DNA of 64,000 nt from assembly GCF_010093595.1 (NCBI RefSeq), contig NW_022985473.1, positions 62,001 through 126,000 of the forward strand, given 5' to 3'. The translations under genes and the position numbers were made by a program. Shown here in pieces: positions 1-64,000 of the stretch (the first letter of the stretch is position 1; each line of letters opens with the position of its first letter). The stretch is from Mytilinidion resinicola. Its lineage: Eukaryota; Ascomycota; Dothideomycetes; Mytilinidiales; Mytilinidiaceae. Below the pieces are notes generated by a model. It searched no databases. It was not told the origin of the DNA and worked only from the letters and a program-made list of their open reading frames with translations.

Positions 1-2
1 AG

Positions 3-1004
3 CAGATGAAGATGTTCTACCCAGAGCCGTTCCCAGACAACGTCTTCAACCATGCCAAAGCCCCAATCCACTCCGTATATCGCAGCGCACATTTTGCTCT
101 CCAGTGGTTCTCTCAATTCCGCCCCGAGTACGACTTCTACTGGAACTGGGAAATGGATCTCCGGTACACTGGTCACTATTACGAGTTCAACACCCAAGTC
201 GGCGAATGGGCCAAGCGACAACCCCGTAAGGGCATCTGGGAGCGTAATTCCCGCTACTTCATTCCGGACCTCCACGGATCCTGGCAGAATTTCACCGAGC
301 TCGTCGAGGAAGAAGTTCTCCAGTCAGAGGAAGAGCCAGTCTGGGGACCACCAGAGTTCGAGAACCGGGGAATGATTGCTCCGCCCGAGGACAGCCAGCC
401 TCCTAGAAATTACTCCCAGGACAACTACGAATGGGGTGTGGGCGAGGATGCCGATCTGATCACGTTCAATCCAATCTTCGACCCCGCCAAGACGAATTGG
501 GTTTTCCGAGAGGACGTTACAGGGTACGACCTCAACATGCCAATTCCGCCCCGCCGATGTGCAATCATTACTGTATCGCGTCTTTCTAAGCGTCTTCTTG
601 ATATTATGCACAAAGAGACGTACCATATGCGACATCACATGTTCCCTGAAATGTGGCCTCCGAGTGTCGCATTCCACCACGGCCTCAAAGCTGTTTACGC
701 ACCGCATGCTGTATATTTCGACCGCAACTGGCCACTTGAAACCCTCGATAAGACCTTCAACTACCCACCTGTACCCGAAGAGAGTGTCTTTGGCTGGGGG
801 GAACACAACCAGCTTGGCAGCAGCTTCTACTACAACTCGGGATTCTCTTCTGCCCTTTGGAGACGCTGGCTGGGCTCGAAAGAGAACCAAGAAGGCGGTA
901 ATGCGGAAGAAATGGCCGATGCTGGACGCATGTGCCTTCGCCCTATCCTCTTCCATCCCATCAAGAAGGAGTATGGCACCGAAGCTGACCAGGGACCGCC
1001 ATGA
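3..1004 (+). CDS. DUF3405 family protein, C-terminal part (5' end outside window)
   Basis: The reading frame is open from the first bases of the window to a TGA at 1002-1004, so the start lies upstream and only about 333 C-terminal residues are visible. The pattern fits fungal DUF3405 proteins: the aromatic block YWNWEMDLRYTGHYYEF near the start, DLITFNPIFDP in the middle, and MFPEMWPPSVAFHHG followed by GWGEHNQLGSSFYYNSGFS near the end. Members are usually 600-800 residues, with an N-terminal membrane anchor, and resemble Golgi-type glycosyltransferases, but their activity is not established. No intron interrupts the visible part. Family assignment is confident; any enzymatic role is inference. 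Confidence 0.85.
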   Translation, partial: QMKMFYPEPFPDNVFNHAKAPIHSVYRSAHFALQWFSQFRPEYDFYWNWEMDLRYTGHYYEFNTQVGEWAKRQPRKGIWERNSRYFIPDLHGSWQNFTELVEEEVLQSEEEPVWGPPEFENRGMIAPPEDSQPPRNYSQDNYEWGVGEDADLITFNPIFDPAKTNWVFREDVTGYDLNMPIPPRRCAIITVSRLSKRLLDIMHKETYHMRHHMFPEMWPPSVAFHHGLKAVYAPHAVYFDRNWPLETLDKTFNYPPVPEESVFGWGEHNQLGSSFYYNSGFSSALWRRWLGSKENQEGGNAEEMADAGRMCLRPILFHPIKKEYGTEADQGPP

Positions 1005-2726
1005 ACACGACTCTCACAATTCACTCTCTCAACGCCAGCTGTCTCTGGCTACATCACCCATGCATGAGCATTTTCTTGACCGCACTCTAGCGTGCATAGA
1101 CTTTTTTTGTCCATAATTCCCCGTACAGCATATTTTATCCCGGCGACTCAGCGCATCTTGTGTCGGCGCTTCTCATGGCACCTTCACTCATTGGGTGGCG
1201 TTTGCAAGGAGTTGCATCATATTTTCCGATGGCTGTGTTCACAGGACTGGCCAACTCTGTTCCTGGCATCTTGTTGATTTCATGCACTGTCAATGAACTT
1301 TCACATACCGCGCGACTCGGCAGGAAGCAAGTGTCGATATACTCCTGCTAAGCATTGTACATGCGCAGCTATTCAAAGCGTTGTACGACGCGACGTACAA
1401 AGACCCTAATTGCCGACTCTGGTGGCATTATCTCGTCACCAACACTGCGACACGTCTACCCCTAATATCCTACTGGAGGTTGTTCCACCATGGTGTTTTC
1501 TGCTGCATGCTCCGCTAGATTCCGAATCTCAGTATCCTAGGCGCTTGACGGAAGACTCCTTGGTGGGACTTTTTGGTTTTGGTCTCTGTTGGCTTTTGTT
1601 CATTTCCCTTTTCTGTTGATCGTGCTCGCGCCTCGGCCGTGAAAGCGACATGATGGTGCTTCAGGGCGTGATGTGTGCATGCTGGTGCTAGGTCGGATCG
1701 GGACGAAGGGAATGAGCACTATAGATCGTGTTGATGGAAAGTCAGCAGTGTTGATACAAGGTCGTTGATCATTGGTGATGAAGTGATGGTGATTACTTGC
1801 TGGCAATTAGGATGCTCGACCCACAGTGCAACGCATGATGAGAGAGCGGCAAAAGGTTCTGCCTTTGTGAGTCTCCTTTCCGCGAGCGTACTGATAGCAG
1901 GGTCTACCTACGAGGTATGCTCGAGATGGATTGCAAGAAGCTTTTCGGCACAGGGCGGAAGCACACGACTCATTGCTGTCAGAGGTTGTATGAGGGATTT
2001 ACTATATCCACGACCGACAATGCTGTTATCTACTGCCAACGCACTCCCAATCCTCGGTCTTACCTTCAAACGTCATCTCATGACGGACGCAACGACTTCA
2101 TGATAGTCCTGAAACCACGAGTCGGCCTTAGTTCGGTGTTTCATTAGCGGCGAGCGGTTCGCATTCTGCCCTCAGCACCTTGGCGACCCATCTCAAGTCT
2201 GGCAATCCGCCTGAAGATCTACTCCGCGGATCAGCGTTCCAGCAGTAGACTTGCCCCGCGTTCTGCCCTGGGGAAATAGTCGGCGAGGCTGGCCCTCACA
2301 GCTTTGAGGAAACTTTCCCGTTCCCCCTCCCCCCTCCCCCCTCCCCACATCCCACGTCCTCGTGATTCTGGGGTAGTGCGGGAAAGATGCCACGACGTCA
2401 GCGGCACAGCGGTATTGCGGCTCACGGCAGAGGCGTACTGCTATCCGGACCCTTAGTATAATCTCCTGTCTTACTCGCTAGTGGGTAGCATTGGTACATA
2501 CCACCATAACATTAGTATATTAAGGTTGAACTCCCCCTCGTTACTACCCTTCATTGAACCATCAAATTCCAATCTCATTCCTTTCTTCAAGACAGGAAGG
2601 TGGATCCTCCCCGTCTAGCGTCTTACTGAGTACCTTTTGAATACCATTTCATCTCTTCCATCGATACCCGTCTTCATAGTTATATATCGTTTGTTCCATC
2701 CTTACCTCTCCCATCCATCTTCAAAC
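1005..2726. other. Intergenic stretch without a supported gene
   Basis: No reading frame here has protein-like composition or recognisable motifs. A C-rich low-complexity tract of repeated CCCCTCC lies at about 2326-2350. The last 200 bases before 2727 are pyrimidine-rich, as expected for the leader and promoter of the transporter gene that follows. Confidence 0.5.
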
Positions 2727-3882
2727 ATGGAGAAACCGCTCCCCGGCGAAGCCGCGAAGACCAGCCTCGAAACTGGCAATGAACGCCCCTCTGCCGTTTT
2801 CCAAGAAAACCTCGAACCCATTCCCACCGCTGATCTCCCCACCCGCCTCGCCGAAGAGGTATCCTACGGCCCCGGCGGCATGCGAGGCATCCTCTCCTCC
2901 CCCTACGTCTTCGGCGCCGCCTTCCTCGCCTCCCTAGGCGGCTTCTCCTTTGGCTACGACCAAGGCGTCATCTCGATCATCAACGTGATGCCACAATTCC
3001 ACGCTCAATTCCCCGAAACGGCCGACGGCGGCTTCTACACGGGCTTCATGACGGCGATGCTGGAGTTCGGTGCATTCATCGGATGCTTCTTCATGCCATG
3101 GCTAGCGGATCGTGTGAGTAGGAAGTGGGCGCTGAGTATCGTCGTTGTGATATTCAACATCGGCGGCATTATTCAAACCTCCGCGCCAAACTACGCCGCT
3201 CTTGTTATCGGGAGAACAATCGGCGGGATAGGCGTCGGCACGATGGCAATGGTACCTCCCCTCTCCCCCTTTCCCCCAACTCCAACAACCCAAAACCGCT
3301 AACACTCCGCAGGGCGCCCCCCTCTACATCTCCGAAATCGCCCCACCCCAACTCCGCGGCGCCCTCCTCGTCCTCGAATCCATCTCCATCGTCGCCGGCG
3401 TCGTCATCGCCTACTGGATCACCTATGCGACCAAAGACCTGGCCGGCGAAATCGCCTTCCGCCTGCCCTTCGGCCTGCAAATGGTCTCGGCCACTCTCCT
3501 CGGCATCGCCATCCACATCTTCCCCTACTCCCCGCGCTGGCTCGCCATGGCCGCCCGCCCCGCCGACACCCTGACCGCGCTCGCGCAACTCCGCCGCCTG
3601 CCCGCCTCTGACGCGCGCGTGCAGACCGAGTACGCCGGCATCCTCGCCGAAGTCGCCTTCCAGCGCCTCATGCTCGAGAAGCACCACCCGGGCACGCGCG
3701 GGCTGCGCCTCGAGCTCGCGACCTGGCTCGACCTGCTCGCGCGCAAGAACTGGCGCCGCACGGCCGTCGGCGTCGGCGTCGCCTTCTTCCAGCAGTTCTC
3801 GGGCATCAACGGGTTTATCTACTACGCGCCCATCCTGTTCCGCTCGCTGGGGCAGTCGGACGTGCACAGAAGTAGAGTGTAG
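2727..3882 (+). pseudogene. MFS sugar transporter, N-terminal half of a split gene
   Basis: Exons are 2727-3251 and 3313-3882; the 61-bp intron has GT...AG ends and phase 0. The protein has the sugar porter hallmarks: GGFSFGYDQGV in TM1, the DRVSRKWAL loop after TM2, GRTIGGIGVGTM in TM4, GAPLYISEIAPPQLRG right after the splice, and FFQQFSGINGFIYYAPILF in TM7. Native sequence stops at residue 358 (GQSD, ending at 3861). Six foreign residues and a TAG at 3880 follow, where the frame runs into a repeat that begins AGAAGTAGAGTG. The family needs about 190 more residues (TM8-12), and exactly that piece lies inverted at 8628-9203. A transporter lacking five helices is unlikely to work. The ATG at 2727 is chosen because the upstream residues from 2637 look like leader sequence. 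Confidence 0.85.
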
Positions 3883-4490
3883 AAGTGATCTTTCATAGAA
3901 GTGACGGAGGAACCTTGGGGTTGCGCCTCTTATACGGTAGTCGGTATTGCGATTGAAGCCAGAACCACTTCCACTGGGCGGGATATCAGGGAGCAACGTT
4001 GGAGCCTGACACACGCAGCTAGGAGCATGTGTTGGTGGTTTTTCCACGGTGTAGAGAAGCGCAATATAGAAGTGACGAAGGAGCCTTCGAGCTAAGCACG
4101 TTGTTATTTCTCGATTCCTGCCCGCGATTGTGAGCATTGAAGTTACCTGGAGCAATCTATCCGGAAGCGGGATTCTCAGTCGATAGATGAGGCTAGAGGC
4201 GTGATTTTTTGGTGCCTTTGAGATATGAGAGAGATCTGGAGTGTTGGTGTGACGGTGGAGCCCTCTAGTTGGAGCCTTTTATGCATGCCCCATTCCCGCC
4301 TGCTACTCGAAGCACTTGCACAACGACTTGTCAATTGATGTATGTAGTCGATAGCATGTTGATGTCGGGACCTTGTCGGAGAAGTGGAGTATAGAAGCGA
4401 TAGAGGAAGCGTGGTGTTGAGACTCCTTTTATAGCCCTCAATTCTTATCCGCGAATCGGAGAAACTTCCTTTGGAGTAGAACATTCGATC
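3862..4490 (+). repeat. Degenerate tandem repeat abutting the broken end of the transporter
   Basis: Four diverged units carry the core TAGAAGTGACGGAGGA followed by CCTTGGGGTTG and a CTCTTATA stretch. GTGACG-type cores lie at 3901, 4072, 4249 and about 4397, so spacing is irregular at 148-177 bp. The repeat begins directly after the last native transporter codon. The same family, in opposite orientation, lies at 9204-9800 against the other broken end. No coding capacity is evident. Confidence 0.7.
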
Positions 4491-4599
4491 AAATGATCAG
4501 ATATTGATACATGCGAATGGGACCGTGTTGGTGAATACTCTCCGACGCACCAGGTTAGACATCCGGATCGACACTGCCCGGCCTTCACTTTTCTTGCTC

Positions 4600-5230
4600 A
4601 ACGCTGCTGGCAGCTAGCCAGGCACTAGTGGAGACATTCCTTCATAGGCGAACTCCAGATTAGAGGACTACACTGGCATCTTTGTAAACTATTTCTTAGA
4701 GCTGATGATACGCTGACCTTTACTACTTACAGCGCTATGCCATAACTTTGGAAACTCCATAGATCTGCTCAATGTATCCCGATAAGCATTGATACTCTTG
4801 ATGTAATGAAAACCTCTGCGCAGTAGAAATAAGGCTTATGTTTGACTAGCGAAAGACATGGTAGCTGGAGTACTCCTTACAGTGGTGTCGAGATAGAAAA
4901 GAAGGAGTCTAAGTACATCTATCTAACACCAATACGTTTCTTAGGCGTTTGAGATAATGAAAAGATAGATGCATTAGATATTGAACCACCTTATAATCTG
5001 CCAGAGACCTACTAGCTAGGGTACCTCTTACATTGGTGTCGAGCGAGAAAGAATGGAGCCCGAGCAGTGAAATGTCCGTGTGCCCACACTTATGACCTGA
5101 TACTGTAAACCAGTAGGGAATGTGAAGTTCTGCGCGTCTCAATCTAGCGATGTTTGCGGATCTCTTACGATAAACTTTTGAAGATACAGAGCAACTAGAA
5201 TATCTTAAGGCCATTTCGTAGGCTTAGAGG
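4600..5230. repeat. Dispersed repeat family (ACAGTGGTGTCGAG core), about 151-bp period
   Basis: Two clear units share TTACAGTGGTGTCGAG / TTACATTGGTGTCGAG at 4877 and 5028 (151 bp apart), each preceded by a GCTAG or GCTGG plus TAC box and followed by an A/G-rich GAGAAAGAA stretch. The core matches the array at 23230-24180, so this is a dispersed tandem family. The interval 4491-4600 shows nothing else. Confidence 0.55.
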
Positions 5231-5277
5231 AGGAACGCTGATACCGAGACTTGTCCCTTCCGCCGTGCCTCGAACTC

Positions 5278-6150
5278 CTAATTCCTCGCCAACTCATCCC
5301 TCATCCTGATCATCTCTTTCATATCCCATTCCCCAACTATTCTCCCATAGGTGCTGAGTCTCAAGCTCTCTATCTTCCTGGCTAGGAGCCTGATCTGTGT
5401 ATCCTCCATCTCCCTCGCCATTTCCCCAAGAGCGTCACTCTCCGTCCCCTGCATCCACTTCTCCAAACTCGCCGCCGTTTCCTCCATATCCTTGTCAAGG
5501 TCCGCCCTTGCAATACCTGGCGCGTGTACGTCAATCACCAGCAAGCCCACTGTAAACCCTTCTCGCTTTTTCTTCGACAAGAAGTGCACCCCGCGCTCGA
5601 CGAAGCGTATTAGACACGCCAATCCGCCGTTAAGGAGACTCCCTTCCTGTTCCTCCTCGTGGACACTGAAGACGCTGCACACGCTCTTAGTCCTGCCATG
5701 AAGTATCCGCAGGGTGACTTCAAGCTCGTCAACGTGCTTCGACAACATAGGGATGGACACCCATGTCGGATAAAGTACAAATTTGTCATTCCGCAAGGCG
5801 AGATCGATCTTGTAACGTAGTTTCCCGTCGCCCATTCGACGGATTGCTTCCTTCAGCTCCGTGCGAATTTGGCTACAAGCAGAGAGGAGATGGTGAGTCG
5901 GTGGAAGGGGAGCGCTCAGGGGGTAGCGGACGCTCTCCTCCGACCAGACGTAGCCGATATCTTCCTGGGAGGGATGACGCGGTAGTATTTCTTCGACGGT
6001 GACATCGGTGAATCCCAAGTTCAGGACCTTGCGAACTTTTTCTGTACTGATGCGTATGCGTTGGGGAGGAACAGGGGAGAAAGGGATGAGGAGGCCCCAT
6101 GTGTAGATCTCGTCGCGGATCTCGCGGGGGATTGTTAGGAGGCTCGGCAT
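5278..6150 (-). CDS. Fungal-type hypothetical protein with LPREIRDEIY-like N-terminus
   Basis: A single 290-residue frame runs from the ATG at 6148-6150. The N-terminus (LLTIPREIRDEIYTWGLL) is the short motif that opens many ascomycete F-box-like or 2EXR-type hypothetical proteins. The rest has no recognised catalytic motif: a middle part with HHLLSACSQIRTELKEAI, as in that group, and a charged helical C-terminus (residues about 230-290). No signal peptide or membrane segment is seen. It lies inside the segment that appears inverted relative to the split transporter. The protein looks intact; function is unknown. Confidence 0.6.
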   Translation of the reverse strand: MPSLLTIPREIRDEIYTWGLLIPFSPVPPQRIRISTEKVRKVLNLGFTDVTVEEILPRHPSQEDIGYVWSEESVRYPLSAPLPPTHHLLSACSQIRTELKEAIRRMGDGKLRYKIDLALRNDKFVLYPTWVSIPMLSKHVDELEVTLRILHGRTKSVCSVFSVHEEEQEGSLLNGGLACLIRFVERGVHFLSKKKREGFTVGLLVIDVHAPGIARADLDKDMEETAASLEKWMQGTESDALGEMAREMEDTQIRLLARKIESLRLSTYGRIVGEWDMKEMIRMRDELARN

Positions 6151-6782
6151 GGTGCTTCGGGCATGGGGTTGTTGAGCTGATGGATGGTGGAAAACGGTGG
6201 TAAGTTTGCTTGAGTGCGATACGGATGGAAGCTGACGCGTGGGCTCCCGCTTGAACAGGAGATGTAGCTGTTCTCGACCGGAGAGCTGTAGTTAGTAGGG
6301 ATGGCTGTCTTCGTAAGTTGGGGCTCAAAGCTCTAAGACAGCGGGGATCTTGCATATACGCAGCTGCTGTGATTCGACAATCGGGTCCCGCCTGTGCCAT
6401 CATCCCAGCCCCTGCTGTGGCTCGGTATTAGCTCATTGGCTGTTGCTTCCTCTGTCCCAGCTTCTTTACGTCTTCAAATTCACCATCAGGGCAACGCGAT
6501 ACAGGTGCCTCATCGAGGGGATGCCGAGCTGAGGTTCGTTGGGCAGGAGAGGCTGGAATAGCCTGCTCAGTCCAGTGTGGCACATGTGGCGCATGCAGCG
6601 CAGTCGGTACAGTATCAGCACTGCCTAGCACCCTAACTGCTTTTTGCTTACGCCCTTTACCCAGTTCAAAGCCGATCCACTGATTCCACGATACAAGTAC
6701 AGAGTGCTGTTGTCGTTCTTGAAGCACGATCGAATCCCCAAGCTCAATCCTCCAGCCCTAGGTAGTCTACTTTGCGATCCAG

Positions 6783-7436
6783 ATCTCGAGCCAGCCCATA
6801 ATCCCTCTAAAAAAATCAAGCCTCAATCCAAGTCCCCTTCCAATTCTCATTTCGAGCACGATTCACGGCCCCAATTGCACAACCTCCACCCAAAAACCCC
6901 CAGAAATTGACGCCGCCACAGCCCCCAACTTCCTCAAATCCACCATCGGCATCGCCATCTCCACCTTCCCGATCATAATCGCCTTCCTCCTCCTTTCCGC
7001 CGCAACCCTCGCATTTGTCGCCTACTGGTGCATCAACACAGTCGCCAATTTTCTGAATCTCGACGACGCCAGCAAGGAAAACAATTTGCCCGGGGTATAC
7101 GGCGCCGCTGGCGTGTGCCTGTTTGTTGCACATCTCACCATTATCAGTGCACTGGTCGCCAAGGGTTCGGGGGTGGCAGAATGTATTGAGGGCATGTTGC
7201 AGAGCTCTTTCGCGCTGTCTCTCGTCATGCTGACGCTTTGCGGGACGGCGTTGGTTGTGAGCAAGGGGTGGCGGGTGTATGCTGGGAATAGAGGGTTTAA
7301 GGGTCGTGGGGGGGATAGGTACCACCAGATCAGATCAATTCTAAGCTCTTTCCTTACACCTGTTCGCTTTACGGCCCTAGATCATCGTTCCTGCTCGCTT
7401 GACACCGCTGTGAGGAGGGCCTTAGCTAGCAGGTAG
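6783..7436 (+). CDS. Possible multi-pass membrane protein exon, gene model incomplete
   Basis: One frame, open through this interval, encodes a strongly hydrophobic stretch at about 6940-7035 (STFPIIIAFLLLSAATLAF), followed by two more hydrophobic stretches (GAAGVCLFVAHLTIISAL and SFALSLVMLTLCGTALVV), giving three likely membrane helices. No ATG lies in frame between 6600 and 7100, so a first exon upstream joined by splicing, or a decayed gene, must be assumed. The tail after residue GFKGRG runs toward a tandem repeat at 7400 and is probably not native. The reading is supported only by the hydrophobic pattern; no family is recognised. Confidence 0.3.
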   Translation: MSSQPIIPLKKSSLNPSPLPILISSTIHGPNCTTSTQKPPEIDAATAPNFLKSTIGIAISTFPIIIAFLLLSAATLAFVAYWCINTVANFLNLDDASKENNLPGVYGAAGVCLFVAHLTIISALVAKGSGVAECIEGMLQSSFALSLVMLTLCGTALVVSKGWRVYAGNRGFKGRGGDRYHQIRSILSSFLTPVRFTALDHRSCSLDTAVRRALASR

Positions 7437-7760
7437 TTGGCTAGGCAAGAGGTAGCGGTCTTTCCATTGCATCAATCTTTACACGCTAAACACCCTACAG
7501 TATCAGACTAAATGTCCAGGTGCGCAGATATGCACTGCTTAGGCTGCACGATTGCGCACTCGGTGCCGCTGTGAGGAGTGGCTCAGATAGAAAGTGGCTA
7601 GACAGTCATAAGGTACTTTACTACCCATTACATTGACCAGGCTGCGCTAAACACCCTACAGTACTAGGAAATAACCCTAGTGAGATGAATATACGGCTGC
7701 TCAAGCCTCCCTATTAGTCTCTTGACACCACCGTAAGGAGTGCCCTAGCTATCACCCATC
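7400..7760. repeat. Short tandem repeat block, 161-162-bp period
   Basis: Three diverged units share the core ACCGCTGTGAGGAG / ACCGTAAGGAG followed by a CTAGCTAnnA box and AAGGTAG. The cores GTGAGGAG, GTGAGGAG and GTAAGGAG begin at 7410, 7571 and 7733, so spacings are 161 and 162 bp. A second shared box, CTAAACACCCTACAGTA, lies at about 7485 and 7648 (also about 162 bp apart). No gene is supported between 7437 and 8627. Confidence 0.6.
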
Positions 7761-8627
7761 CGCGTAGTCAAAAGGTAGTCCAATTCCCGGCTCGACCCAT
7801 ATCTCATAGCTCCTCCCCCTCCACCGCCGCGATGCCGACCATGCCGAATGAAGGTGCAGGGACTAGTGTTGGTGCCGAGGAGATGATTGTCGAGGATGTT
7901 TCTAACGGCGGAGGGATGTAGCCGGGTGCTAGTTCCGGCAAAGCCAATGTTACGCTCGACGACGAGTTGAATGCTTTATGAATTGGCATTTCCAGACGCA
8001 ACGAGTGGGCGTGGGGATAGTATATGAGAACGGCGGATGGTAAAAGGCTAGCTATGCAGATGCTTCGCACGAGTCTTGATTCCAGGAATTGCGGATGACG
8101 AGGTAATCGTTTGTACTGTCGATGTACATGGTGGCTGGCTTTTCCATTTTGTTGAGCGGGCGGTGACTGCTCGCATGAGGGTCGACCGGTTGAGATGGGA
8201 AATGGAAGAAGGCTTGAGAAGGAGAGACAGGAAGAGAGAAACAGGGCCATTCTCGGAGATATAAAAGTACAGAATTCCATGAAGATCCGAATGGAATTCA
8301 GATCGTGGTTTTCATGGACGATGAACGCGCTAGACATGACTTGATGTGAGACGCCTTGCGTCAGTCGAGGTTTGTCGGTATCGTCGTCGGACGTGCTTGC
8401 ATTCTTCATAAATATTGGCCCGCCAATCAGGAGCATTCGCAGGACGCGCTAGCGAGCTTCGAAATGGTCGTAGCATCCGTCTTTCAAGAACCATTTTCCG
8501 ATCATCCTGAGTGTGACATGCGAACGTACCTCTAAACCAAACTCGTCTCCACAATCACAATCACAACGACATCTTAGGAAGCAAACTCATCTATTGATCA
8601 TCCACAACCCCCCATCTACAACCCAAA

Positions 8628-9203
8628 TCACACCTCCACAACCGGCCTCGTCACCCTCACCCTCGCCGCCGCCTCCTTAAGCACCTCCTTCTCCTCTTCC
8701 GCCGCCCCATCCCCAAACACCTCATCCATCTGCTCCAACGTCCGCCCCATCGTCTCGGGCACCAAAAAATACGCCCAAACCGCCGCGAGCACACAAAACA
8801 CCGCAAAAAACACATACGTCCCAAACCCGGCATTCTGAATCATCGGCGGCACCATGACGCCCACCACAAAATTACTCAACCACACCGTCGCCGTGCTCAG
8901 CGCGACCCCCTTCGCCCTCGCCGCGCTCGGAAACACCTCCGCCGGCAGCGCCCACGCCAGCGGGCTGTAGCTCACGCCGTAGACCAGGATATACACAAAC
9001 GCCATGGCCGTCGTCGCCCACCCGGCCGCCACATGCGCCGGCCAGTCCTTGTCAAACAGCTCGACCAGGACCGCCATGATGACATACGGCACCGCCATCC
9101 CTATCGCACCATAGAGCGCCAAGGGCCGCCGCCCGACTTTATCGATGACAACGAAGCACACGAGCACCGCGACGAGCTGCGCGATGTTGAGCACGCCCGA
9201 CAC
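8628..9203 (-). pseudogene. MFS sugar transporter, C-terminal half of a split gene (inverted)
   Basis: The minus-strand frame gives about 191 residues that match TM8-12 of a sugar porter: SGVLNIAQLVAVLVCF, IDKVGRRPLALYG, YSPLAWALPAEVFPSAARAKG, and the closing PETMGRTLEQMDEVFGD with an acidic tail. It has no proper ATG: the frame starts in GTG-TCG-GGC, and the DNA upstream on its strand (9204 onward) is repeat. The piece supplies exactly what the plus-strand half at 2727-3861 lacks, with only about 5-8 residues missing between GQSD and SGVLN, and shares its GC-rich codon use. The two are therefore read as one gene broken by a repeat and an inversion. No stop or frameshift is seen inside this half, so the break looks recent. 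Confidence 0.85.
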
Positions 9204-9800
9204 GCTTCTACCACTACATATGATGCATCCATCTGGCTCCCTAATAATTGCTCCGAAGGAACTCGTAGGTTTGGGCCTTATAAAACAGGCTCAGCACCAA
9301 TGTTTCTCCATCACTTCTACACTCCACTTTCTTTCTATGGAGTATCACCAACACATAGGCAGGCTTCGATCCCGCTCCCTGATATTGCTCCAAAGGAGCT
9401 TGCTTCTCCGAATAACAGGAAGGAATTGTGACCTATATAAGAGGCTCAACCTTGAGCTCCCTCCATTACTCCTATACTTCACTTTCTTTCTAAAGTCCAC
9501 GCGGCTACCAACATAGAGCTTTCAATCTCGCAGGCTGTTATCATGCTCCAAAGGGACTCGTAGGAATGGGATCTATAAAAGAGGCCCAACCCCAAGGTGC
9601 TCCATCACTCCTACACTCGACTTTTTTTCCGTGGAATAATTACCAACACATAGGCAGGCTTCAATCCGCTGCCTGATATTGCTCCAGAGGAGCTTGCTGC
9701 TCCGAATAATAGACAGGAATTGTGGCCTATAAAAGAGGCTCGACCTCAACCTTCTTTCATCACTCCCACACCCCATTTCCTCTCCACGGAGGAACCTGCA
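9204..9800 (-). repeat. Degenerate tandem repeat at the second broken end of the transporter, with TATA-like boxes
   Basis: Four units share CTCCATCACTCCTACACTC on the plus strand (cores at about 9306, 9461, 9600 and 9755; spacings 155, 139 and 155 bp). Each unit is preceded by a TATA-like box, TATAAAA or TATATAA, at 9279, 9434, 9574 and 9728, followed by GAGGCTC. Read on the minus strand it is the same family as 3862-4490, so the two blocks form inverted copies flanking the interval 4490-9203. Confidence 0.65.
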
Positions 9801-10217
9801 AGACACCTATGGTGCCAGGTGGACTTGAGAAAGGGTATGAGAGCTGGTTCCCATCCTCATTCCCTCGCTGTTCTTCGTTGCCCGCCGTTGTTAACTAGGT
9901 GAAGAGCCCGTCCCGGCCGAGTTTCGAGGCTAGGAACATGATATCCACCATGGCATCCTGCCGCACTTGCCTGGGGACCCCATACTGCACTTGAGGGGTC
10001 TCCTAGGCATGAAGTGAAGTGGTGAGGATGAGTAAGCAGGTTTCGCGTGACGCGCGCCTGCCTATTTATTCCGGTCGCCGTCGTCAACACAACCTTTCCT
10101 CCTCCACTCCACCCCCAGCAGCCAGCGTCTCTACCTCATCTGCACCGCGTCGTGAGATCGTCCAGCCTCGTAATCACTCACTCACTGCCCATCGTCGAGC
10201 ACTTCAACTCCGTCGCA

Positions 10218-11381
10218 ATGTCGTTCAACAACAGTAAGGACCTCTCAATCGGCCTCACTCCGCCATCTTCGGCCGCCCGCCTCCACACCAGAGCTGTCTT
10301 GCTAACCTATTGCCTAGACCCTCAAGCTGCCGCCGGTGCTTCGAAGGACGATCCGTTCGCTCGTCACCTCAACCCTTTCATGCCGAAGCGCGCCGATACC
10401 GGTGCTCAGCTCTCCACGCTCAACAACCGCATGCGCGGCCTTGCTATGGACCTCTACCTGAAGGAGGAGGAAGTCAGGTTGCTACGCGAGAACGTCGCGC
10501 GTCTCTCGGACCCCGAACGTGCTTCGGAGGCAGAAATCATCGCCAGCAAGGATGCCGACATCGCGGCCCTGCACCAAGAGCTCTGGAGAGCGAACCAGAA
10601 GAACGAGAGCACGGACCGGACGGCCCGGCTGCAACGCGAACACATCCAGGTCCTGCAGCGAGACTTGAACAAGTGGAAGAACGTTGGCGATGTCGAGGCC
10701 CTGCAGGTGGCGCTCGAGCAGAAGAACGAGGAGTTGACGGAGGTCTGTGCCGACCTGGAGGCCTTCAAGTTCGAGCGGACGCATGACAAACAGACGATCA
10801 AGACGCACGCCGAGCAGATCGAGCAGCAGAAACAGGAGATGAACCACCAGGCCGCGGTCATCGAAGCGCACCAGCAGGAGATGCAGCGTAGGGACGCCGA
10901 GGCCGTCGAGAAGATCCAGCAGTTGGAGGAGCAGCTCAAGCAGGCCGCGTCGGAGGCCGGCCAGTACATCGCGAAGCTCGAGCAAGACCTGAAGCACCGC
11001 GCGCCAGATTCGGAGACGATGAAGAAGCTCACCGACGCCCAGGTCCAGATCGGGAAGCTCCGCGCGAGCGCCACGCTCGCAGAGCGGAATCTAGGCAACA
11101 TTGTGCGCTCGAAGCTCGTGGGCGCGGTCTTCCTGAGGCGCCCAGACCCCTCCACCATCCTGACAGAGGAGGTCCTATGCTGCTACAATTGCTGGGCCCG
11201 CAACGAGCAGTGCGACAACAAGGTCGTATGTCGGCGCTGTGCCGACAACCGGGTGCCGTGCCGCCGCTGGCGCTGCGCGGCGTCCGTCGTTGGGGAGACC
11301 GTATGCCCTAGAGTGAACTGCCCGCATAACCACGACTGGAACGGATGGCTGAAGGCGGAGGTCAAGCGCCCTGTATGGTAG
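10218..11381 (+). CDS. Coiled-coil protein with C-terminal Zn2Cys6-like and CCCH zinc motifs (paralog 1)
   Basis: Exons are 10218-10233 and 10318-11381; the first exon is only 16 nt and the intron is GTAAGG...CCTAG. The product has 359 residues. Residues about 60-285 form a long charged coiled coil rich in Q, E, K and R heptads. Residues 294-320 carry C-x2-C-x6-C-x5-C-x2-C-x6-C, exactly Zn2Cys6 spacing (CYNCWARNEQC...CRRCADNRVPC). Residues 325-344 add C-x9-C-x4-C-x3-H. A paralog with the same order lies at 34395-35406. By family analogy a nucleic-acid-binding or dimeric regulatory role is possible, but the usual basic CRxRKxK of fungal Zn2Cys6 factors is missing, so function is open. The ATG at 10218 is preferred to one at 10047 because splicing then joins MSFNN to NPQAA and the upstream residues look like leader. 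Confidence 0.75.
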   Translation: MSFNNSKDLSIGLTPPSSAARLHTRAVLLTYCLDPQAAAGASKDDPFARHLNPFMPKRADTGAQLSTLNNRMRGLAMDLYLKEEEVRLLRENVARLSDPERASEAEIIASKDADIAALHQELWRANQKNESTDRTARLQREHIQVLQRDLNKWKNVGDVEALQVALEQKNEELTEVCADLEAFKFERTHDKQTIKTHAEQIEQQKQEMNHQAAVIEAHQQEMQRRDAEAVEKIQQLEEQLKQAASEAGQYIAKLEQDLKHRAPDSETMKKLTDAQVQIGKLRASATLAERNLGNIVRSKLVGAVFLRRPDPSTILTEEVLCCYNCWARNEQCDNKVVCRRCADNRVPCRRWRCAASVVGETVCPRVNCPHNHDWNGWLKAEVKRPVW

Positions 11382-11759
11382 ACTCTCCCCTAGTGTTTTG
11401 GAAAGGCGCTGACGGCATGTAGGTGGCTTCAAGGCGCTATTAGGCGCGTCAAGATGGTGCTGTGGTGGGTCTGATTTGCGGTGTTCGGAGTGGTGGGCTT
11501 GGAAAACGGTGGAGAATTCGGGCTGGTTGTGGATTTCCTTAACTGTTGATTGTAAATTAGTTTCTTTTGTCTACAATTCTGCCCATCACGAGGCCATACT
11601 GAATCGATTATGATTCCTCGATCGTACTGGAAAAATGATGTGAAAATCTGCGAGATTTGTGATGTGTGGGATGAGACATGATGAAATTGTGATATTTTTT
11701 ATGGTGTTGTGTTTTTGAATTCTCATCGTACAGCTTTGCCCACCATGCTACCATCTGAA
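11382..11759. other. AT-richer 3' flank, no gene seen
   Basis: After the zinc protein gene the sequence turns AT-richer with GTTTTG and ATTTTT runs. No reading frame is supported. It leads into the 161-bp array, whose first recognisable box is at 11760. Confidence 0.4.
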
Positions 11760-14700
11760 GACACCCCTGAACTTACTAGATTTTACACACAACGTACATT
11801 GTAGATCGTGCCTGCGGAGAAGAACAACCGATTCTGAGATTTTAGCATACTTTGTGAATTGAACCACCGCACTTACAGTTTTGACAACTATACTACCATT
11901 GGAAGACACTCCTAGACGTACTAGAATTTACGCACGACAACATCATGAACTCTGCCTCGTAGATTGTGCCTGCGGACAAGGATAGTCAAGATTTGTTGAA
12001 ATTTGAGCGTACATTGTGAATTGAACCATTAGACGTACAGTGTTGATACTCATCCTACCATTGGAAGACACCCCTAGGCCTATTAGTAGTTGAAATTAGC
12101 GATGTCATAAGCTCTACTTTGCGGATTGAGTCTGCGGACGAGAATAGTTGAGACCTGTAAAATTTCAATATATATTATAAATTGAGCTATTACACTTACA
12201 ATTTTGACAACACAGCTACAACTTGGATGCCCCTGGGCCTACTATAATCCACACACGACGATGTCATGAATTCCGTGTCGCATATTAGACCGGCGGACAA
12301 GGACCAACCGGAGGCGTAACATACTAGTATATGTCGTGAAATGAGCGTGAGGACGTATCGGTTTGACAGCGTAGCTACCTCTGATGGCGCTCCTGAGCCT
12401 ACTAGAATCTGCACACGCCGATGTTATAAGCTCTATGTGGTAGATTATGTCTGTGGAAAAGAGCGAGCAAGTATTAGCAGATAATGGCGTTCATCATGTA
12501 TTGCCATGTCGAACGCACAGTCTTGACAATGATGCTGCTCCTTAAAGACGCTCCTGGGCCTATGAAGAACGGAAATCCAGGATGTCATGAACCCTACACT
12601 GTAGATCGTGCCTGCGGAGAAGGACGGCCGAGTCTGAGCAGATTTTAGCGGAGGTCGTGAATGGAGCGGAGAGATACTGTCTTGATAATACAGCTGCGAC
12701 ACAAAGACACCCCTTGGCCTACGATGAACTGAAATCGACGATGTCATAGACACAACATCGTGAATTGGAGGGGCAGAGAACGCTCCCGATAAATGTTGCA
12801 GTTGGAGCGTGTATCATGAATTGATCGTGAAATCGCGGAGTTCTGACATCGAAGCTACCCTCGGAAGACCCCCCTGGGCGTACGAGGAATTGAAAATCGA
12901 CGATGTCATGAACTCTACGTCGCAGAACAGGCTTTGGAAAAGAACGAGTGAGTCTTGGGTGATTTTAGCATATGTCGTGAATTGAGCGAAAGGAGGTATT
13001 TCTTTGTGGACACAGATGTAACATGAAGACACCCCTGGGTCTACGAGGAATCAGAGTTGACGATGTCGTGGACGCGACATTGCGAAGTAGAGGGGTGGAA
13101 GAGGTTCCTAGAATTTGGAGTGTTTAGAATGTGAAGGGTGAACTGATCGAGGAATTGCGGACTCTAGAAAATGAAGCTACCTCTCGAAGACACCCCCGGA
13201 CCTACGAAGAATTGAAATCAACGATGCCATGGATACAACACCCTAGACCAGGCAAGAGACACAAGGCGATATAAACTAGTATATATTTAGCACAGGTTGT
13301 GAATCGCGCGAAAGATGCGGAGAGTTGGTGGTATAGACGCACCTTAGAGACACCTCCGGCGGTATCATGAACGAGAAACCAACATGTAAAGGTCGAGAGG
13401 TCGTGATTTGGACGTGTGGACAAGGTTGATGGAAATGAGTGTGAGCTAGACATGGCTCCTGAATTGAGCGGTAAGGACGTAAGCATTTGCGGGCGTAGAC
13501 ATACTTTCGGGACACCTCCGATGGTATCGTGAACGAAAAATCGAGATATAGAGGGCGCTAGCTTGCAGTTTAGACGTGCGGAGATAAATACGCGATCCTA
13601 GTACGAAATGAGTGCACGTTTCGAATCGAGCGTACGTAGAAGGGCACTTACCGATGTGGCTACGTCCTCGAGACACGCCTCAACGTATTGTGCATAAAAC
13701 AGCGAGATGTAACGCGCGCGAGGCCGAGAACTAGCCATGGAAAGAACGACAGGAGAAACCTGTACGATGTGAGGAAGTGTTGTAAATTGAGAGGATATGT
13801 CGAGATGGCTGCGCATAAAGCTACCTGTCTGAGACACCCCTGGCGCTATGAGAGTATTGAATGTGAGGATGTAAAGAGTAGAACGATGCAAACTTGACCT
13901 ATAGCATAGCACACCAACATCCCATAGAAATTGGACAAGCGTAGTGAATTGAAAGTGTATAAGAACACAGTTGCGCATGAAGATATCGTCTCAAGACACC
14001 TCCGACCATACGAGAGGATCTTATTCAACGATGTAAAGAGTGCGAGCTTATAGACCAAGCAAATGGAGAACGAGGATACGCTGTGGTATGAAAAGACCGC
14101 ACATGGTGAATTGAACGTGACTGAGGAAATGGCGGCGGGCGAAGCTATACGCTTGAGACACCCCTGACCTATGAGAGGAGCCCGCTCTACGATGTCATGA
14201 ATGCGCGCTCGCGATTCAGGGAAGGAGAAGAGGACAAAAGTGAACGATAAGAATTGACCATCCACGGTAAATTAAGGGCAAATGTGAAAATGGTTGCGGG
14301 AGTAGCTACACTCTCAAGACACTCCCGGGCCTATGAGAATAGCTCGCTCTACGATGTCATAAACGCGTGATCGCGAATTGGGAGGAAAGAATAGGGCAAA
14401 AAGAAACGATGGGAAACGACCGCCTATGGCGAATTAAGAAAATATAGGAAGACGGTTGCTGGTAAAGCTACACTCTTAAGACACCCACGGCCCTATTAGA
14501 GCGGTGCAGACGACGATGTCAAAGGCAGCACACGGTAAATCAAGGCTAGCGATGAAAGAATCTGAACACTAGAGAGAACGCCATAATATCGTGACTTCAG
14601 AGGAAGGACGAAGGTCGTTGCGCGTAAAGCTATCCATTTTAGATGCCGTAGGCTTTTCGAGTAGCTTGGAAAAGACAACGTCAAAAGCTGCACATTGTAT

Positions 14701-15370
14701 ATCAAGGCCGTCGAAAGAGGAACACGAAATTCTGAGCGCGTGTAATGATGTCTAGAATGGAGAACAACTCGGACGAGTGTTGCGCCTGGTACTATCATCT
14801 TCAGATACTCCCGGGCTAACTAGACCTTGTTAATGGATGTTAAAGACAAGACTTCGTGAATTAGGAGGCTGGAAAAAGAAAGCTGAATCACGATGATGAG
14901 ATTGATATTGTCTGAATCGAGGAGACGTAAGAAGACCGCTGCGCGTGAGAATATACTCTTCGGTCGCCCCAGGGCCTTTCACAGCAATGTACACCACGAT
15001 GTCATAGACACGGTGTCGCGAACCAAGAGAGTTGCAAAGGAAATCCAAAAATGTAAGCAGTTGTGACGACATCGTGATTTGAGCGTACCTACGAGACTGA
15101 CTGCGGAGAAGGATGTCATATTGAGACACCCCTGGCATAATAAGACTATGGGGTTCGAGGATGTCATAAACATCGAGTCGTGGATGAGAAGAATAGAAAA
15201 GAAGTTCCGACAAACTGGGACGGCGTCATGGCATCGTGAATTGAACGAGGCTAAAAGAAAGGCTGCGGGTGCAGGTATACCTTCAAGCCACCCCCAGCGT
15301 AACTACAGCAGTGCACTTGCCGATGTCATAGACACCACGTTATAAACCAGGCGAATAGGAAAGGAATGTT
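11760..15370. repeat. 3.5-kb array of about 22 diverged units with a near-constant 161-bp spacing
   Basis: A box of the form GACACCCCTGGGCCTA recurs with many changes. Its starts can be placed at 11760, 11905, 12067, 12226, 12386, 12547, 12706, 12867, 13028, 13189, 13349, 13511, 13672, 13833, 13995, 14157, 14318, 14480, 14642, 14804, about 14963, 15124 and 15287. From 11905 on, all 21 intervals lie between 159 and 163 bp, with a mean of about 161. Each unit also has a GACGATGTCATGAA box about 30 bp later, a TCGTGAATTGAGCG box about 105 bp later, and an AGCTAC box near its end. The period is not a multiple of three, and stop codons occur throughout, so this is not coding. Units differ greatly in sequence, yet spacing is held. 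Confidence 0.85.
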
Positions 15371-15511
15371 GATATGAGACGGAAACTGAATGTTATCTAC
15401 CTACACACTGTATAACAGACCCTGTTCGACTCACCGCCCTGAGATCATGCGTACTAAAGCCGTAGATTGACAACCCTAAAATACCTGTAATATACCCCAG
15501 CACCTACTAAT

Positions 15512-18500
15512 CTACAGCACAATCAAATTCCCAATCCGAACCCCTTGACTTAGAAAGTAATACCGTCTCCGCACGCCAACCCCCTTTGCACGTCTCAGCA
15601 GCGCCAGCGTTCTCTCTCCACCTCCAACCATGATCATCGGGATGGGATTCGGGCGGAGGAGGCCAGAGGGTGTGTACTGCGGTTCTTCAAGCAGAGGCTG
15701 GACGAGTGGGTTTATGCGTTGCTGCTCTTTGACGATATTCCGTCTTTGTTGGCGCATGGTGGGCTCGGGCTCGTTGTCGTTCGGAGGCTCGTCGTGCTCG
15801 GGGTACGATACCACAATCACGAGCTGAAGCGCATTAGTGTCAGGCGGGAATGCGGGGATGTTCCGTAGTTTTGCGGAGAAAGAGCAGCCACCGCGCGGTA
15901 CGACGAGGATCTGTGTGCTGCGGGCGACGTCGAAGGGCAAGCGGTCTGTACACAATGGAGTGGTATGGACGTGGATATTATGCCAAGCGAGTGGTGCATC
16001 GTCGGAGAAGGAGAGTTCGGCGTCGGGTTTGTCTGGCAAGGGAGCAGCGCCGGGGCCGGAGGGGATGGTGCCGGAGATATGCTGGCGTTTCACAGGGGGA
16101 GGGGAGGGAGGCGTGAGAGGGGCAGTTGGGGAGGAAAGGATGGATTGGATGCTCTGGAGGAGAGAGCGGACGTAGGAAGGATCGTCCGCGGCGGAGGCGG
16201 GGAGGTCAAGCTCGAGGTCGAAGTCCGAGAGAAGGTTGGCGGTATTGAGGGAGGTGTTGGAGAGGGTGGAGGTGATGCTCTCTTGGAGGGAATCGGAGTC
16301 GTACTCGTCCAAGCCTTCGGAGTCAAACTCGAATGAAGACGAGGGAGTTGGGGAGAGAGGGGCGTCAATGACGAGGTCGAGGGTTGCCGCGTCCCGTGTG
16401 CGCGTGAAGAAGGGGTCGACGGGATTGAAGGACTCGATGATGTCGCGGGTCATGAAGACTTTCTCGTCGCGACCTAGGGCTACATTGGAGATAGCGTAAA
16501 CACGGAACTTGTCTTCGAATGACATGCCATTATCGCTGATGTAGGTCTCTGGCTCGCGAATCATGCCAAGACGCAAGCCGCTCATGGATTGGACTAGGAC
16601 GCCGTCGTTGACTCGTTGTAGAGCACCCATATTGAGAACGCTGTTTGGGAGATTCGGAAAGGACAAATCAAAGGTTGTTCGCACAGCCATCTTCGAGCTT
16701 GTGCCATTGAACGGTACTAATTCTGGAGGCAGCGTCCAAGGGTAGTATGTGTAATTTGACGGGGATTGGATATCGGATATTGAGATGCTGGGGTGATCAT
16801 GATTGAACTCGACAAGCGGTGATTCGAGGGTCTCGACACTAGGCATAAGATGCAGTCTAGCAAGGCTAGCGGCATGGAAAACATCATTCCTAGCCGCAGT
16901 CGCAGAAATACTAAAAGGCACTGTTGGTGGAGGAAGAGGACAAACAGGCTGTACGCGAGACTCTTGGTTCGTGAATGAGGCTGACTTTCTTCTGACAGAT
17001 TGTGAAGGCCGTAAACGATTTGGTATGATGAGAGGATGTCCCTCGGTTGTAAAAACAAATGGCGCATCCAAGGTATTGAGCGGATGCGTGGGATCGAAGA
17101 GCAGGAAGAGGTACTTGGCAGTTTCTCCAAGGAAGAAGCTCTCCATGCGATCGCTCTGTTCGCCGGTGCGGACATCCTGCAATCCGGACCATCCGCATCG
17201 AGTCCAACATCTCCGTTTGATATCTCGAAGCGTCATCTCTCCGACATGAAGATACCATGGATCTTGAGTAGCACGATAAAGATACCACGTTGATTCGATG
17301 AACTCAGGTCGGCCGCCCCACCAACGGAGACCGTTCTCAATATTTCCAGAGGCAGTCGACCATCTTTCGGGCATTGCTGAGTATCTCGTCCATAATGCAG
17401 TATACAGCAGGTGTGTTTCAATAGCCTCGTCAAGTTCTCCAACAAGCGTGAGAAGGCCTTGGTAGTAGGCACTCAAGCTATCAATCCAGAATGCTCGCAT
17501 AGCACCTGTGTACAGGTCGACTTGGACATAGTGCGGATGCTGGTACATAGATCCGCGGTAGATGTGACGCTTGATTCCCGCGTGCGCTTCATTCCAAGCG
17601 TCGAGAAAAGCCTCGGGAGAATGAACGTTGGATTGGTCGGCATCGAATGGAAGACCGGAGAGGAGAATATAAGATTTGACGGCATACTCGAAGAAGCTAT
17701 CAATGCCAGCTCCAATCTAAATATGATCAATATAAATGCCGAAGAAATGATTGAAAGAATGGAACCTACACCTGTGTACGGTGAGACCCAATTCCCAGTC
17801 TCAGCGTCAATTCCAGCACCAATCAGGCCAGAACTGCTCCGCCTATCCCAAACTGCCCAGAACGCTTCTTTAGCTGCCTTTTCGAAGCGACCATCGCCAG
17901 TCAGCCGACTCAGCGTAGTGAACTCCAAAACGAGACTACCAGCGCCCGCACTGCATGTCTCTGTGACCTCGACATTGCCATTAGGACTCTTTTTGCACTG
18001 ACCGTGCTCCGCGTCAGTGTTGTAAGGAGAGTTGGCGTAGAAGGGTATGCCATGGCGTAGATTTACCCGTGGATACGGCAAACCCGTAGGCGTATAGAAA
18101 GCTGGAAGCAGACGCTCTCCGAGGTCTGCCGCAAGCCGCAGCAGTTGTCCATTATAAAGGAACCCGTTGCGCCATAGAATGCCCGTTTTCCCACGTTTTG
18201 TCACCTCCCTTGGCTCATATCCCCTGATTGGCAAATCCCCAACAGCAAACAGATGTGCACTCAAAAGGCCGCCGACCCCTCTGATGACTGTTTCAAACAC
18301 CTGCACCTTGCTATCCAAATCAAATCCTCGCGCCCTGCTGCCGTGACCAGCCGGACCTTCAGTCCCATCTCCGTAGTTGTCCACCAACAACGAAATGCCT
18401 TGCTGAAACTCTTCCAACGCTTTATTATAGCCTCGCTTCGTTGGGGGCGACGATGCCAGAATTGCAAGAGTGGACAGGCTGTCTATGAGGGTCAACGAGT

Positions 18501-18784
18501 AGTTCCCTAGCACGTCGTTCACTTCGATATGGGCGGGGTTTTCACGATCTCGGGTGAGAGGAGCACACGACAGAGGTCGCAGCTCGTCTTCGGGAAAGGC
18601 ATGGCGCATGTAATTGTCGTAACCATGGTAGAAGATGTCGCGGGTCTCTTGTCTGTATTTATCAGCACTTGCGCGCTTTGAAGTATTGCTACAGCGTCTA
18701 CCTGAGATTACCGATGGCCTCATCTGTCATGCCAGATGCGACCGTCGTCCATACTGCTAGAAGTAGCAGACAGAGCCATATCAT
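15512..18784 (-). CDS. MNL1: ER degradation-enhancing alpha-mannosidase (Htm1/Mnl1-like, GH47) with PA domain
   Basis: Exons on the minus strand are 18784-18702, 18652-17770 and 17716-15512; introns are 49 and 53 bp. The product has 1056 residues. Residues 1-18 form a signal peptide (MIWLCLLLLAVWTTVASG). A GH47 domain follows to about residue 500: RQETRDIFYHGYDNYM, VNDVLGNYSLTLIDSL, GAGIDSFFEY across the second splice, FIESTWYLYRATQDPWYL, FFLGETAKYLFLLF and FTTEGHPLII. These are marks of the EDEM branch. The C-terminal part holds a protease-associated segment (ILVVPRGGCSFSAKL). Known family role: trimming mannose from misfolded glycoproteins in the ER lumen so that they enter ERAD. No C-terminal HDEL is present. 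It is divergent to TIM50, with 400 bp between starts. Confidence 0.93.
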
Positions 18785-19184
18785 TCCTCCGGCCGGGTGT
18801 CCGCAAGTGCTCTTGAGCGTGCCCAGCCTCCCAGTCGATGGCATAACCGGCGGTTGAAGCGTGCAGGAGGCATGGGAGTTTCTGAGCAGAGGAAAACAAC
18901 AGTGCAGCCTCTATAGGGAAGACATAGCAGAACAGCACGCAGAAGTCATCGTTTGAGGGCGTATAGTACAGTTGAGGTCAGTCTGTCTTTCACAGTCCGC
19001 GCCGGGGCGGAAAAACGTCAGCGATGCGCTTGGACGTGCTTTCCCGCCATCGAAAGATCGAAGACTGGCGCAGTGAACATCAGCAAAACTTTTGCTACGA
19101 GGGACCCCTCTTCGTTTTCCCCAATGCAGTCTACTACGCAATAGTTCTTTAATCGCACACTCCTTAACCCTACCCTGACTCGCA
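18785..19184. promoter_or_regulatory. Shared divergent promoter of the mannosidase and TIM50 genes
   Basis: The two start codons face away from each other across 400 bp, with no other gene between them, so both promoters must lie here or overlap the leaders. No clear TATA box is seen, which fits housekeeping genes. The call rests on position only. Confidence 0.5.
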
Positions 19185-21044
19185 ATGCTTCCTAGGGCTG
19201 CTGCTCGCGCCCTCAAGGCCCGGCCAGCACCGCCATCTCCCTTTCCTGCTGGAGCTGCATCGACGCAATGGATACGACGCTACGGAAAAAATGACAAACC
19301 TCGCCCACCCCCTAGGCAACCTTCACAAAGCGACTCCGGGCGGAGGAATGTTGGCAGCGACTATACTTGGAAGCCATCTCAGCCCATAGACTTCGCGACT
19401 GCCAAGACCGCTGCAGAGAAAGCGGCTGCAGAACGAGCACAATCGCCTCTACAAAGCCAGAACACATCACAAGATGCCGAATTCTCGAGTCGACAGCCGG
19501 AGGACGATGCGAGTGCGATTCCAGAGAGGAATACGGTGCAATATGGCCGAGCCAAAGCGACGGAGCGCGCGGGGAGCACACAAGAAGAATTCAGTACAGC
19601 GCAAGATGAGTTCAGTGGCCCCAAGTCATCGAAAGCGAGCACCGCACCCACAGCAGAGGGCGCAGACGGGACTGCAGCACCGAGCGGACCATTGCCAGAT
19701 CTCCGCCAAGGCATTCCCTCGACTTTTGCCGCCGAATTCGGTGCAACGGAACCAAAGCCATCACAAAAAGCCAGCGAACAGGAAAGCACAGTCAGTGAGT
19801 CAATAGAGGAGCCAGAACCGGTGGCTGGAGGTGCTGGTGGTGGCCGTGGAAGTGGTGATCTGCCTAAGTCCGCATTCGAGACATCCGTCGACCGGAGGAG
19901 AAACAAGGTCGCGAACTACTCCTACCTGATGGCTCTGGTATTTGGCCTCACTGGAGCTGTCTACTTAGGGCGACCGTGGGAGAGCGAAGAAGAGGCAGCG
20001 CAACACCCTGATATCTCTTCAAGCTGGAACATCACGACTATGTACGACCGCGCGAAGGCGCGTATGTCAGGCCAGATGAGCTACTATACCGAGCCAACCT
20101 TTCCCAAATTGCTACCAGAAATGGACCCGCGACCTCCCTATACTCTCGTCCTGAGCTTGGAAGACATGCTTGTCCACAGCGAATGGACCAGCAAAAATGG
20201 GTGGCGGACAGCCAAGCGACCTGGCGTGGACTACTTCATCCGGTACTTGAGCCAATACTACGAACTGGTCATCTTCACCAGCCTCCCAATGCAAGTCGCG
20301 GAGCCTGTCATCAAGAAACTCGACCCCTTCCACATTGTGATGTGGCCCTTGTTCCGGGAAGCCACTCGCTATGAAAAGGGCGAGTACATCAAGGTACGCT
20401 CCTCTCCTCTTAAAACCTCATATTCCAGCCTAGCTAATCTATTCTAGGACCTTTCTTACCTCAACCGTGACCTCTCCAAAACCTTGATCATCGACACCAA
20501 AGCCTCCCACACCAAATACCAACCCTCTAACGCCATCATCCTTCCCCCATGGGACGGCACCCCCGGCGACCGAAAACTCGTCTCCCTCATCCCCTTCCTC
20601 GAGCACATCGCCACCATGGGCGTCCAAGACGTCCGCAAAGCCATCGAGTCCTTCAAAGGCGCCGATATCCCGACCGAGTTCGCGATCCGCGAGACACGCG
20701 CCCGCGAAAAGTTCAAGGCTGAGCTCGATGCTGAGCGGGCCAAGCGACCGAAGCACAGCGCTGCGGGCTGGCTTATGGGCGCGTTGGGCATGAAGGGCCA
20801 TCCACAAGGCGGCATGGTGGTTGGCGAGAAGACGGTTTCGGAGGGACTGGCCGAGGGCAAGATGCTGAGTGACCAGATCCGCGAGCAGGGGATCAAGGCG
20901 TACGAGGCGATGGAGAAGCAGATTCGGGAGAATGGAGAGGCATGGTTGAAGGAGATGGCTGAGGAGGAGAAGAAGATGCAGGAGGAGCAGATTAAGAGTA
21001 TGAAGAGTGGCATGACGGGATGGTTTGGGGGGAAGAAGGAGTAG
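19185..21044 (+). CDS. TIM50: Mitochondrial inner membrane translocase subunit Tim50
   Basis: Exons are 19185-20393 and 20448-21044; the intron is 54 bp, phase 0. The product has 601 residues. An arginine/alanine-rich presequence without acidic residues (MLPRAAARALKARPAPP) is followed by a low-complexity S/A/E-rich matrix stretch to about residue 240, one membrane helix (YSYLMALVFGLTGAVYLG, about 245-262), and an intermembrane-space FCP1-like phosphatase fold: YTLVLSLEDMLVHSEWT, KRPGVDYFIRYLSQYYELVIFTS, and after the splice DLSYLNRDLSKTLIIDTK. The DxDxT catalytic motif is degenerate (LSLED), as in all Tim50 proteins. The family is known as the presequence receptor of the TIM23 complex. The C-terminal 150 residues are helical and E/K-rich. 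Confidence 0.95.
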
Positions 21045-21605
21045 GCAGGGTGTCTGAGTCAAGCACGTCTTTGGGGGTTATCGAGAAACCGAGAGAGAAC
21101 GAAGAAAAGATGAGAGCGGTGGTTGTACTATTTTCCTGTAAGAGGTGGAGGCGGGTTGTCGTGCAATGGCGGGGATGATGTTAAATCCACTCTTGGTTGC
21201 GGGTAGCATGGGCATCGCCCTGGAGTTGTTGTCGTTCGGGTCTGTAGGTATATATCACAGATGCTATATGCTGCTAAAATTATGGTGCTACTGGCGATAG
21301 GTCAACCGACCATGGAGCACGGAACGTGACATGGGCAGGACAATAGAACAGCGCCTGGCCTTAAAGGAAATATGTAGTACCAAGGGCAACTGTAAAAGGA
21401 ACATGCTCCCAGGCTACGATCCCCACTCGCTGTCTGAGTGTATATCTGAGCAGGATCGGATGCCAACCCATTTCCATCACTCAATTGAGACAGTCACGTG
21501 ACGTCGAACTTTTCACAAATCACTTCCCACAGACGACTTTTCATCAATTCAATTTATGGTTATAGTAGTGTTTGGGGAACAACGCCACTACTTCCTACAT
21601 ACGAT
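21045..21605. other. Convergent 3' intergenic region
   Basis: The stretch separates the 3' ends of TIM50 and the aldo-keto reductase gene. It holds the palindrome TCACGTGA at 21494-21501, a bHLH/Cbf1-type site by sequence, but no start codon lies nearby, so its use is doubtful. No gene is supported. Confidence 0.4.
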
Positions 21606-23025
21606 TTAATCAGTGCTAACAGTCGGGTCCCACGCACAGGGTTCATATACCCCGTCTATGTGCAGCGACTTCAAGTCGGCATCCGAGAGCTCGAAGTCGT
21701 AGAGGGCCGCGTTTTCTTCGATCCGCGAGGGGGTTACGGATTTGGGGAGGGGAACGAAGCCCTGATGTGGTAGAGGGCGAGATTAGTGCGTGTTCCGTCC
21801 GGGAGTGGATGGAAAAACAGGAATAAGCGTACCTTTTGCAGCGACCACCTCAGCAGGATCTGAGAAGTAGATTTGTTATACTTCTTCGCCAGGGGAAGCA
21901 GGAGAGGGTCTTCAGCCTTCGTGGCACGGATGATGGGGCAGTACGCCTACTTTCGTTAGCATCCGCCTCCTCACAATCTCTTCACACTAACTTACCTCGA
22001 CAACCACCCCCCTCTCCTTACACCACTTCGCAATATCATCCCGCGGCAACCACGGATGCAACTCCACCTGATTCACGCTCAACACGCCCCCCGCCCCCTG
22101 CCCCTCCTTCCCATCCGTCTCCTTAATCCACCCCTCCAACTCCTCCAGATGGTGCACCCCATAATTACTCACCCCAATGCTCCGAATCTTCCCCGCCTTC
22201 ACGCCCTCCACTAGCGCCCTCCACGCGCCGATCCGCGCCTCCTTGCCGCCGTACGGCGCGTGGATGAGGTACAGATCGATGTAATCGAGTCCCGTGACGG
22301 ACAGGCTCTCGGCGATGTAGGCCTTGGCGGAGTCGTAGCCGAGGGCCTTCGGCGGGATCTTGGTCGTGAAGAAGACGGAGCTGCGGGGCAGGCCGGATTT
22401 CAGCAGCGCGGCGGCCGAGGGCGCTTCGTTGCGGTAGGCGACGGCCGAGTCGATGTGGCGGTAGCCGGTTTTCAGGGCGTGGGTGACGACGGATTCGGTT
22501 ATGTCGGCCGGACTGGGGGGTGTGAGTTGGGGAGGTGGGGAGAGGGGAGGATGGGGAGTTTACGTTTGGTAGACCTGGAGGGGGGTTAGCTAGAGTTTAG
22601 AGGATGGTAAGGGTCACGTGATGGGGAGACTCAGGAATGACATGTATCGCCAGTGATTCGAGATTTTTAGTTTGAGTAAGGAGACGATGAAATGCAGATG
22701 GGAATAATGACGGAGTGATAAAATTGATACCGATGCAAGGGAGACCAGGTCCAGAGCTGTAGAAAGGTCCAGGTGGTTGCTGCTAGTATATTCAACTTAC
22801 ACCATATCCTAGAATCGGTATCTCGTAGCCTGAGTTCAGCTTGTAGCTAGAGTTGATATTCAGGGTCATGTTTGCGGTAGCTTGACTTTGGAATCGTCGA
22901 GTGGTTTGAAGAGGTTGAGGTTTCAAAGCGTCGGGGCGAAGGCAGGACGCGCGATTTATACCCCTCTGGATGTTGAGGGCAGAATGGAGATTACGGGGAT
23001 ATCGGAGGAATTTGGATTGGCTCAT
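21606..23025 (-). CDS. Aldo-keto reductase, with optional N-terminal presequence
   Basis: Exons on the minus strand are 23025-22801, 22574-22564, 22512-21996, 21946-21833 and 21761-21606; the second exon has only 11 nt. The product has 340 residues, or 288 if the ATG at 22867-22869 is used. The AKR barrel is complete: IPILGYGVYQ at the start, GYRHIDSAVAYRNE with catalytic Asp and Tyr, FFTTKI with the Lys, LDYIDLYLIHAP with the His, IRSIGVSNYGVHHLEEL, VNQVELHPWLPR, and the cofactor loop VPLPKSV followed by R and EEN. The first 52 residues are basic with no acidic residue before Asp32 and look like a mitochondrial presequence. Substrate cannot be told; the family reduces aldehydes and ketones with NADPH. 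An 8-bp palindrome TCACGTGA lies in intron 1 (22614-22621). Confidence 0.9.
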
Positions 23026-23229
23026 CGGAGAAGATGTTTACAATGCTGTGTGAAAGAGCTCAAGGTGTTGAGGGTGAGGTCGATTTATAAGGGTGGTCGG
23101 AGATAGCACCATTCTGAAGACTACGCAGCGAGGTCACTAGCGCGTACTAAGTACGAAGTAGGCATCCTGGCATTCCGTAGGACTGGGGCTTCATCCTTCC
23201 ATGCCAGTTATTACGTTTTGACTGAACGG
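23026..23229. other. Short upstream region of the aldo-keto reductase
   Basis: About 200 bp precede the first repeat unit of the next array. Nothing besides presumed leader and promoter is seen; no TATA box is clear. Confidence 0.35.
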
Positions 23230-24180
23230 CGACCTCTAGCTGGGCCACCCTGACAGTGAGCGGCCAAAAATGAAGCCGATGCAGGGAGACATTCGTATCT
23301 TCGTTCTGTTGAAATCGGCCTACGTTTTGACGAACTACCTACCTGCCAACGGGGCAACTCCTGACAGCGGCATCAAGCGACCAAAAATGAATCCGAAGTC
23401 CGTAATTTCATCCTTTTCTTCGTGCTGTAGAATCAGCCTACGTTTTGACGAACTAGCTACCTGTTAATGGGGGTGCTCCTGACAGTGATGCCAAGCGGGC
23501 AGGAGTAAAGCCCGAGCAGTAGGATCTTCGCATACCTCTAAATCGGCTAGTGCTCACTATGTAAAGGCGAACGTAGTAGAGATCAGACTAGCTTTTGATA
23601 GCCGGGTATCTGACAACGGGGCTGCTCCTGACAGTGGTATTCAGCTTCTAAAGTAGCATTCGAGCAGTGCTCGTATCCGTATGGCTAAGCTTGTAGCTGC
23701 TCCAACGCTATTTCGAGGCTCCCGCATTAGAATTGGACCACTCTTCGACTGGCGGCTACCTGCTTGCTGAGCCACTCCTTGAAGTGGTGTTGGGCGAGCA
23801 AGAGAGAACCCTGAGCACGTCTATTTATTACTACCCAGTTTCTGAGACTCTGGACACGATGTCAATGTCAACATAGCGGGAATAAGACTGCCCTTTGACT
23901 AACTATCTATCTGCTAGCCAGGATCCTCCTTGCAGTGTTGTCGAATGAGCAAGAGAGAAATCCTACCAGCGTAATATTGAACTTAGTGGCTTTGTAGCCC
24001 CTAGACATGATATTAGGGTCCATACAACGATTATCAGACTACCTTTTGACTAATCAGCTACCTGACAATAGGGCTGCTCCTGACAGCGGTGTGTAGCTTT
24101 CAAAATGGCATTTAGGCGGTAGTATCCGTAGGTCTCTACTTTATATCAAACGGTTCTATGCAAATCGCTGGCTTCTCGAT
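23230..24180. repeat. Tandem array of ACAGTGGTGT family, period about 150 bp
   Basis: Units share the core CTCCTGACAGTGGTGT (variants GACAGCGG, GAAGTGG, GCAGTGTTG), at 23251, 23362, 23480, 23629, 23780, 23930 and 24081. The last four intervals are 149, 151, 150 and 151 bp; the first two are 111 and 118, as if about 35 bp were lost. Each core is preceded by a TTTTGACTA..CTACCTG box and in some units followed by CGAGCAAGAG. The same family occurs at 4840-5080. No coding frame. Confidence 0.7.
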
Positions 24181-24199
24181 TCTCAGTTAGTGCTGGGGG

Positions 24200-24760
24200 C
24201 CTTCACAAGTATTCGTCATGTAGCAGCGCACTCACACTAAAGTTTCATTTCACGGCCTCATTCAAAAACCTCGATCCGCCACTAGTCTCCGAGCGATGCT
24301 CTAATCTCTAGTATCCCGTTCTTAACATCTCATTCTTAAGCTTGCCAGTACATTCAGGTGGGGGGTATGAAGGATATTCCTAATGCAGCAGCGCACTCAG
24401 TCTAACACCTCAATTCACAGCCTTTATCAAAATCTCAATCCAACCCTACTCTCCCAGCAATGCTTTAATTCACAGCATACTGCTCTTGATATCTTGTTCT
24501 TTAGCTTGCCAGTACGTCTAGGGAGGTCTCACGAGTATTCCCGATGTAGCAGCGCACTCAATCCAACGCCTCAACTCACGGCCTCTATCAAAATTTGATC
24601 CTAACACAACTCTCCAAGCGATGCTTCATTTCACAGCGCCCTGTCCTTTACATCCCGTCCTCCAGCTTATTGATACGTTCGGGAGGGTCTCACAAGTATT
24701 CCGGATATAGCAGCGCACCTGATCCAACGCTTCATATCACGTGTTTGGTCCCTCAACTCA
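24200..24760. repeat. Tandem array of CAGCGCAC family, period about 161 bp
   Basis: Four units carry TAGCAGCGCACTCA, with CAGCGCA at 24224, 24389, 24550 and 24711 (165, 161 and 161 bp apart). Each unit continues with TCAACTCACGGCCT, CTCTCCAAGCGATGCTT, TTTAGCTTGCCAGTACGT and GGTCTCACAAGTATTCC. Sequence is better conserved than in the array at 11760-15370. It follows immediately after the 150-bp array but is a different sequence family. Confidence 0.75.
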
Positions 24761-25063
24761 ATATCCCGCCTCCCGGAACCACATCTATAATTACAAGTTA
24801 TGCCCTAAGTATTAGTTATGATGGCTAATATCAGTGCAACAATTACTATAAACACAACAATCTTCACTAGTTATAACGATCACCATTAGCTATAACAACC
24901 ACCATAAGTCTCAACTTGCATAACAAGTCACTACGCTTTACGGCAAAGAATGGGCCCGTTGCGGCCACGCTTGGTATCTATATCGTACAAAACGGCACCC
25001 ATAAAGGGGCCTAAACCCCCCTCTCTCGCCCCAAACACCCCCAAATCCCCATCCAACCACCAT
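24761..25063. other. AT-rich spacer with short ATAACAACCACCAT-like iterations
   Basis: From 24840 to 24930 the motif ATAAC/ACCACCATTA is iterated imperfectly several times. No gene is seen. It separates the repeats from the 3' end of the F-box-like pseudogene. Confidence 0.35.
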
Positions 25064-26422
25064 TCATCCCCCCAACGTCGTCAACCTGTCCCTACGCAGC
25101 GCCCACTCCCGGCCCCCCCTCATGCCGTCCGGCTTCGCCACGACGGCCTTTCCGACCATATTTGTCACTAGGACTCGTGTCGCCGCCGCCTCGCTCCGGT
25201 TCACGAAATCGTGAATAATGATGCCAATTACCGCGCGATACTCCGACGGTTCCAGCACCACCAGCTCCTCCAGCTGCAGCTCGTTGGCCATGTTGTCCAT
25301 AACATTGCCCAAATCTTGCACGGTGCACTGCTCGAGTCGCACGGCACGCAGCGTGGCGGCGTGGAGGGCCGTGAAGGCCTTAAAATTGTCGTCTAGTGTG
25401 CAGAAGCGTGCCAGCTTGAGGGTCTCTAGGTGCTGGAAGTGGATGATCTGGAAAGAGGAGAGCCAGCGGTCGAAGACGCGGTTGGTGGTGAGGGGGCGGC
25501 CCCAGGTGCCGTGCTCGGAGGGGAAGGTGAGGTCAAGAGTCGTGAGGTTTGGGACGAAAGAGAGGAACGTTGGGAGGTGGTTTGTGGGCGGCTTCGTGCT
25601 TGAATAGAGGAACTTATGCAGCTCGAAGGACAAGCTGAGGGTATCGAGGCGGCGGAGGGATGGTGTGAGGTACTCGCTGCGGACCTTGAGTGCATCGATG
25701 CCCAGAGCGCCGGCCGTTGTCTTGAGTTCTTTGAGGTGGATGCCCGATTCGGCGACGGCGGCAAGGACCATATTCAGCAGACTCTTGTGGGCGTAGTACT
25801 CGTACAGGTCGGGGATCTTGCTCTGCGCTTCGTCTAGGACCTTCTGTGCCGCGATTCCAGGCCAAATGGGGTGCGGATCTTGCTTGAAGTTGGTGTCATC
25901 GCGGTTGGCCAAGGGCGAGTAGATCCCAATCGACTCCACCTTGCTGAGCTTCCGGAGGCTATCAAGCAGGAGATCGTACATGGCGCCGTTGTTGAGATCG
26001 CGTTCCTAGTCGGTAAACATCTTCTTGTAGGCGTTCAGCGTAGGACGGCGACGATCTTTCCCTCCCTTGGTTGCGGCTTCGTCGACCCAGTCACTAAGAG
26101 CATCTACCCCTTCGTTGTGCAGCTTCTCCGTGCCGAAGGTGAGACTCCGGATATTCTCCGCTGCAGCGTTGTTCTCGGAAATGCTCTTGAGGCGTTCGAG
26201 ACTGCAACCAACGAGGCGAAAGGGGCCGGGAGTAACGCGGTATCCGAAAGCGCGCCAGGCGGCCGCCTCAAGGCTGCGGCAGACTAGGCGGACATTTTGA
26301 ATGTCGCGGAGGTCTTCGAGATTGTCGTTGATAAGCTCCAGGATTTCGACAGGCTGTTTGGAAAGGGTGGCGAGCGGATTGTTGAGGCAGTACTTGATAC
26401 CGGAACGCGTATATGGCGCCAT
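25064..26422 (-). pseudogene. F-box-like protein gene interrupted by one in-frame TAG
   Basis: From the ATG at 26420-26422 the minus strand encodes 138 residues with an F-box-like N-terminus (LSKQPVEILELINDNLEDL, then VRLVCRSLEAAAWRAFGYRV), ending FTD at a TAG at 26006-26008. The same frame continues without any shift into ERDLNNGAMYDLLLDSL and 305 further residues with repeated leucine-rich strands, to a stop at 25064. Without the TAG the protein would have about 452 residues, usual for these fungal proteins, which are thought to act as SCF substrate adaptors. Options are a recent nonsense mutation, a 102-bp in-frame intron (GTAGAT to CTAG) ending at this TAG, or readthrough; the context TAG-GAA is not a known readthrough signal. 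Confidence 0.7.
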
Positions 26423-26689
26423 GGCTGCTGCTCAAATTGAATGTTGCGTTGAGTGGATGAGTTTTGTGTGGTGTTGTGGAGCTTGTGTTGTGTTGTGTTT
26501 TGGGGTCCCTCTCGTGTTGTGGGGCTCGTGACGAAGTGACGGTGAAGCTGTCAAGGAGAGATAGACGGCCCGGGCCCCTTGAACGACATGTGGCTGTCCA
26601 CGAAATTGTGGCTGGAGGGCAAATAGAAGTTAGTGGATCGGGATAGACTGGAGCAGAGATTCTTATAGATACGCACTCTCTTTAGGACG
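26423..26689. promoter_or_regulatory. Upstream region of the F-box-like gene
   Basis: The region is T/G-rich (GTGTTGTG runs at 26460-26515) on the plus strand, so a C/A-rich leader on the gene's strand is likely. No further feature is recognised. Confidence 0.3.
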
Positions 26690-27130
26690 TGTACACTTGC
26701 CTAGCACCGTTTGACGTCCTCTGCCACGTTATCAAGAACTGTAAAACGACGTTTTTGACGAGCCTAATAGCTCTCTAGGCCACCTCATACGGGATTAAAG
26801 TAGACTGCCACTTCAAATGTAACGGAGCCACAGATCCTCGCAGTCCACGAATCGTGCGAAGTGCTATCCTAAGATTTTACCATTAATCTCCAGGGAAATA
26901 CTTGTGTACGCTAGCTTAGCACTGCTTGAGGTCCTCGCGATCGACTACCTATCAGGTCTGTCGCATCCTATATAGTCGTATAGCATGGCATAGAGATCAG
27001 CGGGTTGTGTACACTTGCCTAGCGCCGCTTGGGGTTCTCCGGTATGTTATCAAAATCGTAAAATGTCAGTTTTGACGAGCCTGATAACTTTCCGGGCCAC
27101 CTCAGACGGTGTTATGTTCGACTGCCACTT
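26690..27130. repeat. Duplicated segment, copies 318 bp apart, with a partial third copy
   Basis: GTACACTTGCCTAGC occurs at 26691 and 27009. Both copies continue for about 140 bp with shared GTTATCAA, GTAAAA, GTTTTTGACGAGCCT, GGCCACCTCA and GACTGCCACTT boxes. A weaker partial copy, GTACGCTAGCTTAGCACTGCTTG, starts near 26906. The 318-bp offset equals two steps of 159 bp, but with so few units this may be chance. Confidence 0.55.
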
Positions 27131-27457
27131 TACGTTTCAACAGAGCTTCACCGCCGCCCACTCACCCTCGCGATCGCTCCCAACAGATTAGATGCCGTTC
27201 ACGGGAACTGTCTCGCCTTCACTTCCTCCAGACCCCTCTCTCCGCTCCGTCACCAATCACATCCTGCGCCGCAGCAGTCAACACCCATCCTCCCTCAACA
27301 ACACCTCTTCTCCTCCAGATCCTCTTCTTTCCTAATTCCGAGCCTCATATCTACGTCTCTCTACCGCCGTACTCGCCTCTCGCTACCGTTATCCGGCGCG
27401 CCCTTTACTCTCTTTCCTATCCTTCGTTATCCACTTCAACACCTCGACGCCGCCATC

Positions 27458-27580
27458 ATGAACAGTCAGCCAGTCGCAGAGCTCACCTGGGCCGAGATGA
27501 TTGGAGACTACCTCTGGAGTGCCGTAGGACCAAAGACACCTCCACAACCTCCGCTGGTCATGCCGCAGCCACAGCCATAG
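27458..27580 (+). CDS. Possible small protein of 40 residues
   Basis: An ATG in a good context (CCATCATGA) follows a long pyrimidine-rich stretch (27160-27450) that resembles a fungal leader. The frame reads AELTWAEMIGDYLWSAVG followed by a Pro/Gln-rich tail and ends with TAG at 27578-27580. It could be a complete small gene or the first exon of a longer one, since GTACAG follows directly after the stop. No family is recognised and support is modest. Confidence 0.35.
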   Translation: MNSQPVAELTWAEMIGDYLWSAVGPKTPPQPPLVMPQPQP

Positions 27581-27875
27581 GTACAGCAGTGGGAGGGGAA
27601 TCCACTGGGCCAATGTTCATTTTGAAGGGCTAGATAAAGAAGGCTTACACCCCTGGAAATGTGACGGTTCTAGGGAGTGAACGTAAAGGTTGTAACGTCG
27701 TAAATTAGCCCTTGGTCATGTGACTAGCCCTATCGCAGGTCTTTTTTGTACGTGCAGTTTTGAAGGATGTTAGTATGCGTTATGGGGGACTAGATACAGA
27801 TGAAAGACATCCCTGGGAGCAGGAGGATTTGAGAATGTAAATGTAAAGGTTATGACTTTGTAATCCAGGCCTCGA

Positions 27876-28885
27876 TCAAATACGCTCAGGTAATTCATAC
27901 GGTGCGTGCTGACCATGGCCTAATTCGTACCGCGGTTGTCCTCCTACATGTATGCCCGGGTCTTGAGCGGCGCTGCCGTACACCGTGTGAGGCGTCTTTG
28001 ACCAAGGGGGATGATAGCCACTAGTATGTTGTTGATTGTTTTGGTTGTTCCCTCTCTTCCCGATTGCCCAAGCCAGGTACATGATAGCTGCGATTAGGGC
28101 TACACCAAGGACGGCACCGACGGCGATCCCTGCTTTTGCTCCGGTAGATAAGCCAGAGTCATGTGGTGGGGAGTTTGTGGCAGTAGGGGACGATGTCGAG
28201 CTTGAAATGGTCGTGATGGTAGCAGTGTTGGCAGTAGGAGTAGAAGTAGAGGGCGAGCTGCTTAAGCTTGAGCTTGAGCTTGAGCTTGAGCTTGAGCTTG
28301 ATGAAGATGTGGACGTGATCTAGTCGAGCCATGTTAGCCACGCCCTGCTAGTAGGCGGAGAAATCTTCAGCTGAAAATTCCGCAACTCACTAGGTCAGAA
28401 GCCTGGAATCTGATCTGAACGCTATATGCATTGGCTCCTCCTCCCGGCCCCTCTTGATTGACCTGAGTTCCTGTAGCCACCACAAGTGTATGCAGGTATG
28501 ACGAAGACGCCGCAGAGGTACATCCTAGGGTTGATTCCCAGGACCAAGCGAAAGGTGCAGTCCCGCACGAGTATCCTCTACCAGTCGATGACCACATTAG
28601 CCATGAGTTCTGTCACGAATGCGTAGGGTCGAAAGTAGATTTGTGAACTAACGTGGGGCAGCAAGTCACGATGGTCTCAGAGTCCTCGCTCGAGCTGCAA
28701 GCCGTCGAGTATCCCTCTGGGCAATATAGCCCCGGGGAGTAATAGAATGAAGATGTTGGTGTGTACGAAGTCGGAAGACAGGAGCTGTAGCCTGTCCCAC
28801 CGAGCAGCTCATAACTTCCTATCCACCAAGTGTCCTGTGTACATTGCGACGGCGGTTCGAAGGTTGTAGTAAGCGGTATCGACAT
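27876..28885 (-). CDS. Single-pass membrane protein with Cys-rich ectodomain and Ser/Thr stalk
   Basis: Exons on the minus strand are 28885-28653, 28577-28391 and 28319-27876; the product has 287 residues. Residues 1-140 form a cysteine-containing outer domain (QCTQDTWWIGSYELLGGTGY, then GLYCPEGYSTAC and IVTCCPTGYSCG). A Ser/Thr-rich stalk follows, including a run of serines encoded by a 6-bp microsatellite, then a membrane helix (AGIAVGAVLGVALIAAIMYL, about 205-228) and a cytoplasmic tail rich in N, Q, P and H ending ELPERI. This layout is common among fungal surface or wall-associated proteins. No clear cleavable signal peptide is visible at the chosen start (MSIPLTTTFEP), which is odd for such a topology; an upstream exon may be missing. 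Confidence 0.75.
28265..28301. repeat. Coding hexanucleotide microsatellite (GAGCTT)n
   Basis: About six copies of GAGCTT on the plus strand encode the polyserine run (AGC-TCA codons) in the stalk of the membrane protein. Copy number changes would stay in frame and alter stalk length. Confidence 0.8.
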
Positions 28886-29440
28886 GGTGATTGAAAGACG
28901 AAAAAGAGACACAGAGAATGGAGGAAGGAAGGAGGGAAGGAAGGAAGGAAATTAGAACGAGAAGGCTGTGCTGGATACTAATAAGCTATAATCTCAGCCT
29001 TGTCGTAGTAAATACGCCTGAACGCGCCGCTCTTATCGCCAGCCTCGGCCTTCCCCACCACTCCGGAATTTCCTCCCCAAAGTCAGCCACACGCTAGCAG
29101 TGTTGAGACACGATGGCTGCTTTTTTCGATGATAATTCAGCCCTCCATGTACCTCATGGTTAGCTTAAACAAATAACAGGAGGGGTTATCAGCCACAAAG
29201 TTGCCCGCGCGCTCGGGCGTTGGGGGCCAAATCAATAACCTAGTATGAATTTCCAATATTGAGTCAAGAAATATATATCTATTCATCTACTGTGTTGTTT
29301 GTAAGCAATTGCAGATTGAATGAAAGCCCCAGCGGGTTCTAGATCGACTTACACGGTGTGTTGCTACTCGCATTCCACCGCGGGGGACTCCCATATAGAT
29401 CCTGGTAGCATTGATTCATATCTGGACAGCTTCGAGTTTA
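28886..29440. other. Upstream region with a (GGAA)n tract
   Basis: A purine tract of GGAA/GAAGG repeats lies at about 28919-28951, 35 bp upstream of the membrane protein start. The remainder, to the DUF3431 stop, holds no supported gene. Confidence 0.45.
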
Positions 29441-30499
29441 TTAGCAAGAATCGTCTCGACGCTCAAGGAAGAAGACCCACTGTACAGGCTCTCTGCCAAA
29501 AATGATATGCCAAAGATACTCAAATATTCTTCCAGACGTGGCATCGTTCAGGGGCGTATCCAAAAGCCATTTTAGATACCTCTGATACTCATCTTTCGAC
29601 CTCTTTAACACTTGATCTCTCGAGACGGAAAATTGTGCGCAACAAGGCGACGCAATGATCTTCGGGACGTCGAAGTTTCCAAATAGTTCGTTCCACGCGC
29701 TCACCATGGCGCGTTCCTGAGGCCTCAGGTCAGACAGCTCGTCAGCTGGTCGAAACGGTTGAATCTCAGCGGGACAACCTGGACTCTGAATGCAACGTAG
29801 ATTCACGTAACCGGTCTGGTGGACAAAATCGATATTGAGAGCTTTGACGGATGCGACGTTATCAAAGTTGAGGTCTCCGACATCGCGTGATCCGTGATCG
29901 TGATTTCGATGACTGTGTAAGAACACCATTATCGATGGGAGCTGGGAATAGTTGTCTACAATGTAAGTAAGATAGGCATTTGCTTCACGGCCTTTATTTG
30001 TGCTCGTGTGAAGTTCCGCCTCCTGGTCATTGACCGTGTAAACGGCAGTTTTCCAGCTGCAGTGACCACCTTGGTCAGAACTTGTTGAAGAAGAGAGGTA
30101 GTCGGGGAGCTTACTCGGGGAAGTTTTCATGGACCCAATTAGTATCTTCCCATTTCAATCTAGCCACTACCAGAATCTTGTCAAGACTGGTTGCTGCAGA
30201 GGTCTTTTGAGTGATTGCCGAAAGTGTTTTGGTCGCGGAGATTTCAGGGCTGGTTTTCCTTCTCAGTATTCAACGCGCTTGAATATGAAGGAGAGGGCAG
30301 CCGATCTCCTTATTGCGTACCTAAGATTTATTGTAGAGTTTTCCGACGGCTTTCCAAAGACATCCTCAGCATAATGCGTTACGTTCACGAGTGACAGCAC
30401 GCTGTCCGCGGTGAGAGGCCGAAAGCTGAACTGAATGACAAGGAAAAAGAAGATGAGCGCAAGAGATAAAGCAAACACTTTTCGACGGAGCGTAATCAT
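29441..30499 (-). CDS. DUF3431 family protein with N-terminal membrane anchor
   Basis: Exons on the minus strand are 30499-30321, 30186-30115 and 30056-29441; the product has 288 residues. The N-terminus is a signal anchor (LRRKVFALSLALIFFFLVIQ, residues 4-23). The second exon supplies KILVVARLKWEDTNWVHENF and the third continues PDWKTAVYTVNDQEAELH, NKGREANAYLTYIVDNY, PSIMVFLHSHRNHDHG and TGYVNLRC, the typical DUF3431 order. Function is unknown; the fold is suspected to be glycosyltransferase-like and lumenal. The acceptor of exon 2 (CAACCAG) is the one that restores the frame; TCTGCAG seven bases upstream would give a stop. Family assignment is firm, the first splice less so. Confidence 0.82.
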
Positions 30500-31346
30500 G
30501 TTACTGAAAAGATGAAGATCCTAAGGATTGGTATCTTTGATGGACCACGAGGAAGAGTTGGTGAGCGAGCTTGCATTCAGCGCAGCCTCAAGGAGGTCCG
30601 CTGGAAATCACGTGACGCTCTACGACTTCCTCAATGTGCTCAAATACACACTGATCTAGCAATATAGGAGTGAAATTGAGTCCCGTCCGCATTCAGGTGC
30701 CTGTATATTTGTCTTGTGCTGCCCTCGATGAAGTCACATGATTCCACTGAATCGTAGATCGGACCGCGATTCGGCGGCGTGAAAAACAGAGCGTCGTTGA
30801 TTTTCGACGAATCCCCCGCTTCTTCATCCTACACGACCCTGATACGTTCTCCAATCGTATCGACAGCCCTGTAAACCGGTAGTATCCGTTGCATCCCGGA
30901 GATCTCTTGATCTGCAGACAGCATTCTCCGGCCCTTGGCAGTCCCCGAAGTCAAACACCGCGAGACTATCTTCTACGCCCTAGCAAAAGACTTTCACTGA
31001 GTCAGCCCTTTGAGCACCACGACACGCACATATAAGTGCTACGAAAGTACGGCCGACAAGCCATGAAGCCGAGTAGCAGAGAATCATTGGATCAAGGTAT
31101 TCACCAGAAACAAATGCATGACACCGGTGTTCGTCCATCGCAGAGCCTGTGCCACCATTTCTCAGCAAGTCATAGTCCGCCTGCAGTGCAACGCTCGAAT
31201 TGCCTTGAGAAATGGACGTGTAGGCCTCTGCGGTGGCGTTCTGAGAAATACGGTTCGAACTTGATCTGGATAACTCCAGCGAAAGGATTTATGCATTGTT
31301 TCCACTTCCTCTTTTGGGAGTGACACGCTAATTTCAACAGGTCAAC
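30500..31346. promoter_or_regulatory. Divergent upstream region of the DUF3431 protein and NCS1 permease genes
   Basis: The 847 bp lie between two divergently transcribed genes. TCACGTGA, a perfect bHLH/Cbf1-type palindrome, lies at 30608-30615, about 110 bp upstream of the DUF3431 start. No other gene is supported. Confidence 0.45.
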
Positions 31347-32962
31347 ATGGAGGCAGAACCAATCCCGCAGGCGTCTGACATCGCCGAGAAGTCTCATCGA
31401 ATGGTTCTCGCCCCAGACGAGGGCCTACCTACCCACGATGAACCGCAACACCCTCAAACCTTCCCCGGGAAAGCGAAGAAAGCGCTGAAGACATTTGAAC
31501 GACAGCTAGTGGCGTATAATCTGGAAGCCCGTGGTATACAGCGCGTGGAAGCAGACGAGCGCCATGATTTGCGCTCCCTAGGATACACGCAGATATCTGT
31601 ACTGTGGTTCTCAATAAACCTCGCCGCCAACAATATCACGTTAGGCATGTTGGGCCCAGCGGTGTTCGAGCTTGGATTTCTAGATTCTGCCATGTGTGCT
31701 GTCTTTGGCATGCTCTTGGGATGCCTTCCCACTGCGTATACCGCCACATTCGGACCACGGAGCGGAAATAGGACAATGATATTCGCGCGTTATACAATGG
31801 GCTGGTGGCCGTCAAAGTTGGTGGTGATCCTCAACTTGATCGTATTGCTGGGGTATGCTATGATTGACGCGGTAGTTGCCGGCCAGATTCTGTCCGCCGT
31901 TTCTACTACAGACATGTCCGTTGTCGTAGGCATCATAGTTGTTGCTGTCATCACCTGGGGCGTCACGACTTTTGGATACCAGATCTTCCATTACTACGAA
32001 CGATATGCGTGGTTGCCGCAACTGATCGTATTTTGTATTCTTGCTGGCGTAGCAGGGCCAGGATTTGACACCTCGTCCGTTTCTGTGGGTGATCCACGGA
32101 CTCTCGCTGGGAACCGGTTGTCGTTCTTTGGTATCAATCTCTCCGCCGCAATTACCTATGCAGGTGGCGCCGCCGACTACTTCGTTTACTATCCTGAAGA
32201 AACCCCTGGATGGAAGATTTTCTCCATGACCATGATCGGTCTCACGACGAGCTTCACCTTCGCTTTCCTCCTCGGGATCGGGCTTGCGTCTGGAATGGCA
32301 AGCAGCGCTGCCTGGTCTACTTCATACGGAGTATCTCAAGGCGCGCTGATTGTCGAAGGCTTCCGTCCTTTAGGCAGCTTTGGCAGCTTCTGTGGTGTTG
32401 TGGTCGCATTGGGCCTCGTCGCGAACATGATCCCGCCAGTGTACTCTTCCGGTGTTGATTTCCAAATCCTGGGCCGCTACCTTGCACGCGTCCCTCGCGC
32501 TATCTGGAACACTATTGGCGTCGTCATCTTCACGGTCTGCGCGCTTGCCGGACGGGATCACCTTGCGGAGATCTTTACGAACTTCCTGGCGCTCATGGGT
32601 TATTGGGTGTCTATCTGGATTGCCATCACGCTCGAGGAGCATCTCATTTTCCGGCGCACACGAGGGTTCAATTGGACTGTCTGGAACCAACAGAAGAAGC
32701 TCCCCCATGGTATCGCTGCGCTGATCGCGTTTCTGATCGGCTGGGCTGGGGCAATTTTATGCATGGCGCAAGTGTGGTATATTGGACCAATCGCGAAGCT
32801 CGTAGGCGATTACGGAGCTGATGTGAGTGATCTTTTCTTCATTTCGTTCGAGATTAGTCGGCGCTGATGTCGCTGTAGATGGGCAACTATGTTGGTTTCG
32901 CATGGGCCGCCCTGGTGTTCCCGCCATTACGATACTGGGAGTTGAAGAAGTTTGGTCGTTGA
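31347..32962 (+). CDS. NCS1-family purine-cytosine permease (Fcy2-like)
   Basis: Exons are 31347-32822 and 32879-32962; the intron is 56 bp and phase 0. The product has 519 residues. A cytoplasmic N-terminus of about 85 residues precedes roughly 12 membrane helices. Typical NCS1 stretches are ISVLWFSINLAANNITLGML in TM1, ARYTMGWWPSKLVVILN, AAITYAGGAADYFVYYPEE, and EEHLIFRRTRGFNWTVWNQ before the last helices. The second exon ends FPPLRYWELKKFG, which closes the protein as in the family. Known role: proton-coupled uptake of cytosine, adenine, guanine or related compounds at the plasma membrane; the exact substrate is not readable from sequence. Neighbours give no pathway hint. Confidence 0.9.
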
Positions 32963-34394
32963 TGAGGCGTTGGGCTGCATGGCCATATCATTGGTGACTA
33001 GATCAACTCAACTTGGTCAATGAGGGTAAATCAATCACGTTGCCATTGTTTTCTGAGTGTAGGGGCCGTCGTCTGAGGTTTACCGGCCCGTTTAGAGGTC
33101 CCGTTTAAAATCGATGATGTCCATTCCGTCAGGATATTTTGGGGCTCTCCGAGCAGTAGCAAGCGACTCTACGCAGGTTTATGTTCGTAGTATATATTAT
33201 GTTCAGGTCGGTATAGGAGTCTAAGTATGCTTCATGTCTTGATTATATCAGTGATACCTCAACTTCTGAACGTGGTCAAATTCTTTATCGAGTGGGCGCC
33301 TCTTGTAAAGGCTAGAGCTTAGCTGCTTCCTTTACCATATATTCATGACTGTCTGACTATCTCCAATTCATTTCCTACCCTCGCAGATTACAGCATAAAC
33401 CTCCAGAGATTTGCCGCCTAGCTATAGGAGTCACTTGGTAGAGTTCTCATTCCACCCCAGCGTAGCCTAAAAATCGTCCGACCTTCCAAGTTGTGTCGGC
33501 GCTGGCTTGTCTCTTTCTACTTTCGTTGTGCGCCAAAGTCCATTTAAGGTCGCGTGCGGGAAGAAGATCTACGTGTAGTGGTATCTATCTAGATCAGGTT
33601 TGTTAGTGCCATGCTGCTAGGTCTACTTCAGGATTCCATATTTACATTTCAGACGTGGAAAGTAGAGCCTAAGTTGCATGCGTTTCCTCATATGGGGTCT
33701 ATATTGACACCGTGTCAATGCAAGCTTGATAGCGGGTAGTCGATGTCAATTCTCAAGCTTGTATAGGCAGATATGATCGGCGTGGCAAGTATGATGGCCA
33801 GTGAACATTCAACATGGGGTGAGCTAGATTATCCTAGATTCCAAACCATCATTGGACCTTGTGAGGAAACCTATTTGACCGCATTTTGCGTCGGCCGTTG
33901 TGCCTTCACGCACGCAACAACGTGTTCAAAGCTTGTTCACCACCGTTCTAATCTATGTCTCACCGCGTTCTGCCAGTTGCTTCTCTTCAATACGAAGCTT
34001 GAGGACTTCAAAAAGCTGCGCAAGCTTGCAGATGAGGCCAGAAAGAAGCCTCTTTTGTCGCGACATTAGCCGGCCCCGTGGGACCACAGAGCAAGGAAGC
34101 CCACCGCAAAGCAGTCTTCTAGAGTGCTAGGATTAGCGTCTATCGGAGGAGAACCCTCTAGTCACTACCATAATCTAGAAGTCGAGGGGCTGTTATTCAC
34201 TGGCTCCACATGAAGCCGCCGCCCGTCTGCTCATAATCAGCTCCTCGGACTAAATAACTCCTCCGCTTTCTTTATAAAACGCTGGTGGAGAAGTGTCTGC
34301 TCGACCGCAACTACAAAACTCACACTATCAACCAAGCCAGTCGCAGGCTCCTCGTCACTTCGCTCAACCACAACCCCAGCAAATCACGCAGACA
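32963..34394. other. Intergenic stretch of 1.4 kb
   Basis: No coding region, RNA gene or clear tandem repeat was found. The last 130 bp act as the promoter and leader of the following zinc protein gene. Confidence 0.4.
34271..34278 (+). promoter_or_regulatory. TATA-like box of the second coiled-coil zinc protein
   Basis: TTTATAAAA lies about 120 bp upstream of the ATG at 34395, followed by a C/A-rich leader. Distance and sequence fit a fungal core promoter. Confidence 0.5.
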
Positions 34395-35406
34395 ATGTCT
34401 ACCAACAATGCGCGTCGCTGGGACTGGGACGTCCTGGAACAGAACATTGACTCCATGTACCAGGAGTGCAAGCATACTGTCCAGCGTCTGAAGGACCAGA
34501 ATCTCAACGACAATGACTACCGCAACGAGAACGAGAACTTGCGCCAACAGATCCGCGATCTCCAGGCGATGATCGACGTGAAGGATAGCGGGTTAGTTCT
34601 CTTTTCATCCTTTTCCTTCCACATTAACTAACCCATACCGCAGTATCGCCGAAGCCCATGGCCGCATCGAGATGCTCGAAGCCGACAACCTTGATCTGAA
34701 CCAACGCATCAAAGCTATCGAAGAGACCTTCATCCCCCACAGCGGTGGCGTCAGTGCTGGCACCAAGCGTCCCCGTGTCTCCTCTCCTGAGTCCACCGGT
34801 CCGCTCTACGACACCCCCTCCTACAGCGCCCCATTCCCACCCCAGCAGCGTCACATCTTCCGCACCCCCTACAGCGACGCCGCACCCACCACCCCCTCCC
34901 AACCTACCTACCAACCCAACTACCGTCGCGCCCAGTCCTATGCCCCGGACCTTCGCCCGGCCTCCTTCACCAACGGCCCCGGTAACACCCCCTACACCCT
35001 CGCCTACGCCCGCCCCCACGGCAACCCGAGCATTAAAGACGACGACGGCTATGCCAGCGACAACGGCGGCTACCGCAGCGACGGCTCCGACGAGCCCGCC
35101 ACCCGCGTCAACATGCACAATAACAGCACGGCCGCACCACGCCCCAAGCCGCGCTACCAGCGCTTCGGCAAGGTCGTGTGCCACAACTGCTGGAAGCACC
35201 GCTACGCGTGCCATACGCGGCGCGGCGAGGTCAGCTGCGACTGGTGCAAGGAGACGAAGACGTGGTGCACGCGCGAGGTGTGCGCGCAGTGGCAGCGCGA
35301 GGGTAGGTGCTCCAAGGGCGTGAAGTGCCACGGCGTGCATGATAATACGCGCGGGTATAATCTGGGGAAGGAGCAGTTGCAGGGGGCGTATAGGGGACCG
35401 CGCTAA
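34395..35406 (+). CDS. Coiled-coil protein with C-terminal Zn2Cys6-like and CCCH zinc motifs (paralog 2)
   Basis: Exons are 34395-34591 and 34644-35406; the intron is 52 bp. The product has 319 residues. A short coiled coil (residues about 15-100, NENENLRQQIRDLQAMI and EMLEADNLDLNQRIKAIE) is followed by a Pro/Ser/Tyr-rich disordered linker. The C-terminus carries C-x2-C-x6-C-x8-C-x2-C-x6-C at residues 245-274 (CHNCWKHRYAC...CDWCKETKTWC), then C-x8-C-x5-C-x3-H at 279-298, the exact spacing of RNA-binding Tis11-type CCCH fingers. Order, CxNCW start and N-terminal MSxNN match the gene at 10218-11381, so they are paralogs. A nucleic-acid-binding role is likely by the CCCH motif but unproven. The ATG at 34395 is chosen over 34293 because the upstream residues are leader-like. 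Confidence 0.8.
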
Positions 35407-35856
35407 GAGGGGGGGGGGTTCTTTGGGGGGTTTGTGGTAGTCTGAGAGGTCGTAAATGGCTACGGCTTGTCGTTTGTTGGCTATCCCATGGGCGATGGGT
35501 GTTGGTTTCTTTATGTGGTTTGACGGAGATGAAGGGATGGACTTGAGAAGGGGCTGAGAATTAGAGCTTGGAGATTTTTGCTTTGCTATGTGAATAGCAC
35601 TGTTTGAAAGGCTTCGATAGCTCTGCCCTATTCTGGTATTGATGTAAACCCCATTGGGTCTATATCAGAGTCATGCTGCGATTCAAATTAAAATAGCTAT
35701 GCTTAGAACTCTCTTTTGCCACATGCACGTGACTGCATGAGGTCCTCCCATAGGACCAGAATCCTTGAACATGAATGTCATTTCCAGCATACCTAGATTA
35801 GCTCTATTCTCGCTAGCCATATTTTCACCACATATCCGCAAGAACTTCCCTCACCC
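35407..35856. other. Convergent 3' region
   Basis: A G-run at 35409-35418 follows the stop of the zinc protein gene. No gene is supported before the amine oxidase stop. Confidence 0.35.
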
Positions 35857-37642
35857 TCATCCCCCAGCAACATAAAAACTACTAACATCCCACCCATTCA
35901 CGGGACTAAACTCCTGAAACGCCGTCGTCCCATGCAGAACCTCATACCTCTTGTACTCCCCACAGCCCCAATCCTGGTTCCTACACTTCTTCCCCAGCTT
36001 CCCCGCAACCCTCAATCCAGCCTCTTGACCCTCGAAATACGCCCCCTGCAAGAACCCAAAATACTCCGCGCTGCAGTGCTCGCCCGCGAAATACAGCCGC
36101 TCAACATTCGACCGTAGATTCTGGTGGCCCTCGAGCGTCGTCCCGACCGGCCAATTGGAGTAGGATCCGTGTGCCCACGGCATCTCCGTCCACCGGGGGT
36201 AGAAGAAATCGATGGGCTCTGGGATGTCCTTGTCGGGAAACATCTCGCGCAGCACGGCGAGAGTTTCTGCTTTGGTGATCTCATCGTCTTGCGCTTCAAT
36301 GCGGTAGGACTCGCGCTCGACGACGGTGGCGAAGATGATGTTGGAGCCGGGGAGGAAGCCTTCTGTACTCAAGGATTGCCAGACGGGGTAGTAGCCGCGG
36401 GTGGTAGGGGATGCGTAGAGGAAGAATTGCGTGTCTGGGTCCCAGAATGTCTCGTTGAATTGGAGGAAGACTTTCGTGTAGGTGCCGATCTGGAACTCGG
36501 CGATGGCAGTCTGTTTCCAGTCGGGCAGCTCGGGTGTGAAGGAGACCTCGTCGTTTTGGAGGACGCCGAGCGAGAAGGTGCAGATGGCATAGGCGGCAGA
36601 GATGCAGGAGCCACCTTGTAGGGCGATGGTGACACCATTTTTGTCGTATGCGATATCCGTGACGATGGTGTTGAGGAGAAGGCGTGGGTCGTTTGGCTTC
36701 AGGAAGGTCGAGGCTATGCCTTTGACTAGTGTATTGAAGCCGCGCTGATCGATGACGAAGTTGTTGTCATCGGAGAATTGGTAAAAGGTTGCGTTGTTTC
36801 CTGTAACTCCGAATACGAGAGAGCTCTGCTCGGGCGGGTATGCGGTTTCCCAGTCCCAGGACCACCACTCAGCAGCTTGCGCGGCCATGTTCTTCTTTGG
36901 CTTGAAGCCCTTCAATCCAAGCCCAGCACGCATACTTGTGTCTTGCAGATTGTCCTTGAGGATCACTCCAGCGTATTGCTCAACCTCAGCATAAGCAGTA
37001 TCGTAATCATCGATCAAGTTGGCGTAGTCCGTGTACCCGGTCTCGTTGTACGTGAGAATCGATGAATAATTCGAATACTCGTCTGCGACGTTATACTTCT
37101 TTGCCTGCTTTCAATTAGCCGCTAATTCAAAGAAGTCGAATATTTCAGAAAGCACTCCTCACCATAGTCCAGATTGGGTTCTCGGGGCCTCCTTTGGTTC
37201 CAAGTCCTTGAACCCAATTTGCACCAAGCTCAACAACATAAGGGCTTCCATCATCCTTCTTTCCAAAGTCCGTATGTCTCATTCGGCCGCCAATTTCCCC
37301 ATTGTATTCCACGATGAGGAAGTCGGTGATGGACTGATTGGCTAGAGCTTGCTAATACAGCATTAGCGCTCCATCAGCCCAATTTGATCTCAGAAATACT
37401 TACAGCAGCTGTGATACCGGCCATTCCGCCGCCTCTAAAGTAGAGCACCAACATCAGCCAACTGTCTAAAGGAAGGCCTGAGCAAGCGGAAAGGGAGAGA
37501 AGTCAACTCACAATACCGCGACTGTCGTCCTCCTGCATTTCTTCTGATCCTCCCGAGGTTCAAAAGCAACAGCCTGCGCATTCTCCGCCCATAAAAGCCC
37601 CACAGCCACCGCGCCCAGTATTCGCGAAGCAGCCGTCCTCAT
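35857..37642 (-). CDS. Secreted FAD-dependent amine/polyamine oxidase
   Basis: Exons on the minus strand are 37642-37512, 37434-37404, 37351-37163 and 37104-35857; the product has 532 residues. A signal peptide (ILGAVAVGLLWAENAQA) precedes the dinucleotide-binding motif VLGGGMAGITAA (about residues 43-54), the acidic ribose-binding end FLIVEYNGEIGGRM, and the substrate-side GANWVQGLG. The C-terminus has MPWAHGSYSNWPVG and the FAD-binding block YFAGEHCSAEYFGFLQGAYFEG. This is the flavin amine oxidase family, closest in pattern to fungal polyamine oxidases, which oxidise spermine or spermidine and release hydrogen peroxide. Secretion, not peroxisomal targeting, is indicated since no C-terminal SKL is present (it ends YVAGG). 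The fourth exon could start 3 bp earlier. Confidence 0.9.
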
Positions 37643-38405
37643 GTCAGAGGTATGAAGGTCGAGATGGAGAGGAAGAGATAGTAGTCTCTATCCCAAGAAT
37701 TCCCATCACCTTAAGTACAGAAGCATCCCACACCGTACCTTCCCTGCTCCCTGCCACTCTCGGAAAACATAAACAAACAAAGCCGCGAGCACTGCAAAGA
37801 TCTGCTGTGACACCCACCGCACCCCCGCCTCAGCATGCAATTGCTCGTTCGGTGCAAGGCGAAGGCCGTCCCAAGGGTCCGCGAGATTGGTAGCTCGTGA
37901 TAAGCGTTAGCGGCCGTGCCGGTTATCTGGTGAAGGTGACGGGTGGCCGGGTGGGGCGTCCGGGGGAGCTTCTCGTGGTTTCTGACTAGGCAGGATGAGG
38001 AAGCTGCAAAATGGTTTGCGCACGGCCAGTCCAAGAGGCCTGTGATATGGCGGCTGAGACGTGGGATGCAGCGGATGGACTTGCTGGATTGGGTTTTGGA
38101 GTTGACGGTGAGGGGATACGCGACCAAGAAGAAAAGAGTGGAAATGGCTTTGTATGCAAGAGATGACAATTCGTAGGTAGTACTGCGTTGCCAGCTCGGC
38201 CTTATCATCGGCGAAAGGTCGCGAATGACAGTTCAGATGTATCACAAATGGCTGCTTACCGACCCAATGGGTTGACAATTGATAGGTAAAAACATGTGTT
38301 TCCTCTATGCTTGAGAGGCATAGTAGCCCGATTGAACACTGTATCCCTTGGATTTTTAAAGCTGTTAAAGATAACGCGCTTTTTTCATATACATAGTCGA
38401 ACGTT
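37643..38405. other. Upstream region of the amine oxidase
   Basis: Apart from presumed promoter sequence for the amine oxidase near 37643-37750, no feature is recognised. Frames on both strands lack protein-like patterns. Confidence 0.35.
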
Positions 38406-39500
38406 CTAGGTCTGACCAGAAAAGGACAACTGCTCATTGCCCACAACACCATTCAGGACATTCCCAATACCATCAACCTGCCCATTTCCACCAGGCTGGA
38501 TCACGTTGGAAAACGCATCAGCCATAACTTGGACCCCGCTGACAAAGTCTTTCCCATCAAATTCGCAATGTCCGCCCTGTGGAGAGTTATCCACGGTCTG
38601 TAATGCATTAATCTGAGCGGTCGACAGGCCCCCTGAAGTCGCTAAGTTCTCGTACGCCACAATTGCGCTCGGTATAGCCGGCTGTAGCAAAGCCAACTCA
38701 TCCTGAGTACTCTGGAAATGAATCGTCGTACTCGATATAACAGCATCGGCGTCCACAAAGTTAACCTGCAGCTCCAGCCCTCCACAGTTCAACAGCACCC
38801 CTGTGCCCTGGAAGTTCGTCATCTGTGCCGGTATGAAGAAGCCACTGAGTAGCAGCGAGCCGCCCGAAACCCCGGTAAAGAAGACCTGTGACTTGTTGTA
38901 TGCAACCACGTTCGGTAGCTCGTTCAAGATCAAGTCATTCACAGCTTGCGAGTGCGCGGCGCCGTCAGTTCGATTGAGCCCACTGCCACCTCCCCAGAAG
39001 AGGTTTGGGTCTGGGGCTAGCATGACGACACCCATGAGGTTTGCTTGTACGGCTTGGTTTGGAAAGTCGAAGAAAGATTGGCCGCCGTCGCCGTGTAGGA
39101 GGATATTGATGCCCATTGCTCCCGCGGTACCGGGGTCTGCCGTACCGCCGTCAACGCCGGAGGTAGTTGTGAATTGGTCTGCAGGAGCGCTGACTTTGAA
39201 GCGCATGTCTAGGCCACTAGAAGATGTTGTAAGCTCCTCATCCATGTTCGCGACAAGGTCATCATCGTGGATCTGGGAATCTTACTTAACTGTCACGGTC
39301 TGATCGAGGATCGTGGACCCATCAGTCGCAGTTGACACACCGCCTTTGATCTGTGCGGTTTGCTGCTGAGCCGTCGGCGCTTGAGTGATACCTCCGCCTG
39401 TGACTGAGCTCACCTTCTTCCGCCGTGGAGACGCTGCAGCCTGAGTATCCAAGAGACCTAGCACAAGAACGAGAATAGAGAAGTGAGATTGAATAAGCAT
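38406..39500 (-). CDS. Secreted alpha/beta-hydrolase-like protein
   Basis: Exons on the minus strand are 39500-39286 and 39216-38406; the 69-bp intron joins TVTV to NGLDMRFKVSAPADQF. The product has 341 residues. The N-terminus is a signal peptide (FSILVLVLGLLDTQAAA) followed by a basic RRKK and a Gln/Thr-rich segment. The mature part has INILLHGDGGQSF, resembling the oxyanion region, and FFTGVSGGSLLLSG at about residue 190, with a GxSGG nucleophile-elbow-like motif; FDGKDF near the end may carry the acid, and HCEFDG a histidine. Similar fungal proteins are widespread but uncharacterised, often labelled only as hypothetical or wrongly as cyclin-like F-box. An esterase-type activity is inference. 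The start at 39500 is preferred to 39551 because it gives a compact signal peptide. Confidence 0.72.
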
Positions 39501-40327
39501 AATTGCATAAGAGAGAACGGTCCGGCCGCTAAAAGAACTGAGAAGAAGCAAATGATGAAGTCAATAGTTTTGAAGGATCTAGAAAAATGAAATCAACGAA
39601 CGAGGAAATAGTGCCTTATTCATAATACGCGCCCAGACTCGTATTCTACTACGAAGCCCAAACCTGCCAAGTTGGCCAAGCAAACCCACCCAGCTGCCTC
39701 AAAGACATTCTCACGAGAATCAACTCCATATAGCAATGCACAGTGGTGCGGTTGGCTGACGTGGTTTCAACTCTAGGCTGGTGGAGCAGGTGAGGTTTGA
39801 GAGGGACTTTCAGGGCTGTTCGGATGTTTCGGCGGCAAGTCACATGATCAAGGTCTGACTTGCATCGTGCGAACCTTTACATTCACACTTTTACGTCCTT
39901 CACCCTCCAGGGCTGTCTTCAATTGTTATCTCACTCTCTAGAAAGTGGCGAGGTTGAAAAGATGATTCATGTTTTCGGGTGAGAAGGATGAGATAATCCA
40001 GTGTTGGAGAGTTCTAGGATGAGGTCTCGTTTATGCACCAGTTACTACACAGATAGCAGTCCCATTTGTACCGTCGCCATTACTTCTATCGTTGGTGCCC
40101 TCACTCTCGCTTCTACGGAATCTCCAGAAAACATCCACACGAATTCAAAACACAGCCATTGGTATTCATCCACCACGATTAGTCCTTAGAAGACAAAAGC
40201 CACTGAGGATAGCGTAAGGTCTTGCATGAAAGGCGTCAAGAATTAGGTTTCAGCTATACTATACAAGTCGATGATACCATCATTGACGACCGCAAGGTCT
40301 CCTAACCCTCCCTAAACCGTATGCTTC
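39501..40327. other. Intergenic region between two minus-strand genes
   Basis: It holds the promoter side of the hydrolase-like gene and the 3' side of the MFS gene. No gene or repeat was recognised. Confidence 0.35.
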
Positions 40328-42172
40328 TCACAAATTCTTAATCTCAAACTTCGTCCTTAAATACTCCCCATATCTCCCAAAAACAATTGGCAAAGGCACC
40401 AACGCAACCGCAATAAACCCAAGCAAGCTATTTCCCCAACCAATTCCTAGCGCATTATACATCGGTGTGCCCGCCAACGGCAGCACAGCGCCCACCACGC
40501 TCCTCAGCATCGTATTCGCAGCCAACGCGCTCGCCGCATACAACGCAAAGCTATCAACGATGTACGTAAGCGTACACATGAAGATGAGCAGCATGCCAGC
40601 CCCGACGAACACGGTGCCGAGGATGGGCATGATCCAGTGGATGTGCTGATCGGCGCTCCATCCGTACCAAAAGAGACCGATAGGAAGGGAGATAGCGCCG
40701 TAAATCATAGGCGGGAGACGGTATTCTGGCTTTACTGATCCTGACTCGGCCTTGGCGCGCTCCTTCATGAGTTTGTCGCTGAAGTGTGAGAAAACGAAGA
40801 GGGAGAGGAGGCTGCCGATGCCCATTCCAAGGTAGGCAAGGCCGGTCATGCCGGTATTCCAGCCGTAGACTTTTTCGTACATGGGTGTGATGGTGGTGAA
40901 AAGGAGGTAAATGTAGCCGTACACGATGGCCAAGTATACAGAGAATGCTATAACAACGGGGGAGAGGAAGAGGATTTTTAGGGGCCGTAGGAGGGCGTGG
41001 CGGATGAGGTCGGTGGTGGTGCGGCCTGTGTCGAGGCGAGAGCGGAGTTCGAGGTTTCCGGTAGAGGCGCGGAGAGCGCGCGTTTTGCGTTGGAGAATTA
41101 CGGGGGCGTAGGTCTCTTTCATTGTGACGAAGCAGACGAGGGTCGACGTGCCGCTCTTTGATAAGTGTTAGTACTCCTTCGTTAGATTGCGCATATACAC
41201 CAAAGCATGAAAACGTACCACTATAGTAATCAGCCAGAACACCCATCTCCAACCCTTTGCTTGGGCTAGAAATCCACCCCCAATCGGGCCAATGATGGGA
41301 CCCAAAAGCGGGCCCAATCCAAATACACCAGCCACCTTTCCTCTTTGCTCTGCAGGAACGAGATCGTGAATGGAGCCACCGCCATTCGTAAGAGGACAGC
41401 TTCCGAAGATGCCGCAAAGTAATCGGAACGCAATAAGCATTCCCGTACTATTCGCCTTCGCGCACCCAACGGTACATAAGACGAAGCAAACGTTGCAGAT
41501 GTGGTAGACCGGGACGCGACCGAAGACTTCAGACAGCGGCGCGATGACAAGAGGACCGAGAGCGAATCCAAGGACGTAGCATGATACAACGAAAGCGGCG
41601 AGACTCGATGATTTGATGTCGAACTCAAGCATTATCTCCGGGATTGCGGGTGCGCATATGGATGAGGCTAGTGGCGTGAGAAGTGTGATAAAACTTATGA
41701 GAATAACGTTGGCGGCTTTCCTCCTCGTACTCCAATTCCTGGGGTTTGCGGGGTCGTTTGGTCCATCCCACCAAACTGTGTTTTTCTCGAACTCCAGCTT
41801 TTCTTCTTCTGAATTGAAAGTGGTGGAAGTAGCCGCTGCTTCCAAGTCTTTTGGAATGTCTCGAACATGAGAAGGCAATGACGCTGCGTGACTTGACCGC
41901 GAGAACGTTTTCTGGAGCGTACTCGATAGCTTTTTCCGTTGTCCTGCTTCCTTTTCGCTGGAAGCTGTGTTTTGGCGCGAAAGCGAATGACGCCTACTTA
42001 TCGACCGCTGTAGCTGAAGTTCTCCCTCTGCATTGAGTATAAAGCCATCATTAGTGGCAATATCGGCGTCATGGCCTTCTGTAACGGCTTCTTGCCGGAG
42101 CTCGTGCTCAGAGAGCCCCGTTGGGGAGTGAACAATACTAGCCCGACGAACTGGAGGGGTTTGATGTGACAT
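40328..42172 (-). CDS. MFS multidrug/polyamine-type transporter (DHA1)
   Basis: Exons on the minus strand are 42172-41219 and 41155-40328; the 63-bp intron lies between ITIV and SGTSTLVCF. The product has 593 residues. A long Ser/Arg-rich cytoplasmic tail (about 160 residues, RSISRRHSLSRQNTASS) precedes WDGPNDPANPRNWSTRRK, the standard lead-in to TM1 of fungal DHA1 proteins. Other marks are GPLVIAPLSEVFGRVPVYH (motif A), CGIFGSCPLTNGGGSIHDL, GPLLGPIIGPIGGGFLA (motif C of drug:H+ antiporters) and KETYAPVIL at the start of the central loop. Role by family: proton-coupled export of drugs or polyamines at the plasma membrane; the substrate is not predictable. All 12 helices appear present. Confidence 0.92.
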
Positions 42173-42952
42173 GCGAATTTGCTAAGTTGATGAAGGGCTT
42201 TTAGCAGTAGTGTGAGTTTGTGCTCAGAATGAAGATGCTTAATGCAATGCGAAGGCAACAGCAGTGTCCTGCTTTATACGAGCCCGGTTGAGGATGCCGA
42301 GGTCACCTGCGTATCGATTCGTCACATCGGAAGTCGGAGGCCGGAAGAACTGTGCAATCGGCCGACTCTTTTTAAAAAATATACCATACATATTATCACG
42401 TTTGGAGGAGGTGGTACTGCGATGGTTGTGGCAGCGTGATATGCATTGGTGGAATAGGGTGACATATCGTGATCACGGAAGCGAGAACTTGCCGAGCATC
42501 CCTGAAGACTCACACGCCACCTCGTGGCTTAGAAAACCCCACTCGAACAACATAGCAAACATTAGAAAAAGTTGGTAGTCTGAATGTTGTGCGTGAGAGC
42601 CTTATGTCAGGTCGGTTTTTTCTGAGTAAGGTGAGGTAACCCAAACATCGGTGACAAAGCGCTCCAAGCAAATTCTCGGAGGGTAGATCAGAAGCAGCTA
42701 CTGGGTAAAATAGATCCTCTGACGAAACGTGATTGGAGTAGACACTGTCTTCTAATTTGCGATGTCGAGTATGCTTCATCCAGTGTTGAGATTAGTGCTC
42801 TATCCTGGGGTATCTCACAAACCTTTCCAAGCCCCGCAGATCTTCTGCAACACCATGCCGGTCTACAGCCAATGATACGAGGATAACGCCTAGACGGCCC
42901 GTCTTGCCGAAGTGTGCAACTTTTCCCAGAAACCCCACGACTACGTGGACAC
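42173..42952. promoter_or_regulatory. Upstream region of the MFS transporter
   Basis: About 780 bp, most likely the MFS promoter near 42173-42400 and the 3' flank of the acetyltransferase gene. No coding frame, TATA box or repeat is convincing. Confidence 0.35.
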
Positions 42953-43755
42953 CTACTGTGGCTGAGGCTCTCTCTTCAACACGTGACTAACGTCCTCGTC
43001 TAGTCCATATTTGCTCATGTCAAGCCTCAACTCACCAACCACCTCAAACCCAACATCTTGGAACATCTTCAAAGACGCCGGCCTTGCGTTGACGTACATA
43101 GCAGCACCGTGCTTGTTGGAAATCTCGTTGCAGTGGCGGCAAAGCCTCGTACCGAGGCCGCGGCGCTGGAAATCAGGGTGAACAAAGGTGCCATGGCGCG
43201 CTGTAATCATTAGTAGAAGCCTTAATGTGGTGTCGGAGTGCGTTAATTTACTGAAGTGCTTTTCTTGGTCAGAACCACACTCGATCTGGTACTCTGTTTG
43301 CCTGTAGCAATAGAACTTGGCAAGGTATGGATCAAGTCCCGCAATCAAGGGCAGCTCTTGTGCTTTCAACATCTCACCCCACTCCTTCTTTTGGTCTTCG
43401 GTCTTAGGCGTAGGCCAGGAAAGTTGCGTGTAGCCGACGAGCTTTCTAGATCGTGACATTCTTAGTCCCTTTTCGATATCTCCAAGAGGAACTGATTACA
43501 ATACCCCGTGGCTAACTGCACAATCTTGAAGCTCTTCTCGAGCGGCGCGTCCTTGTCAAAGCGGGGAGCAACGTGGTACGCCCACAGCTTGTATTCGTCC
43601 CTGGCGCTCATATCTCGCATCATCGGCTTGTACAGCTTGTCGTTTGCGTGGGCAAGAACTGCCAAGTTGCAGATGTCTTCGACGTCGTCGGCCGTGGCTC
43701 CGAGGAGGGCGAAGTCTTCCGGGGGTTCTTCTACCTGCGCGGTGGGCTCTGCCAT
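42953..43755 (-). CDS. GNAT-family N-acetyltransferase
   Basis: Exons on the minus strand are 43755-43505, 43445-43252 and 43200-42953; introns are 59 and 51 bp, giving 230 residues. The acetyl-CoA-binding signature is clear: TFVHPDFQRRGLGTRLCRHC (R/QxxGxG), followed by KHGAAMYVNARPASLKMFQDVGFEVVGEL, the usual strand-6/7 region. The N-terminus ADDVEDICNLAVLAHAND is the first helix of the fold. Substrate is unknown. The second intron is 51 bp and has no in-frame stop, so a retained form with 17 extra residues just before the acetyl-CoA motif is possible. The ATG at 43755 opens the conserved part; an upstream in-frame ATG at 43911 exists. Confidence 0.88.
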
Positions 43756-44774
43756 GATGACAAGTAGCGTAGATTGTAAGATGATGGTAGGTGGAGGGTG
43801 TGTTTGAAGTTTTGCGGAGGTATCTGGCAAGGTGAAGGCTACATTGTCTCGCTTGCTCGACGCGACAAGCTTCTCCGTGATGGAAGCACCCAGAGTGGTG
43901 AATATGATCATGTTGAGCCATTATTACTTAGCCTGAACACGTGCGAACTGTGATTGCAGTCTAGCAGCTTCTCAGATAAACCACAATTGACGGCACACTT
44001 TCTTATTATGATCCAAACCTGGCGATTCTCGAAAACTATCCGTGCTGTAAATCAATATTCTTTCTACTTCAGTCCATTGTTTTCATGGTACAGGCCTAAA
44101 AGAATTGAGATATGGCAGAGGTACTAGAATCAGAACGGGCGCAAGGACAAATTGAAAGGGCGTTTAGCCTTTGTTGATTCCCATGATATATGTAGAAAAG
44201 AGTTTCTGACGCAAGGAATATATGCCTACAATCTTCGTCCTGTCTCCTGATTATAATCTACGCACTCACCTCGATGAGATAGCGCCTCGACTGCTTGTGA
44301 TACTCTGCATGGCTACCTGTGTACATTGCGCTACATGACAACGCCCTAAACCTATACTTCGCGCTTCTAGAGACGCCTATATTATATAAAACACAGGGGT
44401 GATAGAGCATTGTTCACGTTCTGATGGTAGAGTTTTCGCATAGTGCTCTACCAGAATAATACCATTAACTTGATAACGACACCTCTAGATTATTAATGTG
44501 GGAAAGGGGAGAAGCACTGGTAAGCAATGTGAAATAATCAAGTTCCCATCGCGAACAGAATATTCAATGATGCTCATCATATCATGGATCGAAAACGAGT
44601 GAGGTGATACACTCCGCAAACCCTTGTCACGCGGCCCGTCTCTCGCTCCGACAAGCGAGAATCTCTCAACTCTCAACACCAAATCGCCAGCGCAAATCCA
44701 CGACGCCGACAACACCTCTCGAAGCCCCATTCCACCCCTGCCACTCCCCCAGGACCGCTTCTACAACCGCAATC
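43756..44774. promoter_or_regulatory. Divergent upstream region of the acetyltransferase and RPS19 genes
   Basis: The 1 kb lies between divergent genes. The 140 bp before RPS19 are C/A-rich with CTCTC runs, a usual ribosomal protein leader. No RNA gene was recognised. Confidence 0.4.
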
Positions 44775-45548
44775 ATGCCAGGTGTCACCGTCAAAGATGT
44801 CGAGGTAAGGAATTCGCGCCCCATCATCGAAGCAGTGAAATCCTAACACCCTCCACTAGGCCGGAAAGTTCATCACCGCCTACGCCGCTTTCCTGAAGCG
44901 ACAGGGAAAGCTCCAAATGTATGTCTCAAATCCCACAGCATTCTATTTTCCAGTCGGGGTGGTATACTGACTTTCATCCGCAGCCCAGGTTCGTAACCAC
45001 GCGTGCAAAAGGGCCAGCCTGAATCCCGTAACTGGGGGATACCATGCGCACCGCTCGCTGACACGACTATCTACAGGCTGGGTGGACACCGTCAAGACCT
45101 CGCACTCCAAGGAGCTGCCGCCGCGTTCGTCTCCTCCCTCTCTTGTCCCCGTTTTGCTAGTTAGGCTAATTTGTGTGTGCAGAGGACATTGATTGGTTCT
45201 ACATTCGCGCTGCCTCCGTCGCCCGCCACGTCTACATGCGCAAGACCGTTGGTGTTGGCCGTCTACGGAAAGCTCACGGGTTCGTACATCCCAAGTTGTC
45301 TGCAATGCTATTCTAACTAACGATATTTCTGTAGCTCCACCAAGAACCGTGGATCCCGCCCCTCCCACCACGTCGATGCCTCCGGCTCCGTCGACCGCAA
45401 GGTCATGCAGGCGCTCGAGAAGATCGGTGTGCTCGAGCAGGACGAGGACAAGGGTGGCCGTCGCATCACCCAGAGCGGACAGCGGGATTTGGACCGAATC
45501 GCGATGACGACTCTCGAGGCCGAGGAGGAGGACGAGGATGACGAGTAA
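44775..45548 (+). CDS. RPS19: 40S ribosomal protein S19 (eS19) with a 5-nt exon
   Basis: Exons are 44775-44804, 44860-44918, 44984-44988, 45077-45124, 45183-45279 and 45335-45548; the product has 150 residues, normal for eS19. Sequence marks are [62 protein letters not shown] and [12 protein letters not shown], with an acidic end ([10 protein letters not shown]). Known role: head of the 40S subunit, needed for late maturation of the small-subunit rRNA. The third exon is only CCCAG. It is required because the conserved LQ-IPGW needs exactly these five bases between a GTATGT...CAG and a GTTCGT...CAG intron. All phases add up to a continuous frame. Confidence 0.96.
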
Positions 45549-45877
45549 ATGCTGCAAGGGAACTCGGGGCATATTCTATTCGGTTTCTGAAGTAGCATGA
45601 TCATCATGGGACGGAGTTGGGGTTGATGAGACTCTGAGATCTGCGCCAAGGCGCTGGTGTACCTATAAATCAAAAAGCCCGGCGTGCCACGGTCAATTGG
45701 ATGCTTGCATATTAATGTTCTTGCGCGTGAGATGGTGTTTGATAGCTTGGTTGGACTACCAATAAGGGGAAGCCAGATGGGAACTTCGCGACATCGATTC
45801 ATGTTACACCTAGCCTACACTCTGTCAAAATCATCGCCAATACTGCTAAACCCCTATCTCAACTCAACCCCACTCGC
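45549..45877. other. Convergent 3' region of RPS19 and ERD2
   Basis: No feature is seen beyond the two 3' flanks. Confidence 0.35.
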
Positions 45878-47097
45878 TCATCTCCTCTCCTCCTCATCCC
45901 TCCATTCATCCCCCCCACTGACCCCGCTGACCCCACTCGCATGCAAATCCTCCTCCCTATCACTATCCTCCTCAAACGCATCCGGATCCGCCAACGGCTG
46001 CGCCTCGGGATCCGTACTCTTCGGCTTCGGCCTCTGCCTCTCCCCCTCCAACACCCCTTCATCCGCACTCACACTAATTCCCCTCCTCCCCCACGACTTC
46101 GCCGCCGCCGGCGCCGCCCCATGCCCCCCCACCTGCCCATCGCGCGGCCCATCCGCGCCCTCCTCCTCATCAAACCCATCCCCACTCTTCCGCCCCACGA
46201 GCCGCCTTATCAACCACCCCTGGTCCAAGTCCTCGCTATCCACGACGCCGCCATGCCGCAGCTTAACCCGCTGGCGCGTCAGATACACCCACGCAAAATC
46301 GACCATCAGCGCGGTTTGCAGGGTGCCGAACGTCCACGACGTGGGGTCGGGCGTGCGGTAGTCGCCCGTGGCGCCGCGCACGATCCAGTTCAGCACGTAG
46401 AAGAGGCGGTAGGCGCCGAGCGTCACGAGGTAGAAGGAGTCGAGCACGGTCGGGACGGTGGTTTGGCGCAGGAGGAGTAGTTGGGGGATGACGGCGGTGG
46501 CTTCGAGGATTTCGGAGAAGGTCCAGGTGAGCTGGCGATGCGTTAATTCTAGAAGGTGGGAGGGGAGGAGAGGGTGGGGTATGGGGTATGGGGAGAGTGT
46601 ATGTGGCGGGATGGCGGACCTTGATGAACCAGTTCGTCCCCAGGATGAATTTGTGGAAGATCCCGAACCAGATGGGAGCGAGGATGAGGGCGCCGAGGAA
46701 GCAATAGACGCCGAATTTCCACGCCTTTTCTCGTTCGCGCGTCCGGGCGTAGACGCGCGTCATGAGGAAGATGATGTAGAGCGAGGAGAGGGTGTAGAAG
46801 ATCTTGAGGGTGAAGTTCCAGACATGGTTCCAGTCGCCTGTGGCGGGGACGTGGAAGATGTCGAGGTATCTGGTGAGGAAGACGGTGGCGTAGAGGACTT
46901 GCGTGATGAGTGAGACGCCTGGGAGACACGGGGATTGCGTTAGCTGGCTGTAGCTGTGATGGTAAGGGATGAGCAGAAGGGGCGTTCCTACCTTCAGCGC
47001 TGCTGTTGGAGTGAATCGCCCATATTAACACAAGCTTCGACGTCGTGTGGGACACGTCGCCGAGGATGTGGAAGACGTTGAAGTGGAACCCTGGCAT
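45878..47097 (-). CDS. ERD2: ER lumen protein retaining receptor (KDEL/HDEL receptor) with extended tail
   Basis: Exons on the minus strand are 47097-46992, 46918-46620 and 46531-45878; the product has 352 residues. The conserved seven-helix core reads FHILGDVSHTTSKLVLIWAI, LITQVLYATVFLTRYLDIF, FSEILEATAVIPQLLLL, LVTLGAYRLFYVLNWIVR and LMVDFAWVYLTRQRV. Known role: retrieval of HDEL-tagged ER residents from the Golgi by COPI vesicles. The usual protein ends near residue 212-230. Here about 120 further residues follow, rich in E, D, G and S (DEEEGADGPRDGQVGG; DREEDLHASG). The second intron starts GTCCGC, an uncommon but frame-preserving donor. The core is certain; the tail is read from an uninterrupted last exon. 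Confidence 0.93.
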
Positions 47098-47732
47098 GGT
47101 GGGCGAGGTAGTGCCTGGGGGTGATGCTATTACCGTTCCCCAGGGAAGAAAGCTGTACGAACGGCGGTTCTAGCTGTGATGCGTAGCGAGCATGGGATCT
47201 CGCTCATGCGCGGGCGGGTTTGGAGACGGGGTTGTGGTATTGAGGGGGTATGGGGATGCCTATTGATAGCTGTCGAGGAGGCTGAGCTTTGGAGTGGAGT
47301 CGTGGCCTTGCTGCGACAAGCGCTAGCCAATCAGGAGCGTGCGGGACGACCATGATCGTGATGTTTAAATGAGGGTCTGTATATAGTACTTTTGCGCAGT
47401 TGCTCAGTAGCGATGGGGAGGGAACGGAATCCTTCAGTATATTTGGAGAGTAAAGCGGAGATGGGATTGATCTGCGGTCTTGAATTAGTTACATTGTAGT
47501 TGAATTTTTAGATGCTGCTAGAGGACCCCAGACAGCGGTTCTCTGTATGCACTATCCTAAAAGAGTATGCTTGAATTATAGATCTGGTCGCATGTGTAAA
47601 TAATGGGTAACATGAATCTACGAATAGTTTTCAATCATTTTGCGAGGGTACCGAGCACGTAGAACCACCCTCGGAAGCTACCCTAGGTCACTATCATGTA
47701 GCATATATGAAGATGGAATCCAGCTCGATTCT
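47098..47732. promoter_or_regulatory. Upstream region of ERD2
   Basis: The stretch holds the ERD2 promoter side and the 3' flank of the next minus-strand gene. No TATA box near 47100-47250 is evident. No gene is supported. Confidence 0.35.
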
Positions 47733-49160
47733 CTACTCAAATGCAAACTCGTCGTTATCTGTGAGTGGAATTTCATTCCTGCTGGGCCACTGCTCCATAC
47801 TCACGGAGACCCCCAACTGCTTGAACATGCTCGCAATCTCATCACAATGGTGGAGCGATTTCGGCCGTCCGCACAAACGCAATACTTTCATGTGTGGAAA
47901 GCGGTACGCTTCCCCTGCAAATGCTGAAAGTGTGTACAAAAGCTTCCGATTAGCCTCAGTGAGGGAAGAGGGTGCGATGCCCGCGTCGTCACAATAACCC
48001 CAGACAAACTGCAGTTCCAACTGTTCTAAGTTGGGAGGCAAAGCGTTCGCTAGGGACAGCTCCGGGTCCGAGTCGCTGCCAAAGCGTCCGACGATTGTGT
48101 CTAGAGCAACGCGCAATATCTTCAGTCGTAGGAATAAGCGGAGGTCGCGTAGTGCAGGGTACTTGTCTGGTATAAGCTTAAAGGCCGGAAGAGATGGGAT
48201 GACTAGCTTTTCTAGGGACGTGGAGTGATTCAAAAGAGCAGAAGAAATGACTTGGAAACGTCGATCTGTTACTAGGTTTCGTACGGTTTTCCCCGGTTCT
48301 GTGTACCACTCAAAGGTCTTGAGAGCCTTGCAAGAGAGAACAATTGCCTCGGTAATCTCCACGCTGAGGTTGCATTCGTTCAAGATAAGCGTATCAATGT
48401 TCGACGTATATGGTTGCCAGTCTTCCTGGTGAATGTACATATCTGACGCCTTGTTCACTTCAAGCCTAGAGAGCGCGGGGAAGAGGAAGAAGGGCGCCAG
48501 GCCGCGTGCGCCTTCTCGAGATCCCGCTTGTAGTGTAAGCTCTTTGAGACGTGGAAGTCCTTGGAATTTGAAGTCCGGGTCTGGGTCTTTGTACGCAGCC
48601 GTCAGCAATTGAATGAACCAGAAGTCGTTGGAGCATATGAAGTGGTGCAAATTAGCGTTCTCGACGTTTGGGGTTATGAAGAATAACAGGGCAACCGCTG
48701 CGTGATCAACACCCAAGGAAAGGGCAATCTCCCAATAGTTTGACTGTTTGTGAAAGCGAAAATCGGCGGCCTTGGTTGCCATTGCTGAGCGGATAGAGCG
48801 AACTTCTTTGGGATCCATCCTGTTAATACTCCACTTGTCAGAGTCGTATTCTCTCCAGGCAAGAATCTCAATATCTTTGACGAGGAGGGCTAGCTTTGGG
48901 CGTTCGATAAGAGTTCTGATGAAGTAACACAGAGGCTTGTGTATGCGTACATTATGCTGAAACGTATGGTAGAGGTATGGCTCCACGAGTTGGTGTAGGC
49001 GATGGCTAACGGATGACAAGCTATGCAGAGTGCCGGTCTCGGTACTGGGAATGGACTCTACAACCCTTAGCAGCAACTCAGCAGGCAGATGATCGAAGGT
49101 TGCGCCATTTTCGCGTCCTGAAGAGGCAGGTTGCTCATGCTGAGGGAGTTCCATGCTCAC
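47733..49160 (-). CDS. F-box-like protein with leucine-rich segments
   Basis: A single exon of 475 residues starts at the ATG at 49158-49160 (a second ATG lies two codons later). Residues about 22-67 form an F-box-like motif (FDHLPAELLLRVVESI, then LHSLSSVSHRLHQLVEPYLYHTF). The rest has spaced leucine-rich strands (LPRLKELTLQAG, ALSRLEVNKASDM, NIDTLILNECNLSVEI, YPALRDLRLFLRLKIL, MKVLRLCGRPKSL) as in F-box/LRR-type fungal proteins. Such proteins usually link targets to an SCF ubiquitin ligase; the target is unknown. No signal peptide or membrane segment. Unlike the related gene at 25064-26422 it has no internal stop. Confidence 0.78.
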   Translation of the reverse strand: MSMELPQHEQPASSGRENGATFDHLPAELLLRVVESIPSTETGTLHSLSSVSHRLHQLVEPYLYHTFQHNVRIHKPLCYFIRTLIERPKLALLVKDIEILAWREYDSDKWSINRMDPKEVRSIRSAMATKAADFRFHKQSNYWEIALSLGVDHAAVALLFFITPNVENANLHHFICSNDFWFIQLLTAAYKDPDPDFKFQGLPRLKELTLQAGSREGARGLAPFFLFPALSRLEVNKASDMYIHQEDWQPYTSNIDTLILNECNLSVEITEAIVLSCKALKTFEWYTEPGKTVRNLVTDRRFQVISSALLNHSTSLEKLVIPSLPAFKLIPDKYPALRDLRLFLRLKILRVALDTIVGRFGSDSDPELSLANALPPNLEQLELQFVWGYCDDAGIAPSSLTEANRKLLYTLSAFAGEAYRFPHMKVLRLCGRPKSLHHCDEIASMFKQLGVSVSMEQWPSRNEIPLTDNDEFAFE

Positions 49161-52100
49161 GGCCAGCTCACGGTCAGAGTTCAGCGTCTTCAGTGTAGGC
49201 GTGGATCTATCTAGATGTTGGCTGAAGCGATGACTGCCCTTCTAAATCTGAAACCGCGTATCTGGATGTCATGCAAGGTGTGGAATAGTGATCGAGGGCG
49301 GTCCGTTAGGCAGAAGAGGCTAGCACAGGCTGTTGCAGCTGACCCATAACATTTGCACAGTCCTCGCGATCGTGAGACGTGCCTTCAACGACGAGGGAAC
49401 GGTATGGCCGGATCGGGAGGATCGTGGGTTTCAGTAGCCTGTCGGGGGCTGCTGGACGTCGCTGGGAATCGTTGAGGTGGGGGTTGAGGAGCTGAAGGAT
49501 TTACCCCAAGATAAGGCAGCGCGAGAAATGCAACGACCCGAACCGCACGGATGCAGCGGAAGTCGCTCTGCTGGGGTACAGTCTCGAGTGTATGGACCGT
49601 TGTGCTAGAGCAGCGAGGCAGAGTTGTCGTAGAAACGCAGGAAACGGACCGATGCGAAGAGATGCGTTGAGGGCTGAGGCCACAGCGAAGGCTGAGCCAA
49701 CCAGATGTTTCACGGGACCATCCCCAGACGCCGGGCACAGCTCTATGAGCACAGCAGTAGTAGCCCTGGCGATATACCAGAAATCGATGCGAAAGACGCA
49801 GAGTATTTGTCAAGCTGCCTTTTTGCGAGAGCAGTGACATTCGCTAATGCAGGCAGCAATCTTGAAGATTGGAGGGCTGAATATTTGTCATGTTTTCATC
49901 AGCTGGACATGTTCAGCTTTGAGAAAGAGGGCAGGGTACGATATCCTACTGTAGCGCATTTTGAGGCATTCGCATTGAGCCTGGTAGCTAATATGCGGCC
50001 TATCTTCTTTGGGGCATCCACCTTAGAAGTTGGAAACATCCCGCCAGCTATTCCGAGAACAGTAGATGCAGAGCCTGTAGCTGTGCTGGCTGATGGCGTT
50101 CTAAGTGCGAGCGACTATATTAAGTCCACGTCAGTGAAGAATCCTTCACTACTATACGAACTGCAGCCCTGCCAGGTCCCGATCAAAGCTCTCTTCCAGC
50201 CTCGTTCGTTCCATCCCTTCAGCCAGCTAGAGCACCGTTTCAGGGCATGGTGTTTGCCCTAATCTGCCCATCGGCTACAGACCGGCATTTAAATCGCTAT
50301 CAGACATCACAGCCTTACAGACCCTGCACAGCTCGAATCGTATGGGTTGGTTTCTCCACACTTTCAGTCCCGAGCTTCAGTCTACATGCGTTAGAATTCC
50401 AGAGTCAGATAGGGCTCGTTTCACCAGCAGGGCCTGTGCTTCCTTCTAGAAGGCCGCTAGAAGATTGCAATGACTCGGGGTCTGTAGCTCGAGGATCTCT
50501 CCACATCATACCCATGGGCCTGCCTGTCTCATCGCGCTCTCGGACCTCGTGGCAACAATGAAAAACCGCATGGTCAGATCCAGGGACGAAAAGTGCTGAC
50601 GACGGACGTCAGCGACACGATTCGACGCGACGGACGCTGCTCAGCGGCCCTCGATCCGGCTACCAGCGCGACCCAACCCACGCAACGGCGATCTACATAG
50701 CAGCAGGGTTGCGGGTCCAGCGGGGTGGCGCTGTGCACAGCATGCAGAGACCGTCCGACGGCCTGTCCACGGCGGTTTGGCAAGCCGGAGTGGGGAGAAA
50801 CGCTGGCGACGAATACGGTTCATTTTGTAGCCGCCCACCCCCTTCCTCCCCAAGGGAGCCCGTTCTGCGAGCTGCATAGCCGCTTGGGTCGCTATTTGCT
50901 CTCATTCTCTACGCGAATGTGAACTAATTTGCGGCGGTGTGCGCGAATACACCACAGAAGGAAACGGGCCTTCATGGTGCCAGGTGGTCTGATACATGGA
51001 TCGCGCACACGACAGCCAAGGCGCTGCAGGCTGAGAGCTGCTGGCTGGGGAGCTGCCTTATTGGGTCAACGGTCTCCCAGCTTGCTTCCCTGCCTGCCTC
51101 GATGCCTTTATTTCGCATGGCCAATATGTGAGGGCAGAGGATGAAGCTTCCCGCATGACCGCGAGCCTGGTTCAGGGGAGCAATTGGAACACACATGTCC
51201 GGAAGATGCCCTGCCCGACGCCTTCATGGTGACGCACTGGCCTCTTGTATGCTGTCTGTCAACGCTGCGGCACAGCGGGAATCGACTCAGCGTTCGTCAT
51301 GTCCAGGTGCGGTCCCTGCCGGCTGACAACCGCGCTTGGCAGTGATATCCTAGATGCTGGAGCCGAGTCGGCACGATCTGGCGCTCGGATTCGGGACGCT
51401 CCCTTCGCCGGTGATCGGCCACACAGATGCAGCCATTGGAGTTGATATTGCACATGATTCGGCCTATTCGAACCCTCCGAACATTTTACTCCCGGAACCA
51501 GCTGAGAACGACGCAGCAGACGGGTCGTAGAGTACCAGACAGGAACGCGTGGCTCTCGTATGTTCTTCATCTGTCAAAACTCATTTCCCATAATTGGAAT
51601 TCTATTCCTCGCACCGAGAAACGCTTCTCCACACTGAGCAATATGCCGCCACGGTCGAGTCACGCCCGTGCTCGAGGGAACTGTCACCAGATACCGATGA
51701 GATACGACTGGCGAGCGGTAGCATTGCATGCCACCCAGTGCTTGCGGGAATTGCAGTAGCCGTTGAAACAGTCGCAAGCGGTACCGTGTCCCTGCCCACT
51801 CTGCCTTTCTTCTGCACCCCTCCAAAGCGAGCGGCATGATAGCGTGAACATGCCAGTCCGCTTTGGGAAGAGCATGTGGTGCTCGGGCCAGCGGTGGTAG
51901 CTGGTTTAGCCGTTCAGGGCTCGCGCACGTCACTGAAACAATAGTGACGGCCCGCTCAGCAAGCCGTATCGAGCGACTCCTGGCTAGCAGCCCGTTGCTG
52001 ACCCGCAGTAGGATCCACGATGGCTGTCAGTGCTTCGGCTCGAGGGCGCAGACACCAGACGGTGAGGGCGAGCGGGCAGCAGGTCAATTTGCGGTCATTA

Positions 52101-53162
52101 GTTCTAAATATGGCCAATTAACGGACAGTGCCACACTGCAAGTGGGTCTATTAGGCGCCTATACTATTGAAGTTTCAGCCCCCCGAGCCGCGTTGGGGCC
52201 ATTTTGCTGTAATTACGCGCCCGCTCGTGATGGCTCACTGTTCACTGCGCTGTGGGCCAACCACACCCTCTCCCTCGCGGACGACACGCGAAAATCTCCG
52301 CACCGTCAACGACGCCCGAGGTCGAGGGGCAGCCCCAGGCCATTCACGGCCCGCGTGGAACGCCTCCTGCAAGACTTCCTGCACGCCAGGGGGGTCCAAG
52401 CCTTCAGTGCGAAGGATCGCAATCCCTGCCGCCCAAGAGCCACCACGGCACCCAGGCACGGACAGCAGTTCATCACAATTCACTCTCCCTGCAGCCGGAA
52501 AGGCGCTGGCCTTCTCGCCATCTGGAGGAGCTGCCAGAGCACCGGCGCGGCCGCCGCTGGGACGCACAGGACGCCCCTATGACTCTGGCGGGCGCGCGCC
52601 GGTCGAGGGCAGCGGCCTGCGATGCGGTCGCCAACTGCGCGTAGAAGGCTCCCAGAGTCTCCCGCCGGCACGAATCGTCATGCCACGCTCCGCGGGCTCA
52701 TCCAAGGGCATTCCCAAGGGCATGTCCCTGGCGGCGTTGGAGCACAGCGATTGGGCCGGGCAGTACCGCGTTTTGCCCAGCAGCAACGAGGCTCAAGCTT
52801 CCCGGGGCCTTGGGGGACGGAAGGGGAGGGCTGGCGCTAAGGTGCATGGTAAGGTGCATGGCATGGCTCGAGCAGGCCCACGGGCTTGCTGCGCTGCTCT
52901 AATTCCGTGGACCGGGGAGCGATAGAGTTGTCGCACTAACGGGCAGTGGCTGCGTCCCCAGGGTGGATATGCCATCGCGGTGATAAATAACTAGAGCTTC
53001 GCCAGCTGCATATCCAAGCCCTCGCGCAGCGCAGCCCTGCGCCTGTATCTATTTCAAATATCTCTTTCCTGTCTACTTCCATCAGCTCTGCATATTCTCT
53101 TCGCTCCAGCATGCCCTGCTGTTGACCAGTCCTTTTTCTTATATCGACCTCTGGTAGCACTG
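49161..53162. promoter_or_regulatory. Four-kilobase gene-poor region upstream of the Myb-like gene
   Basis: No gene can be supported here. The largest frame, plus strand 49705-50262 (185 codons), has no recognisable motif, and its first part looks random. The stretch from about 50570 to 52930 is GC-rich, with frames open on several strands by composition alone. The 150 bp before 53163 are pyrimidine-rich like a leader. Long upstream regions with long leaders are common for fungal developmental regulators, so regulatory DNA or a long 5' UTR is the favoured reading (inference). Confidence 0.35.
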
Positions 53163-54545
53163 ATGTCCGCCGTCGTCGACTGTGCTGTGCCCCCGCAGAC
53201 CAAAGCGTGGCCTTTTGCTTCTCTACCCCACCAGGACTTCACTGTCTTCCCGCCCTCTCCCCCGCTGGAGATGCCCGAGACGGTTCCGCTGTACATGTCC
53301 GACTCCGCTATGCCAGCTCAAGCCTCCGACATGAATACTGGCCTGCCAAGCTCCAGCTGGTATGGGCCCAGCGTCGCCGCCCCAGACGGCTCGAACGAGG
53401 TCCGCACTGTAGTTCCTCTTCCTCTTTTATTTCTATCCAGCTGACATTCTCATAGCAGTCTGGTTATGGGCAGTATGGATACGACCAGCCATATGTGACA
53501 CCCCACACGTCCTCACTGACGTCGTATTCGCCCCCCACGGACTTTCCCAAGATTGAAACTTCAGTCTCCTACCCCAAGGCCTCTTCGCTGACGGCCTTCT
53601 CCCCCGTTTCTGATGCCCCGCCCCAGGAGTACTCGCGCAGCGGGCAGTTTGGGCCCGCGCTGCGAGCCACAGACCCACCGTACATGTATGGCTTTGTTCA
53701 TATGGATTCGATGCTTCCTGCACGGCCGCGCAGCAGCCCCAGTACTTTCAGCCCCACCAATACCCCAGGGAATCAGATAGAATATTCCTGGACTGTGAAC
53801 CCGCTCGGCATCTCAAACTCAGGCTCACTTGATTCCTACTACTCTAGCACCTGCTATCCTCCTGTGAGGGACCACATTCCTCGAAGCAGTGAAACTCCTG
53901 CTCGTGAGATTGCTGCACCCCAACCACGACGGATGTATCCCCCCATCGCTCCTCATCCAATTGGCATGACCAGCCACAGCCAGCGGAAACGAACCCGGGA
54001 CGATGAAGAGTCTCCGGACGTCTCTAAGCGGCGGAAGAGGTCGGAGTCGACCGCTACTATGTCTATAGACCTAGGCGAGGAAGACAAGCTTCTAGTTCAA
54101 CTGAAGGACGAGGAAAACATGCCTTGGAAAGACATCGCCGCCAAATTCCAGTCTGAACTTGGAAAGACATATCAAATCCCTGCGCTGCAAATGCGCCTGA
54201 AACGGCTGCGCGAGCGCATGCGTGTTTGGAGTGAAGCCGACCTGCGAGCTCTCCGTCTGGCCCACGAGTACTGGGTACAGAGCAAGTTCGAGATCATCAG
54301 CCAAAAGGTATGTGTCCAAAGCTGCTTCGTCAAACTTCGGTGACTGACGGTCTTAGATGGCCGACTTTGGTGCATCAGAACGATGGTCAGCACGGCAATG
54401 TGCACGCAAATGGGGTGAAATAGACCCTGGCCCAACTCCATACACCACTTTCGATCACTCAACACCCTCCTACGCCAACTACACAATGAGTCCTGTGGCA
54501 GTCGATGCACCTCCTTTCCTGCCATACCTGCAAATCCCGCCTTGA
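53163..54545 (+). CDS. Myb/SANT-like transcription regulator
   Basis: Exons are 53163-53408, 53459-54307 and 54357-54545; introns are 50 and 49 bp, both phase 0. The product has 427 residues. The first 270 residues are Pro/Ser/Tyr-rich and disordered. A basic patch (SQRKRTRDDEE and SKRRKRSES, about 255-275) may be a nuclear signal. Residues about 285-400 form the conserved part: LGEEDKLLVQLKDEENMPWK, DIAAKFQSELGKTYQIPALQ, RLKRLRERMRVWSEADLRAL and, after the second splice, WSARQCARKWGEI. Regular tryptophan spacing suggests two Myb/SANT-like helices sets. Function is inferred as DNA-binding regulation; targets are unknown. It stands alone, with a 4 kb region upstream. Confidence 0.82.
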
Positions 54546-57446
54546 TGGGCGCCACAAGCATACTATAGAATCCTACGGAGGTTTCAGGTTGCTTTCCACT
54601 AGGGTGAGGGCGGTTTACATTCTTCAGTCTGATCATGACGATCATGACTTCCTCTATGCGTTCAAGAAGCGCTTTATGTTTCGTTCTCATATTCATTCGC
54701 TACTTTGAAATTTCTGCATTCTCAGCTCCGTAGGCAGACTCGGCGAAGCCTGGCAAGTTTTGATCTACGCTTTTTTGGACGCTGAAAGCGCGATGCAGCG
54801 TTTAGTTCCGCGTAACGTTTGTCGTTTCTTGCTTTCCACATGTTCATACCATCATCTCTCGGCTTTATTTGTGCCACTTCAATTCATGACCTCATCTTTT
54901 TTCTGACTTACTCTTCTTCTTTATCATGTAGATATTTGCCCCCTCACCAGGGTTAACCGGTTGATGATGGCCTCGAGGCACAGCTGTGCGGAACACTGTG
55001 TGGCGCTGTACGAAAGAACACAAATGCAACTCAACGATTGTGCTATATTACTTGCTACCTGTCTGCGTGATTCACTTCGTTTGATCCATGATAGTTTCAT
55101 CACACTAAGATTGTGTCTCAAACGACCGTTCAAGGTCGACATCTATTGGGTATACAGGGCCCAGCTGAGCATCACTTATTGCTCCAAGCCTATCATAGGC
55201 CCTATCAGAGATATGTTGGCGCTAGAATCTCTGCATTGTGGCTTGCTAGATAATTGACGACCTGTCCTCGCCGCAATGCTAGCGCTCTGTTGAGCCGCCG
55301 TAGGCCGCTCAAGGCGTAGATCTTCCTACCACTCTTCTCTCCCGTAAAACGAAAAGTCTGAAGATCCCGGTTGATTGGAAACACCCTCCGAAGCCAGGAT
55401 AATCAACGAAAGGACCACGTAGGTAACAACCGCCAGGCAAACATCATCTCAATGCCAACGGAGACACTTATCTCGCGCCACGTCGTCGCATACCATTTTC
55501 AAAAGTAGCAAAGAATCTGTCATCAAGACTAACACCTCGTCTCCCTTGACTGCAAACCAACCCAAAGACCAGGACCCCACCGCACTTCCAGCAAAAGCCT
55601 GTAGATAGCGCCATGAATAGCATCACCGACCAATCCTCCTACGACCCTGAAATCTGTTCTATAGAGAAACACAAAATAACTACTAGCTACACTCCTCTAC
55701 TCGACCTGCGTGAAACTAAAACCATGCACCCCATCCGATTCTGCATCCTCTGGCCCGTCCGTCTGACCAACACCGAATCCTCCCTTCGCCCCTCTCCATC
55801 CGCCCCCAAGTTCCTATCCGCCGCGGCCCGCACCATCCAAATATACGTACCCACCACTCAGCTACTACTACGGCACTCCCGTGGCACACCAATGTAAGCT
55901 CCGAGGGCAGCAACACAACGCGAGAACGCGAAGTGAGGCGTGTGTGCGGCACAGCAGCCAAACCTTCTTCCCATTCGCCGTGCCGGGCTCCGAGCTGGCC
56001 TTCTCATCTCTTTATGAGCGCTGTGGTTTGCTCTGCAGACGCCTTGTGCTTTTGTATTCCTGGGTTCTTGTCCTATGCGCCGGTCGGGAGGGATGAGTGG
56101 TGCGACGGGATGAGCTGCTGAGCGCGTCTGCGTTTGCGAGGCGGGGTGGTCCGCTTGTCATACGGATGGTTGTTGCTCCTGTGCTGGGTGAGTAGCCGTC
56201 GTGGGGTTACTGGTTTGTTGTCTCATGTTCTATGCGGTGTTGATGGAGGAGGAGTGAGATGAGGTGGGTTGATCAGCGCTTCATGCTTCCTCAGCTTTGC
56301 TAACTTAGTTACACAGGTGCTAAGTCGGTGATACGACGGAAGCTCTTTTGCGCACGGCTGGAGTGCCAAGGAATTGGACTTCAGTGGGCTTGAAATGGTG
56401 GGAGTTGAGCTTTAGGAAGGTCAGTTGGACACGCATGCTTCTAGGCGTTGATGAGAAGTCTCCTACCTTTCCAAACTGCCTAGACGAGATAGGTTGCTAA
56501 CCTTTATCACTTCAGAAACGTCCAACCCTACATATAAAGTAAGAAAGTCCATCGAAATCTAAACCGTCGCCGCCTCCAACAACAACCTCTATCCAACCTC
56601 TCCCGTCCTCAGTCCTCACACCGCTCCCGCACGGATACCACTACCACCCCGCGCCTTCCCTCCTCCCGCCCTCTTCGCATAAAACAGTCCTCCACAATCG
56701 CTTACCACACCCACAACCTCCAAAACCCGCCGCCAAAACCCACCATATCCCCATTTCAATCCACCCCAGCGCTCACCCCATCCCCTCACCGCATCCAAAA
56801 CCGCACAAATATAGTCACATACCTAGGTCCCCACCGACTCGCCTATTTAGGAAAATGGCAGATTCGCGATCACTGACGTGAGCCGTCCCCGTTCGCGTAA
56901 ATACCCGCGACCGACACAGCCACGATACGATCCCTGCAGCGGGCCGGGCAGGGGAGGGGGACCTCGAGTGGAACAGGCTGCGCCACGCGGGAGCGATGTG
57001 GGAACCGAGCGTTTTAGATTGCGGTCGCTATGTATATCTGGATGTATATCTGGAGAAGGTTGGCGCGGTAGTCGAGATTAGAGTTGTGGTTGAAACGGGG
57101 GTTGCGGCGCGAGGAAGGTTTAGGGGGGAGTGGCTGGAGGAGGCTTAGGTAGCGTGTGGGTTGGGTATGGATGGGTTGGTTCGTTTATTTTCTCCACGCT
57201 TCCTTGTGGTCGCTGTTGGAGGGATGATGGAGGTGCCGTGGAGTGCTATGGTGGTAAGACGTCGGTGATGTAACGTAATGCTTCTACCGAGGCTATTGGC
57301 TTTTCAAAGGGTAAATCTTCGTATCCTTCGGACTCTAGGAAAGCTGGCGAATGACTTCCATTTCAAATGTCAAGGCTGTTCTAACGCCGCAAGCCATATT
57401 CTAAGGGGACATCTATCCCATCTAACGCTCAATATACCTCTCAACG
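54546..57446. other. Intergenic region of 2.9 kb
   Basis: The first 400 bp are probably the 3' UTR of the Myb-like gene. A plus-strand frame at 55613-55897 (94 codons) has no motif and poor composition. Stretches at 56560-56800 are C-rich. No gene or regular repeat is supported. Confidence 0.35.
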
Positions 57447-59596
57447 CTACGAGGAAAAGGTAGCAGATCGTCGCACCGTTCCAATCCCCGCCTCACCTTT
57501 AGCAAGAGAAGTCGCGTTCTTCTCAGGTACGTATTTCAAGTCCCGATACCGTGCGTCCCACATCTGCTCCCGGATCCAATCTCCCAGCTCCTCTTCGTCC
57601 GTCGGGATGTCCTTCTCCTGATTGAGGTCCTCCTTGACAGCGGCTTGTATCACAGCTTTGGCAATCTGTACGCTAATTTCGCGAACGTCGGTGACATCAG
57701 GGAGAAGTCCGGCGGTCGGGTCTTTGAGCGCGGGGGCGGTGGACGCGAGGGCTCGGACTGCGGCGACGAGGAGGGAGGGAGGCATGAGGCGTGTACGGGA
57801 AAGTACCGCTCCGAGGCCAATGCCAGGGAAGGTGACGGAGTTGTTGCACTCAGCTGGAAGCTTGTCAGTATGTTTGAGACTAGATCGTGTTTGGAGTAAC
57901 AAGCCAACGTACCTATTTCATACTTCTTTCCCTTGTGCTCCACAGGCGGAAACGGGGATCCGGTCGCAACTAGAGCCTTACCATCCGTCCAATCGAAGAG
58001 GTCCTGAGGCTTCGCTTCGTGCAGTCTGGTTGGGTTGCTGAGTGGGAAAATAATTGGACGCTCAACATGCTTAGCCATCTCCTGAACGACTTCCTTGGTG
58101 AAGGCTCCGGGTTTCGTTGAAGTGCCGATCAGCACATGCGGCTTTACTTCTTTGATCACACTCAGTAGGTCTCCATGATCTTTGTTCTTCCAGTCGTCGT
58201 CTGCGCGGGCATATGGGTGTTGAGCCGGTGTGAGCTCGTCCTTCATGGATTGCAGCAGCAGACCAGGCTTGTCGACACACCTAATGACCAAGTTAGAAAA
58301 CTGCAATATAGAAAGCGCAAGCTTCATTTTCATCCATACCATATCTGAAGACCTGCGTCCTCTTTCGACTTTCCCGTCTCTACCGCAATAGCGTCCATGA
58401 TCTGATCCGCGATACCCGTACCAGCAGTCCCCGATCCAAACATCACAATCCTCACGTCGTCCCATTTCACATTGCTGATTTTGAGACTGGTCATGATGCC
58501 TGCTAGCGTTACACATCCGGTTCCTTGGACATCGTCATTGAAGCAGGCGATCTGAGGGGTGTACTTGTCTAGGATGCGCCGTGCGTTGTGCAGACCAAAG
58601 TCTTCCTAGTAACAGTCAGTGCGGTCCTCACCCTTCCAGGGTTCAACCTACGAAGTGGATGTAAGCCTTGGGATAGCGTTTGCGGGCTGCTTCGACGAAT
58701 GCGCTGACGAATGAATCGTACTTCTCTCCCGTAACTCGTCGTTGGTGTAGTCCGAGGTATAGGTCGTCATCCAGCAGCTCCTGGTTCTAAGTTTTGTTAG
58801 CCAGTACAACATTTTCACGCAATCTACGACCTACATTCGTTCCACAGTCCAGCACCACCGGCAGCGTTCGAGCAGGGTGTATACCCGCGCAGAGAGTGTA
58901 GAGCACCAGCTTTGCAATGCTAATGAGGATAGCTCCGACGCCTTGATCGCCAATACCGAGTATCTGCTCCCCATCACTGACGACAATGATATCGATGTCC
59001 TCCGGGTTCCCCCACTGGTTCAGGTTGTCCTCAACTCGGTCGGCATCTTCAATGTTCAAGAAGCACCCTTCAGGTCTGCGGAACAACCTCGAATAGTTCT
59101 GTATGGCGTCCCCTTCAGTCGGCGTGTAGATGATAGAAAACATCTCCTTGAGGTGGTCTTGGATAAGCTTGTAGTATAGCACCTCGTTCTGCTCCTGCAT
59201 GCTCGTCATGAACGTGTTCTTCGCCAAATCGCTCGGACGACTGCTGTATTGCTCGTATGCGCGTTGAACCTGCTCGTGGAGTGACTGGATGTGTGGGGGA
59301 AGAAGGCCATGGAGCTTAAATGTCTTGCGCTCTTCTTTGGTGAAGGCGGAGCCTTTGTTGAAGTATGGAGTCCGGAGTAAGGCAGAACCCTATCGCGCGG
59401 GATCAGCATCAGCTTTGGAGGTGACGGCAGAGGACTTTACCGTCAATGCACAGTCTTGCGGACCAGAAGTTGAGAGTGGGAGATGGCCGTACTTCCTACT
59501 CTTGACCTCTTTCGGATGAGTAGCCATGCTTCGAGATAGCCGGGGAGTAGTGGGGTGTTTGAGAAGGCGATTCGACCTGAATTTAATCGCTCGCAT
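57447..59596 (-). CDS. MAE1: NAD-dependent malic enzyme, with optional mitochondrial presequence
   Basis: Exons on the minus strand are 59596-59441, 59389-58835, 58786-58652, 58605-58340, 58280-57913 and 57853-57447; the product has 628 residues, or 605 from the ATG at 59527. Sequence marks are KLHGLLPPHIQSL, IYTPTEGDAIQNYSRLFRRP, IVVSDGEQILGIGDQGVGAI, LPVVLDCGTN, YIHFEDFGLHNA, IACFNDDVQGTG, and the dinucleotide site VMFGSGTAGTGIAD. PIIFPLSNPT and NNSVTFPGIGLGAV close the fold. Reaction by family: malate + NAD to pyruvate + CO2 + NADH. The 23 extra N-terminal residues (MRAIKFRSNRLLKHPTTPRL...) have many Arg/Lys and no acidic residue, like a matrix presequence, so both mitochondrial and cytosolic forms may be made. 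Five introns of 48-66 bp. Confidence 0.95.
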
Positions 59597-59931
59597 GGAT
59601 TGACACGTGTCTCATGAGGCTATAGGACGTGGAAATATCCTAAAGCTTTGAGTGAGAGAGTACAGGATCAGCCCATAAATAAGTCTGTTGATTTAAGAGG
59701 GCGCGATAACCGGTATGAATGCATCATGACGTCGTAGGTGCGCGTCTCTGAACTCGTGGAAGCGTCTGATATTTGGAGTGTTGAGTTGACTACGAAGTAG
59801 ATGTTACTCACAGCTTGGATTCGCTATGAAGCGCTAGAACGCTCTATATATGCAATGTATACAGCGCCAAGGTGCAACGCTGATATTTGCAGACGGAAGC
59901 TCGTGCGATGAGGGGTTGATTAGCGCGATTC
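59597..59931. other. Upstream region of the malic enzyme gene
   Basis: Presumed malic enzyme promoter; CACGTG-like ACACGTGTC lies at 59604-59612, close to the upstream start codon. Nothing else is recognised. Confidence 0.35.
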
Positions 59932-60165
59932 ATGCCGCCCCTGGACGAGGTGTGGGTTCGTGTCATGCAAAAAACGAGGCTGGAAGACCCCGCATCAGAC
60001 ACCTCCTCCCCACCACCACAAGGATTCTCGACTACGGAAGAACGAAGAGAGATTGCCCATGCTATTCAGCAAAGAGCCAGACGACCTGCATCTCATCTGA
60101 GAGACCTGTTCGCTCCCTCTGCTGGAGCGCCCACCTCTTCGAAAATGCCACTTGAGACACCTTGA
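59932..60165 (+). CDS. Possible small protein of 77 residues
   Basis: The frame from the ATG at 59932 to a TGA at 60163-60165 encodes a composition typical of proteins: PPLDEVWVRVMQKTRLED, then a Ser/Pro segment and an Arg-rich helix (EERREIAHAIQQRARRPA). No family is recognised. It may be a complete small gene or an exon of a longer one. Support is weak, from composition alone. Confidence 0.3.
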   Translation: MPPLDEVWVRVMQKTRLEDPASDTSSPPPQGFSTTEERREIAHAIQQRARRPASHLRDLFAPSAGAPTSSKMPLETP

Positions 60166-60402
60166 AACAACAAGGACTCGAAAAAGACAGCGACTCAATG
60201 GCTGTCACGCAGTTGATTTTTCCTCAGGACTTGCTTCCTTGGTATTTCGGGGTCAGTGGAGTTCTAAATCCATCCATCTCCATGATTATTCTGGTTTCGT
60301 AGTGCGGTTAAGCGGTTCCCCGGAAAGATTTACCTAGTAATTCCGACCCCAACATGAGCCCTCTGTCAGACGCATCTGACGTGTGCTAGCTTGTGGACTT
60401 CA

Positions 60403-60412
60403 TATATAAATA
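60403..60412 (+). promoter_or_regulatory. TATA box of the following gene
   Basis: TATATAAATA lies 94-103 bp upstream of the ATG at 60506, followed by a C/T-rich leader. Its position and match fit a fungal core promoter and suggest regulated expression. Confidence 0.6.
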
Positions 60413-60505
60413 CAGTATGCTTGCTCACTGTATCAGACGTATTCTCGGACTATCGAGCACCATCTTCCGTAAACCCTTACTCTCTTCAACTTCTCTATCA
60501 TCGAA

Positions 60506-61636
60506 ATGCCAGCCGACGACTCCGACCTCTTTGGAACGTATACGGCTGACCCCGTAATCGACTCCGAGAAATTCCTAATTGCAAACCGAGAACACAATGA
60601 AGTTTTCAACGACAACGGCTTCGTAGTGCGAGCGCGTGCCACAAACGGTGAAGACGTCCACCTGTGGATGTTCATCTACCAGCAAAAGGGCCCAGAAGTC
60701 ATTGTAGATGGCAACATCACACAAACCCTTCTTGTGTCTGCCAAGTTCGGCGATGGAGAAGAGAAGGTGGTTCAGGACCGGCCGTACGTGAACAAGGGCC
60801 AGAACATCGATGACTACCTCCCCTATGGCAGCTTGCAGGTCACCGAAGCTCCCGACGAAACAACATGGGAGAATGGCGGACGGGTCTTCATCAACAAACC
60901 GCCAAATTGGTACGTTAAAGGCACCCACGCTGGTGTGACGGTCGATCTGCACTTCAAGCAGCGCGGGAAGGCTTTCTACCACTGCGGCAAGTTTGAGGAT
61001 CTCACCACGGACGAGAAAGGCATCGCCGGCTACATTGTCCATGCCTACGTAACCGGCACTATCGAGTTTGCTGGAAAGAAGCTCGAGATTGCGGAGGGTC
61101 ACGGCATCCACGAGCGGATCATCATGTACGGCGTTATCCCGCCACGAATCGACTACATGGGCGGCCGCGGGTCGCATTGGATGCACGGCTGGGGCAAAGG
61201 CTTCTCCTGGTACATTCTTAACAAGGCGCAGTCCCAGAGCGCTACCATGATGATCAACCTCGACAACAAGACGTACGGTGTACATGGAGAAGCTGCTACC
61301 ATTGAGGAAATCGGACACTGGCTAGACCCCAAGACAAACCAGATCAACCCGTGCAAATGGAGAGTTCAGGGTAAGGTCGAGGCGGGAACATTCGTCGCCA
61401 TTGTGACTGGGTATGGTCGTGCTTACTACAACTGGGTCCGAAGAGGTGGTGTGCTGCTTGTGCATCAGTGGGTCTGCGACTCCAAGGCAACATTCAGGCG
61501 GAACGATGGCACGGTCATTGAGGAGGATCAGGTTGCGAGTTGCGAGTATATGCGGACGTTGTACAACCAACCCAGAAACAATCTGGTGCCCGACGCGGTG
61601 AGGAACGCCGACGTCATAAAAACTATCTCGAAATAG
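60506..61636 (+). CDS. Unassigned beta-rich protein, possibly AttH/CrtC lipocalin-like
   Basis: A single exon encodes 376 residues with no signal peptide (MPADDSDLFGTYTADPVID). The protein is rich in beta-type strands and aromatic residues: VRARATNGEDVHLWMFIYQQ, GVTVDLHFKQRGKAFYHCG, AGYIVHAYVTGTIEFAGKK, GHGIHERIIMYGVIPPRIDY, GSHWMHGWGKGFSWYILN and YYNWVRRGGVLLVHQWVCD. The GHGxHE segment followed by a Trp-rich block recalls the AttH/CrtC hydratase-like two-lipocalin fold (as in kievitone hydratase), but this is only a pattern impression. A TATA box upstream suggests regulated expression. The reading frame is certainly real; the family is not settled. Confidence 0.65.
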   Translation: MPADDSDLFGTYTADPVIDSEKFLIANREHNEVFNDNGFVVRARATNGEDVHLWMFIYQQKGPEVIVDGNITQTLLVSAKFGDGEEKVVQDRPYVNKGQNIDDYLPYGSLQVTEAPDETTWENGGRVFINKPPNWYVKGTHAGVTVDLHFKQRGKAFYHCGKFEDLTTDEKGIAGYIVHAYVTGTIEFAGKKLEIAEGHGIHERIIMYGVIPPRIDYMGGRGSHWMHGWGKGFSWYILNKAQSQSATMMINLDNKTYGVHGEAATIEEIGHWLDPKTNQINPCKWRVQGKVEAGTFVAIVTGYGRAYYNWVRRGGVLLVHQWVCDSKATFRRNDGTVIEEDQVASCEYMRTLYNQPRNNLVPDAVRNADVIKTISK

Positions 61637-62329
61637 CTTTGTATATAAGGGTCTTCTTTTAACAGGTATTAAGAGATCTAGACTTCTTCAATTGCAGTGT
61701 TCCCGCCTCATTGAAACCTCCTTGTAGCCTTCCAAGCCACTATATAGCCTTCAACCCAATCAAAATATCTCTCAGGCTCAATTTGAATTTCTTTTTCCTT
61801 CTCCATCTCCAGAACATCTCTTCATATTCCCCTCCATTCCTGCCAGATTTCTCGAGCCAAGAACAAAATGATGTCCACGCTGGGCCACTGAATCCCTCTT
61901 CAACAGAGGATACAACTGCAGCCGCTCATAGCTCTTTTTTTGGTCCGTATCTTCGAAAGGCTATGAGGAACGAGCGCGGGGAGGTTGGAAGGCAGTCGTA
62001 TTTGTTAGGTATTACTCCGGGTATCAAGGTGTTCCTGATGAGAGATATGAAGGATCTGATACGAAAGTTCCAATTAACAATTCGGCTGATTTTTGAGTCA
62101 TTCTGTTTTTGAGACAGTCACTTGTAGCTCCATGCCGGAATGTCAACCACTTACATAGCTATCCCCTAAGTCTGCCGTCTCGGCAGCTGTTTGTCTCTCC
62201 TTTGGTTGACTAATTCTATCGTCCAGATACCTGAAGTACGAGCTCTGTCTGCGCAATAGAAACTGACTAGCAACGGTCCACATTCAAAAATCTCTAATGA
62301 CAATCCGGCTCTCACGTGGAAGAAGAGTA
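61637..62329. other. 3' flank without supported gene
   Basis: The frame at 61711-62112 lacks motifs and has a low-complexity start. Nothing is supported before the repeats at 62330. Confidence 0.35.
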
Positions 62330-62760
62330 TGTTTGATTGTGTGCCATGCGTATAGATAGTGAAGGAAGAAGAGATCCACAACTGTCCGCCCTGTCTCTTC
62401 CGCGCATACTGTCCGTCTCCTCTCTGGTATATCTCTTTCATTGTGTGCCACGCTTGTAGACAACGAAGGGAGAGGTGGCCCACAACTGTCCACCTTGCCT
62501 CGTCCACGCCCACTAACCTGTCCCCCCTCAATTGGAGTGTCCCTCTGATTGTGTGTCAGGCTTACAACTAAAGAAGTAAGAGGAGACTCGCGATTGTCCG
62601 CGCTCTGTCTCTCATGCCTGTTGTCCTGTCTCCTCTCTGCTGTGTTCCTTTGATTGTGTGCGATGCTCATACACAACGAAGGATGAGGAGGGTCCCGACT
62701 GCCTGCCCCGGCTCTTCCATGCCTAATGTCCTGCCTATCCGCCAATGTGTTTCCTGGGTC
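62330..62760. repeat. Tandem repeat, period about 106 bp
   Basis: The box GATTGTGTG occurs at 62335, 62439 (CATTGTGTG), 62547 and 62652, spaced 104-108 bp. Each is followed by a CAACGAAGGA-like box, an ACAACTGTCC/ACTGCC box and a CTGTCTC box. Stops and length rule out coding use. It continues directly into a second family with longer units. Confidence 0.65.
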
Positions 62761-63600
62761 TCCGCCTTCAAATGAGCGCGTCCTTACAGCTCGCTGAGCT
62801 AGATGGCGTCGGCTTTTGTCAGTTCCCATCTGTTCCGCTGTATCTCCCTCCTGATTGTAATCTTTCTTTGAAGTCTTGGGTGGCTTGGAGGCCTAATGAA
62901 GAGAGGAAAAGGTCGACCAAGGTCTCAAGACCGTCAATGGTGTCGACAGTCTGTCTCTGCTGGCGGAAAGTCTTGCCGCTTGAAGAAAACAACTGGCGGC
63001 TGACCATTTGTACCTACTCTCCCGGCCACTCCCCAGTGTGTTTCTCGAGTCTCCGCCTTTAATTGAGTGTCTCCTTAAAGCTCGCCCAGCTTGAAGGCGC
63101 CCGCACCCAGAGTAGTACCCATCTGGCCCATTGTAACTTCCTCATGATTGCAATCTTCTTGTGGAGTCCCGAGTGATTGTAGGGTCTGCTGGCGAGGGAG
63201 GAACGCCGACGGAGGTCTCAGGATTGTCAAAGGGACTGACAGCCTGTCTCTGCTGGTGGAAAGCCCTGGCTCTTGAAGAAGAGAGCTGGCGGCTGATTAT
63301 CTATTCCTAATGTCCCGTTCGCTTCTAGTGCGAACCTCGAGTCTCCGCCTTCAAACGAGGGTGCCCTTACAGCTCGTCCAGCTTGAAGGCCCTCCCCCCT
63401 GAATATTGTCCATCCGACCCATTGTAACTTCCTCCTAGTTGCAATCCTTTCGTGAAGCTATGGGCGACTTGCAGGGTCTTTTAGCGAGGGAATAGGCCGA
63501 TGGATGTCTCAGGATTGTCAGAGAGACTGGCGGCTTGTCTCTTTTGTCGGGAGGTCCTAGGCGCTTGAGAAGGAGGACCGGCGTCTGGTAATCTTTTAGC
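62755..63600. repeat. Tandem repeat, three units of about 291 bp
   Basis: GTCTCCGCCTTCAAA-like boxes start at 62759, 63049 and 63341 (290 and 292 bp apart), each followed by CCTTACAGCTCG, CTTCCTCCTGATTGCAATC and, later, CAGGATTGTCA plus CTGTCTCTGCTGG and CTTGAAGAA. Units are diverged. After 63600 no gene is supported to the end of the window. Confidence 0.7.
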
Positions 63601-64000
63601 GCTTACAGAAATTGGCGAACTGTAACCTGGGAGAAGGCAGTGTCATTTGAGGAAAGGAGGAAAGGAGGAGGTGAGCTTTCAGACGCACGTTTGAGGCATG
63701 CGGCTGTCGAGGCATCGGGGCTGTCGACGGCAGATTGCGGCAACCAACATTGCTCAATGCCTCAGGGATCTGCTCTAGGAGGACGTAACAGACGTACAAA
63801 TTGAGGCAGTTGGCTCCTAGATGCTGGTGAGCGGTTCGAGAGCCTCGTGGCGGCCGTGTGGGTTTGTTCTGACTGTTGTGGTGGGCAAGGCGTTCCAACG
63901 CAATCTGGCTACTGACACCAGCAAGAGAGAATGAGAAGTAACAGAGGCCGTAAGGCTTGGTTTACGACCTTCACATCATTGAGGAGACAGTTGACGCGGC

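Follow-up and report, generated by a model that had tools for sequence, protein, structure and literature searches.

The window analysed here is a stretch of 64,000 nt equivalent to C37:62001–126000 in a genome of 47.1 Mb and 44 contigs; coordinates are those of the window unless a contig (C) number is given. A focal array of tandem units sits between two convergent neighbours, a plus-strand open frame ending at 11381 and a glycosyl hydrolase family 47 (GH47) gene on the minus strand that was recovered as two overlapping frames and is therefore presumably spliced. The array is preceded by a shortened, damaged unit and, further to the left, by a head sequence, and additional sites of the same repeat family (family A) and of a second repeat family (family B) are present elsewhere in the window (Table 1). 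No tRNA genes were found in the window.

Table 1. Repeat arrays and neighbouring genes in the window, with family-A arrays on other contigs and family-B spacings on C37
Feature	Position	Strand	Units and intervals (bp)	Basis
Family B	4819–5066	−	two units, 151 apart	
Family B	7375–7789	+	three units, 161 and 162 apart	
Left neighbour, open frame of 444 aa without Pfam match, coding-like, pointing at array	10047–11381	+		
Head, left flank of focal array, 86% identical to left flank of C10 family-A array (C10:1411436–1411576)	11542–11684	+		DNA search
Shortened (damaged) family-A unit, box at 11760	11727–11863	+	box 145 ahead of next box	profile
Focal array, family A	11865–15405	+	22 tandem units, 159–162; in order 162, 159, 160, 161, 159, 161, 161, 161, 160, 162, 161, 161, 162, 162, 161, 162, 162, 162, 159, 162, 162	autocorrelation, box chain, profile alignment; ordered intervals from profile built from units
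Right neighbour, GH47 gene, two overlapping frames, pointing at array	15512–18723	−		
Family-B array adjoining inverted family-A array	23212–24119	−	117, 118, 149, 150, 151, 151	
Second family-A array	24246–24700	−	three inverted units, one weak (E 0.02)	unit model
Third family-A site	27647–27872	+	two partial units, 160 apart, one weak (E 0.03)	unit model
Family-A array	C2:1.949–1.951 Mb		12 units; 173, then ten of 161–163	
Family-A array	C14:22.3–23.2 kb		161, 162, 162, 161	
Family-A array	C4:267 kb		162, 162, 141, then irregular	
Family-A array	C10:1.4117 Mb		66, 161, 66	
Family-B spacings by cluster	C37		161, 152, 151, 151, 108, 108, 108, 107, 108, 108, 152, 129; 151; 161, 162; 145; 117, 118, 149, 150, 151, 151	

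Spacing and divergence of the focal array

In the profile alignment, the 21 intervals of the focal array had a mean of 161.05 bp and a SD of 1.07, with nine intervals of 162 bp, seven of 161 bp, two of 160 bp and three of 159 bp as counted by hand, and plain box matching gave a range of 159–163 bp. This agrees with an earlier note on this DNA, which had reported 22 boxes from 11905 to 15287 at intervals of 159–163 bp averaging about 161 bp. The box chain recovered the boxes from 12067 to 15287, that at 11905 being placed by eye because the chain mis-stepped there, and match quality was uneven, with 7 of 16 letters at 14641 and 9 of 16 at 15287. Autocorrelation of positions 11701–15400 over lags of 20–999 was highest at lag 162 (z 11.5), with more peaks at the multiples 321–324 and 483–485.

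The units were found to be as far drifted as the note had described, sharing on average 48% of bases (range 35–73%, damaged unit included). Identity was 0.55 between neighbours and 0.37–0.47 between units at least nine apart; in the poorly conserved columns it dropped along the array from 0.435 to 0.20–0.28, which is about chance, and the tree of the units largely tracked array order. The focal array appears old, with local duplication as the apparent means of its growth. Tandem Repeats Finder did not report it, as expected for units so diverged. Columns differed in rate, with HKY lnL values of −3626.9 without and −3591.0 with gamma, and the heterogeneity was moderate (alpha about 2.8); the difference in rate speaks for, and its moderate size against, the docking-site reading discussed below. 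Repeat-induced point mutation (RIP) was considered as a cause of substitutions without indels and was not supported, with a composite RIP index of −0.21 and 794 transitions to 714 transversions between neighbouring units.

Family A across the genome

The focal array belongs to a family of non-coding tandem repeats that is dispersed through the genome, with 1 to 23 units per site. In genome-wide searches, GACACYCCYGGGCCTAYNAG was matched 70 times when up to 3 mismatches were allowed (reversed control, 39) and AGACACCCCNGGNCNTACT 50 times when up to 2 were allowed (control, 21), so that some of the single matches to these patterns are due to chance; a looser 18-letter box with up to 3 mismatches was uninformative (353 matches against 333 in the control). 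An iterated profile search was carried out on 250 kb of C37 and 21 loci on other contigs, with 20 of the 30 GACACYCCYGGGCCTAYNAG loci kept for the profile set and ten dropped, nine of these repeating the focal array and one overlapping a kept C16 locus. This search settled at 62 units, and a laxer scan of the same set gave 65. The earlier note had suggested looking for other arrays of about 161 bp in the genome, and family-A arrays with intervals of 161–163 bp were recovered on C2 (one interval being 173 bp) and C14. Other family-A sites were single or paired, and several showed irregular spacings of 66, 131, 141, 145, 173, 195 or 205 bp, which counts against a fixed spacing.

The head is 143 bp long and, measured by hand, lies at a similar distance from the first box at its two places (76 and 77 bp). 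Together with the first units it recurs on C10 beside an unrelated gene, and a DNA search of the genome gave no head copies beyond these two. That the shared head stems from a gene duplication was rejected, since the left neighbours show no similarity. From these alignments, head and first units look like an element that moved together.

Two-part motif, core and spacer

The unit core includes a two-part motif, GACACCYC-N26/27-GATGTMA. Searched as GACACCYC-N20..34-GATGTMA, it gave 38 exact genome-wide matches on 16 contigs and 3 in the reversed control, and the total length was 41–42 in 35 of the 38 matches (29 of the 32 outside C37) although 35–49 was allowed.

About 90 bp per unit were recognisable between arrays, unevenly so, with identities per 10-bp bin of 0.28–0.60, whereas in the spacer of about 70 bp the between-locus identities were only 0.25–0.29 (positions +55 to +125; background 0.252), in a gapless comparison that may understate spacer similarity where small indels cancel. 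The comparison covered 57 units from 12 loci and was made between loci only (1268 pairs), the damaged unit and any unit scoring below 25 bits being excluded. Between arrays, the core decays more slowly than the spacer. Spacer letters are lost between arrays, with the unit length being the same in C37, C2 and C14: the C2 and C14 spacers had no detectable similarity left to those of the focal array, within which spacers were still somewhat alike (0.30–0.39).

Unit length and indels

The earlier note had further suggested that length is under stronger constraint than sequence. Indels were simulated on the unit tree at the rate of other repeats in the genome (1 per 15.7 mismatches), giving a median spacing SD of 4.3 with a mean indel of 1.5 bp, or 8.3 with 2.6 bp, against 1.07 observed. 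None of 400 runs was as tight as observed at this rate, nor any of 400 at 1 per 30; the latter runs cover the slight overstatement of the expectation that comes from a control rate per raw mismatch and a tree in corrected substitutions. The observed SD was no longer unusual (P > 0.05) once the rate fell to 1 indel per 100 for the mean indel of 1.5 bp, or to 1 per 200 for that of 2.6 bp. With a simulated SD of 4–8, length thus looks constrained.

The pairwise gap count points the other way for family A. In BLAST pairs with 65–88% identity over 80 bp or more, mismatches per gap were 19.4 for family A (35 pairs), 40.1 for family B (19 pairs) and 15.7 for other repeats (59 pairs, among them the pair formed by the two heads and a C10 pair located close to family-A units), and the closeness of family A to the other repeats goes against a length constraint for A. 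Gaps partly cancel in such pairs and BLAST ends alignments at large gaps, so neither the value for A nor that for the other repeats is clean. The tree-based values of 75.5 (A) and 79.2 (B) substitutions per indel stand without a matching control. A looser BLAST run, with 11.0 mismatches per gap in the focal array and values elsewhere between about 4 and 60, was set aside because its gap costs over-fit gaps. Other diverged arrays on C37 likewise contained few indels. The earlier claim therefore stands as far as the narrow spacing and the length kept on C2 and C14 are concerned and is qualified by the pairwise count; a constraint on unit length is likely rather than proven.

Family B

Family B is an abundant dispersed non-coding repeat that occurs as single copies or as rigid arrays of 108, 151 or 161 bp. 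Its 97-bp core was nearly gapless in 16 copies with a mean identity of 60%, and when up to 3 mismatches were allowed, the pattern ACTGTAAGGAGNRGCYCAGCTAGCAG gave 157 genome-wide matches and its control 0, positions being available among the matches listed (100 of 157). No fold was predicted for family B, and its interpretation as a tRNA-derived SINE, prompted by look-alike boxes seen by eye, was without Rfam support. The two families are alike in being dispersed, non-coding, without fold and arranged in rigid short arrays. They differ in the commonest spacings, which for family B on C37 were 151 and 108 bp, and in their consensus sequences, the similarity of which was not above shuffles (p 0.18 and 0.95 for the two strands), so that a common origin was rejected. 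At two places, L035:1476–1859 (C18) and window positions 23212–24700, families A and B adjoin each other, their relative order and orientation being identical in both.

Genomic setting of the arrays

On C37:1–250000, six of ten A/B loci were located between convergent genes, compared with 25% of intergenic bases (p 0.02), on a gene map drawn from a crude codon score on this one contig; for comparison, 23 of 108 gaps over 400 bp were convergent. The adjacent A and B arrays at 85–87 kb were counted as one locus, and the arrays of other kinds at 22 kb and 155 kb were excluded. With loci whose flanks were readable by eye (L031, L026 and L046 convergent, L032 not), the count was 9 of 14 (p 0.002), leaving out L024, L025, L035, L049 and L053, whose flanks were not classifiable. 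Avoidance of promoters would give the same bias without any function. Elsewhere in the window, a permease frame at 31347–32864 shared 96% identity with a Lophium mytilinum protein; second among the matches listed was one from Lepidopterella palustris (82%). Judged by this one protein, the host is a fungus, as the earlier note had assumed, and probably closely related to Lophium (Mytilinidiales, Dothideomycetes).

Possible roles and origins of the arrays

As a best guess, put forward tentatively, the array may consist of evenly spaced candidate docking sites for a DNA-binding protein, kept at a fixed spacing and separating converging genes in the manner of a boundary or a terminator. This reading draws on the unequal decay of core and spacer, the fixed gap within the motif, the spacing repeated on C2 and C14 and its tightness relative to control indels, and also on the convergent flanks at six of ten loci and the non-coding character of the units, with neither a fold nor, in the stretches searched, an Rfam match that reached its gathering score. 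The motif GACACCYC-N26/27-GATGTMA would be the putative docking site of a sequence-specific protein, with neighbouring sites keeping a fixed distance of about one nucleosome repeat and the same helical face. Something may hold the unit spacing, and a fixed spacing would let the proteins, perhaps with nucleosomes between them, form a regular assembly that could act as boundary or terminator between the converging genes. If the length constraint is real, the arrays offer a natural test of whether selection acts on site spacing while the intervening DNA is free. The same question underlies nucleosome-length satellites, whose homogenised arrays make it difficult to test; here, the many small diverged arrays are replicates within one genome.

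A close rival, and a distinct possibility, is that the array is a satellite or minisatellite in passive decay, for whose spread a non-autonomous element may have been responsible; its units would simply have inherited their length, with indels being rare by chance. Head and tandem units would have landed at several places, grown by local duplication and now be drifting; in a variant of this course, the 90-bp module would have moved and each array would have duplicated the module with local flank, making spacers different from the start. The falling identity along the array, the unit tree mostly in array order, the head and first units beside an unrelated gene on C10 and the few indels in other diverged arrays of the contig are consistent with such a history. 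A spacing SD of 1.07 is, however, difficult to reconcile with the 4–8 obtained at the control indel rate, and the cores outlasting the spacers between arrays, the gap of 26–27 within the motif in 35 of 38 matches and the finding of two head copies only also argue against it. Helentron-derived elements are non-autonomous and contain internal tandem repeats. Family A resembles them in its dispersal and in the combination of a head with tandem units of variable number, but differs in that the head was found in only two copies (86% identical).

It is unlikely that the unit length was selected to fit one nucleosome repeat of about 161 bp, the array then phasing nucleosomes, a role that the earlier note had considered reasonable. 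Fungal nucleosome repeat lengths are about 160–170 bp, which makes 161 bp plausible, and similar spacings recur in three family-A arrays (159–162 bp on C37 and 161–163 bp on C2 and C14), in some family-B units (161, 162 and 161 bp) and in the main lags of the array at C37:155.6–156.3k. Family B, however, is equally rigid at 151 bp and at 108 bp (108, 108, 108, 107, 108, 108); as 108 bp is shorter than the nucleosome core, these units do not hold one nucleosome each, and this weakens nucleosome length as a general cause. In addition, the units showed no periodicity of conservation at 10–11.2 bp. Alpha satellite is a nucleosome-length satellite DNA with a CENP-B box that forms long (peri)centromeric arrays. 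As in such satellites, the units described here are head-to-tail, keep a short motif and are about one nucleosome repeat long (161.05 bp, judged against the general fungal range and not the host's own value). In contrast to long homogenised arrays in heterochromatin or centromeres, those seen here are short (up to 23 units), have an identity of 0.48 and are dispersed among genes, with spacer letters lost between arrays and length retained. Nucleosome-length satellites are a known theme (PMC8122249), whereas a survey of 282 species describes centromere-repeat monomer length as not conserved (PMC4053949). Among the papers listed in literature searches, judged by titles and abstract openings, none described arrays such as these.

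That selection on families A and B acts on how repeated docking sites are phased on the helix, with spacer letters free and spacing changing by whole turns of about 10.7 bp, is hardly probable; the arrays would then form protein scaffolds with a single face, in many cases between converging genes. Spacings of 66, 108, 118, 129, 141, 151, 161.5, 173, 195, 205 and 227 bp lay on a lattice of about 10.7 bp, with 145, 164, 254 and 263 bp as misfits. For 13 deviations from the family mode, 10.7 was the best among periods of 6–20 (p 0.014 with 10–11 scanned, 0.025 with 9.5–11.5), the modes of 161.5 (A) and 151 (B) being the analyst's choice, each class being counted once and jitter around classes (107, 149, 150, 152, 160) not being counted. 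Spacings of 131 and 205 bp came from a separate analysis, both being merged into 336 by the profile scan. Eleven deviations from new pairs in the pattern listings gave p 0.012, but mostly represented classes already seen, and the five new spacing classes gave no support for a helical period (mean cosine 0.04, p 0.45); the new-pair test did not include the C16 pair (287), any pair more than 270 bp apart or any pair spaced at the mode. Given this result and the off-lattice periods of other C37 arrays (167, 274 and 293–294), helical-turn quantisation of the spacings stays a hint and not a demonstrated property. If the helical-phase reading were true, at least two unrelated non-coding families in one fungus would be under such selection.

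A transcribed non-coding RNA locus built of repeated modules is improbable. The plus strand is purine-rich over the array, 2-kb windows inside it reaching an AT skew of 0.22 and a GC skew of 0.18, and the skew was present in moderately variable columns; the freest columns, however, were almost unskewed (0.02), RNAalifold predicted 0 consensus pairs in the 22-unit alignment, and no match reached the Rfam gathering score in window positions 8000–26000 and nine loci, the single match in 8000–26000 scoring 19.7 bits against a gathering score of 45. A remnant of a protein-coding repeat gene of 54 codons (162 bp) is very improbable indeed: the period, which the earlier note had called not a multiple of three, is so as a mean of 161.05 bp but not in 12 of the 21 intervals (159 or 162 bp, compared with one third by chance), yet the other nine shift the frame, no single frame is open across units (stops per frame in 12 to 20 of 22 units for the 90-bp core and in 19 to 22 for the whole unit), and 0 of 56 windows over the focal array were coding-like.

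Other repeats on the contig

In addition to families A and B, C37 contains arrays of other kinds. At C37:155640–156290, an array whose main lags are 161 and 162, and in which a GGATCACGTGG box is repeated, had no family-A or -B model match. A non-coding array at C37:22100–22800 showed lags of 108, 215 and 323, with no A or B model match inside and a weak family-A match at 21604–21637, and a GC-rich (0.605) array of period 167 at C37:150100–150950 was not coding-like by codon score. Within the window, diverged duplications with lags of about 294 and 291–293 bp were present at 9249–9784 and 62332–63597, and a further dispersed repeat at 26660–27130 had diverged copies at C37:198.9–199.2k, 223.0k and 233.3k.
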